A DNA stretch of 64,000 bases from Cafeteria roenbergensis (Eukaryota > Sar > Bigyra > Bicosoecida > Cafeteriaceae). The stretch covers positions 124,001 to 188,000 of the forward strand of contig VLTN01000006.1 of assembly GCA_008330645.1 (NCBI GenBank), given 5' to 3'. How positions within the stretch are numbered: position 1 is the first letter of the stretch; every line of letters begins with the position of its first letter. Positions 1-64,000 of this stretch are shown here, one piece after another. The position numbers and the translations under genes were made by a program. The notes under the pieces were generated by a model. The model did no database searches. It was not told the origin of the DNA and saw only the letters and a program-made list of their open reading frames with translations.

Positions 1-3000
1 GCCGGCGGAAGCTCGCCGCATGGGGCGGCCGCGGCTGGACGCTGTCGTGACGATCGCGCCGGACCCGCCGGCGGCGGCTGCGGCAAGCAACAGGGGCGAC
101 TGGCCCCACTGCTGGAACGGCTTCATCGACCCGGTTGTCCTGGTCTGCCCGTGCCTCGCCCCCGCCGAGGCGGTTCTGCTTCCCCGCAGGCTCGACCCCT
201 TCGCCAGCGAGGCCGGCGCCGGGCGCGCCCCGCCCCCGCCGGCTGCGCCCGGCTTTGGCCCAGAGTGTGCCACGGCGAACTGGAGCGCCTCGCGCTGCCC
301 CTCTGCCATGGAGTTCATCGACTGGAGCGCTCCGGTGCCCATGCTGGGCCTCGCGGGGCCGAAGGACGCCGACGTCGGCCCTGCCATGAGGGGCGCGGAG
401 ATGCTCTGCTCGCCCTCGCTCTCCTCCGACGAGGACTCGGCGGGACCGACCTCGTCCACCTCCTCTGACATGTTCACGCGGCGCCCATCCGGCCCTTGCA
501 GCGCCGCCTTTCGCTTCTTGAGGTCCCGGTACCGCTCCACGGCGGCCGAGTGGACCGCCTTGGCCACCGCCCGGGGCACGTTGAAGAGGATTTTGAGGAT
601 GAGGCGCTGCTCGCGGGTCAGCTTCTGCGCACAATAGAGCGAGGCCAGCGCCCCCGCGACGAAGACGGCAAAGTATACGATGGCCAGGATACGGAGGTCG
701 TACTCCAGGGTGTGGTTCATGTCCTTGACCAGCTCAACGATGCCCTGCTCCACGGTGTCGTTCACGGAGGGCACCACTGCGGAGCCGCCGTTGGCGATGA
801 CGAAGCGGGCGTCAGTGTTGCTGGCGCGCAGCGTGCTCTCGTTCAGGAGCTTGAGCGCCTCGTACGCGGCCAGCGTTGTGTCTAGGAGGTTCGCCACGGA
901 CATGCCCACGCCGGTGCAGTTGGGTCCGAACACGTGCAGCCGAGCCGCGGCGGGGTCCTCGCTCAGGTCGACGGCGGTCATCCGGATGGGGTAGTGACCG
1001 GGGACCGTGACGACGTCCGGGGACTCGCGGACGGCGCAGACGTGGTTGTCCTCCGTGAGGTGCTGGTAGTCCAAGGGGCTGACCTCCCGAGCGCCCTCGA
1101 TCATGGCGCGGGAGGCTGAGAACTGCAGCCGCGCCGCCTGCTCCACGCGCCACCACGTGGCGTTGCTGGAGGTGACGGGCCACTGCTCGTAGCGGAAGTG
1201 CTCAGACCCGTCCGCCCGGGCGATAATGGCCGTGGAGTTGCGGGGGCTGTCCAGCGTGCCCGCCTGGAAGGACTCCGCGTAGGCCGCGGCCGCGTGAACG
1301 TTGATGACGGAGGTCTCCGTGAGGCGGGTGAGCTCGAGGGCGGCGATGACGGACGACTCATGCTTCTCCAGGCGGGCGATGTTGTCCCCGGTGAGCGTCA
1401 TCACCACGATCATCAGCGCCGCGGAGGCGATGGTGATTATCGCCGTGTTCAGCTTGAGGCAGGATATGGCTCTGCTGGGGTGCCTGGCCAGCGCCTCGAT
1501 GCGGCGCCGGGCCGCCTTGCGCGCGCTAACGGACGAGAAGGAGGACATTGACTTGTTGCCGTCGTCGGCAGTGGAGCCGTGCACGCTGCCCACGGCAGAG
1601 GCGACGGAGCCGCGCTTGGGGCGGGACGGGGCGCCGCCCTTGGCAGCCAGCGCCGCCTCGGAGATGCGGCTACGGTACACGCTCGGCGGCGGCTCGGAGG
1701 GGTCCCCGGCCGCGCTCTGGGCAGCGCCCCCCCCCGTCGAGAGCGCGCCCGGCCGCCGCCCGCTCGCCGCTGCGGCTGCCTTGGCGCCCGGGCCGCGCTT
1801 GGACTTGCGGCTGGCGGCCGCGGTGGCGGCGGCCTTGCCCTGGTCGCGCCGGGTCCAGCAGACGAGCACGCCAGCGGGGTCGGTGGGGACGGGCTTGGGC
1901 ATGGCATAGCAGCGCACCGTGACGGGGATGGCGTCCTCGATGGCGTGGCGGGGGGACCACGGGGCGGGCGCCCCGGCGGCGTGCGGGGCGGGGGCCAGGC
2001 CGCTGTGAATGGGCGACCTGGTGTGGGTGGAGTGACCCTCCTCCCGGAGCAGGCCCTCGAGCAGGTCGTCGCCGATCGAGGGGCGGCGGGAGCGCTGCGG
2101 GGCGCCCAACGAGGGGCGGCGGGCGCGGGTGAAGCCGGCAGCGGCCGTTGGAGACGGCCCGCTGCCGATGGAGGGGCGGCGGGGCCGGGACGCCAGCTCC
2201 TCGATCGAGGGGCGGCGCGGCCTGTCGATGGGGCCCGTAGGCGGGCGGCGGGGCGGAGCAGGGGGGCCGCCAGGAGTCCGGACGTCGTCGCCGTCGGCAG
2301 AGGCGGCGGAGCCGGCTTCGGCTCGGCTGGTGCTGTCCACCGCCTCGGTCACTGCGGGGCGGTACAAGTGCACGCGCGTGGCCTTGTGGAAGGCCAGCTG
2401 CAGCTTCCGGGGCATGTCTGCGGCCCACTCTGGCACGCCTTCCAGCTGGGCGGGTGCGGCGCCCCTTCGAGCCCCGGAGCCGACGGTGCGACCAGGCATC
2501 ACCGAGCGCTGGGCAACGGACATGGCCCCCGCTCCGGCGACGCCCCCGCCGCGCGACTTGGGGTCCTCGGCGCGGCTGAAGAGCTCGGGGAAGATGGAGC
2601 TGCCGTGCAGGGCGCCGTGCTCGACGTCGTGGCCGCTGAGGGCGGAGAGGTCGCAGGTGCGCCGGCAGGCAGCCGTCACCATGAAGTCCAGCATGTTGTC
2701 CCCCACGATGACGAAGCCCTCCTCGCTGTTCACCGTGCTGATGATGCCCGTGAGCTTGGGCCGCACGTCCGAGCTCGAGGGCGGCGTCTCGAACAGGCGA
2801 AACCGCACGGGAAAGATGGTGGCATCCGTGTGCCGGGCGACGAGGAAGCGGGTGCTGTCGAGGAGGCGGGCCGTGCCGGTGCGGAGGAAGCGCTGCAGGA
2901 AGCGGTCGTGGACGGCGGCGATTGGCTGCGGGATGATGGAGCTGATGTTCTCGCCCAGAAAGTCCGTCCGGCCGAAGATTGAGACGGCGCTGGAATTGTA

Positions 3001-5436
3001 GGCCGTGATGTGGCCCAGCCGGGCGGGCTCCGTCGCGATGGTGAAGACCGCGTTGGTCTCGTCCGTGGGGCTGATCTCCTCGCAGGGGGCGCCGAACGCC
3101 AGCTGGGCGACCTTGCGCTCCGCCTGCCGGCGCTGGTTGTCTACCAGCCGGCAGTTGCGCTGCTGCAGCTCCGTGGCCCGCTGCAGGTCGCCTGCCAGCT
3201 CCATGTAAAACTCAATGGCCAGGATGAGGGCCTGCGACGAGTCGCTGTTCACGGCGAGCATGTCCTCCACGGCGGCGTGAGCCCGCGCCATGGCTCTGCC
3301 GAAGCCCAGGGCCACCTTGGCGTGGAGGCTGCCAAAGTCGTACTGGCCCGCCGCCACGAGACGCATCACGCGGTTCTGGGCCTCGTAGGCCTTGAGCATG
3401 GCCGTGATGGCGGTTTCGTGGGCGCGCTCGAAGCGCGCGCGGTCAAAAATGTCCTTGGAGGCAGTGTGCGGGCCGGCGCGGTGGCGCCCCGCGGCGCTGG
3501 TGGACTGGTCCGTGGAGCGAATGGCGTCCATGCACACGACGAAGAAGAAGCGGATGTCGAAGGAGGAGGAGAGCGTCTTTGCCGTGGTCAGGGCCTGGCG
3601 CTCCTTGAAGTGGGACAGGTTGAACAGCAGGTTCCAGAAGCGGGAGACCACGATCTGGGCGACGGCCACGTCGGCATACACGTCCTCGATGTAGGCGACG
3701 CCGAGGAGCGCCTCCCGCTCCAGCTCCTCCGCCCTGGTTAGCTGGCGGTTATCGAGCTTGCCCACCGCGGCCGCGGCGGCGACGCTGGACTGCGCCGCCA
3801 GGCCGGCCAAGGAGGCTGTGGAGGCGACGAGGTCCTCAATCACCGAGGTCTTGGGCTTGGCGGTGGCGATGGCAGTGCCGGCGAGGGCGGCCTTGCGCGC
3901 CTCCCGGCTGAAGCCGAGAGCGCTCTCCTTGCGCCGCTCGGCGGCCGCAGCGCGAAGGCGGTCGCGCACCCACATGATCGAGTACCACGTGGACAGCGCG
4001 GTGGTTCCGCCGCTGCCGTCGAGCTGCGCGGCGGAGGCGACGCCGTCCAGTGCAAAAAGCGTCCACGCGTAGGCGGCGAGGAAGGCCAGCGCGGTGCCAA
4101 ACGTCACGGGCATTAGCGTGCCCACACTGCCGCTGACGGTCGGAAGCACCCCCACGAGGCTCGCCCATGCAAGGCCTGTGCCTGCCGCCACGAAGAGCGC
4201 GTTGATGCGCCGGTGGGCGTAGGGCGCGCGCACGAAGAACATGCACGCAGTGAGCGCGCCGAGCGCCACTGCAGTGACCGTTCTGACAGCGGGCGCAATC
4301 GCGCTGGGAACCGCGCCCAAAATAGCAGCGGCAATCACCTTGAGCAGCACCATGGCCGCCTGCGCCCGGCCGTGCGACGCTGCGAGGGGGTTGAGCGACA
4401 GCAGGTCCAGGTCGAACACGCTGACCTCCAGCACGAGGACCGCGATGACCACCACGGTCAGGGTGAGGGCCGTGACCGCTGTCGCGAGGGACAGGAGCGC
4501 CGGGTCGGAGCACACGACGGCCATGGACGACGAGCGGTGGGCGCTCGCCAGCGGGGAGCACGCCAGCTCCCGGACGGAGGTGGACACGATCCAGTACAGC
4601 GCCACCCGCCGCATCACGAGCGACAGGAAGGACTGAGCCTTGCCAACGAGCCCCACGCGGGGCGTTTCCACCTCGGCAAGCGCCACCTGGACGACGAACA
4701 GGAGCACAAACGCGAGCGCAATTCTGCGAGGCAGGCGGTCAAACGCGCATCAGAGATACTTCCTTGGCGACAGGGGCCAGGCGGCAGAGAATCGCGCCCC
4801 CAGCTCCGCCTCGGGGGCCGCTGGGCGCGGGGGCTGGAGCAAGGCGCGGGCGCCGGGACGGCTCCCTCGCAGGCCGGGACTGCTGAAGACCGCTGGGCGG
4901 TGCAAGGAACAGCCGGTCCGGCGGGCCAGCGCGACGGCCGGGAGCGTCCAGGCGCGCGGAGGCCTTGCGGGCCCCGCCCCGCCAGCCGCCGCGGCGACGG
5001 CAGGCGCAGACTCCCCGGAGTCGGGCACGGGCGAGGCCGAGCGACCCCGCTCGTGCGAGGCACGCGCGCCGGAGAGCCGCGGCCCATGTCACCCAACGCG
5101 CGGCCGTTTTTGCGGCCTGCTCAGGCCGCGAGGGACGCCGGCCCGCGCGCGGCGCCATCGACGGCGCCAGGCTCACCCAAAGGCGGTCCAGAAGGCCACC
5201 GCATGCGAGGCCGGGTCGAAAACGTCCATGGGCGGGACCAGGAGGATGCCGACCGTGCCTGCAACGTCGGGCACGCCGCTGGCAACCAAGCCGAACGCCA
5301 GCAGCTGCAACGCCTCCAGGCCGAGCAGGGCCGACTGCAGCCATCCCGGAAGCTTCTTCTGGCACTGGTACGAGTGCTTGAGCGCATTGGTCAGGGACTG
5401 CTGCGCCTGGGTCACCGCCTTGTCCAGGTACCCCAT
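1..5436 (-). CDS. Tmc-type multi-pass membrane protein with PAS domain (3' end beyond window)
   Basis: Two exons are supported: 5436-5177 and 4723 down to the window edge, open throughout, so the C-terminus is missing. The 453-nt intron has a GTGAGC donor and a CTCGCAG acceptor, and phase 2 is kept. At least 1660 residues are visible. The N-terminal 300 or so residues carry six to seven hydrophobic segments. A Tmc-like helical region follows, then a PAS domain at about residues 646-761 (around 3045-2700), a Ser/Pro/Arg-rich linker with repeated R-R-P-S motifs (about 915-971), and two further transmembrane helices (about 1181-1200 and 1431-1448) enclosing about 230 residues, probably extracytosolic. 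This order resembles the TmcB/TmcC-like proteins of Dictyostelium, ciliates and other protists, whose biochemical role is poorly known. A sensory membrane role is inferred from the PAS domain and the C-terminal two-helix module. The family call is fairly secure; orthology is not claimed. Confidence 0.8.
2070..2240 (-). repeat. Array of R-R-P-S-(I/L) motifs in the Tmc-type protein
   Basis: A purine-rich element, roughly CGAGGGGCGGCGG on the plus strand, recurs about every 35-55 bases. On the minus strand it encodes four R-R-P-S-I/L motifs. R-R-x-S is the classic target of PKA/PKG-type kinases and, when phosphorylated, can be bound by 14-3-3 proteins. The repeat lies in a low-complexity linker between the PAS domain and the C-terminal membrane module. 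Kinase targeting is inferred from the motif only. Confidence 0.7.
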
Positions 5437-5801
5437 GGCGGGCGCAGCCCGGGGCGAGTGAGCCCTTTTGTTTTGTTTTCGTCTGACATGACCCCCGAAG
5501 ACTGTGCCGGCTCTGCCCAAGCTCGCTCGTGTGAGGCGCGCGCAGGACGCGTGTGCAAGAGGCACGCCGCGCCAGGCCACCCTTGGAGCGCCGCTGCAGC
5601 AGCAGCTACCGGCGGGGCACGGCCGCGTTGGGGGCTTGGTCCGCGCTCGCTCCACGCAGCGACGACCGGCCCGCGCGCAACGGATTGGAGTTGCAGCCAG
5701 CCCAACCCTGTCGCCGACGGTCTGCGGTGAGCCCACCCGGGCCTGGCTTGCGCGCCCCTGCTTCGCTCCCCGCCCCCGTGTTTCACAAGTAGAGAGCGCG
5801 G
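5437..5801. other. Intergenic spacer upstream of the Tmc-type gene
   Basis: This 365-bp spacer lies between the start of the Tmc-type gene and the stop of the next minus-strand gene. It must hold the Tmc-type promoter and the 3' end of the Tim44/mL45-like gene. I see no conserved ORF, RNA gene or recognisable core-promoter motif. Confidence 0.5.
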
Positions 5802-7033
5802 CTAGAGAATGTTAGCGATCCGCCAGGAGCCGTCCTGCTGCGACACGGCGTGCTTTGGGAAAATGCGCTCAAACGTGACGTGCGTCACAACTTTGAGAGA
5901 CGGCGCCTCGCTGCCGGCGTCGTCGCCCGTCCCGCTGGCGCCCTCCTGAGCAGCAGCAGCGGACGCCGCCGCCCCCGCCTCGCCGGGGGCAGCCACGCCC
6001 TCGAACGGCTCGACCTCGACGCCGATCTCGTCCAGCACGAGGGCGCGTGCCGGCTCGACCACACCCAGCATGGGGGGCGTGGTCCAGGACACGGACCCAG
6101 TCAAGTCGTTGAAGTAGAACACGTGCCCGCTTGCGGGGTCCACGGCCGGGAGCCAGGTGCCGGTGCAGGTGGTCGTGTGCGGGACGGAGGCGCGAGCCAC
6201 CACGCCCGGGGAGCTGGCGGCCACGGCGCCCTTGCGCGAGGTGGCCACGATGCGGATGCCCTTGCGGGCCTTGCGGCTCTTGCCACCGCCGCCGGTGCCG
6301 GCGCTGGCGCCTGCGGGGGCCGGGGCGGCATCTGCTGCCGCGGGGGCGTGGCCGGACGCTTCCCCGTCGGACCCGCCGGAGCCGCTCTCAATGGCCAGGC
6401 CGGACCACGCACCGCCCGCCGCCAGGCGGCCCGCAACGGTGGCCCGCGGAGTGAGCGGCTGAAAGGCCGGCTGCATCTGCCACGTCATCCGAACGGTCAC
6501 CTGCGCCACGTGGGGCTCGGCGGTCAGGGAGGCCATGGGGTCCGGGTGCCAGGTGCGATGGCCGCCCGACTCGGGGGCAGCCAGCGCGGCCACGACCTTG
6601 GCGCCGCGAACGCCGCCCAGAGCCGCGCGGTCGGCAGCGATGCCGGTGGCGGCGCGGTTCCCGAACGCGGGGGTGCAGATCTCGCGCACGGCCTTCTCGT
6701 CGCCCCTGGTGAAGGCGTCGATGAAGGCGCGGAACAGGTCCTGCGACCAGCAGGCGGGGGTGGAAGGCAGGGGAGGGGGAGCGGGGGGGGGGGGCAGTTG
6801 CAGGCTCCCGCGCGGAAAACGGGGACGGCAGGCGTTCGCGGTGGGCGGCAGCTGCGCACACTCTACATATTTGAGCATACGATGCCAAAGCATGTGCCGG
6901 GAGACAGTGCGGTCTCCGTGGCGGCGTGCGCGGGCGACTGGGAAGACACATGGCCTGGTGGCGACCATGGGCAGCGGCCAATGCTCACCGGGCCGTCATT
7001 CTGCTGGAACTCGAAGGGCCGGTAGTCTGACAT
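5802..7033 (-). CDS. Tim44/mL45-like domain protein with an embedded WW motif
   Basis: Exon 1 (7033-6989) encodes 15 residues beginning MSDYRPFEF. A 248-nt intron (GTGAGC...GTCGCAG) joins in phase 0 to exon 2 (6740-5802), giving 327 residues. Residues from about 16 (DLFRAFIDAFTRGDEKAVRE) resemble the start of the Tim44-like/mL45 fold. The final residues, with F-E-R-I-F and G-S-W-R-I, match the closing strands of that fold. Between them, around 6170-6075, lies a WW-like stretch with W-L-P, D-P-A-S-G, Y-F-N-D-L-T-G and W-T-T-P-P, flanked by Gly/Ala-rich linker. The fold is used by inner-membrane import factor Tim44 and by mitochondrial ribosomal protein mL45/Mba1; mL45-like is my preferred reading. 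No clear mitochondrial presequence is visible, so location is uncertain. The first-exon assignment rests on phase and splice sites only. Confidence 0.7.
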
Positions 7034-7619
7034 GGCGGCCACAATGACACCCTCCTCCCTGCGAAGCCGCGAACGTCAAGAGGTGTGATTGAACGCGGGA
7101 GGGCGGGAGAGGGCGCTTGACCTGCGAGGGCCAGCAATTGGGGACGCGCGCAGCGGCCGCGAGCGCGGCTGCCCTCGCCGGCATACATGGCGAACGGGCC
7201 TACCACGTGCGCTCACTTCTTGTTTCGGAAGCTGCGGCGGTGCCCATTCACCCAGGCGCGAAAAGAGCCCATCGTCGTGGGCGAGGTCTGAGCGCGCAGC
7301 ACGGGAACCGGGTCGATCAGCCGGCCCGGCGAGCGGGCGGCGGCGCTCATGGCATTGCGCGCCATGCTGGGGAGCGACTGGGGCGGGAGGGGCGCGCCAG
7401 CGAGGCGTCCGCGGTGAGCTGCGGGGGCCGACTGGTCGCGGACTGCCGGCGTCGTGCTGCAGAGTCGCCGGCGGGCCGGGCCGTTCGGTGGGAGCGCTGC
7501 TCGACACTTGGGCGCCGAGGCTGCGGCAGCCCCGGCACCGCCACCGCCCAGCGCTCTCCCGCTGCGTTTGCGCAGCAACAGCCCCGTCGCGAGTGGCCGC
7601 TGCACAAGGCAAGGGCGCC
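7034..7619. promoter_or_regulatory. Divergent intergenic region (mL45-like / CCDC103-like)
   Basis: These 586 bp separate two divergent start codons and so must contain both 5' UTRs and promoters. The sequence is GC-rich with no TATA-like element I can support. Long reading frames exist on both strands here, but none resembles a known family and they look like high-GC shadows. Confidence 0.5.
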
Positions 7620-8039
7620 ATGGCCGCGGCATCGGAGGCGGCCTTCGACACGGAGCGGCTCAGCGGGGAGCTCGCGCACGCGCTGGAGGCCGAGGACAAG
7701 TACCACCGCGTCAACGAAATGAAGAAGCGCGCGATCACCACAGCCGCGTCCTACGACGAGTTCAAGAACTTGGTGGCTTGCGCTGCAGACGGGCTCAAGC
7801 CTGTTTCCGGCAAGGAACTGCAAGAGGACCTGCTCCGCTCCAAGCCGTTCAGCTTCGGCGGCACAACGACTGCGCATGGCGCAGCTGCCACCAAGGCCGT
7901 CGAGGCAGAGCGGGCAGTCCGGGCCGGCGCCGGGGGCCGGCGCAGGCTGGGCCGCAAGCGACCCGCAGCAGCCTCCGTTGCATCGGCAGCCGTTTCCGTT
8001 GCTGCCGAGCCCTCTGCCGCGCCCGAGGCAGCCCCGTGA
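7620..8039 (+). CDS. CCDC103-like (DNAAF19) axonemal dynein assembly factor
   Basis: A single exon encodes 139 residues from ATG at 7620. Residues 9-70 match the CCDC103/PR46b N-terminal domain: F-x-x-x-x-L-x-x-E-L-x-x-A-L-x-x-x-D-K-Y, then an N-E-M-K-K-R-A block, S-Y-D-E-F and L-K-P. In animals and algae CCDC103 stabilises and docks dynein arms on axonemal microtubules, so this protein should act in the cytoplasm or flagellum and indicates a motile flagellum. The animal protein continues into an RPAP3_C domain; here the remaining 70 residues are Ala/Arg-rich and lack it. Either the gene is a short form or a downstream exon was missed; I see no obvious one before the convergent neighbour. An upstream in-frame extension to 7089 is open but not conserved. 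Confidence 0.8.
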   Translation: MAAASEAAFDTERLSGELAHALEAEDKYHRVNEMKKRAITTAASYDEFKNLVACAADGLKPVSGKELQEDLLRSKPFSFGGTTTAHGAAATKAVEAERAVRAGAGGRRRLGRKRPAAASVASAAVSVAAEPSAAPEAAP

Positions 8040-8503
8040 GGGCTGCTCTGGTCCGATGGCTTCGTGTCTTCTCGTGTGTTCGGCTGTGTGAGCGCCCTGC
8101 GCAACGTTGATCTGGCCATGCATGGGGACGGCCGGCTCTGCTGGCTGCTGTCGGGCATGCACGCCTGGCGAAGGGGTGCCGAAGCGAAGGCGCCGGGCAC
8201 GCCCAGGCGCGCGGTGCACGCCGTCACACAGCGCACGCCGCTGCACACCCCCGGCGCGCCTGGCTGTCGCTGGAAGCGGGCGCGCGCGCCCCTGCGATGC
8301 GCCTCACGCTCCCCGCCGCTGGTCGAGCGACAGTCAACCTGTCGCGCCTGGGCGCGCCAGGCGCTGTCGTCGTTGTCGGCGGCGGGGGGCAGGGCTGACC
8401 TAGCAGGGCGCGCAGCTGCCGCGCCCCAGCGCGATGCGTGGGCAAGCGCGGAGGAGGAGGCGGGGGCGGGGGCGGAGGCGGGCACCCGGGTCGGGGCGCG
8501 TGC
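8040..8503. other. Convergent 3' intergenic region
   Basis: This 464-bp stretch lies between two converging stop codons. Just downstream of the CCDC103-like stop is a GT-rich stretch (around 8060-8090) that may serve polyadenylation. No other feature is recognised. Confidence 0.5.
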
Positions 8504-10453
8504 TCACTGGGGCACGGTGCGGGCGAGGAAGGCCTGGAACATCTCCAGAGCGCGGGAGGGCTGGGCGGCCGGGACCATGTGGCCAGCGTTGCGCACGGTC
8601 ACGAAGGTGAAGTTGGTGGCGGTGGGGGTGACGTACTCGGTGGTGTAACCGCCGACCTGGCCCACAGCAGTGGTCCAGGACTTCCAGGCCTTGTTGCCCG
8701 AGGAGGAGGCGTTGAGGCCGAGGCGGTCGAGCCACATGCGCGTGCCGGTGACGGGCACGATGCCGTCGACGTCGCCCGAGAAGACGTAGATGTGGAGGGC
8801 GTCGGGCCCGTCCTGCGCGAGGAGCTTGTGGTATACGGGGAGCATGGAGGTGAGGAGGTCCTGGCGAGAGTACTGGAGGGTGTTGGAGCAGTCCGACCAC
8901 GCGCGGTTGATCGTGGCGCCGGTGTCCACGTGGAGCGCTGCCTGCACGGCGGGGGTGTTCAGGTAAACGGCGGTCTCGTCGTCGACGCACGGGTCGTAGC
9001 CGGCGGCGGAGCCGGAGGGCACGTTGGAGCTGCCCGAGGGCACGATGCCGCCGTCGGCGCGGTCGCCGGCGCGCCCAAGGGCCCGCAGCATGGCCGCCTC
9101 GTGGTGGTGGAGGGACTTGTGGCGGCGGGCGCCGAGCAGGGCGTCGCCCTCCGCGCGGCGGGTGGAGGAGGAGGAGGAGAGGCACACGTCGGCGTAGATC
9201 TCGTAGATGTTCACGTTGCCCATCTCGGCAGAGCACTCGTTCTGCCAGAAGTTGCAGCCGCCGCGGTTCGCGGCATCGGGCACGAGGGCGCGAGCCATGT
9301 CGACAACGGCCTTGAACTGCCCGCCCGAGGCGGCGGGGAGTCCGGACGCGGCCATGAGGGGGCCCACCTCGGTGAGGTTGCAGGTCTGAGCGATGCCGGC
9401 GAGGCACGCGTCGGACACGAGGGCGTGGCTCCACCAGTCAAAGGCGGCGCCGAGGTTGTCGATCTCAGCCACGGTCCAGGCGTTGCCGGTGGCGATGCCC
9501 TTGAGAGGGATGTGGGCGCCCGCCTTGAGGCCGGCGCGGAGGGCGGCGTTGTGGTCCACGATGGCGGCGGCGAGGTTGGGCACGTAGTGTCCCTGCGGGC
9601 GGGCGGGCGCGCGGGCGGGGCAGACGAAGGTGCGTGTGTGCTGGGTTGGGGGCTGGGGGTTGCGGGCAAGGCGAACAGGCGAACAGGCGAACAGGCGGCG
9701 GATCGCTGGCACAAGCTGCGCGGGCGGGCGGCAAGGGCGCGGCGAACGTGCTCACGCCGTAAGACTCGCCAGAGAGGAAGAGGTCGCGGTTGGCGTACTG
9801 GGGGTGGCGCTCGTAGAAGCCCGAGATGAAGGCGACGAGATCGTCGGCCGTGCGCTTGTCGCCAACCACGTTGTCGCTCGCAGTCTTGGAGTAGGAGAAG
9901 CCCACAAAGGCGGGAGACTCCGTGTACAGCATGTTGGCAACAGTGGACCAGCTCCACTCGTTGCGGGTCACGTGCTTGCCGTCAGTGGTGGGCCGGAAGG
10001 CGCCCTGCTCGGTCATGAGGCCGCCGCCGACGGACGAGCAGCCGGGGCCACTGCGGGGGACAGGAGCGCAAAGGGCACGCGCTGACAACAAGTGTGGCGA
10101 AAGCAGGCAGGGAGGGCCGGCCGCCGGAGCGGCCGTGCGGCGGCAGGTCGCGGCGGACCGAGGGCCACGGGACCGCCTCCAGAGGGCCGCTGCGCTCACC
10201 CGTTCTGCCAGAGCACGAGCGGCTGGTTGTCGCGGTTCACCTCGTCCTGGCTCTCCTGCAGCCAGTAGAAGAGCTTGCGCCCATGCGACGGGTCGACTGT
10301 GATGTACCCGCTGTACTGGTCCCAGCTGGTGGGCCACTGCGAGGCGTTGAAGCCCGGGAGGTCCGTGATGAGGTCCGCTGCCGCAGCGGGGGTGGTGGGC
10401 CGGGCCTGCGCGGCGCCGGCCACGGCCAGGAGCATAGCAAGAGCGCCCCACAT
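8504..10453 (-). CDS. Secreted/vacuolar serine carboxypeptidase, peptidase family S10
   Basis: Three exons (10453-10200, 10050-9756, 9592-8504) encode 545 residues. Junctions are phase 2 then phase 0, with GTGAGC donors and CCCGCAG acceptors. Both junctions fall inside conserved family motifs and restore them: the N-G-G-P-G-C-S-S oxyanion loop and G-E-S-Y-G-G-H-Y-V-P. The N-terminus M-W-G-A-L-A-M-L-L-A-V-A-G-A-A-Q-A is a signal peptide. The triad is visible: Ser about 181 in G-E-S-Y-G, Asp about 461 in S-G-D-V-D-G, and His about 517 in N-A-G-H-M-V-P. S10 enzymes remove C-terminal amino acids at acidic pH, typically in lysosome, vacuole or phagosome. A low-complexity insert near 9000-9160 is unusual. 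A longer open start at 10600 would bury the signal peptide and was not chosen. Confidence 0.92.
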
Positions 10454-10568
10454 CGCGTGCGAGGAGTGCGGGGGTTGGCAACTGCTTGCCAAGGCCCAGG
10501 AGTGACTGCCGAAGGGCACCCGCCAACTTGAAGAGCAATCTTTCACGCGGCGCAAACATGCACGCGCC

Positions 10569-12669
10569 TCAGTTGGATTTCTCGTGGCGAAGGTCCACAA
10601 CCACTTCTTCGGGCTCGGCGTCCTTCATGCGCTTGCCGGGCGGATCTGCTTCCGAGTCAGGGCTGTCTCGAGACCGCTTGGCCGCGGGCTCCCGAGCCTC
10701 CGTCAGCTGCGCCTGCGGGCTCGCCGCCCGGCCAGCAGCAACTGCGGCAGTGGCATCCGGCTCCGCAGCGCTCCGCGCTCGCGATTGGGCCTCCTCGCTC
10801 GCCGCCCATCCCTGGCCTGACGCCGCAACGAGCCCCCAGGCGCCCTCCGTCGCGTCCGAGGCTTTGAACAGCAGCGCGGGCGCCACTGTCGCAATCGACG
10901 CGTCATCCATGGCCGCGACGTGGAGGGTGTCCCTGATCTCTTGCACGGCCTTCGCCGCCTTGGCGATGACCCCCTCCGACACTGCCGCAAGGGCCCTTCC
11001 GAGCTCCGGGTCGGCCTCTGCGGGGCCCCCATCGTCGCTGTCGCTGTCATCGTCGTCGCTGCCGCTGGCGCACGCACTCGAGGCTGCCACGCGGATCCCT
11101 CTGCACAGCGCCTCCGCGCGGCAAAGGAGCCCGCTCTCGGTGGCCGCGTCGGCCTCGTCCGACGCTGCGTCGGCCAGGGCCCATCGCACGCCAAGGCACA
11201 AAACAGCTCACACACAAAAATGGCACCCGGTGACAGGGGCGGCAAGCGTGGTTGCTGCGAGCCGCGCACGCGGAGCACGACAGCACACGCTCACCCGCTA
11301 CAGCTTGCGCGAGGGCCGCGCGGACTCCTGCCCACGACGCCATGTACCAGGGCCGGCGCAGCAAGGAGCCGTTGGTGGCCCGGCGCTCGGCTTCCGACTG
11401 CGAGCGTGCGAGGGGCAGCACGACCCGTGGCAACGTCGCCGGGGCGGCAGGGCGGCAGGGAGGCGGAGGGCGGTCGCGCGCGGGCAGCGGAGCGGCGGGG
11501 CCGGCACTAGACGCTCGCGAGGCGGGGGGGGGGGGAAGCGAGCTGCCAGTGCCAGACTCGCTCGCTCGCGAGGCCCGGCGCCTCCCCGGGAGCAGGGGCG
11601 CGTCTCACGAGACTCTCCGCCTGTGACTGTGCGGATCGGAAGGTCTCTGCGGCGCCAGCCCACAGGCGCGCGGTTGAGGCGCAGGGCTTGCCCGTGGCGT
11701 CTGCGATGTGGCAGGCAATGCCGGCGCACTCTGCCAAGCTCAGCTTGGCCAGCACGGCTTGCACGGACGGCACGGCGTCCGGAGGCAGGCTGACGGACCG
11801 CTGTCCTCGGTGCGTGCGAGGCGCCACGGCGTCTTCGAGCAGCGGGCCGAGCACGGACGAGCAGTAGCCAAACACTCCCGCAGCCTCCCGCAGGGCCCTG
11901 CTCGCCGCCCCCAGGGCCTGGCACACGCCCGCCAGCATGGGCCTGGCTCGCAGCCAGGAGTCGAGGCCGGACCAGTCGCCCGGCTTCGCGGGGCCGTCCC
12001 GGCCCGACGCCGCGCGATCAGGGCCCGGTGCCTTGGCAAGGGCGCGCGCAGTGGCCACGTGGCACACTGCCCGTTCCCTGTGCAGGAATGCGACAAGCAG
12101 CGCGGTCATCATGGCATCAAACGCCCAGCTCGCGACCTTCCAGGGAGAGTCTGCCGAGCGGGGCCGAGCTGCGGCGGGAGACACGAGCGCGGGCGCCCAC
12201 ACCAGCACTGGGCACACGACCACTGCATTCTCCCCCCGGGCGGAGCTGGCTGCCTCGTCGGCGGCCAAGGGGGCCACCGCTCGGGCGTGGGCGCACGCCG
12301 CCTGCAGCGCCGCCTCGCACTGCGCCGGTGCGCTCATCCCTGCGACCAGCACGGTGAGCGCCAACGCACAAAGTCGGGCGCAACAGCGTGGGGGATCGGG
12401 CCGCGCTCCGGGCTCCTCGCCGCGCGCTTGGCTGCGGCAACGGCAGGCAAGCGTTGGCCGGCCTCACTGCCTGATGCCGCGCCGCAGGTTCTCATCACGT
12501 CAATGAGATGCTCCCGTGACTCCATCGCCAGTGCCGCCTGGTGCGCCAGCGGCTCGTCCGAGCCCTCGGCGTCCTCGCGCACGCTCGAGGACACGGCATG
12601 CAGAGGCACTGGCACCCGCGCCCGCCCGCGAGGCTGCCACACGACGTGTTCCAGCGACGGGTCCGCCAT
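10569..12669 (-). CDS. BRO1-domain protein
   Basis: Four exons (12669-12468, 12339-11609, 11397-11295, 11164-10569) give 543 residues. Phases agree at all three junctions and every acceptor ends GCAG. The fold signature is modest but consistent along the length: an F-D-A-M-M-T-A-L-L-V-A-F-L helix where BRO1 proteins have their F-N-x-x-A-L-Y-S helix, then A-A-G-V-F-G-Y, an L-A-E-C-A-G-I helix, a W-Y-M-A-S-W-A-G-V-R-A-A-L-A segment, and E-S-G-L-L-C-R-A-E-A-L near the end. BRO1 domains bind ESCRT-III CHMP proteins (Alix, Bro1, BROX). The C-terminal 100 residues are acidic, then carry two basic clusters (A-K-R-S-R and G-K-R-M-K-D) that look like a bipartite nuclear localisation signal. The last intron could instead use an acceptor at 11206, adding 14 residues in frame. 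Confidence 0.62.
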
Positions 12670-12879
12670 CAGGCAGCCTATGCGTACGGGCCGTCTTCTG
12701 CTGGCGGCGGCGCTCGCGCGCGCGCGAGTGCGCGCGCCCGCGGCGGTTGCGGTTTTTGCAAGGCGAATGCAATGTTGTGCCATCACAAGCATTTGCGATG
12801 CAACTGCACGCAACACGAACCCAGGCAGGCACGACGGGCGCCCGGCACACCACAAGCAGGTGACCCCGCGAACAACAGC

Positions 12880-14159
12880 TCATGCGGGCGCTGAGCGAAG
12901 GGCGGCCACCGCAGCGGCGGCGCGGCGGCGGCGGTCGGCGGTGGACTGCTTGCGCAGTTGCTGCTGCATGCTCGCTCGCTTGGCCCTGGCGTAGCGCACC
13001 GCGGCCTGCTCCGCGAGCCGCATCGCCTCGGTGCGGCGGGCCATCGCGCGGCCCTCCTGCTCCACCGCCCGCCTCTCCGCAGCCGCACGGCCCGACCGCG
13101 CCAAGGCGCCAGCGTCCAGGCCCGATAGCAAGTCCTGCCTGCGCTCTGCCGCCTGCAGCTCTGCCGCACGGGCCTCTTCCGCAGCAAGGCGCCGGGTCTG
13201 CTGCAGCGCCTCCGCCTCCTCGGCCCGCTCTCTCGAGGCCGCTGCCGCCTCCGCCTCCGCCTTGGCCCTCGCCGCCGCGTCCAGCCGCCTCCGGAACTCC
13301 TCAGCGGACACGCGGGGGGGCATGGCGGAGGGCGTCGTCTCGGCGCTCGTGCGGCCGGGCGCGAGCCTCTCCCGCTCCGCCCGTTGGCGTCTCTCGGCCT
13401 CCGCCCGCGCGTGGGCGGCCTGCTCCGCCCGGCGCTGCGCGGCCAGCGTCCGGCGGAGCGACTCGGCCGCCGCGGCGTCAGCCGCCCAAGCCTCCCGCTG
13501 CTGCCGCGACTCCGCCGCCGCCGCACGGTACGCCTCCAGCACGCTCTGCCTCAGGTCAACGTCGCCCACGGACCCGGGTCCGGCCACAGCCGCCCGCAGC
13601 GTCACCTCGTCGGCCGGCAGGCTGCCGCTGGTGCTGTCCAGCCAGCGAGCGTGCCCGCCCCCGGCCGCGCCGTGCTCACCAGCAGCGCCCTCCGGCTCGC
13701 CCGCCGCCCACACGGGGAGCACCCGGGGCGCGTGCCCCGTGGCCTGCGGCTGCCCGAAGTGCCTACGCTCTTTGCCCGTGCCCAGAGCGTTGCACGGCCA
13801 CAGCAGCGGCTGCGACGGCTCTGCCATCGCCGCGAACGCCTGGTGCGTGGGAGGGGGCGGCGCCACGTGCGCGGCCGCGCCAAGCAGGCTCCCGGCCAGT
13901 CCCCGCGATCGACGAACGGCCGCCGTATCCTCCCCGGGAGGGCGCGAGACTGCCGCCGCCGCCGTCCCCCAAGCGTCGCCTCTGCCGTCGTAGACGCCGC
14001 TGGAGGGGTCCGCGGCTCTGCCCGCCTGCCTATGCTCGCCAGCCCGACCGGCGCCCGTCGGAGCGGTGTCCGGCGGCTCTGCCCGGCAGAGCTCCCCCGT
14101 TGCTCCCGCCGACTGGCCAGGCTGGTCGGACGGGCAGCGTTGGCCGCGGTCTCCCGTGC

Positions 14160-14190
<31 letters not shown>

Positions 14191-16098
14191 GTTGTCCTCA
14201 CCGCCGCCGCGGGTGCCGCCGCGCTCCTCAAACGCGAAACCGTCCCCGCCGCGGGTGCCGCCGCGCTCCTCGAACGCGAAACCGTCCCCGCCGTCGCCGC
14301 CCACCCCCTCGTGCCCGGGCGCCTCGTACACGTGAAAGTGCCTCCTCCCCCCCCGCGTGCCGATCTGGGACAGTGTTGCGGCGGCCACCCCGTCCACGTG
14401 GTACGCGTCTGGGCGAGACGTCAGCAGCCCCGCCGCACCCTCCAGGTGCGAGCTAAAGTCCCGCCTGCCACGCGCGCCCCGCCTGGAAGGCCACCCGAGC
14501 TCCCGCTCCCCCTCGCGCCCCAGCACCGAGCCCTCGTCACCCGACCCAGGACCGTCCCCGCCGCCGTCACCCCACCCCTCCGCGCTCTGGGCAGAGCCGC
14601 CCTTCAGCCACCAAGCAGGGTCCCGCCCGGAGCTCGCCGCGCGGGAGCGGCCGGCGCGCGGCGCCGGCGCCGGCAGCCTCCGCGTGCCCCCCCCGCCGAT
14701 ACTCTCCTCGCGGCGGCGGCCGGAGCCAGGCTCAACTGGGGAGCCTTCGGGCAGGAAGGACCTCCCCTCGTCCTGCTGAAACGGCCGCTGCCGCGACTGT
14801 GGCGGCGGCGGCGGCGGCGGCGTCGGCGGTGGCTGGGCGAGCGGAGAGTGGTGGTCGTCGTAGGCCGCTTCCGTCCAAGCGCCAGCCCCAGGGGCAAACC
14901 TCTCCACGCCCTCCACTGCCACCCCGTCGGAGCCGTACACCGATCCCTCCCGGGCAATGTTCGCCACTGGGAGGGCCTTCACGGGGCCGCTGCGGTTTCG
15001 CGCGGAGGTGTGCGTGGCGGCTGCGGTTTCGGCCCCGGGCGCCCGGCTGCCCGAGCGGGCGTCTCCGCGGCTGCTGGGGTTGCCGTGGCTGAAGTAGCGC
15101 GCCCTGTCTTGCGCGGACCAGGGCGGCATCACGGCGGGTCCGCGCCGCAGTTTCGCCGAAGGGTCGACCACAACAGCCTTCTCGTGCTGCCACACGGCGC
15201 CGGGGGTTCCCGAGGCGCGGCCTCGCTGCAGGGGCGGCACGTACCGCTTGCTGGTCCTCCTCCCCGACAAGGAGCGCCCGCGCACCGTGCCCGTGGGCGT
15301 GGGCCCTCCTGCGGCGCTGCCGCCCGTCAGGGACTCGGCAGTAGCCCAGGCCTCAGGGTCAGCCAGGATTGCGTCGTACGGAACGTTGCCCCCGGAGAGG
15401 CCCAGGCCCACTCGCCACGAGGGCTCGTCCTGGTCCACGAGGCGGTGGTGCTGCCGGCGGCTGGACGCCCTGCCGTCGGGGGTCGCGCGCACTCCGGCCG
15501 CGGAGCCGGTGCGGCTCGGCACCCGCTCCGCCAAGGCAGCCATCTCAGCCTCCGTGTGGGGTCGGGACGGGACATCCTGCGGGTGTAGCCGCGGCCGAAG
15601 GACGCGCGGCCCAGCGCTTGCCGCCCTCCCGCGAAGCGTCGCGGGCCGAGGTCGCGCCGTTGCCTTGACAGGCGACGTGGCGAAGGGAGCCGAGCCGCTC
15701 ACGAACGAGGGCTGCCCCACCGGCGCACCTGCACGCGCGACAGGACAACCAGGACGCGGCAAGGGGCGGGGCAACACGTCATGGGTTCGAGGCCCAGCGG
15801 CAGCGAGCGGGCGGCACGGATCGGGCGGTCAAAGCTACCGCCAGCAAACCACGGCAAGGCCTCGCACTGGCCAGGAAAGAGTCGCCCACACGCTCGCCCG
15901 CTTGAGCCGCACGCAGCGGCGCCTTTGTGGCTCGCGTTGGGACGCGACGCTCTCCAGGCGCGCCGGGCGAGCCTCACGCGACCCGCGCTGCGGCGCAAAC
16001 GACTCGCTGGGCGACGGCCGCTGCGGCGCCGCGGCGCCTCGATGCCAGGGCAGCACCACCCGCAGGTGGCGCAGCAGGTCGAAGTCGTCCTGGCTCAT
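12880..16098 (-). CDS. Unrecognised Gly/Arg-rich protein with C-terminal coiled coil
   Basis: Exon 1 (16098-15978, starting MSQDDFDLLRHLRVVL) joins by a 249-nt intron (GTGAGG...CGTGCAG, phase 1) to exon 2 (15728-12880), giving 989 residues. I do not recognise the family. The first third has short non-repetitive stretches that could be conserved motifs, such as V-P-Y-D-A-I-L-A-D-P-E-A-W and M-P-P-W-S-A-Q-D-R-A-R-Y-F. The middle is low complexity, with poly-Pro, poly-Gly and a duplicated 14-residue unit. Residues about 763-983 form a long Ala/Arg/Glu heptad-like coiled coil. A cytoskeletal or ciliary scaffold is possible but not shown. The first exon is supported by splice signals and phase only; an unspliced start at 15777 is the alternative. 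Confidence 0.6.
14162..14190. repeat. (GCC)n trinucleotide run
   Basis: About nine GCC triplets in a row, inside the coding exon of the coiled-coil gene, encode a poly-Gly tract on the minus strand. Such runs change length easily by slippage. Confidence 0.9.
14209..14292 (-). repeat. 42-bp tandem duplication (2 copies) in coding sequence
   Basis: Copy 1 at 14209-14250 and copy 2 at 14251-14292 differ at one base. Each encodes 14 residues including G-D-G-F-A-F-E-E-R-G-G-T-R on the minus strand. The near identity suggests a recent in-frame duplication. Confidence 0.9.
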
Positions 16099-16442
16099 GC
16101 CAGCGCGCTCTCGCCGTGCTGGGGGGCGTCGCGGACAGGCAGGCGCGGCACGGCCTGCCCTTGCAGAGCCGCCCGCGCTTGATGCCCGTCCGCCGACTCC
16201 GGCGGTTCAAACCCAGCGTTCGGGTGGGGCGGCGGCCGCTGCGGCCTTCGCGTGCTGCAACGCCCAACCCCGGCCCAGGCCGGCCGCCGAGGCGTTCGCC
16301 CGCGTTTGCGCAATGCGGCGTGCGGGGGAGCGCCAGGTTTGGCGCAAGCAAGGGCGGGGCGAGCCAGACGCGCGTTTCGAGGCGCGCCGGCACAACGGAG
16401 GCCCAGGGCATGGGCGGGCAGAGCGCGCGCGCGGCACAGACA
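16099..16442. other. Intergenic spacer
   Basis: This 344-bp spacer upstream of the coiled-coil gene contains the 3' flank of the eIF2-alpha gene. It is GC-rich and I see no further gene or motif. Confidence 0.5.
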
Positions 16443-17426
16443 TCACTCATCTTCCTCAACCGTGGCGGTGGAAGGCTTGGAGATGACGACGAGGTTGCCG
16501 CCATACTTGACCACCGCGGCGCGAGCAGCCTCGGTGGCGCGGTTGAGGGCCTCAATGCCGCCGTCGACATCGGCCGTGACGGTGGTGATGGCGTACACGG
16601 GGGGCGCGACGTTGGTGATGGACATGGGGAACTCCTCAGTGCTCTCGTCGTGCGCCTTGCCAAGCGCCTCGCGGATGGCGACCACGCCCTCGTAGCCGAA
16701 GCAAGTGACCTGCACGTCCGTGCGCACCTTGGTGGCCACCGCCTTTGACTTGCGCGCAAGCTGGTCGAGGAGGGACGCCTTCTCGGGCTCGGTGAGGTCG
16801 TAGCCGTCGAGCAAGGCCGGGTCGCGAGCGATGGCGGTGAGGCCGTCGATGGCGTGCGGGTACTCCTTGTAGAGCCGCCAGGACAAGCGCTCGCAGATGG
16901 AGCGGAGGGGGTTGAAGCCGTCCTCGTGCGCTGCCGGGTCGAAGGTGTCCTTGACGATCTTCCGCATCGTGTTCTGCACCACAACGGCGCGGTTGTAGAA
17001 GGACTCGTACTCAATGCGGTCCTCCGGGTCCACGCGGCGCTTGGACAGGTCGATGTAGCCGGCCTCCTCGTTGACGCGAATGACCATGCAAACCTCCATC
17101 TTGCCCTCCCCGATGAGCTTCTTGATGGAGCGAATGCGCCGCCTGCTCAACTCCGACAGCAGCACCATGCCCTCGCGGTCCTCGAACTCGAGCAGGTCCA
17201 CGTACGCGCCCATCTCGGCAACGCGGCGCACCTTGACCATGCAAAGCTCCTCCTCGTCGGGGGCCTCCTTGGGGTAGAAGCGGCACTTGAAGCCGAAGAG
17301 CAGGCTGCGGATGTGCTCGCTCTTGGCGGCGGCGCGGTTCTCGGCCATGGCGGCCACGTCCTCCTCCGTGGGGGTGCCTGCCAGCGTGGCGGCGGCGGCT
17401 GCGTCGGCGGCAGAGGTTGCTGCCAT
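16443..17426 (-). CDS. EIF2S1: Eukaryotic translation initiation factor 2 subunit alpha
   Basis: An intronless gene of 327 residues. eIF2-alpha is part of the eIF2-GTP-Met-tRNAi ternary complex in cytoplasmic translation initiation. The S1/OB domain is clear (M-V-K-V-R-R-V-A-E-M-G-A-Y-V), followed by the strictly conserved regulatory loop L-L-S-E-L-S-R-R-R-I-R-S. The last Ser of S-E-L-S, at about residue 94, corresponds to Ser51 phosphorylated by GCN2/PERK-type kinases. The helical domain and the C-terminal alpha-beta domain (I-T-N-V-A-P-P-V-Y then D-V-D-G-G-I) follow. Compared with the human protein there are about 40 extra Ala-rich residues at the N-terminus before C-R-F-Y. The tail E-E-D-E is acidic as usual. 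No other M start fits better, since the next in-frame Met candidates lie only a few residues before C-R-F-Y. Confidence 0.97.
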   Translation of the reverse strand: MAATSAADAAAAATLAGTPTEEDVAAMAENRAAAKSEHIRSLLFGFKCRFYPKEAPDEEELCMVKVRRVAEMGAYVDLLEFEDREGMVLLSELSRRRIRSIKKLIGEGKMEVCMVIRVNEEAGYIDLSKRRVDPEDRIEYESFYNRAVVVQNTMRKIVKDTFDPAAHEDGFNPLRSICERLSWRLYKEYPHAIDGLTAIARDPALLDGYDLTEPEKASLLDQLARKSKAVATKVRTDVQVTCFGYEGVVAIREALGKAHDESTEEFPMSITNVAPPVYAITTVTADVDGGIEALNRATEAARAAVVKYGGNLVVISKPSTATVEEDE

Positions 17427-18101
17427 GGCGGCTGGTGTGCGGCGGAAAGGAAACTGCGAACGAGCGCGAGGTCACACGGGCGGCGAGGCAGGCGCGCATA
17501 CCGAGAGGATGGCGAGGGGGCGACGCAGGGGCGCGGCGGGCCGACCAGGCGGCAGCCGCAACAGCGCCGGCCAACACCAGCTGCGAGCACGCCCGTGCGG
17601 CACCGGGGCGTCGCTGCGGCGCTGCCGAGGTGCACCCGCAATTGCCCCTCCTCTCAAGGCGCTCCCGACAGTTCGCCTGGCAGCCCCGAAGCGTCACGCG
17701 CAGGCGCGAGGCGTTGCCGTGGCAAAGCTGCACGCCCCCAGCCCGGCCTTCACCACTGGCACCGCGCCGCCGTGCCCCGCACGCCGTGGCGAGAATTTCG
17801 TTCGCGGACTTCAAGCCTTGCAAAGCCGCCGGCCCGCCCGCCCCGCTCGGAGCCCTCGGCCCGCTGCCCACGCCCTCGCAAAAGGGCACGCAGGGCTACG
17901 GGCGGGAGGGGGGCGGGGGTCTTCGCTGTTCGCGGCGCGCGCGCACGAAAACAAAAAAAAGGCGCACCTGAAGCCTCCTGGCCAAGTGGGGCGGCTTTTC
18001 CGAGGCCTTTGTTGGCCCCGAGCGGCGGCTCTGCCCACTTTTGGCGTGTGAGGGCAGCGCCGCTGCAGAAAGCGGGGCACACCCCCATCCCACCGGCTGG
18101 G
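17427..18101. promoter_or_regulatory. Divergent intergenic region (eIF2-alpha / APC transporter)
   Basis: These 675 bp lie between two divergent start codons. The region must carry both promoters. An A-rich run (AAAACAAAAAAAAGG, around 17947-17962) is the only clearly AT-rich block. No TATA box or conserved ORF is supported. Confidence 0.5.
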
Positions 18102-21100
18102 ATGGACTCGTTACTTCTCGACGGTGACACGGCCATTTGGGGAGGCGAGGACACTGAGGCACCCGGTGAGCAGCGCATGCGACGCAATCTGAGGCGGAGC
18201 GCTGACCTTGAACATGGCGATTTGCGGCGCCACAGAGGCCGCAATCGGGCGCCGATGCGCAGTGCAGCCTCCCCGGGTGGCGGGCGGCCGGCTTCCAAGC
18301 GGAGGGTGGGCGAGGCAGGCGTGCCGGGAGGGCTGCAAGCAGCGGTGGACACGCAGGCTGGCTGAACCAGAAAACGACCAGGGTCAACATAGGCCCGCAC
18401 GTTGCAGCCGGGCGCCTCGCCAGCCTCGGTCGGCTGGGGCCGCTGAGCCCCGCGAGGAGCCTGGCGGGGTCGGCACAACAGCGAGCTACCGTGTATCAGG
18501 CTCCCCGGCTCGGCCCGAGCGAGACCGGCTCGCCGGGGTGCGATGGCGCTTGGTTGCTGACCAGGCATCCTTCCCCACCCCCGCCCCCCTTTTGCGCAAC
18601 ATGACAATCCCGCCCAGCCTCGCACCCGCCCCCCAAGCCATCGCCCCTCTCTGCTCGCTTCCGTCTGCTGTGGCACGCCCCTGCGCGCAGACAACGTGGT
18701 TCACTGGCAGTTCCCGGGTTGGGGCGAGCACCGCCGCGTCAGGTTCCGCGGCAAGGACCCCGAGGCTGCGCACGCTGCCAGCGGCAGCTCTTCGTCTGAG
18801 GGCGAGACGGATGACACCAAGAAGAGCGAGGCGCCGGCCCCGAAGGCGTCCCACCACGGCTCGCTGAGCCAGTTCGCAGCGACGGCGCTGAGCGGCAACG
18901 ACCTGACCAGCTCGGCCCTCTACGTGATCTCCATCACCTTCGCGCAGGCCGGCTGGCTGGCGCCCGTCTGCCTGCTCATCGTGGCCGTGCTCCTCTACGC
19001 CTACCGCTTCGTGTACTCCGAAGTGGGTGGCGCCCTGCCCGTGAACGGCGGGACCTACACCGCCCTCCTGCACACGACCAGCAAGGGCATCGCCGCCACG
19101 GCGGCCACCCTCTCGCTCCTCTCCTACGCCGCCACGGCCGTGGTGTCGGGCACAGACGCCGTCGCCTACCTCTGCGTCCTCATCGACACCCCCGTGGAGT
19201 CCTGGATGGTCCTCTGTCTTCTCGGCGCCTTCTGCCTCCTCACCGCCTGGGGCATCGGCGAGTCGGCCGTCGTCGCCGTCGCCATGTTCGTCCTGCATAT
19301 CGGAACCCTCATCACCCTCCTCGGTTTCGCCGTCGTCTGGGCCGCCGAGGACGGCTTCGAGGTCTTCGCCGCCGCCTTCTCCGCCCCGCTGCCCTCCTCC
19401 TCCGGCGTGGTCGGGGCCATCTTCTTCGGATTCGGCGCCGCCCTCCTCGGCGTCTCCGGCTTCGAGTCCAGCGCCAACATGATCGAGGCCATCGTGCCGG
19501 GCCAGTACCCAGCCGTGCTCCGCAACATGCACGTCATCGTCTCCGTTCTCAACCCGCTCCTGGCCCTCGCGACCATGTCCGTCCTCTCCCCGGCAGAGAT
19601 CGCCGACGGAGGAGACTCCCTCCTCGCCGCGGTCGCGAAGCGCTCCGGCGGCCAAGCCTTTGCCCTTGTGCTCGGCATCGACGCCTTCATCGTCCTCTCT
19701 GGCGCCGTGCTCACCGCCTTTGTGGGCGTGGGCGGCCTCATGGAGCGGATGGCCGAGGACGAGTGCCTCCCCCAGTTCATGCTGGCCCGCAACGCCTTCC
19801 GCGGCACCCGCCACCTCATCCCCATCACGTTCTTCCTCGTCACGGGGTCCCTCTCCCTCGCCCTGGGCGCCAACGTGGACACGCTCTCGGGCGTGTACAC
19901 CATCTCCTTCCTCTTCGTCATGCAGCTCTTCGCGGTCGGCGCTCTGCTCCTCAAGCGCAAGCGGCCCTCCCTCCCGCGCCCGGACCGCGCCCGCGTACGC
20001 ACCGTCATCTTCGCCCTCACGCTCACGTTCCTCGGCCTGCTGGCGAACCTCCTGGGCAAGCCCGAGTCCGTGCAGTACTTTGCCCTCTACGCCCTCGGCA
20101 TGGGCCTCGTCGTCTTCGTCACCTACCAGCGCGCCGCCATCCTGCGCGTGATGATGCCGGGCGCCATCTCGTGCCTGCGCCGCTCCTGCTGCTGCCTGCG
20201 CAACCGCGAGACCGGGCGTGTCGACTGCGCGGAGCACTGTCTCCTGCGCTCATTCCACGAGGCGTCGGACAGCCCCGTCGTCTTCTTCGTTAAGCACCCT
20301 GACATCGTGCTGATGAACAAGGCGGTGCTCTACGTGCGCGAGAACGAGCAGGCAACCCGCCTCGTCTTCGTCCACGCCACCAAGGGCAACGAGGGCCCCA
20401 CCGCTGTGCACGGCTCCGGCATGCGGGCGCTCACCGGCTCCAAGGTCGGGGGCCCTGCCAGCGAAATGACGGGCTTGTCTGGGGACGCCGCGCGCGCAGA
20501 GGCAGTCATGGCCGGCGCTGCTGCGGCTGCCCCGGCAGGCAAGGCGCGCAGCGCCTCGCTCCCCGGGGCCGAGTCCAACCCGCGCAGCGCGGAGGGCTCC
20601 GGCATTGTGCCCACGCGTGCCAACGGCACAGGCCGCCTGGGCGCGGCTGCAATGGCCGCGGCCGCCGCCGCTGCGGCCGCTCACGGGGACGGCACCGGCT
20701 CCGTTGACGAGGTCGCAGCGCTCTCGCACATGGTCAAGGTTCTCGACGTGATGTACCCCAAGCTGCGGCTGGACCTGCTGGTGGTGGACGAGCGGCCTTT
20801 CGGCCCGGGCCTCATCGGCTGGCTCGAGCGCACCATGGGAATCCGCTCCAACGGCATGTTCATCGCCTGCCCGGACGAGGACTTCCCCCATGCCCTGGGC
20901 AGCCTCGGCGGCATCCGCGTCATCGGGCGCCCCTCGCGCATCCTTGAGGAGGCCAAGGACGGAACTCCCATGCCCCGCGTTCCCTTCTTCGTCCCGAACG
21001 AGGAGGCCGCCTCCATCCAGACCGTCGACGCCTCCGCAGTCCACCCCATCACGGAGAGGCGGGCGCCGTCTGGGAGCCACGCACTCTCTCACAGCTCGCT

Positions 21101-21194
21101 CTTCAGCGGCGCGCACGTGCTTCTCCCCTCGGGCCCCGACCGCATGTCCGTGCTGGGAGAAACTGCGACGGAGGGGTCGCTGACCACCCAGTAG
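18102..21194 (+). CDS. APC-superfamily amino-acid/cation transporter with long cytosolic tail
   Basis: Exon 1 (18102-18165) encodes MDSLLLDGDTAIWGGEDTEAP. A 525-nt intron (GTGAGC...CGCGCAG, phase 1) joins it to exon 2 (18691-21194), giving 855 residues. The junction reads E-A-P-D-N-V-V-H-W. About twelve transmembrane helices lie at roughly residues 75-480, including an E-V-G-G-A-L-P-V-N-G-G-T-Y loop typical of APC transporters and a G-F-G-A-A-L-L-G-V-S-G-F-E-S-S-A-N helix-6 region near the substrate site. The remaining 370 residues are cytosolic, with two conserved-looking blocks (V-F-F-V-K-H-P-D-I-V and L-D-L-L-V-V-D-E-R-P-F) separated by an Ala-rich linker. The substrate cannot be read from sequence. 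Exon 2 alone has no ATG before residue 18691's frame reaches the conserved region, which supports the spliced start. Confidence 0.85.
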
Positions 21195-21296
21195 GGCCGC
21201 CAACCGATCCGGACAGCCCCCCGCCCGTCTCGCGGCGCAGTCGCTCGCAGCCGCGCACCCTGTGCAGCTCTCGCAGTCCGCTCCTGCGCGGCCGAC

Positions 21297-21313
21297 TGTG
21301 TGTGTGTGTGTGT
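21297..21313 (+). repeat. (TG)n microsatellite 3' of the transporter gene
   Basis: About eight TG units followed by TTTGTGTTTT lie 100 bp after the transporter stop codon. The position suits a GU-rich polyadenylation element, which is inference. Confidence 0.85.
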
Positions 21314-21687
21314 TTGTGTTTTCCCCTTCATCTTGTCGGGCTGTTCATTCCATCTGCGTGTATTCCCCCTGCTTGTGTGTGCGTGCGTCAGCTTCGTTGA
21401 GCGCTGCGGTCGAACTCCGCAGTCGCGGCCAGCGATGCCAGACACGAGCCGCGCAGCGCACACGATCTGCTTTCCGGGAGTGCGTACCGCGCGCGTGTGC
21501 GCGCCAGCGCTGCTTGGCGTGAAGGGATGAGTGTTGGGGGGGAGGGGGGTTGGGCACTGCACCGTGTTGATGCGCCGGGCGCGCGCGAGCTTGCGAATCA
21601 CGCACCGGACTTGCCATTGATCACCAGCAATCTCTCAGAGGCTAGCAGCGCTGCTGGGTCGCGAGGCGAGAGACGAAGCAAGGCCGC

Positions 21688-21721
21688 TGTGTGTGTGGTG
21701 TGTGGAGGGGGGGGGGGGGGG
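21688..21721. repeat. (TG)n plus poly-G tract
   Basis: A short TG run is followed by about 15 consecutive G at 21707-21721, just 3' of the GH31 gene on its template side. It is C-rich on the transcribed strand of that gene. Confidence 0.85.
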
Positions 21722-21739
21722 CAGAGCCTTGCCAGCCGC

Positions 21740-24181
21740 TCAGGTGGAGAACTTGAAGGAGCCGCTGCGGCCGATGGCCTTGGCGGGCACGGGGAAGGAC
21801 TTGCCGGCCGCCGCGGAGTAGAGGGTGGCCGCCACGCTGGTAAACACGTTGGGGCCAGAGAAGGTTCCTGCGACGGTCCAGGAGAGGGTGGAGGAGGCGT
21901 CGTCCCAGGAGAAGGTGGTCTTGCGCACGTTGCCGGAGGTGTACCCGCTGGTGAGGCCATCGTCCTCCACGAGGGTGAAGGAGCCGTCGGCGCCTGCGTA
22001 GACCTGGACCTGGAGGGGCCCGCCGGGGAGGGCGTCGGTGTACTGCACCACGGGGCCGAGGGGGAGGACGGCGCCGGCGCGAGCGTAGATGGGGATGTAG
22101 TCGAGGCCGACGTTGGTGAGCTGCTCGGTGGTGCCTGCCTCGTGGGTCAGGGTGGTGGCGTACTGGTACCAGGTGCCGGACCCCACGGGGAAGTAGGTGG
22201 AGGACTGGTTGTTCTCGTTGAGCACGGGCGCGACCATGACGGAGTCGCCCACGAGCCACTGGGAGGTGAGGTCGTGGGTGTTGGTGTCGGCGAAGAAGCT
22301 AGCCATGAGGGGGCGCATGATGAGCTTGCCCTCCGTGGCGGCCCTGTACGCGAGCGAGTTGAGGGCGGGGATGAGCTGGTAGCGAAGGTTGAGGGCGTCG
22401 CGCATCGCGTTGGCCGCCGCGGGCTCCCAGAGGAAGGGGAAGTGGGGCGTGGCCGACTCGGTGGAGTGCACGCGCATGATGGGGAGGAAGACGCCGGCCT
22501 GGTACCAGCGGGTGAGGAGAAGCGCGTTGGTCTGGCTGGTGAAGCCGCCGATGTCGCAGGTGGTGTAGGGGTTGCCCATGATGCCCTGGTTGAGCATGTA
22601 GCCCGGGGTGATCTGAAGCTGCTGCCAGGTGGGGTTGATGTCGCCGGTCCAGTAGACGGCGCCCATGCGCTGCATGCCGGGCGTGTAGGCGCGGTTGATG
22701 GAGAAGAACCGCTCCGTGGCGTTGAGCGACTGCAGCGTCTCGACCTCGGCGAGGTTCCACCAGTAGAACTGGAAGTAGTACACCTCGCCCTCGTCGTTCC
22801 AGTATCCGGCCACGCCGTCGGTGCGGAAGTGCGCCTGGTTCTTCGAGTACCACTGCCGCATGGCCGGGATGGAGTAGTTGAGGTCGCGGCCGTTGAGGCC
22901 GCCCTCCACGAGCCAGCCTTGCGAGCGGGCGTACGAGAGCAGCTCGGTGTTGCACAGGCGGGGCTTGCGGATGCCCATCATGCGCATGTTCAGCGCGCTG
23001 CGGTAGTAGCTCAGCTGCTCCTTGGGGTGCGGGTAGGTCAGGTTGCTGTAGCCGAAGTCGGAGTACCAGGACCAGCCGTCGCTCGGGCAGTTGTAGTCGT
23101 CCTGGGCGGTGAACCACGAGAAGTCGCTGATGTAGGCATCGATGGGGTAGTTGCCCTGGCGGAACTGGGGCAGCGTGGTGTTGATGTACTCCTCGGAGTT
23201 CCACCCCCAGCGGCTGGCCAGGAAGCCGAGCGCCCAGCGCGGCAGCATCGACGGCGCTCCGGTGATGCTCCACATGCCGCGCGTGGAGGCGTCGATGTCG
23301 GCGGCGGGGATGAGGTAGAGGTCGTCGACCTGCGACCAGACCACGCTGCCGTCCCGCGCCTGCCACGACGCCGCCTGGAGGCCGATGGCGCTGTAGCCCT
23401 GGCTGCTCCAGTACACGGGCGCGTCGGACTCGCGGTTCTCCACGTGCTCGAAGCCGCTGGTGCGGGAGAGGGTGCCGGCGTTGGACTGGCCGGCGCCGCT
23501 GCCGTAGTACACCGCCGAGCTGTCGGCGTCAAGCGTGATGGTGGAGCCCACGATGGGCGTGGGCGGCTCGGTCTGGCCGCCGAACACGCGGTCGCTGGAG
23601 GGGAAAACGCCGGACGCGGACTTGAGCAGCCAGCAGTTGTCCTGCTGGTCAGGCACGGGCGCGTACACCCAGGCGGTGCACTCGGAGAAGGAGTCACAGG
23701 CGGAGCAGCAGCTTTCCTGCGTCTGGCCCGACAGAGCCCCGCCGTTGTCGCCGGAGATGCGAACCGGGTCCTGGGCATCGAAGCCGGGGCGCGCGGTGTC
23801 GCAAATTGAAGAACCGCCCGAGGGCTGGAGGAGCTGCCTCGACGTCACGATGGCAGTGCCCGACGGGTCCTGCATCGCGAACTGGGTCGAGTTGGGGTCG
23901 ATCATCACGGAGCCGAGGCCGCTGACGCTGATGCCGACCATGGAGCCGGAGTTGACCGTCTGGAAGGAAGGCGGAGCGGGGCGGGAATCGTCCAGGAACG
24001 GGTACTCCGTCACGGGGCCGTTCTTTCCGACGGACACGCGGAAGGCGAGGTTGGACTCGACCGTGAGGCGCACCACCCCGGAGGAGACCGTCTGCACCGA
24101 GATGCCATTGGGGATGGGGGTCACAGGCGAGGCCGCGGCCAGGGCCGCCGCGGACAAGAGAATCGCCACTGCGGACCGCAT
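21740..24181 (-). CDS. Secreted glycoside hydrolase family 31 enzyme with PAN/apple-like insert
   Basis: An intronless gene of 813 residues from Met at 24181; an in-frame Met at 24211 adds ten residues before the same signal peptide (M-R-S-A-V-A-I-L-L-S-A-A-A-L-A-A-A). GH31 enzymes are retaining alpha-glycosidases. The catalytic nucleophile motif reads G-Y-W-N-D-E-G-E (about residue 461). The acid/base motif is Y-W-T-G-D-I-N-P-T-W (about 508-520), followed by D-I-G-G-F and the R-W-Y-Q-A-G-V-F-L-P-I-M-R-V-H-S block. A Cys-rich insert at about 124-194, with S-C-C-S-A-C and C-T-A-W-V-Y, resembles a PAN/apple domain sitting between the N-terminal beta-sandwich and the barrel. There is no HDEL-type retention signal, so it is not a typical ER glucosidase II. 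Lysosomal, phagosomal or extracellular action is inferred. Confidence 0.93.
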   Translation of the reverse strand: MRSAVAILLSAAALAAASPVTPIPNGISVQTVSSGVVRLTVESNLAFRVSVGKNGPVTEYPFLDDSRPAPPSFQTVNSGSMVGISVSGLGSVMIDPNSTQFAMQDPSGTAIVTSRQLLQPSGGSSICDTARPGFDAQDPVRISGDNGGALSGQTQESCCSACDSFSECTAWVYAPVPDQQDNCWLLKSASGVFPSSDRVFGGQTEPPTPIVGSTITLDADSSAVYYGSGAGQSNAGTLSRTSGFEHVENRESDAPVYWSSQGYSAIGLQAASWQARDGSVVWSQVDDLYLIPAADIDASTRGMWSITGAPSMLPRWALGFLASRWGWNSEEYINTTLPQFRQGNYPIDAYISDFSWFTAQDDYNCPSDGWSWYSDFGYSNLTYPHPKEQLSYYRSALNMRMMGIRKPRLCNTELLSYARSQGWLVEGGLNGRDLNYSIPAMRQWYSKNQAHFRTDGVAGYWNDEGEVYYFQFYWWNLAEVETLQSLNATERFFSINRAYTPGMQRMGAVYWTGDINPTWQQLQITPGYMLNQGIMGNPYTTCDIGGFTSQTNALLLTRWYQAGVFLPIMRVHSTESATPHFPFLWEPAAANAMRDALNLRYQLIPALNSLAYRAATEGKLIMRPLMASFFADTNTHDLTSQWLVGDSVMVAPVLNENNQSSTYFPVGSGTWYQYATTLTHEAGTTEQLTNVGLDYIPIYARAGAVLPLGPVVQYTDALPGGPLQVQVYAGADGSFTLVEDDGLTSGYTSGNVRKTTFSWDDASSTLSWTVAGTFSGPNVFTSVAATLYSAAAGKSFPVPAKAIGRSGSFKFST

Positions 24182-24455
24182 TGCAGCCGCAGAGAGGGTG
24201 CGGGGATGCACGACGGAGGGCGCGAAGGGCCCGGGGGCGGGTGGGGTCCGGCCCTCTGCGCGCTGCAGCGGGGCGAGTGCGGGATCGCCCTTGTTGCGGG
24301 TCAGTCAATCTCGGGGGCTGACGAGAACTGCAAGAGCTTCTATCGTTCAGGTTCAACATGGCGACGTCCTCTGCACGAGAAAAGCTCGGGAGGACTCTGC
24401 CATCGGCGACAAAGTCTCGAGCGCCTCGCCCCCACGCTCCAGCGTTGCGCCCGCA
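24182..24455. promoter_or_regulatory. Short divergent promoter (GH31 / MRH protein)
   Basis: Only 274 bp separate the two start codons (244 bp if GH31 starts at 24211). A somewhat less GC-rich block around 24300-24360 lies centrally. Shared regulation of the two genes is plausible from the geometry alone. Confidence 0.55.
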
Positions 24456-26277
24456 ATGCGCGTCCTCGCCGGCGTCCTCGCCATGGCGGCGCTCGCGGCC
24501 AGCCAGTGCACGCAGAGCTTCCCCAACGCCACCTTTGACCTCAGCAAGCTGCGCGTCCCGCACGGCACGTGAGTGCGCTGTTCCCAATCTGCCAGGCAGT
24601 CCCGAGGCACCGCGTCAGAGCCCCTCGCCGCGGGGGCACCGATGGCTGGGACGCGCTGCCGGGCGTGCCTGCAGGTTGGCCCGCGGCGACGCGCGGCTTG
24701 GGAGCCGGGAGCCCGCCGGGATCCCCTTGGCGACTGCTGGCAACCCGAAGAACACGCGCCGCCGCCCCCCAGCCCCGCGCGCCGGGCTGTACGCGGCACG
24801 ATCCCCCCGCGTGCCGCCTCCCTCGCTGACACTGCGCAGGTACACTGTCCGCGACAACCGTGGCAACCAGAACGCCACCGTGGACCCCCAGAACCCCAGC
24901 TACGATAGCTACATCTACATGTTCAACGTGTGTGACAACGTGGAGCCGGACGCCTTCCCCGCGGGCCCCAGCTGGTCAACGTGCGAGACAACCACGGGAG
25001 CGGTGAGTACGGCGCGGGGCTAGCTGCCGGCCCCTCGGGCTGCGCTGCCTGCCGCGAAAGCTGAAGGTTCCGACGCCCTCCTGCTTGGCCGCGCCCTTGG
25101 CACCGCCGCTTGCGTCTCGCCGCCGCCCCCAGCCACTGCCTCGCTGCCCTAAATTCTCGCCGTTTGCGTCTTGGCTCTGGCTGCAGGGCCGCGGGTTCGG
25201 CAAGACGACGCTGAGCACCCCGTCGGCGGCTTTCCAGTACCTCTACCTGGCGGGCAAGAACGGCGCCGCCCCCTACGCGGAGTGCCACCGCCTTTCGGCC
25301 GACGTGGCGTCCCACCCCGGAAATGAGACGTGGTCCCTTGTTGAGCCCGGAAACCCCTCGCGCGGCGTGCAGGTGCGCTACGAGGGCGGCGACCTCTGCT
25401 GCGCAAACGGCATGAGCGCATGCAGCGACCCCCAGCCCCGCTCCCTGGAGCTCCAGTTCTTCTGCAAGGACGACACCGCCAACGTGTTCGACCGCGAGAC
25501 TGTTCTTGAGTACGGCAAGTGCCACTACAAGATCTGGCTCGACACCGCCAGCGGCTGCCCGACTCGTGAGCACAGCGGCCGCCGCCCAGCCGCGGCGACG
25601 CTGACATTGGCCAAGAGAGAATAAGGGGGGAGATGGGGTCGAAAGGGAGGGGGTGGGGAGGCAAGGGGAGGCGCCTGCGCGCCTGCGCGCGTTCCCCGAG
25701 CCGCCCCCTCTCTCGCCCCCTCGTTCGCCGCGCTCGCTGCACCCGCCGCCGCTTCCCCCGGGCTTCGACGTTTCCCCCCCCCGCCGCCGCTTGCCCTCCC
25801 TGTCTCGTTGCCGCAGAGTGTCCTATCGTGAGCGGCCACCTTTGCTCCGGCCACGGCGTTTGCGACTTTGACACCACCTCCAAGCAGCCGCGCTGCTTCT
25901 GCAACGAGGGCTTCCAAGGCAACAGCTGTTCCGATCCCGGTGAGCCTCGCGTGGCCCTTGTTCTAGCAGTTGCGACACCCCCGGCGCTCACTCGCTTGTA
26001 TCGCAGTGGTGTGGTGAGGTTTGCTCGCCCCTGCTCGTGACGCGCCACCGTGACACCTCCCCTCCTTCCCACCTCCCCTGCTGGCGCAGTCGTTGTCCAG
26101 TCCGGCCTCAGCGCGGCTGGCATGGTCCTCATCTTCGTGTCCATCTTCCTTGTCTTCTTCCTCGTCGTCCTGTACTACTTGTGGCGCAAGATTCGCAGCC
26201 TGCGCCTCGACCCCAACGCCTACAAGAGCCTCACAGGCGGCCCGGAGGCCGATGGCGCCGCCATCTACGACGACTGA
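24456..26277 (+). CDS. Type I membrane protein with MRH and EGF-like domains (mannose-6-phosphate-receptor-like)
   Basis: Five exons (24456-24568, 24840-25002, 25187-25565, 25817-25939, 26090-26277) encode 321 residues, with phases 2, 0, 1, 1 and GTGAG donors throughout. Exons track domains. Exon 1 is the signal peptide. Exons 2-3 form an MRH domain (about 38-218) like that of the cation-dependent mannose-6-phosphate receptor, with Y-I-Y-M-F-N-V-C, V-R-Y-E-G-G-D, R-S-L-E-L-Q-F-F-C and E-Y-G-K-C-H-Y; the Arg, Glu and Tyr of the sugar site appear present. Exon 4 is one EGF-like module (C-S-G-H-G-V-C ... C-F-C). Exon 5 holds a transmembrane helix (about 266-290) and a 30-residue tail with Y-K-S-L and acidic Y-D-D ends, possible adaptor signals. 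A lectin or sorting-receptor role is inferred; Atg27-like proteins are an alternative. Confidence 0.85.
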
Positions 26278-27070
26278 GCGAGCCAGCAGGCGAGCCCTCT
26301 CAGAGCTGGGTGGGCGCCTGGGTTGGGTGGAAGGGTGCCGTTTCGCCGTCAACGCTCCTCCAGCCCCTGGACCAATGTGCCTCCTATTTCCTGTTTCGCG
26401 CGCACCCCCCTCGCGTCGCGTTCTGTGGCCGCCGCGGCCGGGCCTTTCCCGGGCTCAATGTGTGCATGCCGAGCTGCAAACGCTGCCACAGCGTGCACGC
26501 CCGCCTCACTCGCCTCGGCCAGCTTCAGCCTCGCGTCCAGCGCGCGACGCATTGCAAAAGCGCCACCCATTTCGGCCGCAACTCGTCACCAAAGCCCCAC
26601 GCCACGCCCCCCGAATGAAGTCTGGACGCGCAGGGGGGCTGGGTCAGCCGCTCGCTCGGGAGTTGAAGCAGCGCGCTCGCGCCGGCTTGCTTGTGACTGT
26701 GTGCTGTGGAGCGTCCCTCGCCCCCGCCCCCCACACAGACCAACAGCGCACGCTTATTCCGGCAGGTGCGGTTGCGGGCGAACCAGCTGGCGTGTCGCAT
26801 GAGCTTTGCCAGGAACCTCGCGCAATGCGGCTCTGCATCGGGCGGTCCTCTCAGACGCCTTGAGCCGGCTGGCCGGCAAGGCCCACTAGAGCTCCTGACT
26901 GGCCGCCGCGAGACGGGGACGCCCCCACGCGCGGGAAGATCCCCCGGGAGGTGAAAGTGGGAGGGCCGATGGGCGGCCAACCCGGCTGCAGCGATCGGTC
27001 GGCACGAACGCCGTTCCTGGCGTCAACTCCGGCTCAGCTCCGTTTGCGCCGTGCCTCGCCCTTGCCGGCC
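26278..27070. other. Intergenic region upstream of the giant receptor gene
   Basis: A 793-bp gap, the largest in the window. It is slightly less GC-rich than coding DNA. Reading frames on both strands are short or look like composition shadows. It should hold the promoter of the giant gene; no TATA-like element or RNA gene is recognised. Confidence 0.5.
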
Positions 27071-30000
27071 ATGCTGGTGCTCTTGCTCGCAAGCGTGGCG
27101 CTGGCCCAAACGCCATACCCCAGTGAGTGTCGCCGGCTCGCGCGCGCGGCCTTGCCTCGGAGGGCCGTCGCTGAGGCCGGGCATGGACCCGATTCGCGTG
27201 CGAGGGTGCGGACAATGCCTGGGCCCGTCACATGCCGCTGCAAGAGCGCGCCCGTCCCCGCGTGGACGAGGCCGGCGAACCTGCTCCCGGTGCCACGCCC
27301 CTTTGCTTGCGGGGCCTGCCTGCTCCGCTTGCGGGGCTGCTCGGTCCGCGCGGAAGCGCTTGCGTATGGCAGGCAGAGAACATTGTCCGCACCTTGTGCG
27401 CTCGCTGCCCGCGGCAGCGACGCCCCCTGCCTTGCAGCAGCCGGTGTGGGTGGAATCGCATACTTTTCACCGCTGCGCTGAGTGGCATCTTTGGGGTGCG
27501 ATTCGCAGAGTCGCTGCCGCTGTATTTCCTTTTCAACCTGGACGCAAGCGTTCGCAACCTGGGCTCCTCGATCGCGATGCACGACGGCGATCTGGCGATA
27601 GGGCAGTGGAACCAAGCATATGTGACGGAGATGGGCTACGACCTGACGTCGTCTCAAGTTCTTCAAGATGCGACGCTCGCCAGCAGCGATGTCGACGGCT
27701 CGGCGCCGCCTGGCCCCGTGGGTGTGGACACATTCGGGGGCCTCTCAGTGGCGTGGAGCGACCGGCGGGCTGTGCTGCTTGCGAGCAAGGCTGGCGACGG
27801 CCAATGGGTCCGCGCCGCGGAATTGGGCTCCAACGTGGGCCGGCCGACGTCGTTTCAGGCCACGGCCTCCAGCGACATCCCAGAGCCTTGCCGGCTTGCG
27901 GCGCTCGGGTCGGCGTCGTCCGAGCAGTTCTCAGCGCGTATCGTGAAGGCTGCCGTGGGACCCGGCACGCTGGCAGTCACCGTCCACCTCTCTCGCCAGG
28001 ACGGCGCGTTTTGCCGATCCGTCGCCGTGTTCGAGGAGGCATGCCTGCCCGGCCGCGGCCTGGAGAGCCCCGCGGAGCGCCTTGCCCTCGACCTCCTGGT
28101 CAACGGCACCGTCCCAATGCGTGGCAACGCATCCGTCGCCAACGGCACCGCTGGCCGTCCGTGGCTGGTGCAGGCTGGACCCGGCGACCCGCGGCCGGAC
28201 GCGGGATATAGCGCGCTGCTTAACGCCACTTCTGCGATTGCAGTTGGGGAGCCCGGGTCCTGCCGCCGAGGCGCCGCTGGCCCGACCGCGGCCTGGGGAA
28301 GCCACCCTCTGAAGGCCGCTGCGGCAGCTGCGGCCAGGCCCCTGTGGCTGCGAACAGGCCTCGTGCTCTCAGACGACGCGTCGTTCGGCAACGCCCTGAC
28401 GATCTCAGCGGACGCGCTGGTTGTGGGGGTGCCAGACGCGCCCGGGGGCGGGGCGGCCGCCATGCTTCGGAGAGGGGCGCCGTTCCCGCAAAGGCCGCAG
28501 GCCGGACCGGGATGGGAGACCGCGTCTCTTGGGAGCCTGTCGGACGCTCTTGCTGTGCCGTCGGCTGGGGCTGCGGCGTGGCAAGCGGCTATGGCCGGCG
28601 CCACTGCTTGCCTTGCCGCCGACGTCAACGCCACCTCTGCTCTCGCCTGCTTTGAAGCGGCCCACGAAGCAACCATGAGAGCTGCCGGCGACGCTGCGGG
28701 GGGCTGGTTGCGCCTCGGATGGGGCTCCAGCCCGCTGGCCGCCACGTCTGACGCTGCGGCAGGCCGGCTGTGGGCGTCTCGCTGGCACAACGCGGGGACG
28801 CTCAGCCCGGGCCTCGTGCTGCAGGCAGCGTTTCCGGAGCAGGCCACCTCGGTCAGCACGGCCGGGTGGCGCTTTGGGGCGGCAGTTTCGCTTCGTGACC
28901 CCCTGCTCGTCGTTGGATCGCCCGGCGCAGACACGCACATGCTGCCGGCACGCGCGACGCCCGACGCTCCAGGCGTGGCCGGGGAGGTCGGGGCTGCCGG
29001 CTCCGGGGCCGTTTGGGCGTTCGAAGCGCCCGCCCGGATCGGCGGCGTCGTCCCCGACTCCCTCGTGGCTGTCGGCGCGCTCAGCGACGGCTGGAACTGG
29101 GAGCGAGCTGCGGAGACGAGTCAGGCGTTCCGGACCCTCGACGCCGGGGCGACGGTGGACGCCGCATCCCACGCAGCGGCGGTTGAGGCCGCCACGCAGG
29201 CGAGACTGCTGTCAGGGGCAGTGGCCCGTGCGAGGGCAGAAGCGGCCGAGCAGGCCGCAGCCAGCGCCACAGCGTCGGACCCGTCGACCCCCCAGGTGGA
29301 GCGCCGCGCTGCTGACCCGCTGAAGTGGCCTCGTCCGAGGCACGACGCCGGCGCCCGGGCTGGCGACCCGGCGGCAGGGGCGTGGTTCCGGGTCGATGGG
29401 GAAACGGCCGCCGCCCAGCGGCGGCTTGGCGGGGCGGCCGTGAGCGTGTGGCTGTCCGCCGGGGCTCACGCCACCCCAGGAGGCATTGGCCTGGGATGCC
29501 TGGCCTCGCAAGGCTCGGCAGGCGGGGGCATGGGCGCGTCCCTCGCGTCGCTCACCAAGGGCGACACGTCCTTCATCTTCGCCGGGGCCCCGGGCGTCAA
29601 CACCGTCTTCGTCACGCAGCTTCGCCGGCCAGTAAACGCCTCCCTGGTGGGCGTTGCTCCGGCGGGGACCAGGCTCGCCCAAGGCTCCATTCCCCGCTGC
29701 CAGGCTCTCGAAGGCGTCGTCGGCTTCGACGTTACGTCAGAGAGCAACGCCGGCGCGACGCTGGCCGTCAGTCACGGCACCCTTTACATCGGGGCGCCAG
29801 ACGCGTCCAACGCCGGCAGAGGGGCCACTGCACAACCGGGGCGCGTATATGTCAAGCAGTTTTGCTTCGAGACGGGCGTTGTCACTCCTTCCAGATTCCC
29901 CTTTTCTCGAGAGTCGCCCGGGTTCTGCTCCCCGTGCAGTGGCCAGCACATTGCACCGTCTTTCAGCTCCACAGCCGCGGAGTGCACCACTTGCCTTCGG

Positions 30001-33000
30001 GACTTGCCGGACCTCGCGATGGCTCAGCCGCCGGACAATTTCCCGTGCGCCTTCCAGTGCGATCCAGGCAGCTTCGGGACCGAATGCCGGACATGCAGCC
30101 AGTTTCAGTTCAGACAGGGCGCGTCTCTCCCCCCCGGGGCGATATGGGCCGACGCCAAGGACGTTTGCGGGTGGACCTGTCCGGCCGGCTTTCGGCTCCT
30201 GCCCAACGCCACTGGCTGCGAGCCACCGCCGCCTCCGGCGCCGCCCCTGCTTGCAGCAGTGCTCCCAGCCGTGGAGCCCTCGAGCGCGGCCGGACCCAAC
30301 GCAAGCGCCGCTCTGTCAGCCGTTGCCGTCGGCTCCGTGTTCGAGGCGGCATTCGCTGTGCCCGCCAACTACGACGAACCGGCCCCGCTGCTCTCTGCCA
30401 AGGCGCTCCTGTTCCCAGCCGCGGCAATGCCCGCGGTGGCAAGCCCCACCTCGGCGGCAATGGCGATCGACGTGGCGTGGACCCCCGTCGCGTCCCTGTC
30501 TGCCTGGAGCCTGGCAACGGGCGACGAGCTCCCGACAACAATCGCGCACGTGTCCGGAGTGCAGGCCGCGAACGAGGCCACTCGGGCTGCAATGGCCACG
30601 CTGGCCGCCGCCGGTGGAGGCAACGCCACCCTGGCGCAAATGATTCAGGAGGGCTCGGCCAGCGTGTTCACCGCCCGCTTCTCGTACATGCCGAGGGGCT
30701 TCGAGGGCGCCATCGGCCTTGCGGTGGGCAACGGCGGCGGCTGGGGCAACGCCACCCTCGCGCTGAGCCTGATCAACGCGAGCGTAGTCGCGGCTGACGC
30801 AGCGCTGTCAGGTCCCTGGCAGCTAGACGTCAGCGCCAGCCCCAAGGCCCCCGAGCTGGCGCGCTCTGGCGAAATCGCGTGGCCTCGCGAGATGCTCGCG
30901 ATTCCCGCGTCGGGTGCCGCGGCTGTTGCGTGGGCTCCCCCGCTCGGCCAGGCCGTATTCCCCTCGCTGGGGCTGGGTGACTTCCCCGTCCCTCACGACC
31001 CCACGCTGCAGACCCAGCTCTGCATCATGGCGCCCCCCTCCGTCCTGGATGCGGTGTGCTCGACAGGCGTGCTCCTGACGCTCGGCAAGCCGGCCTCCAG
31101 CCAGTGGCTGCCCCCGGCCCTCCAGCCCGCCCAGGGCGGCTGGCCGCTGAAGAGGGTCGTGGCCATCGTCGACGACCAAACGTGGTCCGGGCTCGACTTC
31201 GCTTTGGGCGTGCAAGCCCCTGCCTCAGGCGCTGCCCCGCGCGCTCGCTCGCTGGTTGTGACGGGGCTCCGAGCCGGCATGCTCCTCAGCCTGGCGGTGA
31301 GGGAACGCGTTCCCAACGTCGGATGGACGCCATTTTCTGAGCCTGCTTCGCTCCGCGTGCCGCCCGTCGCCGCCCCGACCGGCCCGGCGGCCGGGTCGAG
31401 CACCTCCCTGACTTGCTCGTTCAATGGCACAACTGAGTCTGCAGCGGCTCACCTGGAGTTCGTCCTCCCTCCAGGCGCCTTTGCAGGAGCCCGGCCGACG
31501 CTCCTCTGGCTGCTTCGCCCTCTGCGCCGCTGTGAGACGAACGCCACCCGCCTGCAGTGCTGGACCGCACCGCCATCGCCGCCGGCGCTGGCCCCACCGG
31601 TCCTCGCGACTCTGGGTGACTTTGAGCGAGCAACCTCCGGCTTGCACCCCAGTCCGACGTCGGAGCGAGCGCAGCTCAACGCCTCCCTCGGCCTCCTCGG
31701 CATCCAGGTGGCCGGCAACGGGACAGCGCCTGTGGCCAGCCTGCTGGGGGCCGGGGGCTTTGGGCGGGCCGTGGGTTTCCAAGAGCTGCTTCCCGGTGGA
31801 AGCATGGACACGCCTCTGCTTCTGGCAGAGCCCGACGGTGCTGTGCGGGTTTCACTTCACGCGGATGCCATCCCGGGGGGCTTTGACGTTGCGGTCGCGC
31901 TGGTGCTGCAGAACGAGGCGGGGCCATCGCGAGCGGGGGCCGTAGCCGTTTGCTCGGCGCCCGCTCCGGTGGCTCCGGCCGCCCCGCCCGCCGTTGCGTG
32001 GGACAGCTCAACTAGCCCGGGCGCGTCATCGCCGGGGCCTGACGGTGTCATTCTGCTCGGGCGTGCTCCCAGCTTCCTGGGACGCTCGCCACTGGCGGGC
32101 ATGCGGTTCGAGGCTGCGGCAGTGCGCGGTCCTGGCATGGGACACTCGTTCACTGGCACAGCCGACTCGCGCTCTGACCTACTGGTGCCAGGCTCGGGCC
32201 TGGACGCCGCCCTCGAGCTGTCGGCCCCACCGCTTTGGGCGCTAACTCACTACTGCGGCCGCTCGTCCGCGACGAATGCTGCGGCATTGGACGGCCCGTG
32301 GTCTTCGCCCGAGGCTGCAACCCTTGTTCCGGAGCAACACGGGACTGCTTGCGTGCAAACATCCGCAGCTGTCGCTCCGTCGGCCCCAGGTGTGCCGTCC
32401 ATCGTGCAACAGCAGGTGGCCCCGTCCGTGCTGGCGCTGATGTGGGATGCCCCGGCGCAAGTCGGCGGCGACCGCGTTGAGGAGTACTTGCTTCAAATGG
32501 CCGACTCGGCCACTGGCGTTGTGGCCTGGGAGCAGGTCCTGACCACGCCCCTGCAGCGCAACGCGTCGGCAGGCCCCGCGGACCACACTCGCGCGGTGGC
32601 CCTGGTTGGCGGGGTCGTGCCCTCTGCAGCTGCCCGGACGTTTCGCGTTGCTGCAAGGACTGCCGCCGGGGGCGAGTCCCAGTTCGGCCCGGCGCTCTCC
32701 GTGGTCTTCGATCGGGCTGTTCACCCACCCGGCACGCCCGGCCGCCTTGCCACAAGTCCCGTCACTCACCTCTCAGGGCCTGCGCTGCAGCTCAAGTGGC
32801 GCCCGCCGCTGGACACCGGGTCTGCGTCGGCGCCACTGAGCTTCGAGGTGCAGGTGGTTTCGACAAACGCCTCGCACGGCGTGCTGGCCAACCGCAGCTC
32901 CCCCTCGTCCTCGTCCTCGTCCTCGTCCTCCTCCCCTGTCCAGCAGCACCAGCAGCAGGCCACGTCGGTACTCTTCAACTCGTCGGCTGTGCAGTGCCAA

Positions 33001-36000
33001 CGCGTTGCGGTCGCGTGGCACTCCCCAGCAACTGCTCTAGCGGCGCTGGCCGCAAGCCAGGCCGCGCCCCTGGAGTGCACTGCCGAGCTGGTCGGGTTGC
33101 AAGCACACGCGGCCTTTGAGCTCCGCATCCGCGCATCAAACGGCGCTGGCCCGGGCCCCTGGTCAGCGTCGTCGGAACTGGTTGTGACTGGGCCGCCTGC
33201 TCCTCCGACCCCGCCCCGAGTTTGGGCGACGCAGCGAAGCGGGCAGTCGTGGATCGAGGCGTGCTGGCTCCCAGGGTCCTCGGACGGCGGCTCGCCCGTC
33301 ACGTCGTTTGCGCTCTCCGCAACCGTCGCCCGCCACTCGCCAGCTCTGGCCGCCTTTGCCAACGAGACACTATTTGGCGGCATTCAGGCCCGAATCGCGT
33401 GGAAGGGGGTCGCTCCCCAGTCACTCTCAAGTGCCGATGCCTGGCTGGAGCCCGTGCAGGTTGGGGCCGTCTCTGTCGCGCAGGGCATGGCAGCGGGCGT
33501 GCTGCAGTCTGGCGGCTCCGCGTCCCAGGCCGGGGCAATGTCCGCCGGGGCAGGCGCTGGCTCGGACTCGCTGGGTGCACAGCAATGCGCTCACGTGCGG
33601 GGCTTGCCTGGGGCGTCGGTTGTGCACATTGCGGTGGCGGCAACCACGGCAGCGGGCACAAGCGCGGTGTCCGCAGCAGCCCACGAAGACGCCGTTGCCA
33701 TGGCCGCAGAGAGCGACGCTGACCACCGGCGCTTTGGCCTCGCCCTGACAGCGCTAGCCGCGCCGCCCGGCTCCGTGTCCGAGCTCACGGTGCTCCCAGC
33801 CAACAACAGCTCTGGAAGCTCTCTCGGGCTTGCTGAGCTGGTGTTTCGCTGCCCAGTCGACTGGGGCGGGGGAGCCTGGCTTGACGCCCCTGGCCTGCGG
33901 CTGTGGCTGCACCCTGCGTCGCAGGCGGCGCGAAACGCCTCGTGCGCTGGCGCCCGCGCTGAGGGGCATTCGGAGCTGCCGTCGGAGGTCCACGTCGTGG
34001 ACGTCCCGCCCTGGGCGATTGAGCTGGTCAACGGCAGCACTTCCTCCCAGCTCGTTGCTGGGGACGGTGCGAAGGTGTTGCCCCTGCCCCTTGATGCTGG
34101 CGGCAACGGCCGGGAGCGACTTGCGGGACGCTCCTTGTGGTCTGTCCACAACCAAACTGGCCAGCTGCCGCTCGGCGCGACTTGCCGCGTGCTCATTTCG
34201 GGCCTTCCGCGTCGCCCAACCCACCTTCATGTGGGCGTGGTCACCTCTGCCGGCATTGGGGCCGCAGAGGCGCTTGGAGAATCGGCAGCTTCGGAGGCGC
34301 CGTCGTCCCCGCCCCAGCCAGCGTGCCTCCCGCTGGCCGACCTTGCGGGCGGCGCGCCCGAATCGCCGCAGCCACCCGGTGGGCTTGTGGCAGGCAGGAC
34401 AGCCTCGGGCTCGCTGCTTGTAGCCTGGCCATTGGCGCCCCGCGCCTCGCAAGGCGATGGCGCCGTCCCGGCTGTGAGGCTCGATGCAGAAGCGGTGCCA
34501 GCGTGGCAGCTCACGCTCGAGCGGGCCGAGGAGGCTCCCTCGTCGGTCGCGTTGTCCGGCATGTCTCCCTTCACACTGGCGCCGCAAGGCCGCGCCGAGG
34601 CAGCGCGCTTTGTGGTGGCGCTGCCGGCCAAGTTTGAGCTCACCCCCGGCTTGATCGGCCCCGCGTGCCCCGCCGGGCCTTCTGGGACCGAGCCTTCCCT
34701 CTTTGAGTCTGCCTGGGCGCCGGCAAACCCCCCAGCTCGGGCCGCCGCCGTCCATGCCGGCGTGTCGGCGCTGGGAAGCAGCGAGTCGCTCTTTGCCATC
34801 CGTTTGTCGTCGCCAACAGCTGCCAGTGGCGTCGGTGCGAGAGCTCGTCTCGTGGCCGCGTCCGAGGATGCGTCCCTGGACGTGGCTCTGCACCGTGATC
34901 CAGCGCAACCACCCGGTGCTCAGGGCATGGTCAGCAGCCTTGGGTGGCTCTCTTCGGCTGTGCTGACGACCGGGCAGCTCCTTCGAGCGGCTGCCGACGT
35001 CGGCATCGACTCGGCCTTGCGACCCGCTGCCTCGGGGACTGAGGCTGCTAGCGCGCCTGCCCGGCCTGTGTGGCCCGTCGCGGCTCACGAAGGCCTGTGT
35101 GATCGCTGGAACCCCCATGCGTCCTCGTGGGCGAGGGCCGCATGCGCCCAAGGCACACCGCTCTGGGCAGTGGCCGAGGTTCCCTTGCCATGGGGCGTTC
35201 GGGGCAACCTCTCGGTGGAGCTTGGATCGCTTGCGAGCCGGGAGCCAGGCCCGGGTGCGCCGTCTGAGCCGTCACTTATCGCGTCGCTGGGGCTGCCCCC
35301 GCCCCCAGCGGAGCAGCGATGGGAGCTTCCCCCGCCAGTGCGCGGCGTGCGGGCCGTCTGTCTCGCAACTGCAGCTTCCACTGAGGCGTCCCTCGTAGTG
35401 TCGTGGCACGGGGTGTCTGAGAGAGCGGCCGCCGGACACGACATCGTCGCCTACCGCGTTCGCGCAGCAACGCTCCGGGCTGGCCCTGGCAGCGGAAACA
35501 GCACGTCCTCGTCTGCCTTGGTGTCGCTGGAGGACCTTCAGCTCGCGGCGCGCGCCGTGCCGCTTTCCGACTGGCTCCCAGTGGACACAGTGTCGGCCCC
35601 ATCTGGTGCAGACGCATGGCGCACCAGCGCCACCGTGCGACTGGCCCCGCTCTCCTACCCTGAGTCAAGCTCTCACCCAGTGGCCGCGGCCTCCTCGGCA
35701 GCTCTGCCCTGGGCGAAGCTGCTGCACGACGGCCAGGCACTGGGCGGCCCAAGCGTGCCAACGAGCACGGTGCTGGGCGTCACTGTGACTGTCGTCACGG
35801 CGAACGGCGTGGAGCTCGCCTCCATCCCGTCGGCTGACGAGGCTCTGCGCAGCGGCGACGCGGCTGCCTTGGGCCTCGCATTCGCCCGGTGCAGCCCCTC
35901 TGCTGCAGTGCTTGCCTCTGCCCCAGGGCATGCCTACACAGCGGCGACCGGCGCGCGACAGGCCGCCCTAGCGGAGGCCGGGGAGGCTGCCCCAGTCCTG

Positions 36001-39000
36001 GCAGGGGCGCCGCCCCCGGCCCAGCCGGTGCCGTGGCTGCGCTCTGCAGGCGGCGCGTCCGCCGACACCGCCTCGGGTGCAGGCTTCGGCATCCTAGCGC
36101 GCGTGCCGCAGTCACTGTGGGCCATGGCGGAGCGCTCCCCGACGGCGGCTTGCCTCGCAGCCGCGGTTCGCTCAGGGGCCCTGCCCGAAGACGTAGACCT
36201 CCCGGATGCTGGGCTGCAGAATGCCACGATGTGCGAGCTCCAGGCAGGGGTGTGGCTGCACGGGGCGTCTGGGCAGCAGCTTGCGCCGGCCAGAGGCCCA
36301 GACCTGCTTCTGGCCCTGCCCCTGGCAGCGGGCAGCGACGCCTGGGCACCGTCGAGCTCGCCGAGCCGCTCCGCACTGTCGTTGGGCGCTGCAGGCATGC
36401 CCGCCGCTGTGCTCAGCCTTGACCCTGCAGACCTAAACGCGTCAGCCGCGGGGCGCTCGGCTGCGCTTGCGGTGACGGGAACGGCGCACGCCAGCAGCGC
36501 CACGCTGCTGTGGCGCTTGGCGATGACGACGGCGGCCAGCTCGATGCCTCCGGCAGAGCTGCCGTGGGTGCTTGCGGTCACGAGCTCGGGCAACCCCGGG
36601 AGCCTCAACCTGACCGCCAACGCCTCCGATCCGAGCGCTCACGCGGCGGCGCCACCGCTGCGTAACATGAGCGCGGCTGCCGTCGCAGACTCGGCGCTTG
36701 GCGTGGCCGTCAGCTGGTCCCTGCCGGCCTTTGCGCCAGCGTCGCTTGCCTCCTCCGCGGTGGCGGTGTGTGCCGTCGACCTGGGCGATGCCGCCGCCAG
36801 CCTGCCTCGCGGCGGCGCCTTGGACGACGCTGCAGCATCAGTTGCGGCCGCGCTGTACAGAAACGCCACAAGCCAGTCTGGCGAGGCCGCGGACGTGCCT
36901 GCAGGCGCTCGCGCCTTCTGTCCGGCCAACGGCCAGGCCATCCTCGTGGCGCCCGACGCGGGAGCCCCAGCGGTGCTGTGGGGGCTGCGTCCTGGCAGGG
37001 CCTACGCGATCGTGGCGTCGGCTCTTCACCACGGCACCCAGCACACAACGGCGAGGGTTTCGGTGCCAGCTGCAGTTGCTTGGAAGTCGCCAGTGCTGCA
37101 GTCGCAGCCCTGGCCGCCAGCTCGGCCACTGCTGGTTGCCGTGCAGGGCGTCGGTGCCACGTCGGCTGCCTTGCGGGTCCTCCCCCACCCTGACACAGGC
37201 AGCGCGCCCGCCCTCTCCTCGGTGTCTTGCCGCGTGCAGGTTGTGGGCGATGGGGGCGAGTGGGTGGCTGCCGCGGAGGCTCGCACGAGGGAGCTTCCCT
37301 TCCCGGCCCCCGTTCTCGTCGTGTCCGGCCTTCGTGCAGGCACGACGTACCGCGGCATGTGCCGCGTCCTCTCGTCGGCCGGGGCTTCTCCTGAGCGGCC
37401 CTCTGCCAGCTTCCGGACAGCCCTGCCGGATCCGGCGTCAGAGCCCCAAAACGTGGTGGTGCTGCCAGAGACGCTGGAGCTGCCCGAAGCAGTGCATGCG
37501 TGCGCTGCGGGTGCGGCCCTCTCTTCCTCCGCCGGCAACTCGTCCACGGCGGGCCTGCAAGCGCGTGCCCGTGGCCCGACGTGGATGTCGCTGCGCTGGG
37601 ACCCGCCGGCAACTGACGGCGGCTCGGATGTCCTGAGTTACGTTGTGGTCGTCTCTTGCGAGGAGAGCCGCACGCTTGGCTCGGACGCTGCCGCGGGGGC
37701 GTGGGGGTCTGCGACTTCCGCAGGGGTGCCCTCCAGCCTCTCCAGCGGCTTTGCGTCGGGCACCGCAACGCGCGGCGTGCGCGTTGGCAACGTCACGCGG
37801 GCCGTGCTGCGTGGCCTGCCCGCCGGGTGCTCGGCAACCGTGACCGTGGCGGCCGTCACGGCAGCTGGGCGAGGCAGCGCTGCGGTCGCTGCATCGGGAC
37901 TCCGCCTCCCGTTGCCTCCTGCGGAGGCGCTCGCGCTGCCCGGAGTGGACGCTGCAAGCGTGCGCCTGGAAGCACCGTCTGCCGGCCCTGGCCCGCTGCT
38001 GGTTGCCAAGTGGGCGCCCGGACCGCACGCGCTCAGGCTGGGCGTGGCATCGCAGGCCTTCGTCCTGCTCCTGAACCGCACGCTGCAGCCCGGCCTGCCG
38101 CCAGCAGGGAACCCAGGGGGCGATGCCGTGTGGGCAAAGGACCCGCCGTCGCTCTTCGCTCTTGTCAACGCTGCACCGGCGGCGCGGGCGGCCGCGTGGG
38201 CGGCAGAGGCTGTGACGCGTGCCTCGGGATCCGAATGCGGGGTGTCTGAGGTCGGGTGCCTCGGCCAAGTGCCTGCACAGCTCCCGTCGGGCGCCGCTGC
38301 AGCCGCCGCGCTGCAACCGGCTGCCTGGCTCGGCGAGTACGGAGAGTCCATAGCAGGCGCCCTTGCCACCGCGGCGCAGGCCAATGGCGTGTGCGGTGCT
38401 GCGAGGGACAGTGATGGCGTCGGCTGGGCAGTGCAGGGGCTCGACGCCTCTGCGTCGTTGGAATGGTCGCACACAGTGCCGAGCGCCACTGCCCGCGCCC
38501 GCTACGCTCTGTCAGTGGCCCACGCGCGGTCTGCCGCTTCCGTGGCCGCGTTCTCGGCAGAGGCTGCCGCGATTCAGGCCAGCCTTGTGCGCGGCGTTCG
38601 GCCCGCCTTCCCACCTGCGGTCGAGCTGGGCCTGGCTGCCGCGCTGGCTGCGGGCGGCCTCGAGCGAGGGGAGGCTGCCGGGAACGCCACGGCTGTGACC
38701 CGCGACGCCGTCCCCCCAGGACCGGTGGGGCGGCCAGCCCTTGCGGCATCGGCTGGCCCGGACTGCCTCGACCTTGCCTGGGCTGTGCCAGAGACGCACG
38801 GTCGTCCCGTCATTGGCTACGCCGTCCGCATTGAGGATGCCGAGGCGGCCGCGACAGAGGCAGCCGTTCGGCGCGCACCGTTTCCCTGGAACTCGTCCGT
38901 CACGCCTGATGGCGTGGTATGGGGGCCCCACGCTAGGCTCGCTCCGCCTCCGCTGTCGATCCTCACAGTGCTCCCGGCGGACAGGAACCTTTCGGACGCG

Positions 39001-42000
39001 GTCCGTGCTGCCGCTGCGGCGCTTGGAGAGGCGTCGCCGCTTGCAGCGCTGCCAGCTCCACGCACGCTGGAGCAGGGCGACACCGGGGTCCCGCTATCGG
39101 CCGGCTTCCAGCAGTCTCCTTCCCCAGAAGGCGCGCACAGCGTGCGCATCTGCGGCCTGCGCCAGTTCCGCTCCTACGAAGTGTCCGTCGTGGCCATCTC
39201 CGTTGCTGGCGTGGGGACCTTCCACGAGGCGCCTGCGTCGCTCCCCCTGAGCACCGAGGCCTCGGTGCCTCCGGGGCCGGTGCGCTCTCTGCGAGTGGCC
39301 GACCTGCGAGTGGTGGCAGACGCGGTTGGGGTGGCGACCAAGGCGGAGGGCGGCCACTTCCTCCGCGAGACCCGCTCCGTCTGGACTGAAAACAGCCCAG
39401 AGGATCGAGCCAGGGCGTGGGACACTTGGCAGAACGCGCTTCCTCTCAGCGCGCTCGCCGCGGCCCCGCCCGCGTGGGGCAAGAACGCCCTTGGCCCGCT
39501 GCGGGAGGCAGCCCCTGTCGCGCTGGTGTCCTGGTTGCCGCCGGTCAGCCTAGGAGGCTCGCCCCTCCTCTGCTATGAGGTGTCCGTGAGGGCCGTTGGC
39601 GTTGTGGCGGACCCGTGCGGCTCGGGTCCAGGCAGAAAGGCTTGCGCCCCTGGGGAAGACGGCCGCCCGAGCTCCGGCGTCGCCTCGATGTGGAGCGCTG
39701 GTGACCGGTCGTGGGACAGCCTGGTGCAGCAAGCGCTCGGCCCGGGAGCTGGCCCCGCTGCCAACGCGATCGTTTCGCCTCGCGACAGCGACGGCAAGGC
39801 GCCCGAAACCATCTCGGACGCTATGTCGCTCTTGTTCAAGGCCGGACTGTCGGGGTCGGCGCTTTGGCCGGACGATGCGCACGAGGGTGAGTCGGCGCAA
39901 GCTCCCCAGATCTGGCCGCAGTCCGCTGTCCCGGTGACTGGGACGCCTGAGTCCGGCCTGCAGATCTCCTCGAACACCACAATGGGTCCGGGCGACGCGT
40001 GGGCAGCCGAGTGGGGGACGGGCTCCCCGACGTCGCGAGCGCCGCTGCCCCCCGGCGTCGCGGCGTGGGCTCGCCTACTCACCAGGGCACCAGAGGACAA
40101 GGCAGCCACCACGCCTGCATCCGAGCCCATGTGGCGCCCTGTGACCTGCGTCCAGCAGCCGTGGGCCACCCTTGCGCTCCCGCCCAGCGGAGCATTGGAG
40201 GTTCGCGTGCGAGCGATCGCCGTCGAGGGCCTTTGGACTGTCTCCGTGCCTGAGGCCCGTACGTCAGCAATGAGCCAATGGCTGCCGCTGGCCTGGACCC
40301 AAGGCATTGCTGAGCCCGCTGGCACAGCTCCGCCAGCGTCCTCGTCGCCGTCGACCTCGTCTGAGGATTCGCAGGGCGGGGATAGCGGGCCGCAGACGAG
40401 CCGAAGACTCGAGAGCAACAACAGTGAGCAAGCCCCTGCTGCCCTTCCTGTGGCGCAGCTTGCTGGAGGGCCTCGCCGTCGCAGGCTCGCAGTCGGCCTG
40501 CCCAAGTCTGACCTCGCACGCCTGCAGGCCCAGCCCGAGCCGCGCGCTCGAAGGCTCGACCCCGCATTGCCGTCTTCCGGCGACCAGCCCCCCGGGGTTG
40601 TCAGGCTCCCTTTGGGAGACTTGAGGCCGATTCCCAACCTCACGCTGGAGAAGGCGCTCTCCGTGCCAGCCTTTGGCGCCAGTGACGACCCAACGCCGGC
40701 CTCCTGGAGGCAGGCCTCCGACTCCAGGCGAAGGATGTCGTTGTGGCCCACCGCAGTGCTGGTGCCGCAGCACACCCAGGCCACCGACGTCGTGCGGGTC
40801 ATCACGCCCCCGACCCGGCCTTGGCGGCCCATGGCTGCCGTGGCGATCAACGCGGAGGCCGAGGCGCTCTCCGTGCGTGCCGCCCCACCGCGCTACTCGG
40901 GCGGCTGCGCTGTGGCGGAGACAACGGTGTCCTACTCGCGGGGCGAAGTCTCGGGCCGGCTCACTGCCGAGGGCTCCCCGGCGGTGGACCCCTCGCTTGT
41001 GCACGGGGCCACGTTCGTCGATCGCTGCGGGCTCCCTGGCGCTTCGCCGCGGTTCTGCAACAGCTCTGCGGCGCCGCCCGCCTTCTCCAGCGTGACAGGG
41101 AGCTCGAGCACCGGCCTGAACAACGGCGGCCTCGTGGAGCCACGCTTCGGCGGGCCCCTCTTGCGTCTCGGCCTGCAGGCTGGAGGCCGGCTCTACCGGG
41201 CGCAGCTCGTGTCCGTCCACACGACCGCTGCGTCGCAAGCTGGCGCGACGGACTCTGGGCCCCTGCTCGTCACCTCGACGGCAGCCGCGCCACCGTCGGA
41301 GCCGCGCGGCCTCGCGTTCGTGCCCGAGCTCGCCAGCCCCGTTGCGCTGGGGCTGCGAGTGCTGCCCCCGGCCGACAATGGCGGTCGCACCATCCAAGGA
41401 TACATCGTCAACCTCGCAGGAGCCGGATCGGAAACTGTGTCGGCAGTGTTTGACAGTCCGGCCAACGACAGCGCGGCGTTGCCGCTGACAATGGTTGTGG
41501 GCGACTTGCAGCCCTCCAGCGAGTACACGGCGTCTGTGGCAGCCTTCACGAGCGGCTTGGTCGGGCCGGCTATCACGCCGGGGAAGGCATCAACCCCGGA
41601 CCCGATTCCGTGCCCTGGGGCCTGCTCCGGCAACGGCGCCTGTCATGCCTGGAACGGAAAGTGCACCTGCAACGCCTCTGTGGTCGGCGCGAGCTGCGAC
41701 AAGCTCGCCGGCCTGCTGGTCGTGGCGCAGATGGGCGACCTGCCGAGTTCGTGGGACCCGTGGGAGACTGCGGCTGCGCTTGCTTTCGCCATCGGCGCGC
41801 CTGCAGGCCGCGTGATTGGCTTGCTGGGCCGCGCCAGCCCCGGCATGCGCGAGGTCGGGGTGCTGCTCCTCGCAGCAGAGTACTCGATGGAAACCAATTC
41901 GCTAGCTGGCAGCGAGGGTGCGCAATCGGGCGGTGATGGGAGGCGGGCGCTTGCGGCAGCAGACTGGACGTTTTCCAGCGGCGAACCGTACTCGCCCGCA

Positions 42001-45000
42001 GCAGCTGTGCGGCTGCTACGAAGCACGCTGCGGCTGACTCCGCGCCGACTTGCGGGCGTCGGCATTGCTGGCCTACTCCTGCCCCCCGAGGGCGCCGGAG
42101 GCGCGAGCGGCCTCATGCCCAGCAGCGCCTGGACGGAGAGCCTCGAGGCACCAGTTGCCGTTCCTGCTGTCAGCTGCTCTGAGCGCTCTGGCTGCGGCGA
42201 ATGCATGAGTGACCAGGCCTGCGGCTGGTGCCTCTCCGACGACCGCTGCGTCGCCGGCACCGGCCTTGGGGCTGTGAGCTACCTCGCGCCAGACAACGGC
42301 GTGGACGGCCGCTGCACGCCCAGGCTCGGCTCACCAGGCGGCACCCCGTCCTCGGCCATGGAGCGCTGGTGGTTGCATGTCGACGCGCCAACGACCGCGC
42401 AGCGGGCTTGCCCGACTCCGTGCAGCTCCCTGCAGGGATGCAACGTCTGCGCTGCGAGAGACGACTGCGTCTGGTGCGAGACGCTTGGCCAGTGCGCGTC
42501 GCGGGCCAGCATGGGCATCGACGTCGACCTCTCGGGTGTCATCCAGAACCCACAGTTGGTCGGCAGCGTGTCGGACGGGTCGTCCCCTTCCAGGGCTCCC
42601 AGCATCGCTGGCAGCGGGACCTGCGGCCGTGCCGTCGTCAAGCCCGGGTTGTGCGCCGCCACCCGCTGCAGCTCCAACCACAACCTCTACCATTGCGTGG
42701 CTGACCCCGTGTGCGGCTGGTGCGACGTCCCCCCTGCCGGGCAGCTGCCGTGCTCGCCAGGCACGTCTTTCGGGCCGACTGAGGGCTCCGCCCCCTGCTC
42801 CTCGGGCACCTACTACCACAGGACCCGTATCTCGTGCTCCGGCAGCAGCTGCGCGGACTGCCTCTCCCAGTCGGCCTGCGGCTGGTGCGAGTCCACGCAG
42901 CAGTGTGGCTCCGCGTCGCTGATCACGGGCTTCCCCTCTGCGGGCCACTGCAGCAACTGGGTCGCGCCCGTGAACGCGCTCCTTTCGGGCGTGCCCGACT
43001 CCATGATCAGAACCTCCGCCCGTGCGTTGCGAGCCGCCCCCTTCGACGCGGTCGCGGTTTCGGAAGCGGACGCGAACGCGGGCCCCATGCGCTCTGACCG
43101 GGCGCTTGCAGCCAACAGCACCGACGCTGCAGTTGCTGCGCGGGGGCTCGCGGACGCAGTGGCCTTCCCCCGAGGCGCCTACTACGGGTCTGTCGACTCC
43201 ATCAGCCTGCACTGCCCCGCGTCCACCCTGCCTGGAGACAGCATCTGCCGGCCGTTCAAGTCCTGCGGAGACTGTCTCGGCCAGGCCAAGTCGCTGGGCT
43301 GCGCGTGGTGCGACAACCCCGCTGGGGCACCCTTCTGCACATCGCTGGTCGCAGGCCAGACGCTCTGTTCGGCAGATAGCCGCGTTGGTGCGTCGGACTC
43401 GAACCGCGGCGCGCCCGTTCTCGGCTCCGCGACGCACCCGGATCTCACCCAGTCCCGCTGCCCGATGCTGTGCCCCCAAGCCGCGGTGCTTTCCGCCAAG
43501 GAGGGCACCATTCAGTTCGGCTCGCTGCTCGACGCGCAGGCCAGCCCGTTCGAGTCGGTGTACCGCCCCTCGGAGATCAGCTCCTGCTCCTGGTTCATCA
43601 AGCCCGCGCCCACCACGCGCCAGTCGGACGGGCAGCCGATTGAGACCCTCATCGCCTCGGTCAAGGTGATCACGTTCGCCCTTGGCCGCGGTGACGGCAT
43701 CATCGTGTTCGACGGCCTCGGGCCAGTGGAGTCGTCGCAGGTGCTTGCGGTCTTCGTCAACGCATCCACAACCACGGCCACAACGGTTGGCTCGCAGGCT
43801 GCCAGCGTGGCGGGGCCGGCGGCCGCACCGCAGAGCCGCGGCCGCACGCTTTCCGCGGCAGCGCCTGCGCATGCGCCCGCGCCCGCGCCGGCCACCGTCG
43901 GCGACCTTCCCGACTGGCTCCGCGCGTCTCTCGACAGCGCCGCCTCCGGCCGCGCCCGCCTGCCCTTGGCCCACAGCGCTCGAGGGGGCATTGAAGTGGG
44001 TCGCTTCAGCATTCCCGACAGCACCCCGGTGTTCACGGGCCCGGGAGCCGTGACTGCCCAGGCGGGCGGCGACCTGCGGCTGGTCATGGCCGTGGGGACG
44101 GGAGGCGGCGGATGGGGCTTCCGGGCCACGCACACGGCCACCCAGGTGAGCTACACGGAGCTGCAGATCGTCCTCCAGGCCACTGGCTTCACGCTCCTCG
44201 CCTGCGTCATCCTGCTCGCAGCCTTCCTCATCGTCTCCAACATCCGCCGCCGGGCGGCGCAGCGAGCGCTGGCTGTGCAGGAGGCGGCAGCCGGCGCCGG
44301 GGCCGACGACCGAGTCCCTCCCCGCGTGGCCATGTCCCAGGACCTCATCGATGCGTTCCCTGTCTTCGTCTTCCAGAAAGGGAAGCTGGAGGGCACCCCG
44401 CTCGAGCCTCGCAAGGCTGCCTCCGCGACGGACGGCGGCACCGCGGGCACAACGCCGAGCGCTCCCGGCCAAGGCACGCCGGCGTCGGCGCAGGGGCGGG
44501 ACGGGGCAAGCGGAGAAGAGGCCGGCGGCGTGGGCGACGCGGGTGCCGGCGCGGGAAGCGCAGCGGCCGGGGCGCCTCCCCCCATTCGCATTCCCGTCAG
44601 CCCGGTGGGGCAGGGCCCAGCCCAGGCGTGCCCGCCTGCCCCTGTCGCCCCGGCCCCCGCCGAGGAGGAAGAGGCCCCGTCATGCGCGGTGTGCATGTGC
44701 GAGTACGAGGACGGGGAGCAGGTCCGGACGCTGGCCTGCAACCACTCGTTCCACTGCAAGTGCATCGACGGCTGGATGGCCGAGAATGGCACATGCCCCA
44801 TGTGCCGAAGCGACACTCTGGAGATGGCGGTGATGCTGCTCAGCCTCACAGAGGCTGGCGTGGCCTCTCCCATCAGGATCAGAGAGGACGTCCCGCTGGT
44901 GGACGCCGACCACGTGCCACGCGTCCCGCTGCTGGAGAGGCTCGCGAGGGAGGGTGCCTTCTCCTGGCTGGGCTCAGGCCACGCCGACGATAGCGGCCGG

Positions 45001-45453
45001 GAGAGCAGCGACGATGAGGGCGATGGTGACCAGCAGGACAGCGATGCAGAGGACGACCACGTGGCGCCTGGCGCCCGGGCCGCCGGAGGCGACGCGGTGC
45101 CGCTGCAGCGCTCCTCGTCTTCTCCCCCTGCCGCAGCTTTGCTCCCTGGCGCCGCAGTGCCGCCCCTCTCGCAAGCCCCTCGCGCTGCAGTGGTCAACCC
45201 GCTCCTCGGGTCAACGCAGCACGCGCGCGAGCGCGGCAACCCCGGCATCCTGCGCCAGCGAGGCGCGAGCGCCAGGGTGCTCACGAACCCGTCGCGGGTG
45301 GCTCTCCCGCGGCCGCCGCCGCCAGCCGCCGCCCCTGGCCCGGCGGAACGTGGCGGCAGCGACGCCTCGGCCCGGCAGGTTCTCGCCAGCAGGCACCAGG
45401 GCGCCGCGGGCGATGCGCCCGCTTCCGGAATCATCAACCCCATGTACAGGTGA
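27071..45453 (+). CDS. Giant adhesion-type transmembrane protein with cytosolic RING-H2 E3 finger
   Basis: Exon 1 (27071-27122) encodes a signal peptide (M-L-V-L-L-L-A-S-V-A-L-A-Q). A 386-nt intron (GTGAGT...TTCGCAG, phase 1) leads to a single exon, 27509-45453, for 5998 residues. Order: FG-GAP/integrin-alpha-like repeats (about 18-815); a Cys-rich block (822-923); a region containing at least nine recognisable FN3-like domains (roughly 1635-4715), with Trp cores such as L-M-W-D-A-P, L-K-W-R-P-P and L-R-W-D-P-P; one EGF-like module (4718-4748); five PSI/plexin-type Cys motifs (4907-5288); a CUB-like segment; one transmembrane helix (5572-5597) followed by R-R-R; an ATL-like linker; RING-H2 C-x2-C...C-x-H-x2-H-x2-C...C-P-M-C (5743-5788); and an acidic, Pro-rich tail. 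It should be a surface receptor that recruits E2 enzymes. No ligand can be named. Confidence 0.9.
32903..32960 (+). repeat. TCCTCG repeat encoding poly-Ser then Gln-rich tract
   Basis: A short (TCCTCG)n run encodes about ten serines, followed by CAGCAGCACCAGCAGCAG encoding Gln/His. It lies in a loop inside an FN3-like domain of the giant protein and is a likely length-variable site. Confidence 0.85.
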
Positions 45454-45783
45454 TGCGAGCCGGAGGGGGGGGTGCTCCGTTCTTTGTCCCGTTTGCAAAT
45501 CAAACCTGCTTTGCTCTGAACCGACTGTACCGCTTCATTTTGATATGTGGCCTGCTAGTCTGTGTGCAATCGAGTGTGTGGCCTCTCGCGCGCGCAAGAC
45601 CGACAGTATGCAGACTGCGAACGCCGTGCTCTTTGATCAAGCGACGACTCACTCCTCGTGCTCGGGCCGTCTGCAGCGTCGAGGTCGCCCGCTTGGTCCC
45701 GCCAATCGCAGCGCCACCGATGGCGGCTCTGCACCGCGGCTTGAGGGTCAGGGCCAACGCCCACACCGCAGGTCCCGGCAGCC
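45454..45783 (+). other. Spacer between giant gene and UPF0729-like gene
   Basis: This 330-bp spacer joins two same-strand genes. A T/GT-rich stretch at 45530-45590, less GC-rich than its surroundings, probably marks the 3' end of the giant transcript. The remainder must act as promoter for the small gene. Confidence 0.5.
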
Positions 45784-46150
45784 ATGGTGTGTGTCCTGTG
45801 CATGGTCCCTCTCCTGGTTATTGCGCTCAAGGCCTTCTTTGACTGGTAAGGAGTTCCGACGCTGGCTGCCGGCCGCGAGAGCGCTCTTGGAAGCTCGCGA
45901 ACGGCGACCGAGTTGAACCCGCCCGTCTCACCGCCTTGCCTCGCTCCGGCCCCGCAGGGTCATGGAATTCGCTGGCGTCAAGCGCGCGTCAAAGTTCTAC
46001 CCCGAAGACCACCCGTCCGAGGAAGAAGAAGCCGTGGAAGACTCGGCCGAAGCTGCCAAGGAAGCCGCGTCAGCTCCTTCCCCAGCTGATGATGCCAGCA
46101 TCCGGAAGCGCGTTGCGCACGCGCCCCCCACGGCCACGGCTGCTGCCTAG
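45784..46150 (+). CDS. UPF0729 (C18orf32)-like small membrane protein
   Basis: Two exons (45784-45845, 45958-46150) joined in phase 2 across a 112-nt intron (GTAAGG...CCCGCAG) encode 84 residues. The N-terminus M-V-C-V-L-C-M-V-P-L-L-V-I-A-L-K-A-F parallels the hallmark M-V-C-I-P-C-I-V-I-P start of UPF0729 proteins. One hydrophobic helix occupies residues 4-18. The rest is Glu/Ala-rich and soluble. Human C18orf32 is a small ER/lipid-droplet protein linked to GPI-anchor biology; transferring that role is inference. The second Cys pair member is kept (C3, C6), but the Pro between them is not. The family match rests on a short segment. Confidence 0.62.
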
Positions 46151-46314
46151 GCCGCGCCCCGCTGTGTTTCCGACGAGTGGCCAGCTTGTTTGTGTTGTTC
46201 GTTTTCAATTGGTGTCTGTGAGCGCCTCAAGGCACAGGCGGAGGGAGTGTTGCAGGCGTCAGCGGTTGAAGCAGCTGCGCTCCTTGCCTCGGCGCTTGCA
46301 AGCAGGCGGCTCTT

Positions 46315-46334
46315 CACGCACGCACGCACGCACA
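46315..46334. repeat. (ACGC)n tetranucleotide run
   Basis: About four to five CACG/ACGC units lie about 70 bp downstream of the TIM50 stop codon. On the minus strand this reads as a GT-rich (GTGC)n element, which may assist polyadenylation. Confidence 0.8.
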
Positions 46335-46404
46335 GACGGCTGTGGGAGGGGTGGCGGGGGGGGCTGGGCGGACGGCTCGCGCAAGAGGCCGGCAGCGGGC
46401 CGCT

Positions 46405-48234
46405 TCACTCCTCTCCAGCAGCCTTCTTCGCAGCCTTGATCTGCGCCGCTTGCCAGGCAGCGTTGCGCTTCTTCATGGCGGCCACCTGCCTGGCAACAAG
46501 AGATCCCTCTGGCATGTGCTCTGCGCCGAGGCGCGTGGAGGACGGCGTGATGGCGCGCCCGGAGCCGAAAATTGTGTGCTTGCTGACCTGCTTGGCCACG
46601 GCCGACAGGCTGGAGCGCTCCATGAGGTCGAGCTCGCGCGTGATGGCCGAGCTCTCCTCGCGGATATGGCGGCCCATCGCGTAGGGGTTGATGCTGATGT
46701 CCGGGTGGCGCTTGCGCACCCAGCGGAGCGCGTCGGAGGCGGTGCGCACCTCCTTCCGCTTGTACAAGGAGTGGAACAGGTGCGCGAAGGCCACCACGGT
46801 GAGGAGCGCGTCGTCGTCCTCCTTGTACTCGACGAACTCTGGCACGAGGATGGTGTTGTCCGGGTTGAGTTCGTAGTTCCGAAGCTCGTGGTCGACGAGG
46901 ACGACGGAGGGAGTGTAGCGAGGAAGCGGCTCCACGCGCTTGACGAGGAAGTGATCGCGTGCCAGGCGCTGCGTGATGTCCACTCCAGCAGGCGCCTGGT
47001 CCGTGTCGCCCTTCTCACGGCGGCGCTCCATGGCCGCCTCCTCTCCCGCGAAGTCCTTGAACCGGTGCTCCTTGCCCAGGAAGGCCGGTGCAAGGCCCTG
47101 GAACACGCTCATTCCCACGCCGCGCTCAGTCTGCAGGCGAAACACACAAGGGGGTGCGAGGGGCACACAGGGCGTTGGGGGGGGGGCGGAGCGAGCACAC
47201 GACGTCCGGCCAGCGGCGCGGCGGCGAGGCTAGCAAGGCCCCAAGTCACCGGGAAGAGGGGGCTCCCGCGCGTGCAGCGGGCGCCACGAGCCGCGAGGCG
47301 GGCCCCAGTGCGCTGGCCGGTCTCACCTCGGACCCGAGGAAGAGCGACTCGGTGAGCTGGGACACCATTGCCTGCTGCTCCGAACCCCAGAACCAGACGT
47401 GGCCCTTTCCCTTGGAGGCCTTGGAGAGCAGGCGGAGGGTGTTCTCCGCGTGCGGGCGAATCATGTGCTTGAAGCCTGCGCGCCGGTCGTGCTCCTTGCG
47501 AAGCAGGGTGCCCTCCAGCTGCATGACGTAGGTGGTGTAGGGCTCGTCCATGCGGCCGTCCTGCATGGCCTCGGGGATGAGCTGGGCCTGCAACATGGAC
47601 GGGAGGAAGTCGTCCCTGCGGAAGCACGGTGGAGGACGGGGAGGGGGAAGCAGTGGTCGGGCGTCACGTCGGTAACAGCGACGCAGGGCCGACACGGGGC
47701 CACTGCCGGCGGTGCCAATTCGCCACCGACGGGCGCTACGGCCCCCGAAGCCGTGATGCTAGCCGGCCCGACGCACTCTGGCGCGCCGCGTCTGCCTCGG
47801 GCGCGCGCCGGGGCGAATCGCGGCGCCGGGCAGAGCCGAAAGGCGCAGGTGGACGCTCACGGCTGAGGGTCCGTGTGCTCGTCCAGGGACGACGAGAGCA
47901 TCGACCGGATGTCGTCCAGGATCGACTCGAACGTGCGCCCGGACTCTACCATCTCGTATGCGACGTACGCAACGGCGCCGAGCAGGGCGACGCCGAAAAT
48001 GGTCTTCGTGCCCCCGACTGCCCTGAAGGCACTGGAGCCGGCCGTGGTTTGGGCACGGGGCAGGGCCTTGCTCGAGGCAGCTCCCGACGTCGTCACCGTC
48101 CGAGAAAGCGAGCCAGAGGGCGCCAGCCTGGCCGCGGGCCTCCGCAGCGGCTCCAGTGCAAGGCGCAACGAAGCGCGACGCCGGCCCAGGCGCACTGCCG
48201 CCGCACTTGCGGCGCCGCGTGCTCCCCCCAGCAT
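46405..48234 (-). CDS. TIM50: Mitochondrial import inner membrane translocase subunit TIM50
   Basis: Three exons (48234-47861, 47615-47327, 47130-46405) give 462 residues, phases 2 and 0, with GTGAG donors and GCAG acceptors. The N-terminus is a basic, Ala/Arg-rich presequence, followed by a transmembrane helix (I-F-G-V-A-L-L-G-A-V-A-Y-V-A-Y) and then the FCP1/NIF-like HAD domain (about 150-340). Recognisable blocks are E-P-Y-T-T-Y-V-M-Q-L-E-G-T-L, the R-P-H-A-E-N-T-L-R-L-L helix, V-W-F-W-G-S, and V-V-L-V-D-H-E-L-R-N-Y-E-L-N-P-D-N. TIM50 is the TIM23-complex receptor that takes presequence proteins from TOM in the intermembrane space. Both catalytic Asp of the D-x-D-x-T motif are replaced, in keeping with a binding rather than phosphatase role. 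The Met at 48234 is the only ATG that keeps the presequence. Confidence 0.88.
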
Positions 48235-48569
48235 CGTGTGTCTGCCGGGAAACAACGGTGACGGGACTCGGGGACTCGGGGCCCCTGGTGCGGCAGAGTG
48301 AGGGCGCTCGCAGCCGCGGCGTGCAGCAAGCGTCCTCGGCGCTCTGCCACGAACACCCGAGATCGGCTACGGCCCCCCCCGCCAGCCGTGACAGAGGCGA
48401 GACACGGAGGCACCTCGGCACCGCGACCGCGCCCTCGCCGTGGCGCGCGATCGCTCCCAGCGGCACTGACCCCAGCGCACACCCGGTGCCAGTCTCGACG
48501 CTGGAGGGCTGCGCGTTGACACTGCGCGCGCTTGGTCATCTGTGACGCCACCGCCCAGCTCCCGCGAGC
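48235..48569. promoter_or_regulatory. Divergent promoter region (TIM50 / cullin)
   Basis: These 335 bp lie between divergent start codons. The region is GC-rich with no core-promoter motif that I can support. It must contain both 5' UTRs. Confidence 0.5.
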
Positions 48570-51548
48570 ATGGCCGCCATCGTCGACCTGGAGGATGGCT
48601 GGTCTCAAATGAAGCGGCAGGGGATCGATCGGCTGGTCGCCATTCTTGAAGGCGGGCTGCGCGACTCGGGCACTCGGTTTACCAACGTCGAGTTTGCACG
48701 CATTTACACGTAAGCGTGCTTCGCAGCCCTCCTCCCCCGGGCTCCACGCTGTGTACTGGGCGCGCGCGAACGGATTGCAGCGGCCTGCGACCCCCCTGCG
48801 AAGCGCCCTTGCCGTCCGTGGTCCGCGCAGAGTGTGCTACAACATGTGCACCCAGCGCGCCCCCTACAACTGGAGCGAGCAGCTGTACCTGCGCCACAAC
48901 TCGACGTTCAACGAGTACTTGACGGAGTACGCCCTTCCCGCGTTGACAGTGCGTTTTGTCGCGAGCAGGCTTGCAAGGGCGCCGCTGCTCGACGCGCGCA
49001 CCGCTGCGCAGGCTCGGCTTGCCTCGTCCCGACTCTCTCAGTGCCGCCCCAACCGCTGCTGCCTCTCCTTGGCCCTCTGCAGAGCGCCCACGGGGTGCAC
49101 ATTTTGGAGGAGCTGTCGACCCGCTGGGGGCGCCACATCATCATGAACAAGTGGATGCACCGGTTCTTCATGTATCTGGACCGCTACCACGTGCAGCACC
49201 ACGCCCTGCCCTCCCTGCGCGAGGCCGGCGTTGCCGCCTTCCGCAACTGCGTCTTCGTCCACGTGCAGCCCAGCGTCACCTCAGCCATGCTGGAGGCCAT
49301 TGACAGGGACCGGTGAGACTCGCAGGCCGGCGTGCGCCGGCCGCGAGCAGGCCCGCTCTTGCGGCATTTGTTCCCCCAGCAGACCCCGAGACCCCACCGC
49401 CTCCCCCGCACGTGCCGCGCGCCGCATGCGCACTCGCTTGCCGTGCCGTCCTCGACGCGCCTCCCTTCCGCGGCCTCGCTCTCGCCACGCAGCGACGGCG
49501 ACACCGTCGACTCCGGCCTCCTGAAGCGATGCACCGAGGTGTACGTGTCCGTTGGACAAGGGTCGCTCTCCGTGTACGGCGACACCCTGGAGTCTCCGCT
49601 GCTTGAGACCTCCCGAGCCTACTACAAGCGCAAGAGCCAGGACTGGCTCGCCGCCCTGTCGGCGCCGGACTACCTCGCAAAGGCCGAACAGGCGCTCGTT
49701 TCGGAGGCGCAGAGAGTGGAGCGGTTCCTGCACGAGACGACGGAGTCGGTGCTCCTGGCCGCGGTGGAGCAGGAGCTGCTGGCCGCGCACGCCACCGCCC
49801 TCCTTGAGCGGGAGGGCAGCGGTTTGGCCGAGATGCTGCGCAACGATCGCGGCGTGGACCTGGCGAGGCTGTGAGTCCCTGCCAAGCGCGCCCAGTGCCC
49901 CCCCTGCCCCCCCCCCCTCCTGGCGGGTCGCTCGATACGCGGCCCACCCCGTTGCTGCTTAGCCTCTGCGAGGCGAGCGCCGCCAAGTGTTAGTTCGAGG
50001 CGGTCACTCCGTGCCCGCCTGCCCAGCGCCCGCCAGTCCGTTCCGCGCCCTCCGCCGTGCTCTCTCTCTCTCTCTGCCGCGCGATGCAGGTTCCGTCTCT
50101 TCTCCCGCATGGAGAGCGGCCTTGCGCCCGTGGCGCGCGGCTTCCGCGCCCACCTGGAGAGCCTGGGCGGCGCCCTCGTGTCCGCGCGGCAGACGGACGT
50201 GCCCAAGTACCCTGGCGCCAGCGCAGCGGCAGCCGCCTCCGCAGCCGCGGCCGAAGCCGCTTCCGCTGGCGCGGCCGCGGCCCGGCCCAAGCCATCCGGA
50301 GGCAAGTCCTCCTCGTCGAGCTCCGACCCCGCCTTCGTGTCCGCGCTGCTGGAGCTGCACGACCGCGCCAAGCACATGGTGTCGTCCTACTTTGGCGGCT
50401 CGCCGCTCTTCCAGAAGGCCCTCCGCGACGCGTTCGAGTCCTTCGTGAACAGGGAGGTGCCAGGCAAGCCCTCCAACACGGAGATGGTGGCCAGCTTCTG
50501 CGACCGCCTGCTCCGCGGCTCGGAGCGCCTCAGCGACACCGAGGTGGAGGAGGTGCTGGAGCGCCTCGTGGGCCTCTTCGCCTTTATCGTCGACAAGGAC
50601 AGGTTCGCGGAGATCTACCGGAACCAGCTGGCGAAGCGCCTTCTCAACGGCCGCTCCGCCTCGGCCGACGCGGAGCGCTCCATGATCGCCAAGCTCAAGC
50701 TGCGGTGCGGGGCGCAGTACACGTCCAAGCTGGAGGGCATGCTCTCCGACCTGAACATCGGCCACGACCAGACCAAGGACTACAAGCAGTGGTGCGCCAC
50801 CTCCGGCAAGGCCCAGGCCGACGCGCTGCCCTGCGAGTTCGGCGTGCAAGTGCTGACCACCGGCTGGTGGCCCACGTTCCGCGATGTCAAGCTGGCCGTC
50901 CCGGCCCCGCTGCGCGCCTGCCAGGACGTCTTCGTGTCCTACTACAAGGCCCGCACCACGAACCGCCGGCTGGCGTGGTGCTTCAGCCTCGGCACGGCCA
51001 CCGTCGGCGCCAAGTTCGGCGCGAAGAAGTACGACCTCAACGTGGCCACCCTCCAGGCCGCCTGCCTCCTCCTCTTCAACGACGTGCCGGAGGGCACCAC
51101 GCTCAGCGTCAAGGACGTCTGCGACAGCCTCAACGCCGTCGAGGAGGTCTCCAAGCGGGTGCTTCACTCGCTTGCCTGCGGAAAGCACAAGGTGCTTGCC
51201 AAGTCCCCTCCCGGGAGGGCCATCAGCGTGTCAGACACCTTCGCCGCCAACGCCTCCTTCTCCTCCGCTCTGCACCGCGTCCGCCTCCCGATGGCCTCGC
51301 TGGAGGAGAGCCACAACCCCAAGAAGGTGCAGGATGACCGCCGGAACGCCATTGACGCCGCCATCGTTCGCACCATGAAGAGCGCGAAGCGTCTCTCCCA
51401 TTCCGACCTCTTCGCCTCTGTCGTGCGCATCCTCGCCACCTTCCGCCCCGACCCCAAGCTCGTGAAGCGCCGCATCGAGTACTGCATCGAGAACGACTAC
51501 CTGGAGCGCGACGAGGCAGACCCCAAGTGCTATCTGTACGTCGCTTGA
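48570..51548 (+). CDS. CUL1: Cullin-1-type scaffold of SCF ubiquitin ligases
   Basis: Five exons (48570-48709, 48831-48948, 49083-49312, 49493-49870, 50090-51548) encode 774 residues; phases 2, 0, 2, 2 all agree. Donors include GTAAGC and GTGCGT besides GTGAG. The N-terminus (D-L-E-D-G-W, then Y-N-M-C-T-Q-R-A-P-Y-N-W-S-E-Q-L-Y) matches the Skp1-binding repeat of CUL1. Later blocks are L-F-R-L-F-S-R-M, the cullin-homology domain (A-K-R-L-L-N-G-R-S, and T-T-G-W-W-P) and the C-terminal winged helix. The neddylation Lys is in I-V-R-T-M-K (about residue 718) and the protein ends Y-L-Y-V-A. It should bind Skp1/F-box adaptors at the N-terminus and the Rbx1 RING at the C-terminus in cytosol and nucleus. 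A small Ala-rich insert (around 50220-50330) is unusual. Confidence 0.95.
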
Positions 51549-51978
51549 CCGCGCGAGCCCGCGCCACCGACGCCAGGTTGGGAGGCTCCTGCCTGGCCGC
51601 GGACAGTCCAGTGCAGGCCGGGGCATCGGCGAGCCTTCACGTGACCCGCGGGGACGTCCACTGTGCGGGGCGAGCCGGCTCGCCCTTCGCTTGAGTGTGC
51701 GTGGCGGGCTGCTGGCGCTGCAATGGCTGGTGCAATGGCTGCGCGCGTGTCGGCTTTCATGCCAGAGGCGAACGGGCACTCTCCGCACGCTCCGCGACGA
51801 TTGCATGGGGCACGCACGACCACACGCTGCACAACCTTGGCGCCGCTCGGCGGCGCCGTGCTCGCTGAGAAAGAACTCAACGCCCAGGCAGCCGCCCGCC
51901 CCGCGGTCCTCTCGGGCGACGAGCAGGAGACGGGCCACGCGGGGGGGGAGAGGAGGAGGAGGGGAGAGGCGCCGCCAC
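51549..51978. other. Convergent 3' intergenic region
   Basis: These 430 bp lie between the cullin stop and the LSM12 stop. A GTGTGCGTGG stretch lies about 145 bp after the cullin stop. No gene is recognised. Confidence 0.5.
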
Positions 51979-52716
51979 TTAGGGCTGCGTCAGGCGGTCC
52001 AGCTGGCCCGTGACCATCATGAAGGTGTTCTTCGAGGTGGCAGTCTCGGTGGTGACGCGTGCTGACTCCCTGGTGTACGGCTCGTCCACGACGACCACGC
52101 CGTGCGCCAGGATGGACTTGCCCCTCCACTCCACCTGCCGGCCAAGCACGCGGCGGAGCACGTTGAACGCGGCCTGCCCGCGAGACGAGACGCCATCGCC
52201 AACCAGCGCCAAGTCCATTCGAAGCTCCTCCGCCACGGCCGTCTCGCGAGCCCGCACGGCGGCCATGTCCACAGCTGGCAGGGGTGCGTCCGCGGGCAAG
52301 GCACCGTCAACCATTCCTAGCACCTGCAAATGGGTGATTCTGGCCACGTTGACCGTGTGGACATCGGCTCGGAGGTACGTGTGGGTGCGCACCTCCCGAA
52401 GGACCGCAAGGCCATCAGCGAGGGCAAACAGCTGCCCCTCCAGCACCCGCCCGGCCGCAGTGCGCACCCGAATGTGCGCTCCAAGGATGCTGTCGAGCTG
52501 CGAGGCGAGTGGCCCAGTTGCGCCCTGCCGGCCTGGCTCGCCAGGCTTTGCCGATGCAGCAGTGCTCCCGCCGACCGCCTTGGGTGTGCCCTCGGCCCTG
52601 GTGACCACGGGCGCGCTGGATCCTGGTGTTTTGCCCTTGGAAGGGAGGGCGGCCGGCGCCCGGGCGGCTGGGGCGGCCGAAGCAGAAATCGATGGTGGGC
52701 CGGACCTCCAGGCCAT
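51979..52716 (-). CDS. LSM12: LSM12 homologue (LSm plus AD domain)
   Basis: An intronless gene of 245 residues from Met at 52716. After an Ala/Pro/Ser-rich N-terminal 85 residues comes an LSm fold (I-L-G-A-H-I-R-V-R-T, then G-R-V-L-E-G-Q-L-F-A, and V-N-V-A-R-I-T-H-L). The anticodon-binding-like AD domain follows (residues about 160-240, with G-V-S-S-R-G-Q-A-A-F-N-V-L, V-E-W-R-G-K-S-I-L and V-V-V-D-E-P-Y). LSM12 binds RNA and ataxin-2-type proteins and acts in translation control and in clock and NAADP signalling in animals; here only the RNA-associated role is a fair guess. The frame stays open upstream to 53181, but that part is not conserved and would overlap the divergent neighbour, so the downstream Met is preferred. 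Confidence 0.88.
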   Translation of the reverse strand: MAWRSGPPSISASAAPAARAPAALPSKGKTPGSSAPVVTRAEGTPKAVGGSTAASAKPGEPGRQGATGPLASQLDSILGAHIRVRTAAGRVLEGQLFALADGLAVLREVRTHTYLRADVHTVNVARITHLQVLGMVDGALPADAPLPAVDMAAVRARETAVAEELRMDLALVGDGVSSRGQAAFNVLRRVLGRQVEWRGKSILAHGVVVVDEPYTRESARVTTETATSKNTFMMVTGQLDRLTQP

Positions 52717-53073
52717 GGCACGCGGCAACTGTGTCGGAACTCGGCGCACCAGGCCGGATCCCGATCCGAACGGTTCCAGGCACTGCCCGGGCCACGAACG
52801 GGCACTTGGCAAGTGCGGGCAGCTCCACTGCGGCATGCTCCAGGGGCGAGCAGCGGGCGACGGCTGCAGAGCCGCCAGTGCGCCGGCTTGGCCCGGCGAC
52901 GCGCCGGTCCTGGCCAGCCTCGGACACCCCTCCGCTCGCTCGCCCAAGACCTCCGCGGTGCCGTGCCGCCTCTGGAGCTTGGGGCGCGCGGAGAGCTTGC
53001 TGCTGCTCCGACGGCGCTGCTTTTCCGAGGCAAGCCAGGCAGCCTTTGCCGGCGGACGGACAACCTGCTTGCC
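52717..53073. promoter_or_regulatory. Divergent intergenic region (LSM12 / AcpS)
   Basis: These 357 bp separate divergent start codons. Reading frames run through it on both strands, but none is conserved. No promoter motif is recognised. Confidence 0.5.
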
Positions 53074-53675
53074 ATGATCGGGGGCGCTGTGCGGTCCATC
53101 GGGGCTGACGTGTGCCACTCTGGGAGGGTGATGCGGGTGTGGCGGCGGTATGGTCGTCGCTTCGAGACCCGGTCCCTGCACCCCAACGAGGTTGCAGCTT
53201 TGCGCAGCCTTGAACGCGAGGGGGCGGACGAGGACAGGATAGCCACTTTCCTGGGCGGCAGGTGAGCCTCTCGTCGCGAAAGTTGGCCGCGCTGTGGTCA
53301 GGTGAGGGAGGAAGAGGGGCTCGCTTCCCGCTCACCGGCTCCACTGACCCGACCGATGCTCGGCTGGCCGTGCCCTCGAATCGCAGATGGGCCGCCAAGG
53401 AGGCAGTCTACAAAGCCGTTGGTGGGTACAGGCTCCTATTTCCAGAGATTGAAGTGGTCGCCGCAGCGGCAGCCGCCTCCGACGAGGTGGTGCGAATGGC
53501 CCAGCCCCTCGTCACGCTGCCGCTGTCTGGCTTCGGGCCCCGAATCAAGCTGCACGGCGCCAGCCTTGCGGCCGCTGAGGCAATGGGTGTCAAGAAGGTG
53601 CTATTATCACTCTCTCATGATGCCAGCACCATCTTTGCCGTTGCTGCAGCGCTGGAGGCGCATGGTCGCAGCTGA
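53074..53675 (+). CDS. Holo-ACP synthase-type 4'-phosphopantetheinyl transferase
   Basis: Two exons (53074-53261, 53387-53675) joined in phase 2 over a 125-nt intron (GTGAGC...ATCGCAG) encode 158 residues. The splice restores the family motif F-L-G-G-R-W-A-A-K-E-A-V-Y-K-A. The metal-binding Asp is in S-I-G-A-D-V near the N-terminus and the catalytic Glu is in A-K-E-A. A C-terminal block V-L-L-S-L-S-H-D also fits. AcpS enzymes move phosphopantetheine from CoA to acyl carrier protein, here probably for mitochondrial or fatty-acid synthase ACP. The length is close to that of stand-alone bacterial AcpS. No organelle presequence is visible, so an upstream coding exon or a cytosolic site remains possible. 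Confidence 0.88.
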
Positions 53676-54264
53676 CGAGTCGAGAGGGTTCGCGTGTTGT
53701 GTGTGAATGCGTGTTCGAGTGCGCAAGTGCTTGGCATCCTAGCCATGGCCTGACCTCTGCACCGTCCACTCGATGCGGTGCAACAAGCCACGCGCGCAAT
53801 GGCCCGCTCTCGTCAGTTTAGGCGGGGAGCGTGGCAGGGTCTTGCAACAATGCGAATGTCTTCGCTCAATCTTCCGAGTAGTTATGAAAGGACGCAACCG
53901 ATTGCTGACCCACGGGAGAGGGCACATCCCGCCAACACTTGCCGACTCATTCGAGTTTCGTCTCGGGTCAGATCGCACGCAAGCGACCCTTTGGGCAGTA
54001 CCCACGTTAACCGACAGAGAACTGCAAACGGCGCAGAGGCGCTCGCGGCTGACCTGCCGGGGGAACCGTTTCTGCGAGCTTAGTTGAATCCACCCCTGCC
54101 ACCAATCGCGCCCTCAGAGGCTGGGCCACGCATTTTCTTAACCGCAGCCACAGTGGGGATGTGAGCGCACACGAAGCCAAGGAAGCCGCTTCTGGCCCCT
54201 GTGCTTGCGTGAGCCACGATTCGACAGTAGACAATCGACACACGCATGCCTGACATCACACAAT
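53676..54264. other. Convergent intergenic region of lower GC
   Basis: These 589 bp between the AcpS and uL15m stops are visibly less GC-rich than the rest (for example AGTTATGAAAGG and GCATTTTCTTAACCG). Small reading frames occur on both strands (such as 53778-54083 plus and 54080-54268 minus), but none is recognised. Short inverted repeats exist (around 53955-53970). An unknown non-coding RNA or overlapping 3' UTRs are both possible. Confidence 0.45.
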
Positions 54265-55505
54265 TCAAGCCCGCTCGTCGGCCAACCCGTCGGCGCTCGC
54301 GGCCTCCTCCTGGCCAGCACGCGCGGCCATGATGTCGTCGAGCTGAGCCTCGGGCGCCAAGTAGCCACGGTTCTCCCAGTTGAGCCAGTACCCGATGCGC
54401 TTGAGGGCGGGCCGAGGGTTCTTGGGCGGCAGGCGCCCCTTGGCGACCCAGCGCTCGGGGTTGAGCATGTAGCGCAAGTAGGTCTGGCCGTGGTACACGG
54501 TGCGGATCTTGCCGCCCCTGCCCTCGATGGCCTCGATGGCGCCCTTGGACACCTGCGTGACCTCGAGATCGAGCGTCGCAGTCAAGTGCTCAGCGCCCTG
54601 CGTCGGTGGGGGAGATGGGGGCGGCGAGAGGGGAGCGAAGAGGTGAGGGAAGCAGCGGCGCGCGCTGGCCGAGCGAGGCTGGCTGAAACCCCACCGACAA
54701 CGACCCCGCCCAATCCCCGAGCCTGGAAAAGCACGCTCTGGCAAGTGGGCCCAATCGCAACAGCCACGCGACGATCCAGGAAGCTCTCTGAGCCCTTGGA
54801 AATCGCGCGTCGCGCTGCCAGCGCGGTCCCCCCAGCCGCGACTGTGCCGGCCAGGGCTGGGACACGCTCGAAGCCAAGCGCCGACGCACCGTAGCGAGCA
54901 CCTTGATTCCGTGGCGGACCCTAGAGACGGCGCCACTCTTGGCAATGTCAGCAATCGTGATGCGCTTGCTGGCGTCGATGCGGCCCTGGTCGATCAGCAG
55001 CTGCAACCTGCCCAGCGTGAGCTCCTCCAGGGGCTCCTGCAAGTCCTTCCGGTTGAAGCCAAACTTGGGGAGGCGAAGGTACAGCGGGGTCTGGCCGCCT
55101 TCGAACCCAAGCCGTACGCTGCCGCCGGAGCGCGCGCGCCGGCCCTTATGCCCACGCCCTGAGGTCTTGCCCTTTCCGGTACCGGGCCCGCGGCCCAGAG
55201 GCCGCGACTGCGGGCGCGGGGGGAAGCGGGAAGCATTTCAGCAGGAGGGGCGGGTCTCGGGGCCGGCCAGGGCGAGGGGCCGCGGCGCGAGGCGGCAACC
55301 GTGGCGGCCGCTGCTGAAGACTGCAGCCAGAGAGCGTCCGCCGCCTGCCTCTAGCTTGGCCGCGGCCGGGGCCGCAGCCAGGGACCGCGCGCCTGACTCA
55401 GGCCGTCTCGTGTGCTGCGGCACACCGATTGCTCACGTTGGCCTTGGCTCCCGGGTTGTCACGCAGCTCGTTCAGGCGCGGCGCGGCGCGCGCGGCGGTG
55501 GCCAT
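54265..55505 (-). CDS. MRPL15: Mitochondrial large-subunit ribosomal protein uL15m
   Basis: Three exons (55505-55437, 55207-54890, 54597-54265), all phase 0, encode 239 residues. The reconstruction reproduces the bacterial-type L15 pattern across both junctions: [11 protein letters not shown] in exon 1, [18 protein letters not shown] then [17 protein letters not shown] in exon 2, and I-K-V-L-A-T joining to G-A-E-H-L-T. The last 80 residues ([12 protein letters not shown] and I-G-Y-W-L-N-W) match the extension of mitochondrial uL15 rather than bacterial or cytosolic L15. It belongs to the peptidyl-transferase side of the mitoribosome. The N-terminus A-T-A-A-R-A-A-P-R could be a short presequence. 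The second intron uses a GTGCGT donor. Confidence 0.93.
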
Positions 55506-55967
55506 TGTCCTCCACCCTACGGCATGGGAGCCCGCCGCCACGGCAGAGGCGCGGCATGCCCTTGCCGCCAGCATCGCTCTCTGTCTGTCTGTCTCTGCCG
55601 AAAAGGCAGCGGGGGGAGGGTGTGTCCGGCCCGGCGCGGCGGGGGCGGTGCGGAAGCTGGAGGCTGCGCCGCTGGCGTGATTTGCCTTCGGGCGGCAGAG
55701 CCGATTTGCGCGGCGTCTCGTCGCAACGCTCGAGCGGACCCCTCCTCAAGCTCCTGCACCTTCCCGGCGCGCTGGTCCTTCCCCTGGGCATATGCCCGGG
55801 TGCCCCCGGGCTGCGAGCTGCAGCGGCCTTGGGTTGGGGCCCTTGGTGTTTGGGCTTTGCGCTTGAACGGCGAGCTCCCACGCACACAACCCGACGCAAC
55901 AGCCAAGCATGGAAGCTGCTGCCCGCGCCCACAGCAACAAAGCGTAGTGGGATCGCACTCAGAATCG
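55506..55967. other. Intergenic spacer upstream of uL15m
   Basis: These 462 bp lie between the uL15m start and the stop of the next minus-strand gene. They include a TCTG run (around 55577-55598). No conserved frame or RNA gene is seen. Confidence 0.5.
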
Positions 55968-58900
55968 TCAGCGGCCCGCGGAGTCTAGGCGCGAGGGTGA
56001 TCCGACGGCAGCTCGCAGGGCAGCAAGGTCGCCCTCCGAGTCTGCGGCGCTCGCCTGCAACGCGTGCGCGCTCCGCAGCTTGGGCATGGACTGCACTGCC
56101 TGGACGAGGGCCGCGACGGCACCTTGGCCCAGCGAGTTGTGCGAGAAGTCGACAAGCTCGAGGCGCCTGCACAGCGGGAGCGACTCCGGCAGCGAGCCAA
56201 CCAACTCGTTGTGGCTCAGGTCCAGCACGCGGAGATGGCCTCCCAGAGCGCGGCACAGCGACTCCGGGACGCTCCCTAACAGGCGCCTGCCGCTGAGTCG
56301 GATCGCATGCACCCGCCCTGCTGTGTCGCAATGGACACCCTCCCAGGGCTCGGAGCACGGCTCGCCGAGCAAGCCGCCACGCTCTCCAGCAGGCCACGGG
56401 TTGGTCCAGTATTGCCCTCCTGTTGCCTCATAGAGGTCGACCAGCGCAGCCCGCGCTCGCTCGCTCGCCGGGCTGTCCCTGTGGCCGTACTCTCGAATGA
56501 GGTGCGTGTCGCGCGCGGCCTGCGCAGATGCAGCGCCGGGGACGCCAGGGAGCAGCTCGGAAAAGAAGCTTGCCCGGCGAAGCATCTGAGCCTCGCCAGC
56601 AGTTGCGCCGAGCGGAAGCGGGGGCGTGAGGCGCTCGATCGGCGCGGAGCATCCGCCTTGGCCCAGCCCGAGGCGCTGGCAGACCGGAGGCAGGTCCGGC
56701 CGCTCGTCTGGCTGAGACGCAAACGACGGAGGCGGGCAGCCATCCACGGGGCAAGGAGCGCACACCGTGTCAGACGCCGGCTGGCATGCCCTGGCTGCAA
56801 ACTCGCCGGGCGGGCAGGCCGAGCAGGCTTGGCATCGCCTGTCCCCAGCCGGGCCGCACGGTGCCGCTTCGAATGAGCCGGCAGGGCAAGGCCCCGAACT
56901 GCATGCCGCGCATCGCGCAGGCCGAGCCGCGGTGCACGGAGACCGGAGAAAGGCGCCGGGGCGGCACACGCCAACGTGGGCGCCGGGGGCCGCCAGCGAG
57001 GCCAGCGTCGCTGCGCCGCGAAGCTCCCCTGCGCCAGCACCAAAACTCGGCACCAGCCATCCAGAGTCGCGAGACGCTGCTGTGCTGCCCCCAGACGCCC
57101 CGGAAAGGGCCAACCACGGAGCCGCCCACTGCGGGGCGTCTGCTTGCGCCAGGGCGCCGCGCTCTTCCGCTTGGAGCACGGCACTGGCTCGCTGGACAGC
57201 CGCAGCTGAGCACTCGGCGATGTAGAAGGCGCCGGCATCTCTGCGCCCTCGACCTGCCGCCCCCGCCCCAATAGTCTCGCTTGCTTCGTGCGGCACAAAC
57301 TCTCCGTCGTCGAACGGCGCCCCCAGCACCACCAGTCCGGCAAGAGAGTCCGCGGCGATGCTGCGTCCAAGCCCGTCGAATGCCGACGATGCTCGGTGCG
57401 GACGGAGCCACTGCACTTGCAAGAAGCGTTGCTCGATCTGAGAGGCGTCGCTGGACGGCAGGTCAGCCTCGAAGACTGCGACCCCGGCGTCGTTCCATGA
57501 TGCTGACGAGTTCACGTTGAATTGCAGACGCCTCCACTCCTCCGAGTCCCCCGCTTCCCCGCCCACGGTCACCGACCCGTTGCTGTTGGCGCGTCCGGCT
57601 TGCCCGGAGACGAGTGCCTGGGCACCGTCGTCCTCGAGAAACGACGGCAGACTGCCCAGCGGGCCTGCGGTGCCTGGCCGTGCGCCTGGAAGCGCAAGCG
57701 CAACTGCCATGCCCACCATGTCGCCAGCTGCCCCCCAGCCGAGCGACAGCTTCCCGGTGAGCACGTCCTCGTCGAACCTTCCCGCGACTCGGCTCGTGAA
57801 TGTGTATGCCGCGCCGCTTGCGACCGAGCTGGCCGGGTCCGATGCCCCGGGAGCGCCAACCAGAATCCGACGGCCTGCTGTGGCCACGGAAAACCCAAAC
57901 CAGTCTGGAGAGCCAGCGGCGAGCTGCTCCATCGATTTGGCATCCGAGTACCTCCTTGATCCGTTCACACCGTAGTCCCCCGCTTGAAGCACCCCATCGC
58001 GAGCCACTTCCCACACGTCCAGCTGGTTCAGGAACGCTGCGGTCACAGTGCCTTGCGGAGCGCCAGGCGCGCCCACAGCCCCGGCATCGCCGTCAAGCGC
58101 GACCGCCCACCCGAACCTGGGGGCAGGCGAAGCGCCGGTGACTGGGGAGGATGGCTCCAGCAGCTGAGCAAGGCTCCACCGGCCCAGCGAGGACCGACGG
58201 AACACGAACACGCCGCCCACTCCTCCATCCATTCCAGGCGCGCCCACAAAGAGCCAATCACTTGAAATTGCCACCGACCTGCCAAACTGCATTCCCTCAG
58301 CCACTGCACCGGGCTTCCCCGCAGCACCCAAAGCCGCAGCGCCTGTCATGCTCGCGACCAGCTCCCACCTGCCCCGCTGCGCGGTCCACCGCCACAGAAC
58401 CACAGCACCTTCGCCCCGTGTCTGGGGAGTGCCCAGCGGCGGCAGAGACCCGGCTGAGCTGTTGCGGCTCGGCCCGCCGGCCACGATGAATCCTGACGAC
58501 GCCGACAAGGACGTGCCCAGCCCGAGGGAGTGCTGGCTGGGGTCTGCGGCCGCCGCACCGGCCATGGCAGCATCCGCGCAGATGGGGCCAGTGCCGGGCG
58601 CGCAGCGCTGAGGGGCCGCAAGCTCGGCCGCTTTCTTCCACCCAAGTGGGCTCGTGACGTCGCGGTGCATCACGACGACAGATCCCCGACCCCCGAGGCT
58701 TCCCGGCGCCCCTGCGGCAACGGCGCCGCCGGCGGGGCCGCTGGCCACTGCCACACTTGCCCCAAGTTGCGCCCCGGCAGCGCTGATCTCGGCTCCCGCG
58801 ACGCGAAGTGCGCACATATGCAAGCCGATCGAGACTCGCCCGGCAAGGCGACTGCAGTCGTCCGGAGGCAGGGGCGCTGGCAGCGGAACAGAGAACACTT

Positions 58901-60977
58901 CGCCACTTCCCCAAAATTCGGGGTCGTCTGCAACGAAGAAGAGTCGTTGGCGAAACGCTACAAACGATCTCGGGGACGAGCCTTTGGGACCCGCAATGCC
59001 CTCCCACAAGAGTCTCGCTGGCGCCGCTGGCTCTGCAACGAAGAGCTCTCGACCTGTGGCAGGGGTCCGAGCAGAAAAGTAGAGCCTCCCGCCAATAACG
59101 GTCAAGGATTCGGGGTCTGAGCCGGGCGGTCCGGCGACCAAGTCAGCCAGCAGGGCGGGGGGCACCGGGGGAAGCACAAGTGCCGAGGCGGGCTTGGGTG
59201 GCGCAGCGCCCCAGGCGTGAAGCACCATGACTTCGCGACCGTGAGCTGCGGACCAAGCCGTGAACGCGAGCGTTTCGCCGTTCAGGGCGACCAAGTCGCG
59301 AGGGTCTGACCCTATCGCACCTGGGATGGCATCGACAAGGAGCTTTGGCGCGCCCAGGGCATCCCCGGACTCGCCGTCGTCGACGCGCATGCCAAAGAGC
59401 TCCCGCCCATGCTCCGGCGTCCAAGCCGTGAACACGACAATGCCGTCGAAGTCAACAAAGTCGCGCGGGCTTGAGCCAGTAGGCCCCGCCACGATGTCAG
59501 CGTGCTGCCAGGGCGACGCGCTCGATTGAAACGCCGCAGGGCGCCCCCTGCCGGCCAGTGCAAGGCCCGGACCGACAGAGGCCCCGGGCGGCACTCCCAT
59601 CGCCCACAGCTCGTCTCCCGCAAGCCCCGAGCCGTCCGAGGCGGCAAACAGAACCCACCGGCCGTTGCACACAGCTCTCACTGCGTGTGCATGCTCGTGC
59701 CACTCACTGCTGCTCGCATTCGCCGGCGCCACGCGATCGAGCTCGTCGGCAAGAAGCGGCGGCTGGGGCGGCGCACGAATCCCTCGCGGCAGCTCGAACA
59801 TCGCTAGCCTTCCACTCCAAGCCGATGATGGGCCGACACTGCCGTCGGCGACGAACAGCGCCCTCGGTCCGCCACCGTCGTGCAGGTCTGCGACCACAAC
59901 GTCTCGAGGCTCGTTGGTTGCTGCCACTCGCCCGCCCTCCACTGGCCCACTGGGCGGCAGCGCCACGGGCCAATCTGCTCGCAGCATGCCGCTCCCGTCA
60001 TGCGCAGCGACTCTCAGCTGCCTGTGCCCTGCACCGTCGGTGGCGGCAAACAGGGCGACGTCGCCCAACACCGCAAGAGGACACGCGCTTGCGTTGCCGC
60101 GAACGCCCACGTTGACGTCGGACACCTCGCGGGCGCTCTCGAGGCCGTCGGAGCTGAGCTCAAGGAGCTCGTGGCTGAAACCCGGCGCGAAGCGTCCGCC
60201 CAATATGATGCTCCTCGGCAAGGGAAGCAGGCACTGCGCGTCTGTGCTTGTCCCAGCAGGGGTTGGTTTCGCGACGGGCTCCACCAACCGTCCAGGGGAG
60301 CCTGCCTCCGTCAGACCGGCCGCGTCGAGCTCCTCCGAGAGGCGAGGCAGGGCGCCCGCCCCACCGGGCCTGCTCGACCCCACGAAGGCGCCTGTCCTGT
60401 CCCACATCAGGGACTGCCCCCTCGAGGCGTTGGTCCAGCATGCAGAAGCCGTCTCGCTCGGCGCATCGGGCAGTTGAAGCGACACGCAGCCGCCCGCTGC
60501 CGGGGCACGAAGCACGTCCCGAGAGGGCAGCCCCGCCCCCCATGGGGTCGTGTCCCGCTCTGAAAGGACCGGCACGTCATGCGGGACTCGCCACGACTCC
60601 GCGAAGCGGTGCCAGTGGTCTCCGCGCGCGTCGCCCTCGCCGCCGAAGACGAGAGCCACTTCGCCCGGCCACAGAGTCAGGTTCCGCAGGAGCTGTGCGG
60701 TGCGGTTCAACGGCTGGCCCTCTCCGGAAGACACAGTGAGCAGGGCACCCCTCAGGCTTCGAGGGGCGTCCCCGGTGTTCACAATCTCCAACCACGCGCC
60801 GGCCCCGCCGTCCGTTGGCGCCGTGGCAGCCGCTGGCATGGCCTCCCCAGAGCCACTCTGTAGCGCCGGCCATACCATCGCTTCCGACACGCGGAGCAGC
60901 GGGCCAGCGAAGCCCGTGCCCGCGAGCAGCGCGGCCAGGACGCTCACGGTGGCCGTCCGCGCCGCTCGTTGCGGCAT
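55968..60977 (-). CDS. Large secreted mosaic: lamin-tail-like, ELW repeats, FG-GAP repeats, Cys-rich, LRR
   Basis: One exon of 1669 residues from Met at 60977, which starts a signal peptide (V-S-V-L-A-A-L-L-A-G-T-G-F-A). Order: a lamin-tail-like segment (about 30-113, with W-L-E-I-V-N-T-G-D and L-W-P-G-E-V-A-L-V); at least four ELW-type repeats (about 490-690), such as G-S-D-P-E-S-L-T-V-I-G-G-R-L-Y-F and T-G-R-E-L-F; four or more FG-GAP-type repeats (about 720-1226, with F-G-R-S-V-A-I-S-S-D-W-L-F-V-G-A-P-G); TNFR-like Cys repeats (about 1336-1420, C-x2-C pairs); and a C-terminal LRR module (about 1503-1646) opening with L-Y-E-A-T-G-G-Q-Y-W-T-N-P-W and C-S-E-P-W-E-G-V-H-C. No transmembrane helix or anchor is visible, so it looks secreted. 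A cell-wall, adhesion or prey-contact role is guesswork. Confidence 0.85.
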   Translation of the reverse strand: MPQRAARTATVSVLAALLAGTGFAGPLLRVSEAMVWPALQSGSGEAMPAAATAPTDGGAGAWLEIVNTGDAPRSLRGALLTVSSGEGQPLNRTAQLLRNLTLWPGEVALVFGGEGDARGDHWHRFAESWRVPHDVPVLSERDTTPWGAGLPSRDVLRAPAAGGCVSLQLPDAPSETASACWTNASRGQSLMWDRTGAFVGSSRPGGAGALPRLSEELDAAGLTEAGSPGRLVEPVAKPTPAGTSTDAQCLLPLPRSIILGGRFAPGFSHELLELSSDGLESAREVSDVNVGVRGNASACPLAVLGDVALFAATDGAGHRQLRVAAHDGSGMLRADWPVALPPSGPVEGGRVAATNEPRDVVVADLHDGGGPRALFVADGSVGPSSAWSGRLAMFELPRGIRAPPQPPLLADELDRVAPANASSSEWHEHAHAVRAVCNGRWVLFAASDGSGLAGDELWAMGVPPGASVGPGLALAGRGRPAAFQSSASPWQHADIVAGPTGSSPRDFVDFDGIVVFTAWTPEHGRELFGMRVDDGESGDALGAPKLLVDAIPGAIGSDPRDLVALNGETLAFTAWSAAHGREVMVLHAWGAAPPKPASALVLPPVPPALLADLVAGPPGSDPESLTVIGGRLYFSARTPATGRELFVAEPAAPARLLWEGIAGPKGSSPRSFVAFRQRLFFVADDPEFWGSGEVFSVPLPAPLPPDDCSRLAGRVSIGLHMCALRVAGAEISAAGAQLGASVAVASGPAGGAVAAGAPGSLGGRGSVVVMHRDVTSPLGWKKAAELAAPQRCAPGTGPICADAAMAGAAAADPSQHSLGLGTSLSASSGFIVAGGPSRNSSAGSLPPLGTPQTRGEGAVVLWRWTAQRGRWELVASMTGAAALGAAGKPGAVAEGMQFGRSVAISSDWLFVGAPGMDGGVGGVFVFRRSSLGRWSLAQLLEPSSPVTGASPAPRFGWAVALDGDAGAVGAPGAPQGTVTAAFLNQLDVWEVARDGVLQAGDYGVNGSRRYSDAKSMEQLAAGSPDWFGFSVATAGRRILVGAPGASDPASSVASGAAYTFTSRVAGRFDEDVLTGKLSLGWGAAGDMVGMAVALALPGARPGTAGPLGSLPSFLEDDGAQALVSGQAGRANSNGSVTVGGEAGDSEEWRRLQFNVNSSASWNDAGVAVFEADLPSSDASQIEQRFLQVQWLRPHRASSAFDGLGRSIAADSLAGLVVLGAPFDDGEFVPHEASETIGAGAAGRGRRDAGAFYIAECSAAAVQRASAVLQAEERGALAQADAPQWAAPWLALSGASGGSTAASRDSGWLVPSFGAGAGELRGAATLASLAAPGAHVGVCRPGAFLRSPCTAARPARCAACSSGPCPAGSFEAAPCGPAGDRRCQACSACPPGEFAARACQPASDTVCAPCPVDGCPPPSFASQPDERPDLPPVCQRLGLGQGGCSAPIERLTPPLPLGATAGEAQMLRRASFFSELLPGVPGAASAQAARDTHLIREYGHRDSPASERARAALVDLYEATGGQYWTNPWPAGERGGLLGEPCSEPWEGVHCDTAGRVHAIRLSGRRLLGSVPESLCRALGGHLRVLDLSHNELVGSLPESLPLCRRLELVDFSHNSLGQGAVAALVQAVQSMPKLRSAHALQASAADSEGDLAALRAAVGSPSRLDSAGR

Positions 60978-61259
60978 GCCTCCGCCGCGGTCGCCGCGAC
61001 TGCCGTCGGCAGCGCGCCCCGGCGAGACGCGGAGGCGCCCGTGCAGCTGCGAACAAGCTGGCAGCTCCGCGGGTTCGCGCTCGCACTTGCCGCTTGCCGC
61101 GCAACGCTCGCCGGCGAAAACCGACGCGGGGCAGAGCTTTGGCTCTGCCGTGGGCGTCAGCTGGGCAAAACAGATGGCTGTCAGAGCTTGGCCGCCGCTC
61201 CCGACCTGCACAACAGCACCACCGCGCTGACGCAACCGGCCTCCGCATCGCCTGCACCG
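60978..61259. promoter_or_regulatory. Short divergent promoter (secreted mosaic / DUF442-like)
   Basis: These 282 bp lie between two divergent start codons, both of which have strong start support. The frame on the plus strand is open through this region but not conserved. Confidence 0.5.
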
Positions 61260-62426
61260 ATGGCAGCAGCTCTCCACCCCTCCGTGGTCTCCATGGACGA
61301 AGCCTTTGTGGTTGGCGGAAAGATGACGGCCGAGGAGCTCCGGGCGGCCGTCGAGGCGCACGGCATCAAGGGCATTGTCCAGCTCGCCGAGTGGCCCGAG
61401 CCCCTCGGAAAGGACCTGAGCGCCGCTGCAGGGGTGGGATCGGCCTTTTCCGCGGTTCCCGTGAGCGCTCCTGATCGAATCCTGGGCTTGCCACCCAGAA
61501 ACGACGGGGGGCAAGGGTGTTCAGCTGACAGGCACGTGGTCATTGCGCAGCTGCCCCGGCGCCTGTCCGGCTGCCTTGCGCGCCCCCCCCATGCCACCCG
61601 CCGCCCCGCACTCGGCAGCCCGTCGGTGACTCGGCGCATGCGCCGCGGCGCTTGCGGCCTCTTTCCAGTGTTGGCGGTCGCGTGTCTCGCGCTCTCTGGG
61701 TGTGTCCGTGCGGCGCAGGCAGAGGACGGCTTTTCAGCTGGCGCCGCAGATGGGGCGTGCAAGGCCATCGCCGACGCCGAGCGGCCCACCCTGGTGCTTT
61801 GCGCATCTGGCGCGCGCGCCTCTGCGGCCGTGTCGATTTTCCAGGCGCGCGAGCACCACACCACTCCGCAAGACGCGGTCGCAGACGGAATTGCCCGCAA
61901 CCTGAGATGGGCCGACATGGCCGTTTTGCGGCACTGGGTCGTCACTGGCATTCAGGCCGAGGAGTCCCGGCGCCTCGCCGCCGTCCACGCCTCGCTTCGG
62001 CGCGTGAGCGAGGACCTGTTTGCCGGCGGCACGATGTCCGCCGAAGAGCTTCGCGCGGCTGTCTCCACCAGCGGCGTCCGCACAGTCATCCAGCTCGTGC
62101 CGTTCCCTGAGCCATATGGCGAGAGTCTGCGTGACGCCCTCCCCGAGGACGTGGCCACGGAGTTCGTCCCGGCCGGCCCGCCCAGCAGCGAGTATTCGGC
62201 TGAGGCTGCGGCGCGTGCCATTGCCAAGGTCCAGGCCGCCGCGAAGCCCGTACTCGTGGTCTGCGTCTCCGGCAACCGTGCGGAGGCGCTCGCAGACATG
62301 GCCTCCGCTGAGGCCGAGGGCCTCAACGCGACGCAGCTCGCGGAGCGGGCGACGGCTGCGGGTCGCGTCTGGCCGACGCGGGACGTTGTGGCCGAGTGGG
62401 TCAAGGTGACCCTGCCTGCGGAGTAG
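61260..62426 (+). CDS. Tandem DUF442/rhodanese-like (protein-tyrosine-phosphatase-like) protein
   Basis: Exon 1 (61260-61460) and exon 2 (61719-62426) join in phase 0 over a 258-nt intron (GTGAGC...GGCGCAG), giving 302 residues. The protein is two copies of one domain. Copy 1 has G-G-K-M-T-A-E-E-L-R-A-A-V and L-V-L-C-A-S-G-A-R; copy 2 has G-G-T-M-S-A-E-E-L-R-A-A-V and L-V-V-C-V-S-G-N-R. The layout matches the DUF442 or beta-lactamase-hydrolase-like phosphatase family, with a C-x4-R loop as in rhodaneses. Both copies keep Cys and Arg, so both could be active. Sulfide/persulfide or phosphatase chemistry cannot be told apart by eye. Exon 2 joins the two halves of copy 1 exactly where copy 2 is continuous, which supports the intron. 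Confidence 0.75.
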   Translation: MAAALHPSVVSMDEAFVVGGKMTAEELRAAVEAHGIKGIVQLAEWPEPLGKDLSAAAGVGSAFSAVPVSAPDRILGLPPRNDGGQGCSADRHVVIAQLPRRLSGCLARPPHATRRPALGSPSVTRRMRRGACGLFPVLAVACLALSGCVRAAQAEDGFSAGAADGACKAIADAERPTLVLCASGARASAAVSIFQAREHHTTPQDAVADGIARNLRWADMAVLRHWVVTGIQAEESRRLAAVHASLRRVSEDLFAGGTMSAEELRAAVSTSGVRTVIQLVPFPEPYGESLRDALPEDVATEFVPAGPPSSEYSAEAAARAIAKVQAAAKPVLVVCVSGNRAEALADMASAEAEGLNATQLAERATAAGRVWPTRDVVAEWVKVTLPAE

Positions 62427-62684
62427 ACTGTCCCCACACCGTTCCGTTTGGTTCCGCTTGCGACTCGGCGCGGGACCGACGACTGTTGTTGCCACCCCTC
62501 TGCCGTGCCAAAACCTGTCTCGAGGTTTCGCGCCCAGGACAGCCCCTCATGCCACCGGGGGGCCAGTGCGTGTTCGTATGTATGCGTGCGTGCGACTGAA
62601 GGCGCCCACGCTTATGCGAGTGCGTGTGACTCGGCGCGCGCGTTGGACGGAGCCAAACCAAGCAATCGAGCGAGGCGCATCCAC
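62427..62684. other. Convergent 3' spacer
   Basis: A 258-bp convergent gap. A GT-rich stretch (TGCGTGTTCGTATGTATGCGTGCGTG, split across 62567-62593) lies downstream of the DUF442-like stop and may serve 3'-end formation. Confidence 0.5.
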
Positions 62685-64000
62685 TCACTTGCCGCTGGCA
62701 GGCCCCCAGAGCTTGGCGGTGCCGTCCCAGCCGCACGTGGCCACCACTTGGCCAATCGAAGGATGCCAGGCGCACCCGATGCAGGGACCAGAGTCGTGGG
62801 CGTGAAGCTTGGCATACGGCTTGCGCGACTTCCAGTCCCACACCCAGAGGCGGCCCTGGCCGTCGCCCGATGCGAGGAACTGTCCGTTGGCGGACAGCGA
62901 GAGCTTGCAGGCGTAGCCGGCGTTGATGTGGCCCGTGAACTTGATCTTGCGGTTCTGGATGAACTTTGGCGACACCGAGTAGACCAGGATCTGGTTGTTC
63001 ATCGACTGGGCGCACCACATCGACTGCGACGGGTGCATGGTTGCACACGGGATTGAGTGCATCTCCGGGTCCTGGATCCAGCGCATCGGCACGTTGATGC
63101 CGTGCTCCCACACGAAGATCTTCTTGTCGTCTCCCGTGGTGACGAGCCGCCTGCCCTCGTCAAAGTACGTCACGGTCGTCACGTTGTCAATGTGATACGT
63201 GTACGTCTGCACGATCTCGCCCGAGCGGGCGTCGAACTGCGTGGCGCGCCGGTCCGAGGCGCCGACCACGAAAACGTCCTCTTCCCCGGGCCTGAAGGTC
63301 ACGCAAGACGGGGTGCCCTTGGCAGCGGTCTGGTAGGAGCCGGTGCACTTGCCCGTCTCGGTGTCCCAAATCTTCACGTGCGTGTCGTACGAGGCGGTGG
63401 CGAAGCTCCTTCCGTCCGACCGGAACGTTGCCTGGCGCACGCCGGCAGTGTGCCCGCAGTACACCCGCTGGCACTTTCGCGTCCCGGAAGTTTGCCAGAT
63501 GCGCACCGTGTTGTCGAGCGAGGCCGTGAGCAGGAGGTGGCCGGTGTCGGGGAAGAAGGCCACGTCCTGCACGCCCTTGGAGTGCCCGATGTACCGGTGG
63601 AGGCACTTGCGAGGCACGGCCGCGACGCGGTCCGCAGGGTCAATGGCAGCGGCGGCGCGCTCCGCGGCAGGCGGCTCCACCCACGACTTGCCCTGGTAGT
63701 CCGTCTCCTCCTTTCCGAGGAAGTCCGACGTCGCCGCCTCCGCGGACATGCCGTCCTTGGGATCACCGCCCTCCGCCTTGCGCCGGCGCTGGCGACGAGC
63801 TGCTGCCAGGCTGCCCGGGCCAGACGCCCCTCCCGACGAGGCGCCCGCAGCGGCTGCGGCTCCCGACGAGGCAGGGCCGCTCTCGCCGTGCGCCGCCCCG
63901 GTGGCGTCCTGGAACGCCCTCCCCCCTTCCCCCTCCTCAAGCTCGTCCTCGGGGAGCCCGAGCGCGACGCGGTGCTTGCGTTGCGCCTCCGTCAGCGCGC
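62685..64000 (-). CDS. CDC40: Pre-mRNA-processing factor 17 (PRP17/CDC40), 5' end beyond window
   Basis: The frame is open from the window edge to the stop at 62685, so the N-terminus is missing; about 438 residues are visible. The pre-WD segment F-L-G-K-E-E-T-D-Y-Q-G-K-S-W is the PRP17 signature. Seven WD40 repeats follow, starting C-L-H-R-Y-I-G-H-S-K-G-V-Q-D-V-A and including S-L-D-N-T-V-R-I-W and S-Y-D-T-H-V-K-I-W, and ending G-W-D-G-T-A-K-L-W-G. PRP17 is a nuclear spliceosome component needed for the second transesterification step. The visible N-terminal part is Ala/Gly/Arg-rich. No intron is apparent in the visible portion; a Met at 63749 is internal relative to the family, so it is not taken as the start. 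Confidence 0.93.
   Translation of the reverse strand, partial: ALTEAQRKHRVALGLPEDELEEGEGGRAFQDATGAAHGESGPASSGAAAAAGASSGGASGPGSLAAARRQRRRKAEGGDPKDGMSAEAATSDFLGKEETDYQGKSWVEPPAAERAAAAIDPADRVAAVPRKCLHRYIGHSKGVQDVAFFPDTGHLLLTASLDNTVRIWQTSGTRKCQRVYCGHTAGVRQATFRSDGRSFATASYDTHVKIWDTETGKCTGSYQTAAKGTPSCVTFRPGEEDVFVVGASDRRATQFDARSGEIVQTYTYHIDNVTTVTYFDEGRRLVTTGDDKKIFVWEHGINVPMRWIQDPEMHSIPCATMHPSQSMWCAQSMNNQILVYSVSPKFIQNRKIKFTGHINAGYACKLSLSANGQFLASGDGQGRLWVWDWKSRKPYAKLHAHDSGPCIGCAWHPSIGQVVATCGWDGTAKLWGPASGK

Follow-up and report, generated by a model that had tools for sequence, protein, structure and literature searches.

The window, a 64,000-nucleotide stretch of DNA from Cafeteria roenbergensis, a bicosoecid stramenopile and marine single-celled grazer, contains one giant gene in which exon 1, a 386-nt intron, and a main exon running to 45453 specify 5998 aa after splicing (Table 1). 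The initial annotation had joined a signal peptide and all downstream domains in one continuous frame; a stop-free frame of 6073 codons is indeed present (27232-45453, + strand), but the signal peptide sits outside it, in exon 1, and the ATG of the listed open reading frame (27232) falls within the intron. The join between exon 1 and the main exon is identical in three deposited strain models; these models vary in length (5623, 5433, and 5018 aa) and leave out as many as 977 internal residues. Of these residues, 842 were scored, and they scored as coding. The giant gene's frame was the best of six in each of the five omitted segments scored (5/5), and in three of the five the remaining frames were all negative. 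With the codon score trained on the giant gene itself, this frame also ranked top among the three forward frames in 200/200 random 120-codon windows. One source already carries the protein under the name 'RING-type E3 ubiquitin transf'.

Table 1. Features of the giant gene, with positions counted from the first nucleotide of the window.
Feature	Position	Strand	Basis or remark
Exon 1, signal peptide MLVLLLASVALAQTPYP	27071..27122	+	Start identical in strain models P0002-P0004
Intron, 386 nt, GT-AG, GTGAGTGT...ATTCGCAG	27123..27508	+	Codon score <0 in three forward frames
Main coding exon, without stops	27509..45453	+	
FG-GAP-like N-terminal region	27511..29901	+	Bounds set by the authors; aligns to P0005 from residue 116
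Cysteine-rich module	29926..30219	+	Cysteines common to P0005; no Pfam match
FN3 region, 7 recognisable domains and stretches without assignment	32419..41565	+	Pfam and iterated profile
EGF-like module	41611..41700	+	Sub-threshold Pfam; conserved cysteines
Conserved domain without Pfam match	41707..42141	+	Alignment; AlphaFold uninformative
PSI array, 4-5 modules, five CxWC motifs	42175..43461	+	
Conserved domain close to the membrane; resembles CUB by eye only	43471..44139	+	Three-protein alignment
Single transmembrane helix (predicted)	44173..44238	+	Hydropathy
Juxtamembrane motif MSQDLIDAFPVFVF...TPL	44332..44403	+	
RING-H2 (C3H2C3)	44683..44805	+	Pfam; next codon is Arg, in the linchpin place
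Conserved post-RING segment (SDTLEMAVMLLS...VPRVP)	44809..44943	+	
C-terminal tail with repeated NPx motifs, the last NPMYR	45196..45450	+	

The Pfam families above cut-off in the giant protein are FN3, PSI, and RING-H2. FN3 matched with E=2.9e-19 and 5.8e-9, the protein being scanned in two pieces; Pfam alone recognised five domains and an iterated profile seven (residues 1730-1813, 1848-1975, 2004-2143, 3447-3548, 3841-3995, 4094-4126, and 4701-4778), with eight in the JGI predicted protein P0005 (4801 aa), so that the originally proposed count of at least nine was not reached. Four stretches pass the PSI cut-off (E=3.9e-10), and five CxWC motifs fit the five PSI motifs proposed at the outset; a search for this family across the genome gave zero matches and is uninformative, since its control was equally silent. 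The FG-GAP repeats of the initial annotation survive as sub-threshold matches, FG-GAP_2 at 28861-28935 and FG-GAP with E values that miss the Pfam cut-off (0.54 for a 3000-aa piece, 0.0026 for the N-terminal piece, and 0.00027 for P0005); a beta-propeller is possible in this region. Similarly, the EGF module is sub-threshold (EGF_Teneurin, E=0.0072), and Pfam listed no EGF family at E<=10 for P0005 or for P0006, a JGI predicted protein that constitutes a 1282-aa 3' fragment spanning the ectodomain-RING junction, but the cysteines of the module align across all three proteins. A segment 3' of this module appears SEA-like by eye.

Between the PSI array and the helix lies a further conserved domain, which the initial annotation had not mentioned. 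By eye its pattern is CUB-like (E-G-x-I, C-x-W, DGI-x-V-x-DG, and GGGGWGF); Pfam gave no match at E<=10, and CUB was absent among the four PDB sequence matches (E<=10), all of them A33/OPG161-named chains with a best E of 0.73. AlphaFold produced no usable model for residues 4826-5643 of the giant protein (mean pLDDT 30.3) or for the membrane-proximal segment of P0005 (mean pLDDT 31.7). The PA family was not listed for the giant protein in Pfam scans of two pieces (E<=1), four pieces (E<=10), or ten tiles (E<=5), nor for P0005 and P0006 (E<=10); the HMMER filters behind these scans can lose weak matches. The giant protein carries 47 N-glycosylation sequons, compatible with the cell surface and an intracellular lumen alike.

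Topology was derived from hydropathy and from the deposited signal-peptide exon. One stretch (residues 5650-5668) stands out with a mean hydropathy of 2.63, the runner-up reaching 1.72, in agreement with the single helix of the initial annotation; the top hydropathy stretch precedes the RING in each of the giant protein, P0005, and P0006. The RING itself (zf-RING_2, E=3.5e-12) bears out the earlier description as complete: all eight zinc ligands of the C3H2C3 pattern (C-x2-C-x14-C-x-H-x2-H-x2-C-x10-C-x2-C) are present, in P0005 and P0006 as well, and the E2-contact positions V5820, W5848, and P5856 are identical in both relatives, as is R5859, which directly follows the last zinc ligand in the linchpin place. 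A linchpin role is reported for R318 of MGRN1 (PMC12752501). By its ligands, E2-contact positions, and linchpin Arg, the domain is an intact RING-H2 that would transfer ubiquitin with an E2; its nearest solved counterparts are RNF38, RNF13, RLIM, EL5 (E=1.3e-12), and ZNRF3 (E=1.4e-12). Together with the post-RING segment (5801-5900) it forms the best-conserved 100-residue block, 61% against P0005, compared to 23-50% for other blocks, where the 50% rests on two aligned residues. This post-RING segment was not part of the initial annotation; neither were the PxFxF and TPL juxtamembrane motif, preserved in P0005, P0006, and a paralogue, and the NP[M/L/I] motifs of the tail, of which nine were observed in four tails versus 0.2 expected by shuffling.

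P0005 has the same ectodomain-TM-RING order as the giant protein, and pairwise identities among the giant protein, P0005, and P0006 are 39.9, 43.5, and 41.6% over 1047, 1129, and 1012 columns. Since the P0005 model starts at an internal Met without a signal peptide, and P0006 is a 3' fragment, Cafeteria alone shows the architecture in full. A false merging of genes is an unlikely source of the join between ectodomain and RING, because P0005 and P0006 share the order and the RING and post-RING block is the best conserved. Three strain models and both relatives support the central proposal, in which a single polypeptide combines a giant ectodomain of adhesion type with a cytoplasmic RING-H2. In the same genome, a diverged paralogue (C47, 2435-aa frame) resembles the giant gene in its C-terminal plan and has a RING without three of the four site-I zinc ligands, possibly an SP-RING-like, single-zinc form. 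The genome gave 42 zf-RING_2 matches; among the 18 whose frames were inspected (the giant gene, a giant on C6, and 16 others), this paralogue alone had the giant gene's plan. The giant on C6 is a 6277-aa frame at C6:67899; it lacks a strong helix close to the RING and appears MYCBP2/PHR-like by eye. In viral contigs, 33 stretches fit a pattern and none encoded a relative.

Two protein searches addressed how widespread the architecture is; both took in only candidates that had 5-residue words in common with the query and fell within a fixed range of lengths. Among giant-length proteins, a RING-region search scored 193 candidates and found four matches, all of the giant-receptor family; an EGF-to-RING profile run on 8000 shorter candidates matched P0006 alone. 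Within these searched sets, the architecture is apparently absent outside the giant-receptor family, which fits the initial annotation's view that it is not known from any described family, and among the matches listed from open-licence literature, titles and abstract openings do not describe it.

On balance, the giant protein is probably an E3 ubiquitin ligase of the RING-H2 class built as a single-pass receptor, with a surface or luminal ectodomain and a RING acting on membrane proteins. Its ectodomain, at the cell surface or in the phagosome or endolysosome lumen of a bacteria-eating flagellate, would bind either in cis, to a membrane neighbour, or to a particle, cell, or matrix ligand. By recruiting E2~Ub, the RING would ubiquitinate itself or membrane neighbours, directing the uptake and degradation of these targets. 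As inferred in the initial annotation, the giant receptor may couple surface contact directly to ubiquitination; ectodomain and RING could also be merely co-tenants of one membrane anchor.

Alternatively, the RING may ubiquitinate the receptor alone, as a turnover tag that determines how long it stays at the surface; trans substrates and a contact-dependent signal would then both be lacking. Autoubiquitination is common among RING E3s, the RING is similar to those of ordinary E3s, and the NP[M/L/I] repeats could serve in trafficking. Strong conservation of the post-RING segment suggests more than self-turnover, without proving it, and we consider the turnover-tag reading unlikely, if plausible. 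An ectodomain facing the lumen of phagosome, endolysosome, or ER, with a role in cargo or protein quality control instead of contact sensing, appears improbable given its FN3, PSI, and EGF modules, which are more typical of surface proteins; it would accord with the endosomal location of the PA-TM-RING ligase RNF13 (PMC4021871), with a host that feeds on bacteria (PMC7852580), and with tail motifs that could be sorting signals. Finally, separate ectodomain and RING transcripts of two or more genes might share a frame by chance, as the differing lengths of the deposited strain models could indicate; yet the join recurs in P0005, P0006, and all three strain models, the frame holds through every scored omitted segment and 6073 codons without a stop, and such a misreading is extremely improbable.

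If the giant protein is the receptor-type ligase that we favor, adhesion receptors outside animals would have evolved a direct coupling of receptor to ubiquitin, and a single-chain system would be available to test ectodomain control of an E3; the protist set comprises a large adhesion ectodomain with an intact RING, two relatives of ~40% identity, and a degenerate-RING paralogue. As a long shot, the catalytic giant receptor and this paralogue might form a contact-induced heterodimer, one chain providing catalysis and the other regulation, analogous, for ubiquitin, to the pairing of receptor kinases with pseudokinases. Ubiquitinating surface receptors in animals are small-ectodomain ligases (ZNRF3/RNF43) or receptors with a separate ligase (MEGF8/attractin-MGRN1). 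The initial annotation had set the giant protein against membrane RING ligases with short lumenal or no ectodomains, such as PA-TM-RING and ATL proteins, and against animal FN3/PSI/FG-GAP receptors that signal through kinases or GTPase modules; the contrast with animals is incomplete, since in ZNRF3/RNF43 and in MEGF8/attractin-MGRN1 an ectodomain is already tied to a RING ligase (PMC3905715, PMC12752501, PMC13161197), and the regulation of MEGF8/attractin-MGRN1 complexes is described as a major unresolved question (PMC12752501).

By its sequence, the giant receptor fails to match the defining features of PA-TM-RING, ATL, and attractin/MEGF8 proteins; in its action it would, by analogy, resemble ZNRF3/RNF43 and MEGF8-MGRN1. 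It shares a helix, a short conserved motif, and a RING-H2 with plant ATL ligases, and the ATL-type EL5 RING is close; its PVFVF is presumably similar to the ATL GLD-region motif, with the PxFxF pattern alone in common. EL5 is listed as OsATL24, and ATLs are described as 124-993 aa long and without other recognised domains (PMC3161093). The third RING Cys is preceded by Pro at -2 (ATL) or -1 (BTL), and a GLD motif between helix and RING is common in ATLs, not required (PMC5133618); this Pro is missing in the giant protein (TLAC), P0005 (SLVC), and P0006 (VLTC), and the GLD triplet is absent between helix and RING in these three and in the paralogue. The PA-TM-RING ligases (RNF13, RNF128/GRAIL, RNF130, and others) have the same signal peptide-TM-RING-H2 order, and the RNF13 RING is among the closest solved relatives; they are defined by a transmembrane helix and RING-H2, with a signal peptide in most (PMC4021871), and the giant protein has all three. 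Unlike them, it shows adhesion modules in place of the defining PA domain, which the Pfam scans did not find.

Attractin and MEGF8 ectodomains contain CUB, PSI, and EGF modules; in the giant receptor, PSI passes the Pfam cut-off, EGF is sub-threshold, and CUB is a pattern seen by eye. In MEGF8/attractin, likewise a single-pass receptor, ubiquitination by a RING takes place at the membrane via MGRN1 (PMC13161197, PMC12752501), a separate protein bound via cytoplasmic helix and tail, whereas the giant receptor has its RING in the same chain. The cytoplasmic motif of attractin/MEGF8 is MASRPF(A) (PMC12752501). MASRPF is absent from the giant protein. ZNRF3/RNF43 share with the giant receptor a signal peptide, an ectodomain, one helix, and a sequence-related cytoplasmic RING, and their role in surface-receptor clearance is plausible for it as well. 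R-spondin acts on ZNRF3/RNF43, and ZNRF3 has a single variant protease-associated domain as its ectodomain (K53-L205 in the mouse construct; PMC3905715); in contrast, the ectodomain of the giant receptor spans ~5500 residues, contains FN3, PSI, and EGF-like modules, and gave no PA match. One chain would do the job of ZNRF3/RNF43, with their small ectodomains, and of MEGF8/attractin together with the separate ligase MGRN1.

The focal gene (window 27071-45453, forward strand) is a real, single and conserved gene of Cafeteria roenbergensis, a bicosoecid stramenopile whose assembly comprises 36.3 Mb in 167 contigs at a GC content of ~70%. The initial annotation had read it as one continuous frame including a signal peptide; the long stop-free frame stands, but the start of all three deposited strain models (MLVLLLASVALAQTPYP) is encoded in a separate exon, across a GT-AG intron within which the ATG of the long frame falls and whose coding score is negative in all three forward frames. 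Provided that this intron is the only one, the spliced protein, P0001, has 5998 aa. The strain models P0002 (FNF29_01517; 5623 aa), P0003 (5433 aa) and P0004 (5018 aa) conflict; further internal stretches are missing in all three, each dropping in-frame segments of 27509-45453, and P0004 omits 977 internal residues (1356-1481, 2279-2714 and 2922-3336) in addition to 75 residues belonging to the first intron and the 5' part. Coding scores were calculated for five omitted segments (1356-1481, 2279-2419, 2555-2714, 2922-3336 and 4345-4418; residues 2420-2554, missing from P0003 and P0004 only, lie outside them). The frame of the focal gene scored highest among six frames in all five, with all other frames negative in three and a reverse frame also positive in two (0.078 at 2922-3336, 0.046 at 4345-4418). 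Since these segments look coding, the deposited models probably understate the length of the protein. Four of the five align partially with P0005, a 4801-aa JGI protein; residues 2555-2714 hardly align, so that an intron or a lineage-specific insert is possible there.

Coordinates of the focal gene, its paralogue and other loci (window positions unless a contig is named; C6 is the contig of the window)
Feature	Position	Strand	Description
Exon 1	27071-27122	+	start of deposited models
Intron 1	27123-27508	+	386 nt, GT-AG, directly after exon 1
Stop-free frame	27232-45453	+	6073 codons
Post-RING segment	44809-44943		conserved
NP[M/L/I] repeats	45196-45450		tail of focal gene
Paralogue	C47:247819-240515	-	2435-aa frame; alignment and eye
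zf-RING_2 match	C21:177857-177985		ACGIM...C-x-H...C-x2-C, site-I ligands absent by eye
RING	C6:67899-68054		C-terminal RING of a 6277-aa frame with Cys-rich tail; MYCBP2/PHR-like by eye
Adhesion-type neighbor	55968-61514	-	1848-aa frame; FG-GAP_2 (E = 8.9e-14), TNFR-type Cys-rich match, sub-cut-off LRR; no clear transmembrane helix
Cullin	50109-51548	+	with neddylation domain
GH31 glycosidase	21740-24211	-	with PAN_4 match

In P0001, the Pfam cut-off is exceeded by fn3, PSI and zf-RING_2, together with some RING models akin to the last. The five PSI motifs of the initial annotation agree with five CxWC motifs that mark the PSI array, and its single transmembrane helix as one clear hydropathy stretch (residues 5650-5668, mean 2.63 vs. 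1.72 for the next best). The top stretch also precedes the RING in P0005 (2.70) and in P0006, a 1282-aa JGI protein (2.14), where its separation from the second-best ectodomain stretches (2.16 and 2.02, respectively) is less clear. A count of at least nine FN3-like domains was not borne out; five stretches pass by Pfam alone in a tiled scan, and an iterated profile, whose E-values are flattered by the inclusion of its own matches, finds seven, with eight in P0005 and none in five shuffled sequences. The proposed FG-GAP repeats are present as FG-GAP_2 matches, yet below cut-off (best E = 0.0026; 0.00027 in P0005). The EGF module likewise stays below cut-off (best E = 0.0072), and at E ≤ 10 Pfam gives no EGF family for either P0005 or P0006, but its cysteines align among the three proteins. 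A conserved domain between PSI array and helix appears CUB-like by eye, without confirmation from Pfam, PDB sequence search or AlphaFold.

With words drawn from residues 4700-5900, 907 candidates were scored in a full-length search, which matched the three strain models and P0005; five BLASTP pieces span much of P0005 (E = 4e-180 to 7e-37). A profile of the EGF-to-RING region, scored on 8000 candidates, found P0006, a fragment that starts in FN3 and continues through RING and tail. A RING-region search among giant-length proteins (193 candidates scored, E ≤ 10) matched only the strain models and P0005. These searches depend on shared 5-residue words and a fixed length range, and may therefore miss other relatives. 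Pairwise identities among P0001, P0005 and P0006 are 39.9, 43.5 and 41.6%; we treat the two JGI proteins, which may share a single source organism, as orthologue-like by sequence. Among 100-residue blocks, conservation peaks at 5801-5900 (RING and post-RING), with 61% identity to P0005 vs. 23-50% for other blocks. The complete C3H2C3 RING holds up, with all eight zinc ligands intact in the three proteins; also unchanged are the hydrophobic, Trp and Pro positions that we take to be E2 contacts, and the Arg directly after the last Cys, presumably the linchpin. The role of a linchpin Arg is described in PMC12752501. The closest solved RINGs are those of RNF38, RNF13, RLIM, EL5 and ZNRF3.

The membrane-proximal region is single-copy in the genome. 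The paralogue, outside the length range of the EGF-to-RING and RING-region searches, shares by alignment and eye the C-terminal plan of FN3, EGF-like module, PSI array, membrane-proximal domain, helix (mean hydropathy 2.48), LPAFVF...TPL, RING and NPL tail. BLASTP against P0001 gave E = 1e-23 (PSI region), 9e-14 (FN3-EGF region) and 1e-11 (RING); as counter-evidence, a Pfam scan at E ≤ 10 listed no PSI or EGF family, and its fn3 match was below cut-off (E = 0.0058). Its RING (C-x2-T ... C-x-H-x2-A-x2-G ... C-x2-C) has lost ligands 2, 5 and 6 and thus, by our presumed assignment of ligands to zinc sites, keeps only the first Cys of site I and all of site II (3, 4, 7, 8). It still exceeds the cut-off as zf-RING_2 (32.8 bits), with a weak, sub-cut-off match to the SP-RING-type family zf-Nse (E = 2e-4). 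When its PSI and RING regions were each searched against the genome, the focal gene ranked first besides the paralogue itself; the PSI region found nothing further, and the RING region 13 further RING matches, with the shared domain plan absent from all eight frames inspected. The match on C21, a second case after the paralogue, suggests that site-I-deficient RINGs recur in this genome. The 6277-aa frame on C6 resembles MYCBP2/PHR by eye and was rejected as another giant receptor.

All four tails carry repeated NP motifs, 11 in total and nine of them NP[M/L/I], against 0.2 expected when each tail is shuffled (0/20,000 shuffles reach nine), an enrichment that is post hoc since the motif was first spotted in these same tails. 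Any role of the repeats as signals for docking or trafficking is conjecture.

We take C. burkhardae to be an alternative literature name for strains such as those used here. Cell-adhesion and signaling functions are up in its stationary phase, according to PMC7852580. At the level of sequence, the predicted anatomy, intact RING and conservation of P0001 are established, and a surface or phagosomal ubiquitination mechanism is plausible by analogy: the ectodomain, displayed at the surface or phagosome, would bind a ligand or cis partner, the RING would recruit an E2, and ubiquitination of the protein itself or of membrane neighbors could lead to uptake. By the tested features P0001 falls outside PA-TM-RING, ATL and attractin/MEGF8, and it appears to be a new form of receptor-type RING E3; precedents for receptor-type ubiquitin control are R-spondin-controlled ZNRF3/RNF43 (PMC3905715) and MEGF8/ATRN with MGRN1 (PMC13161197, PMC12752501).
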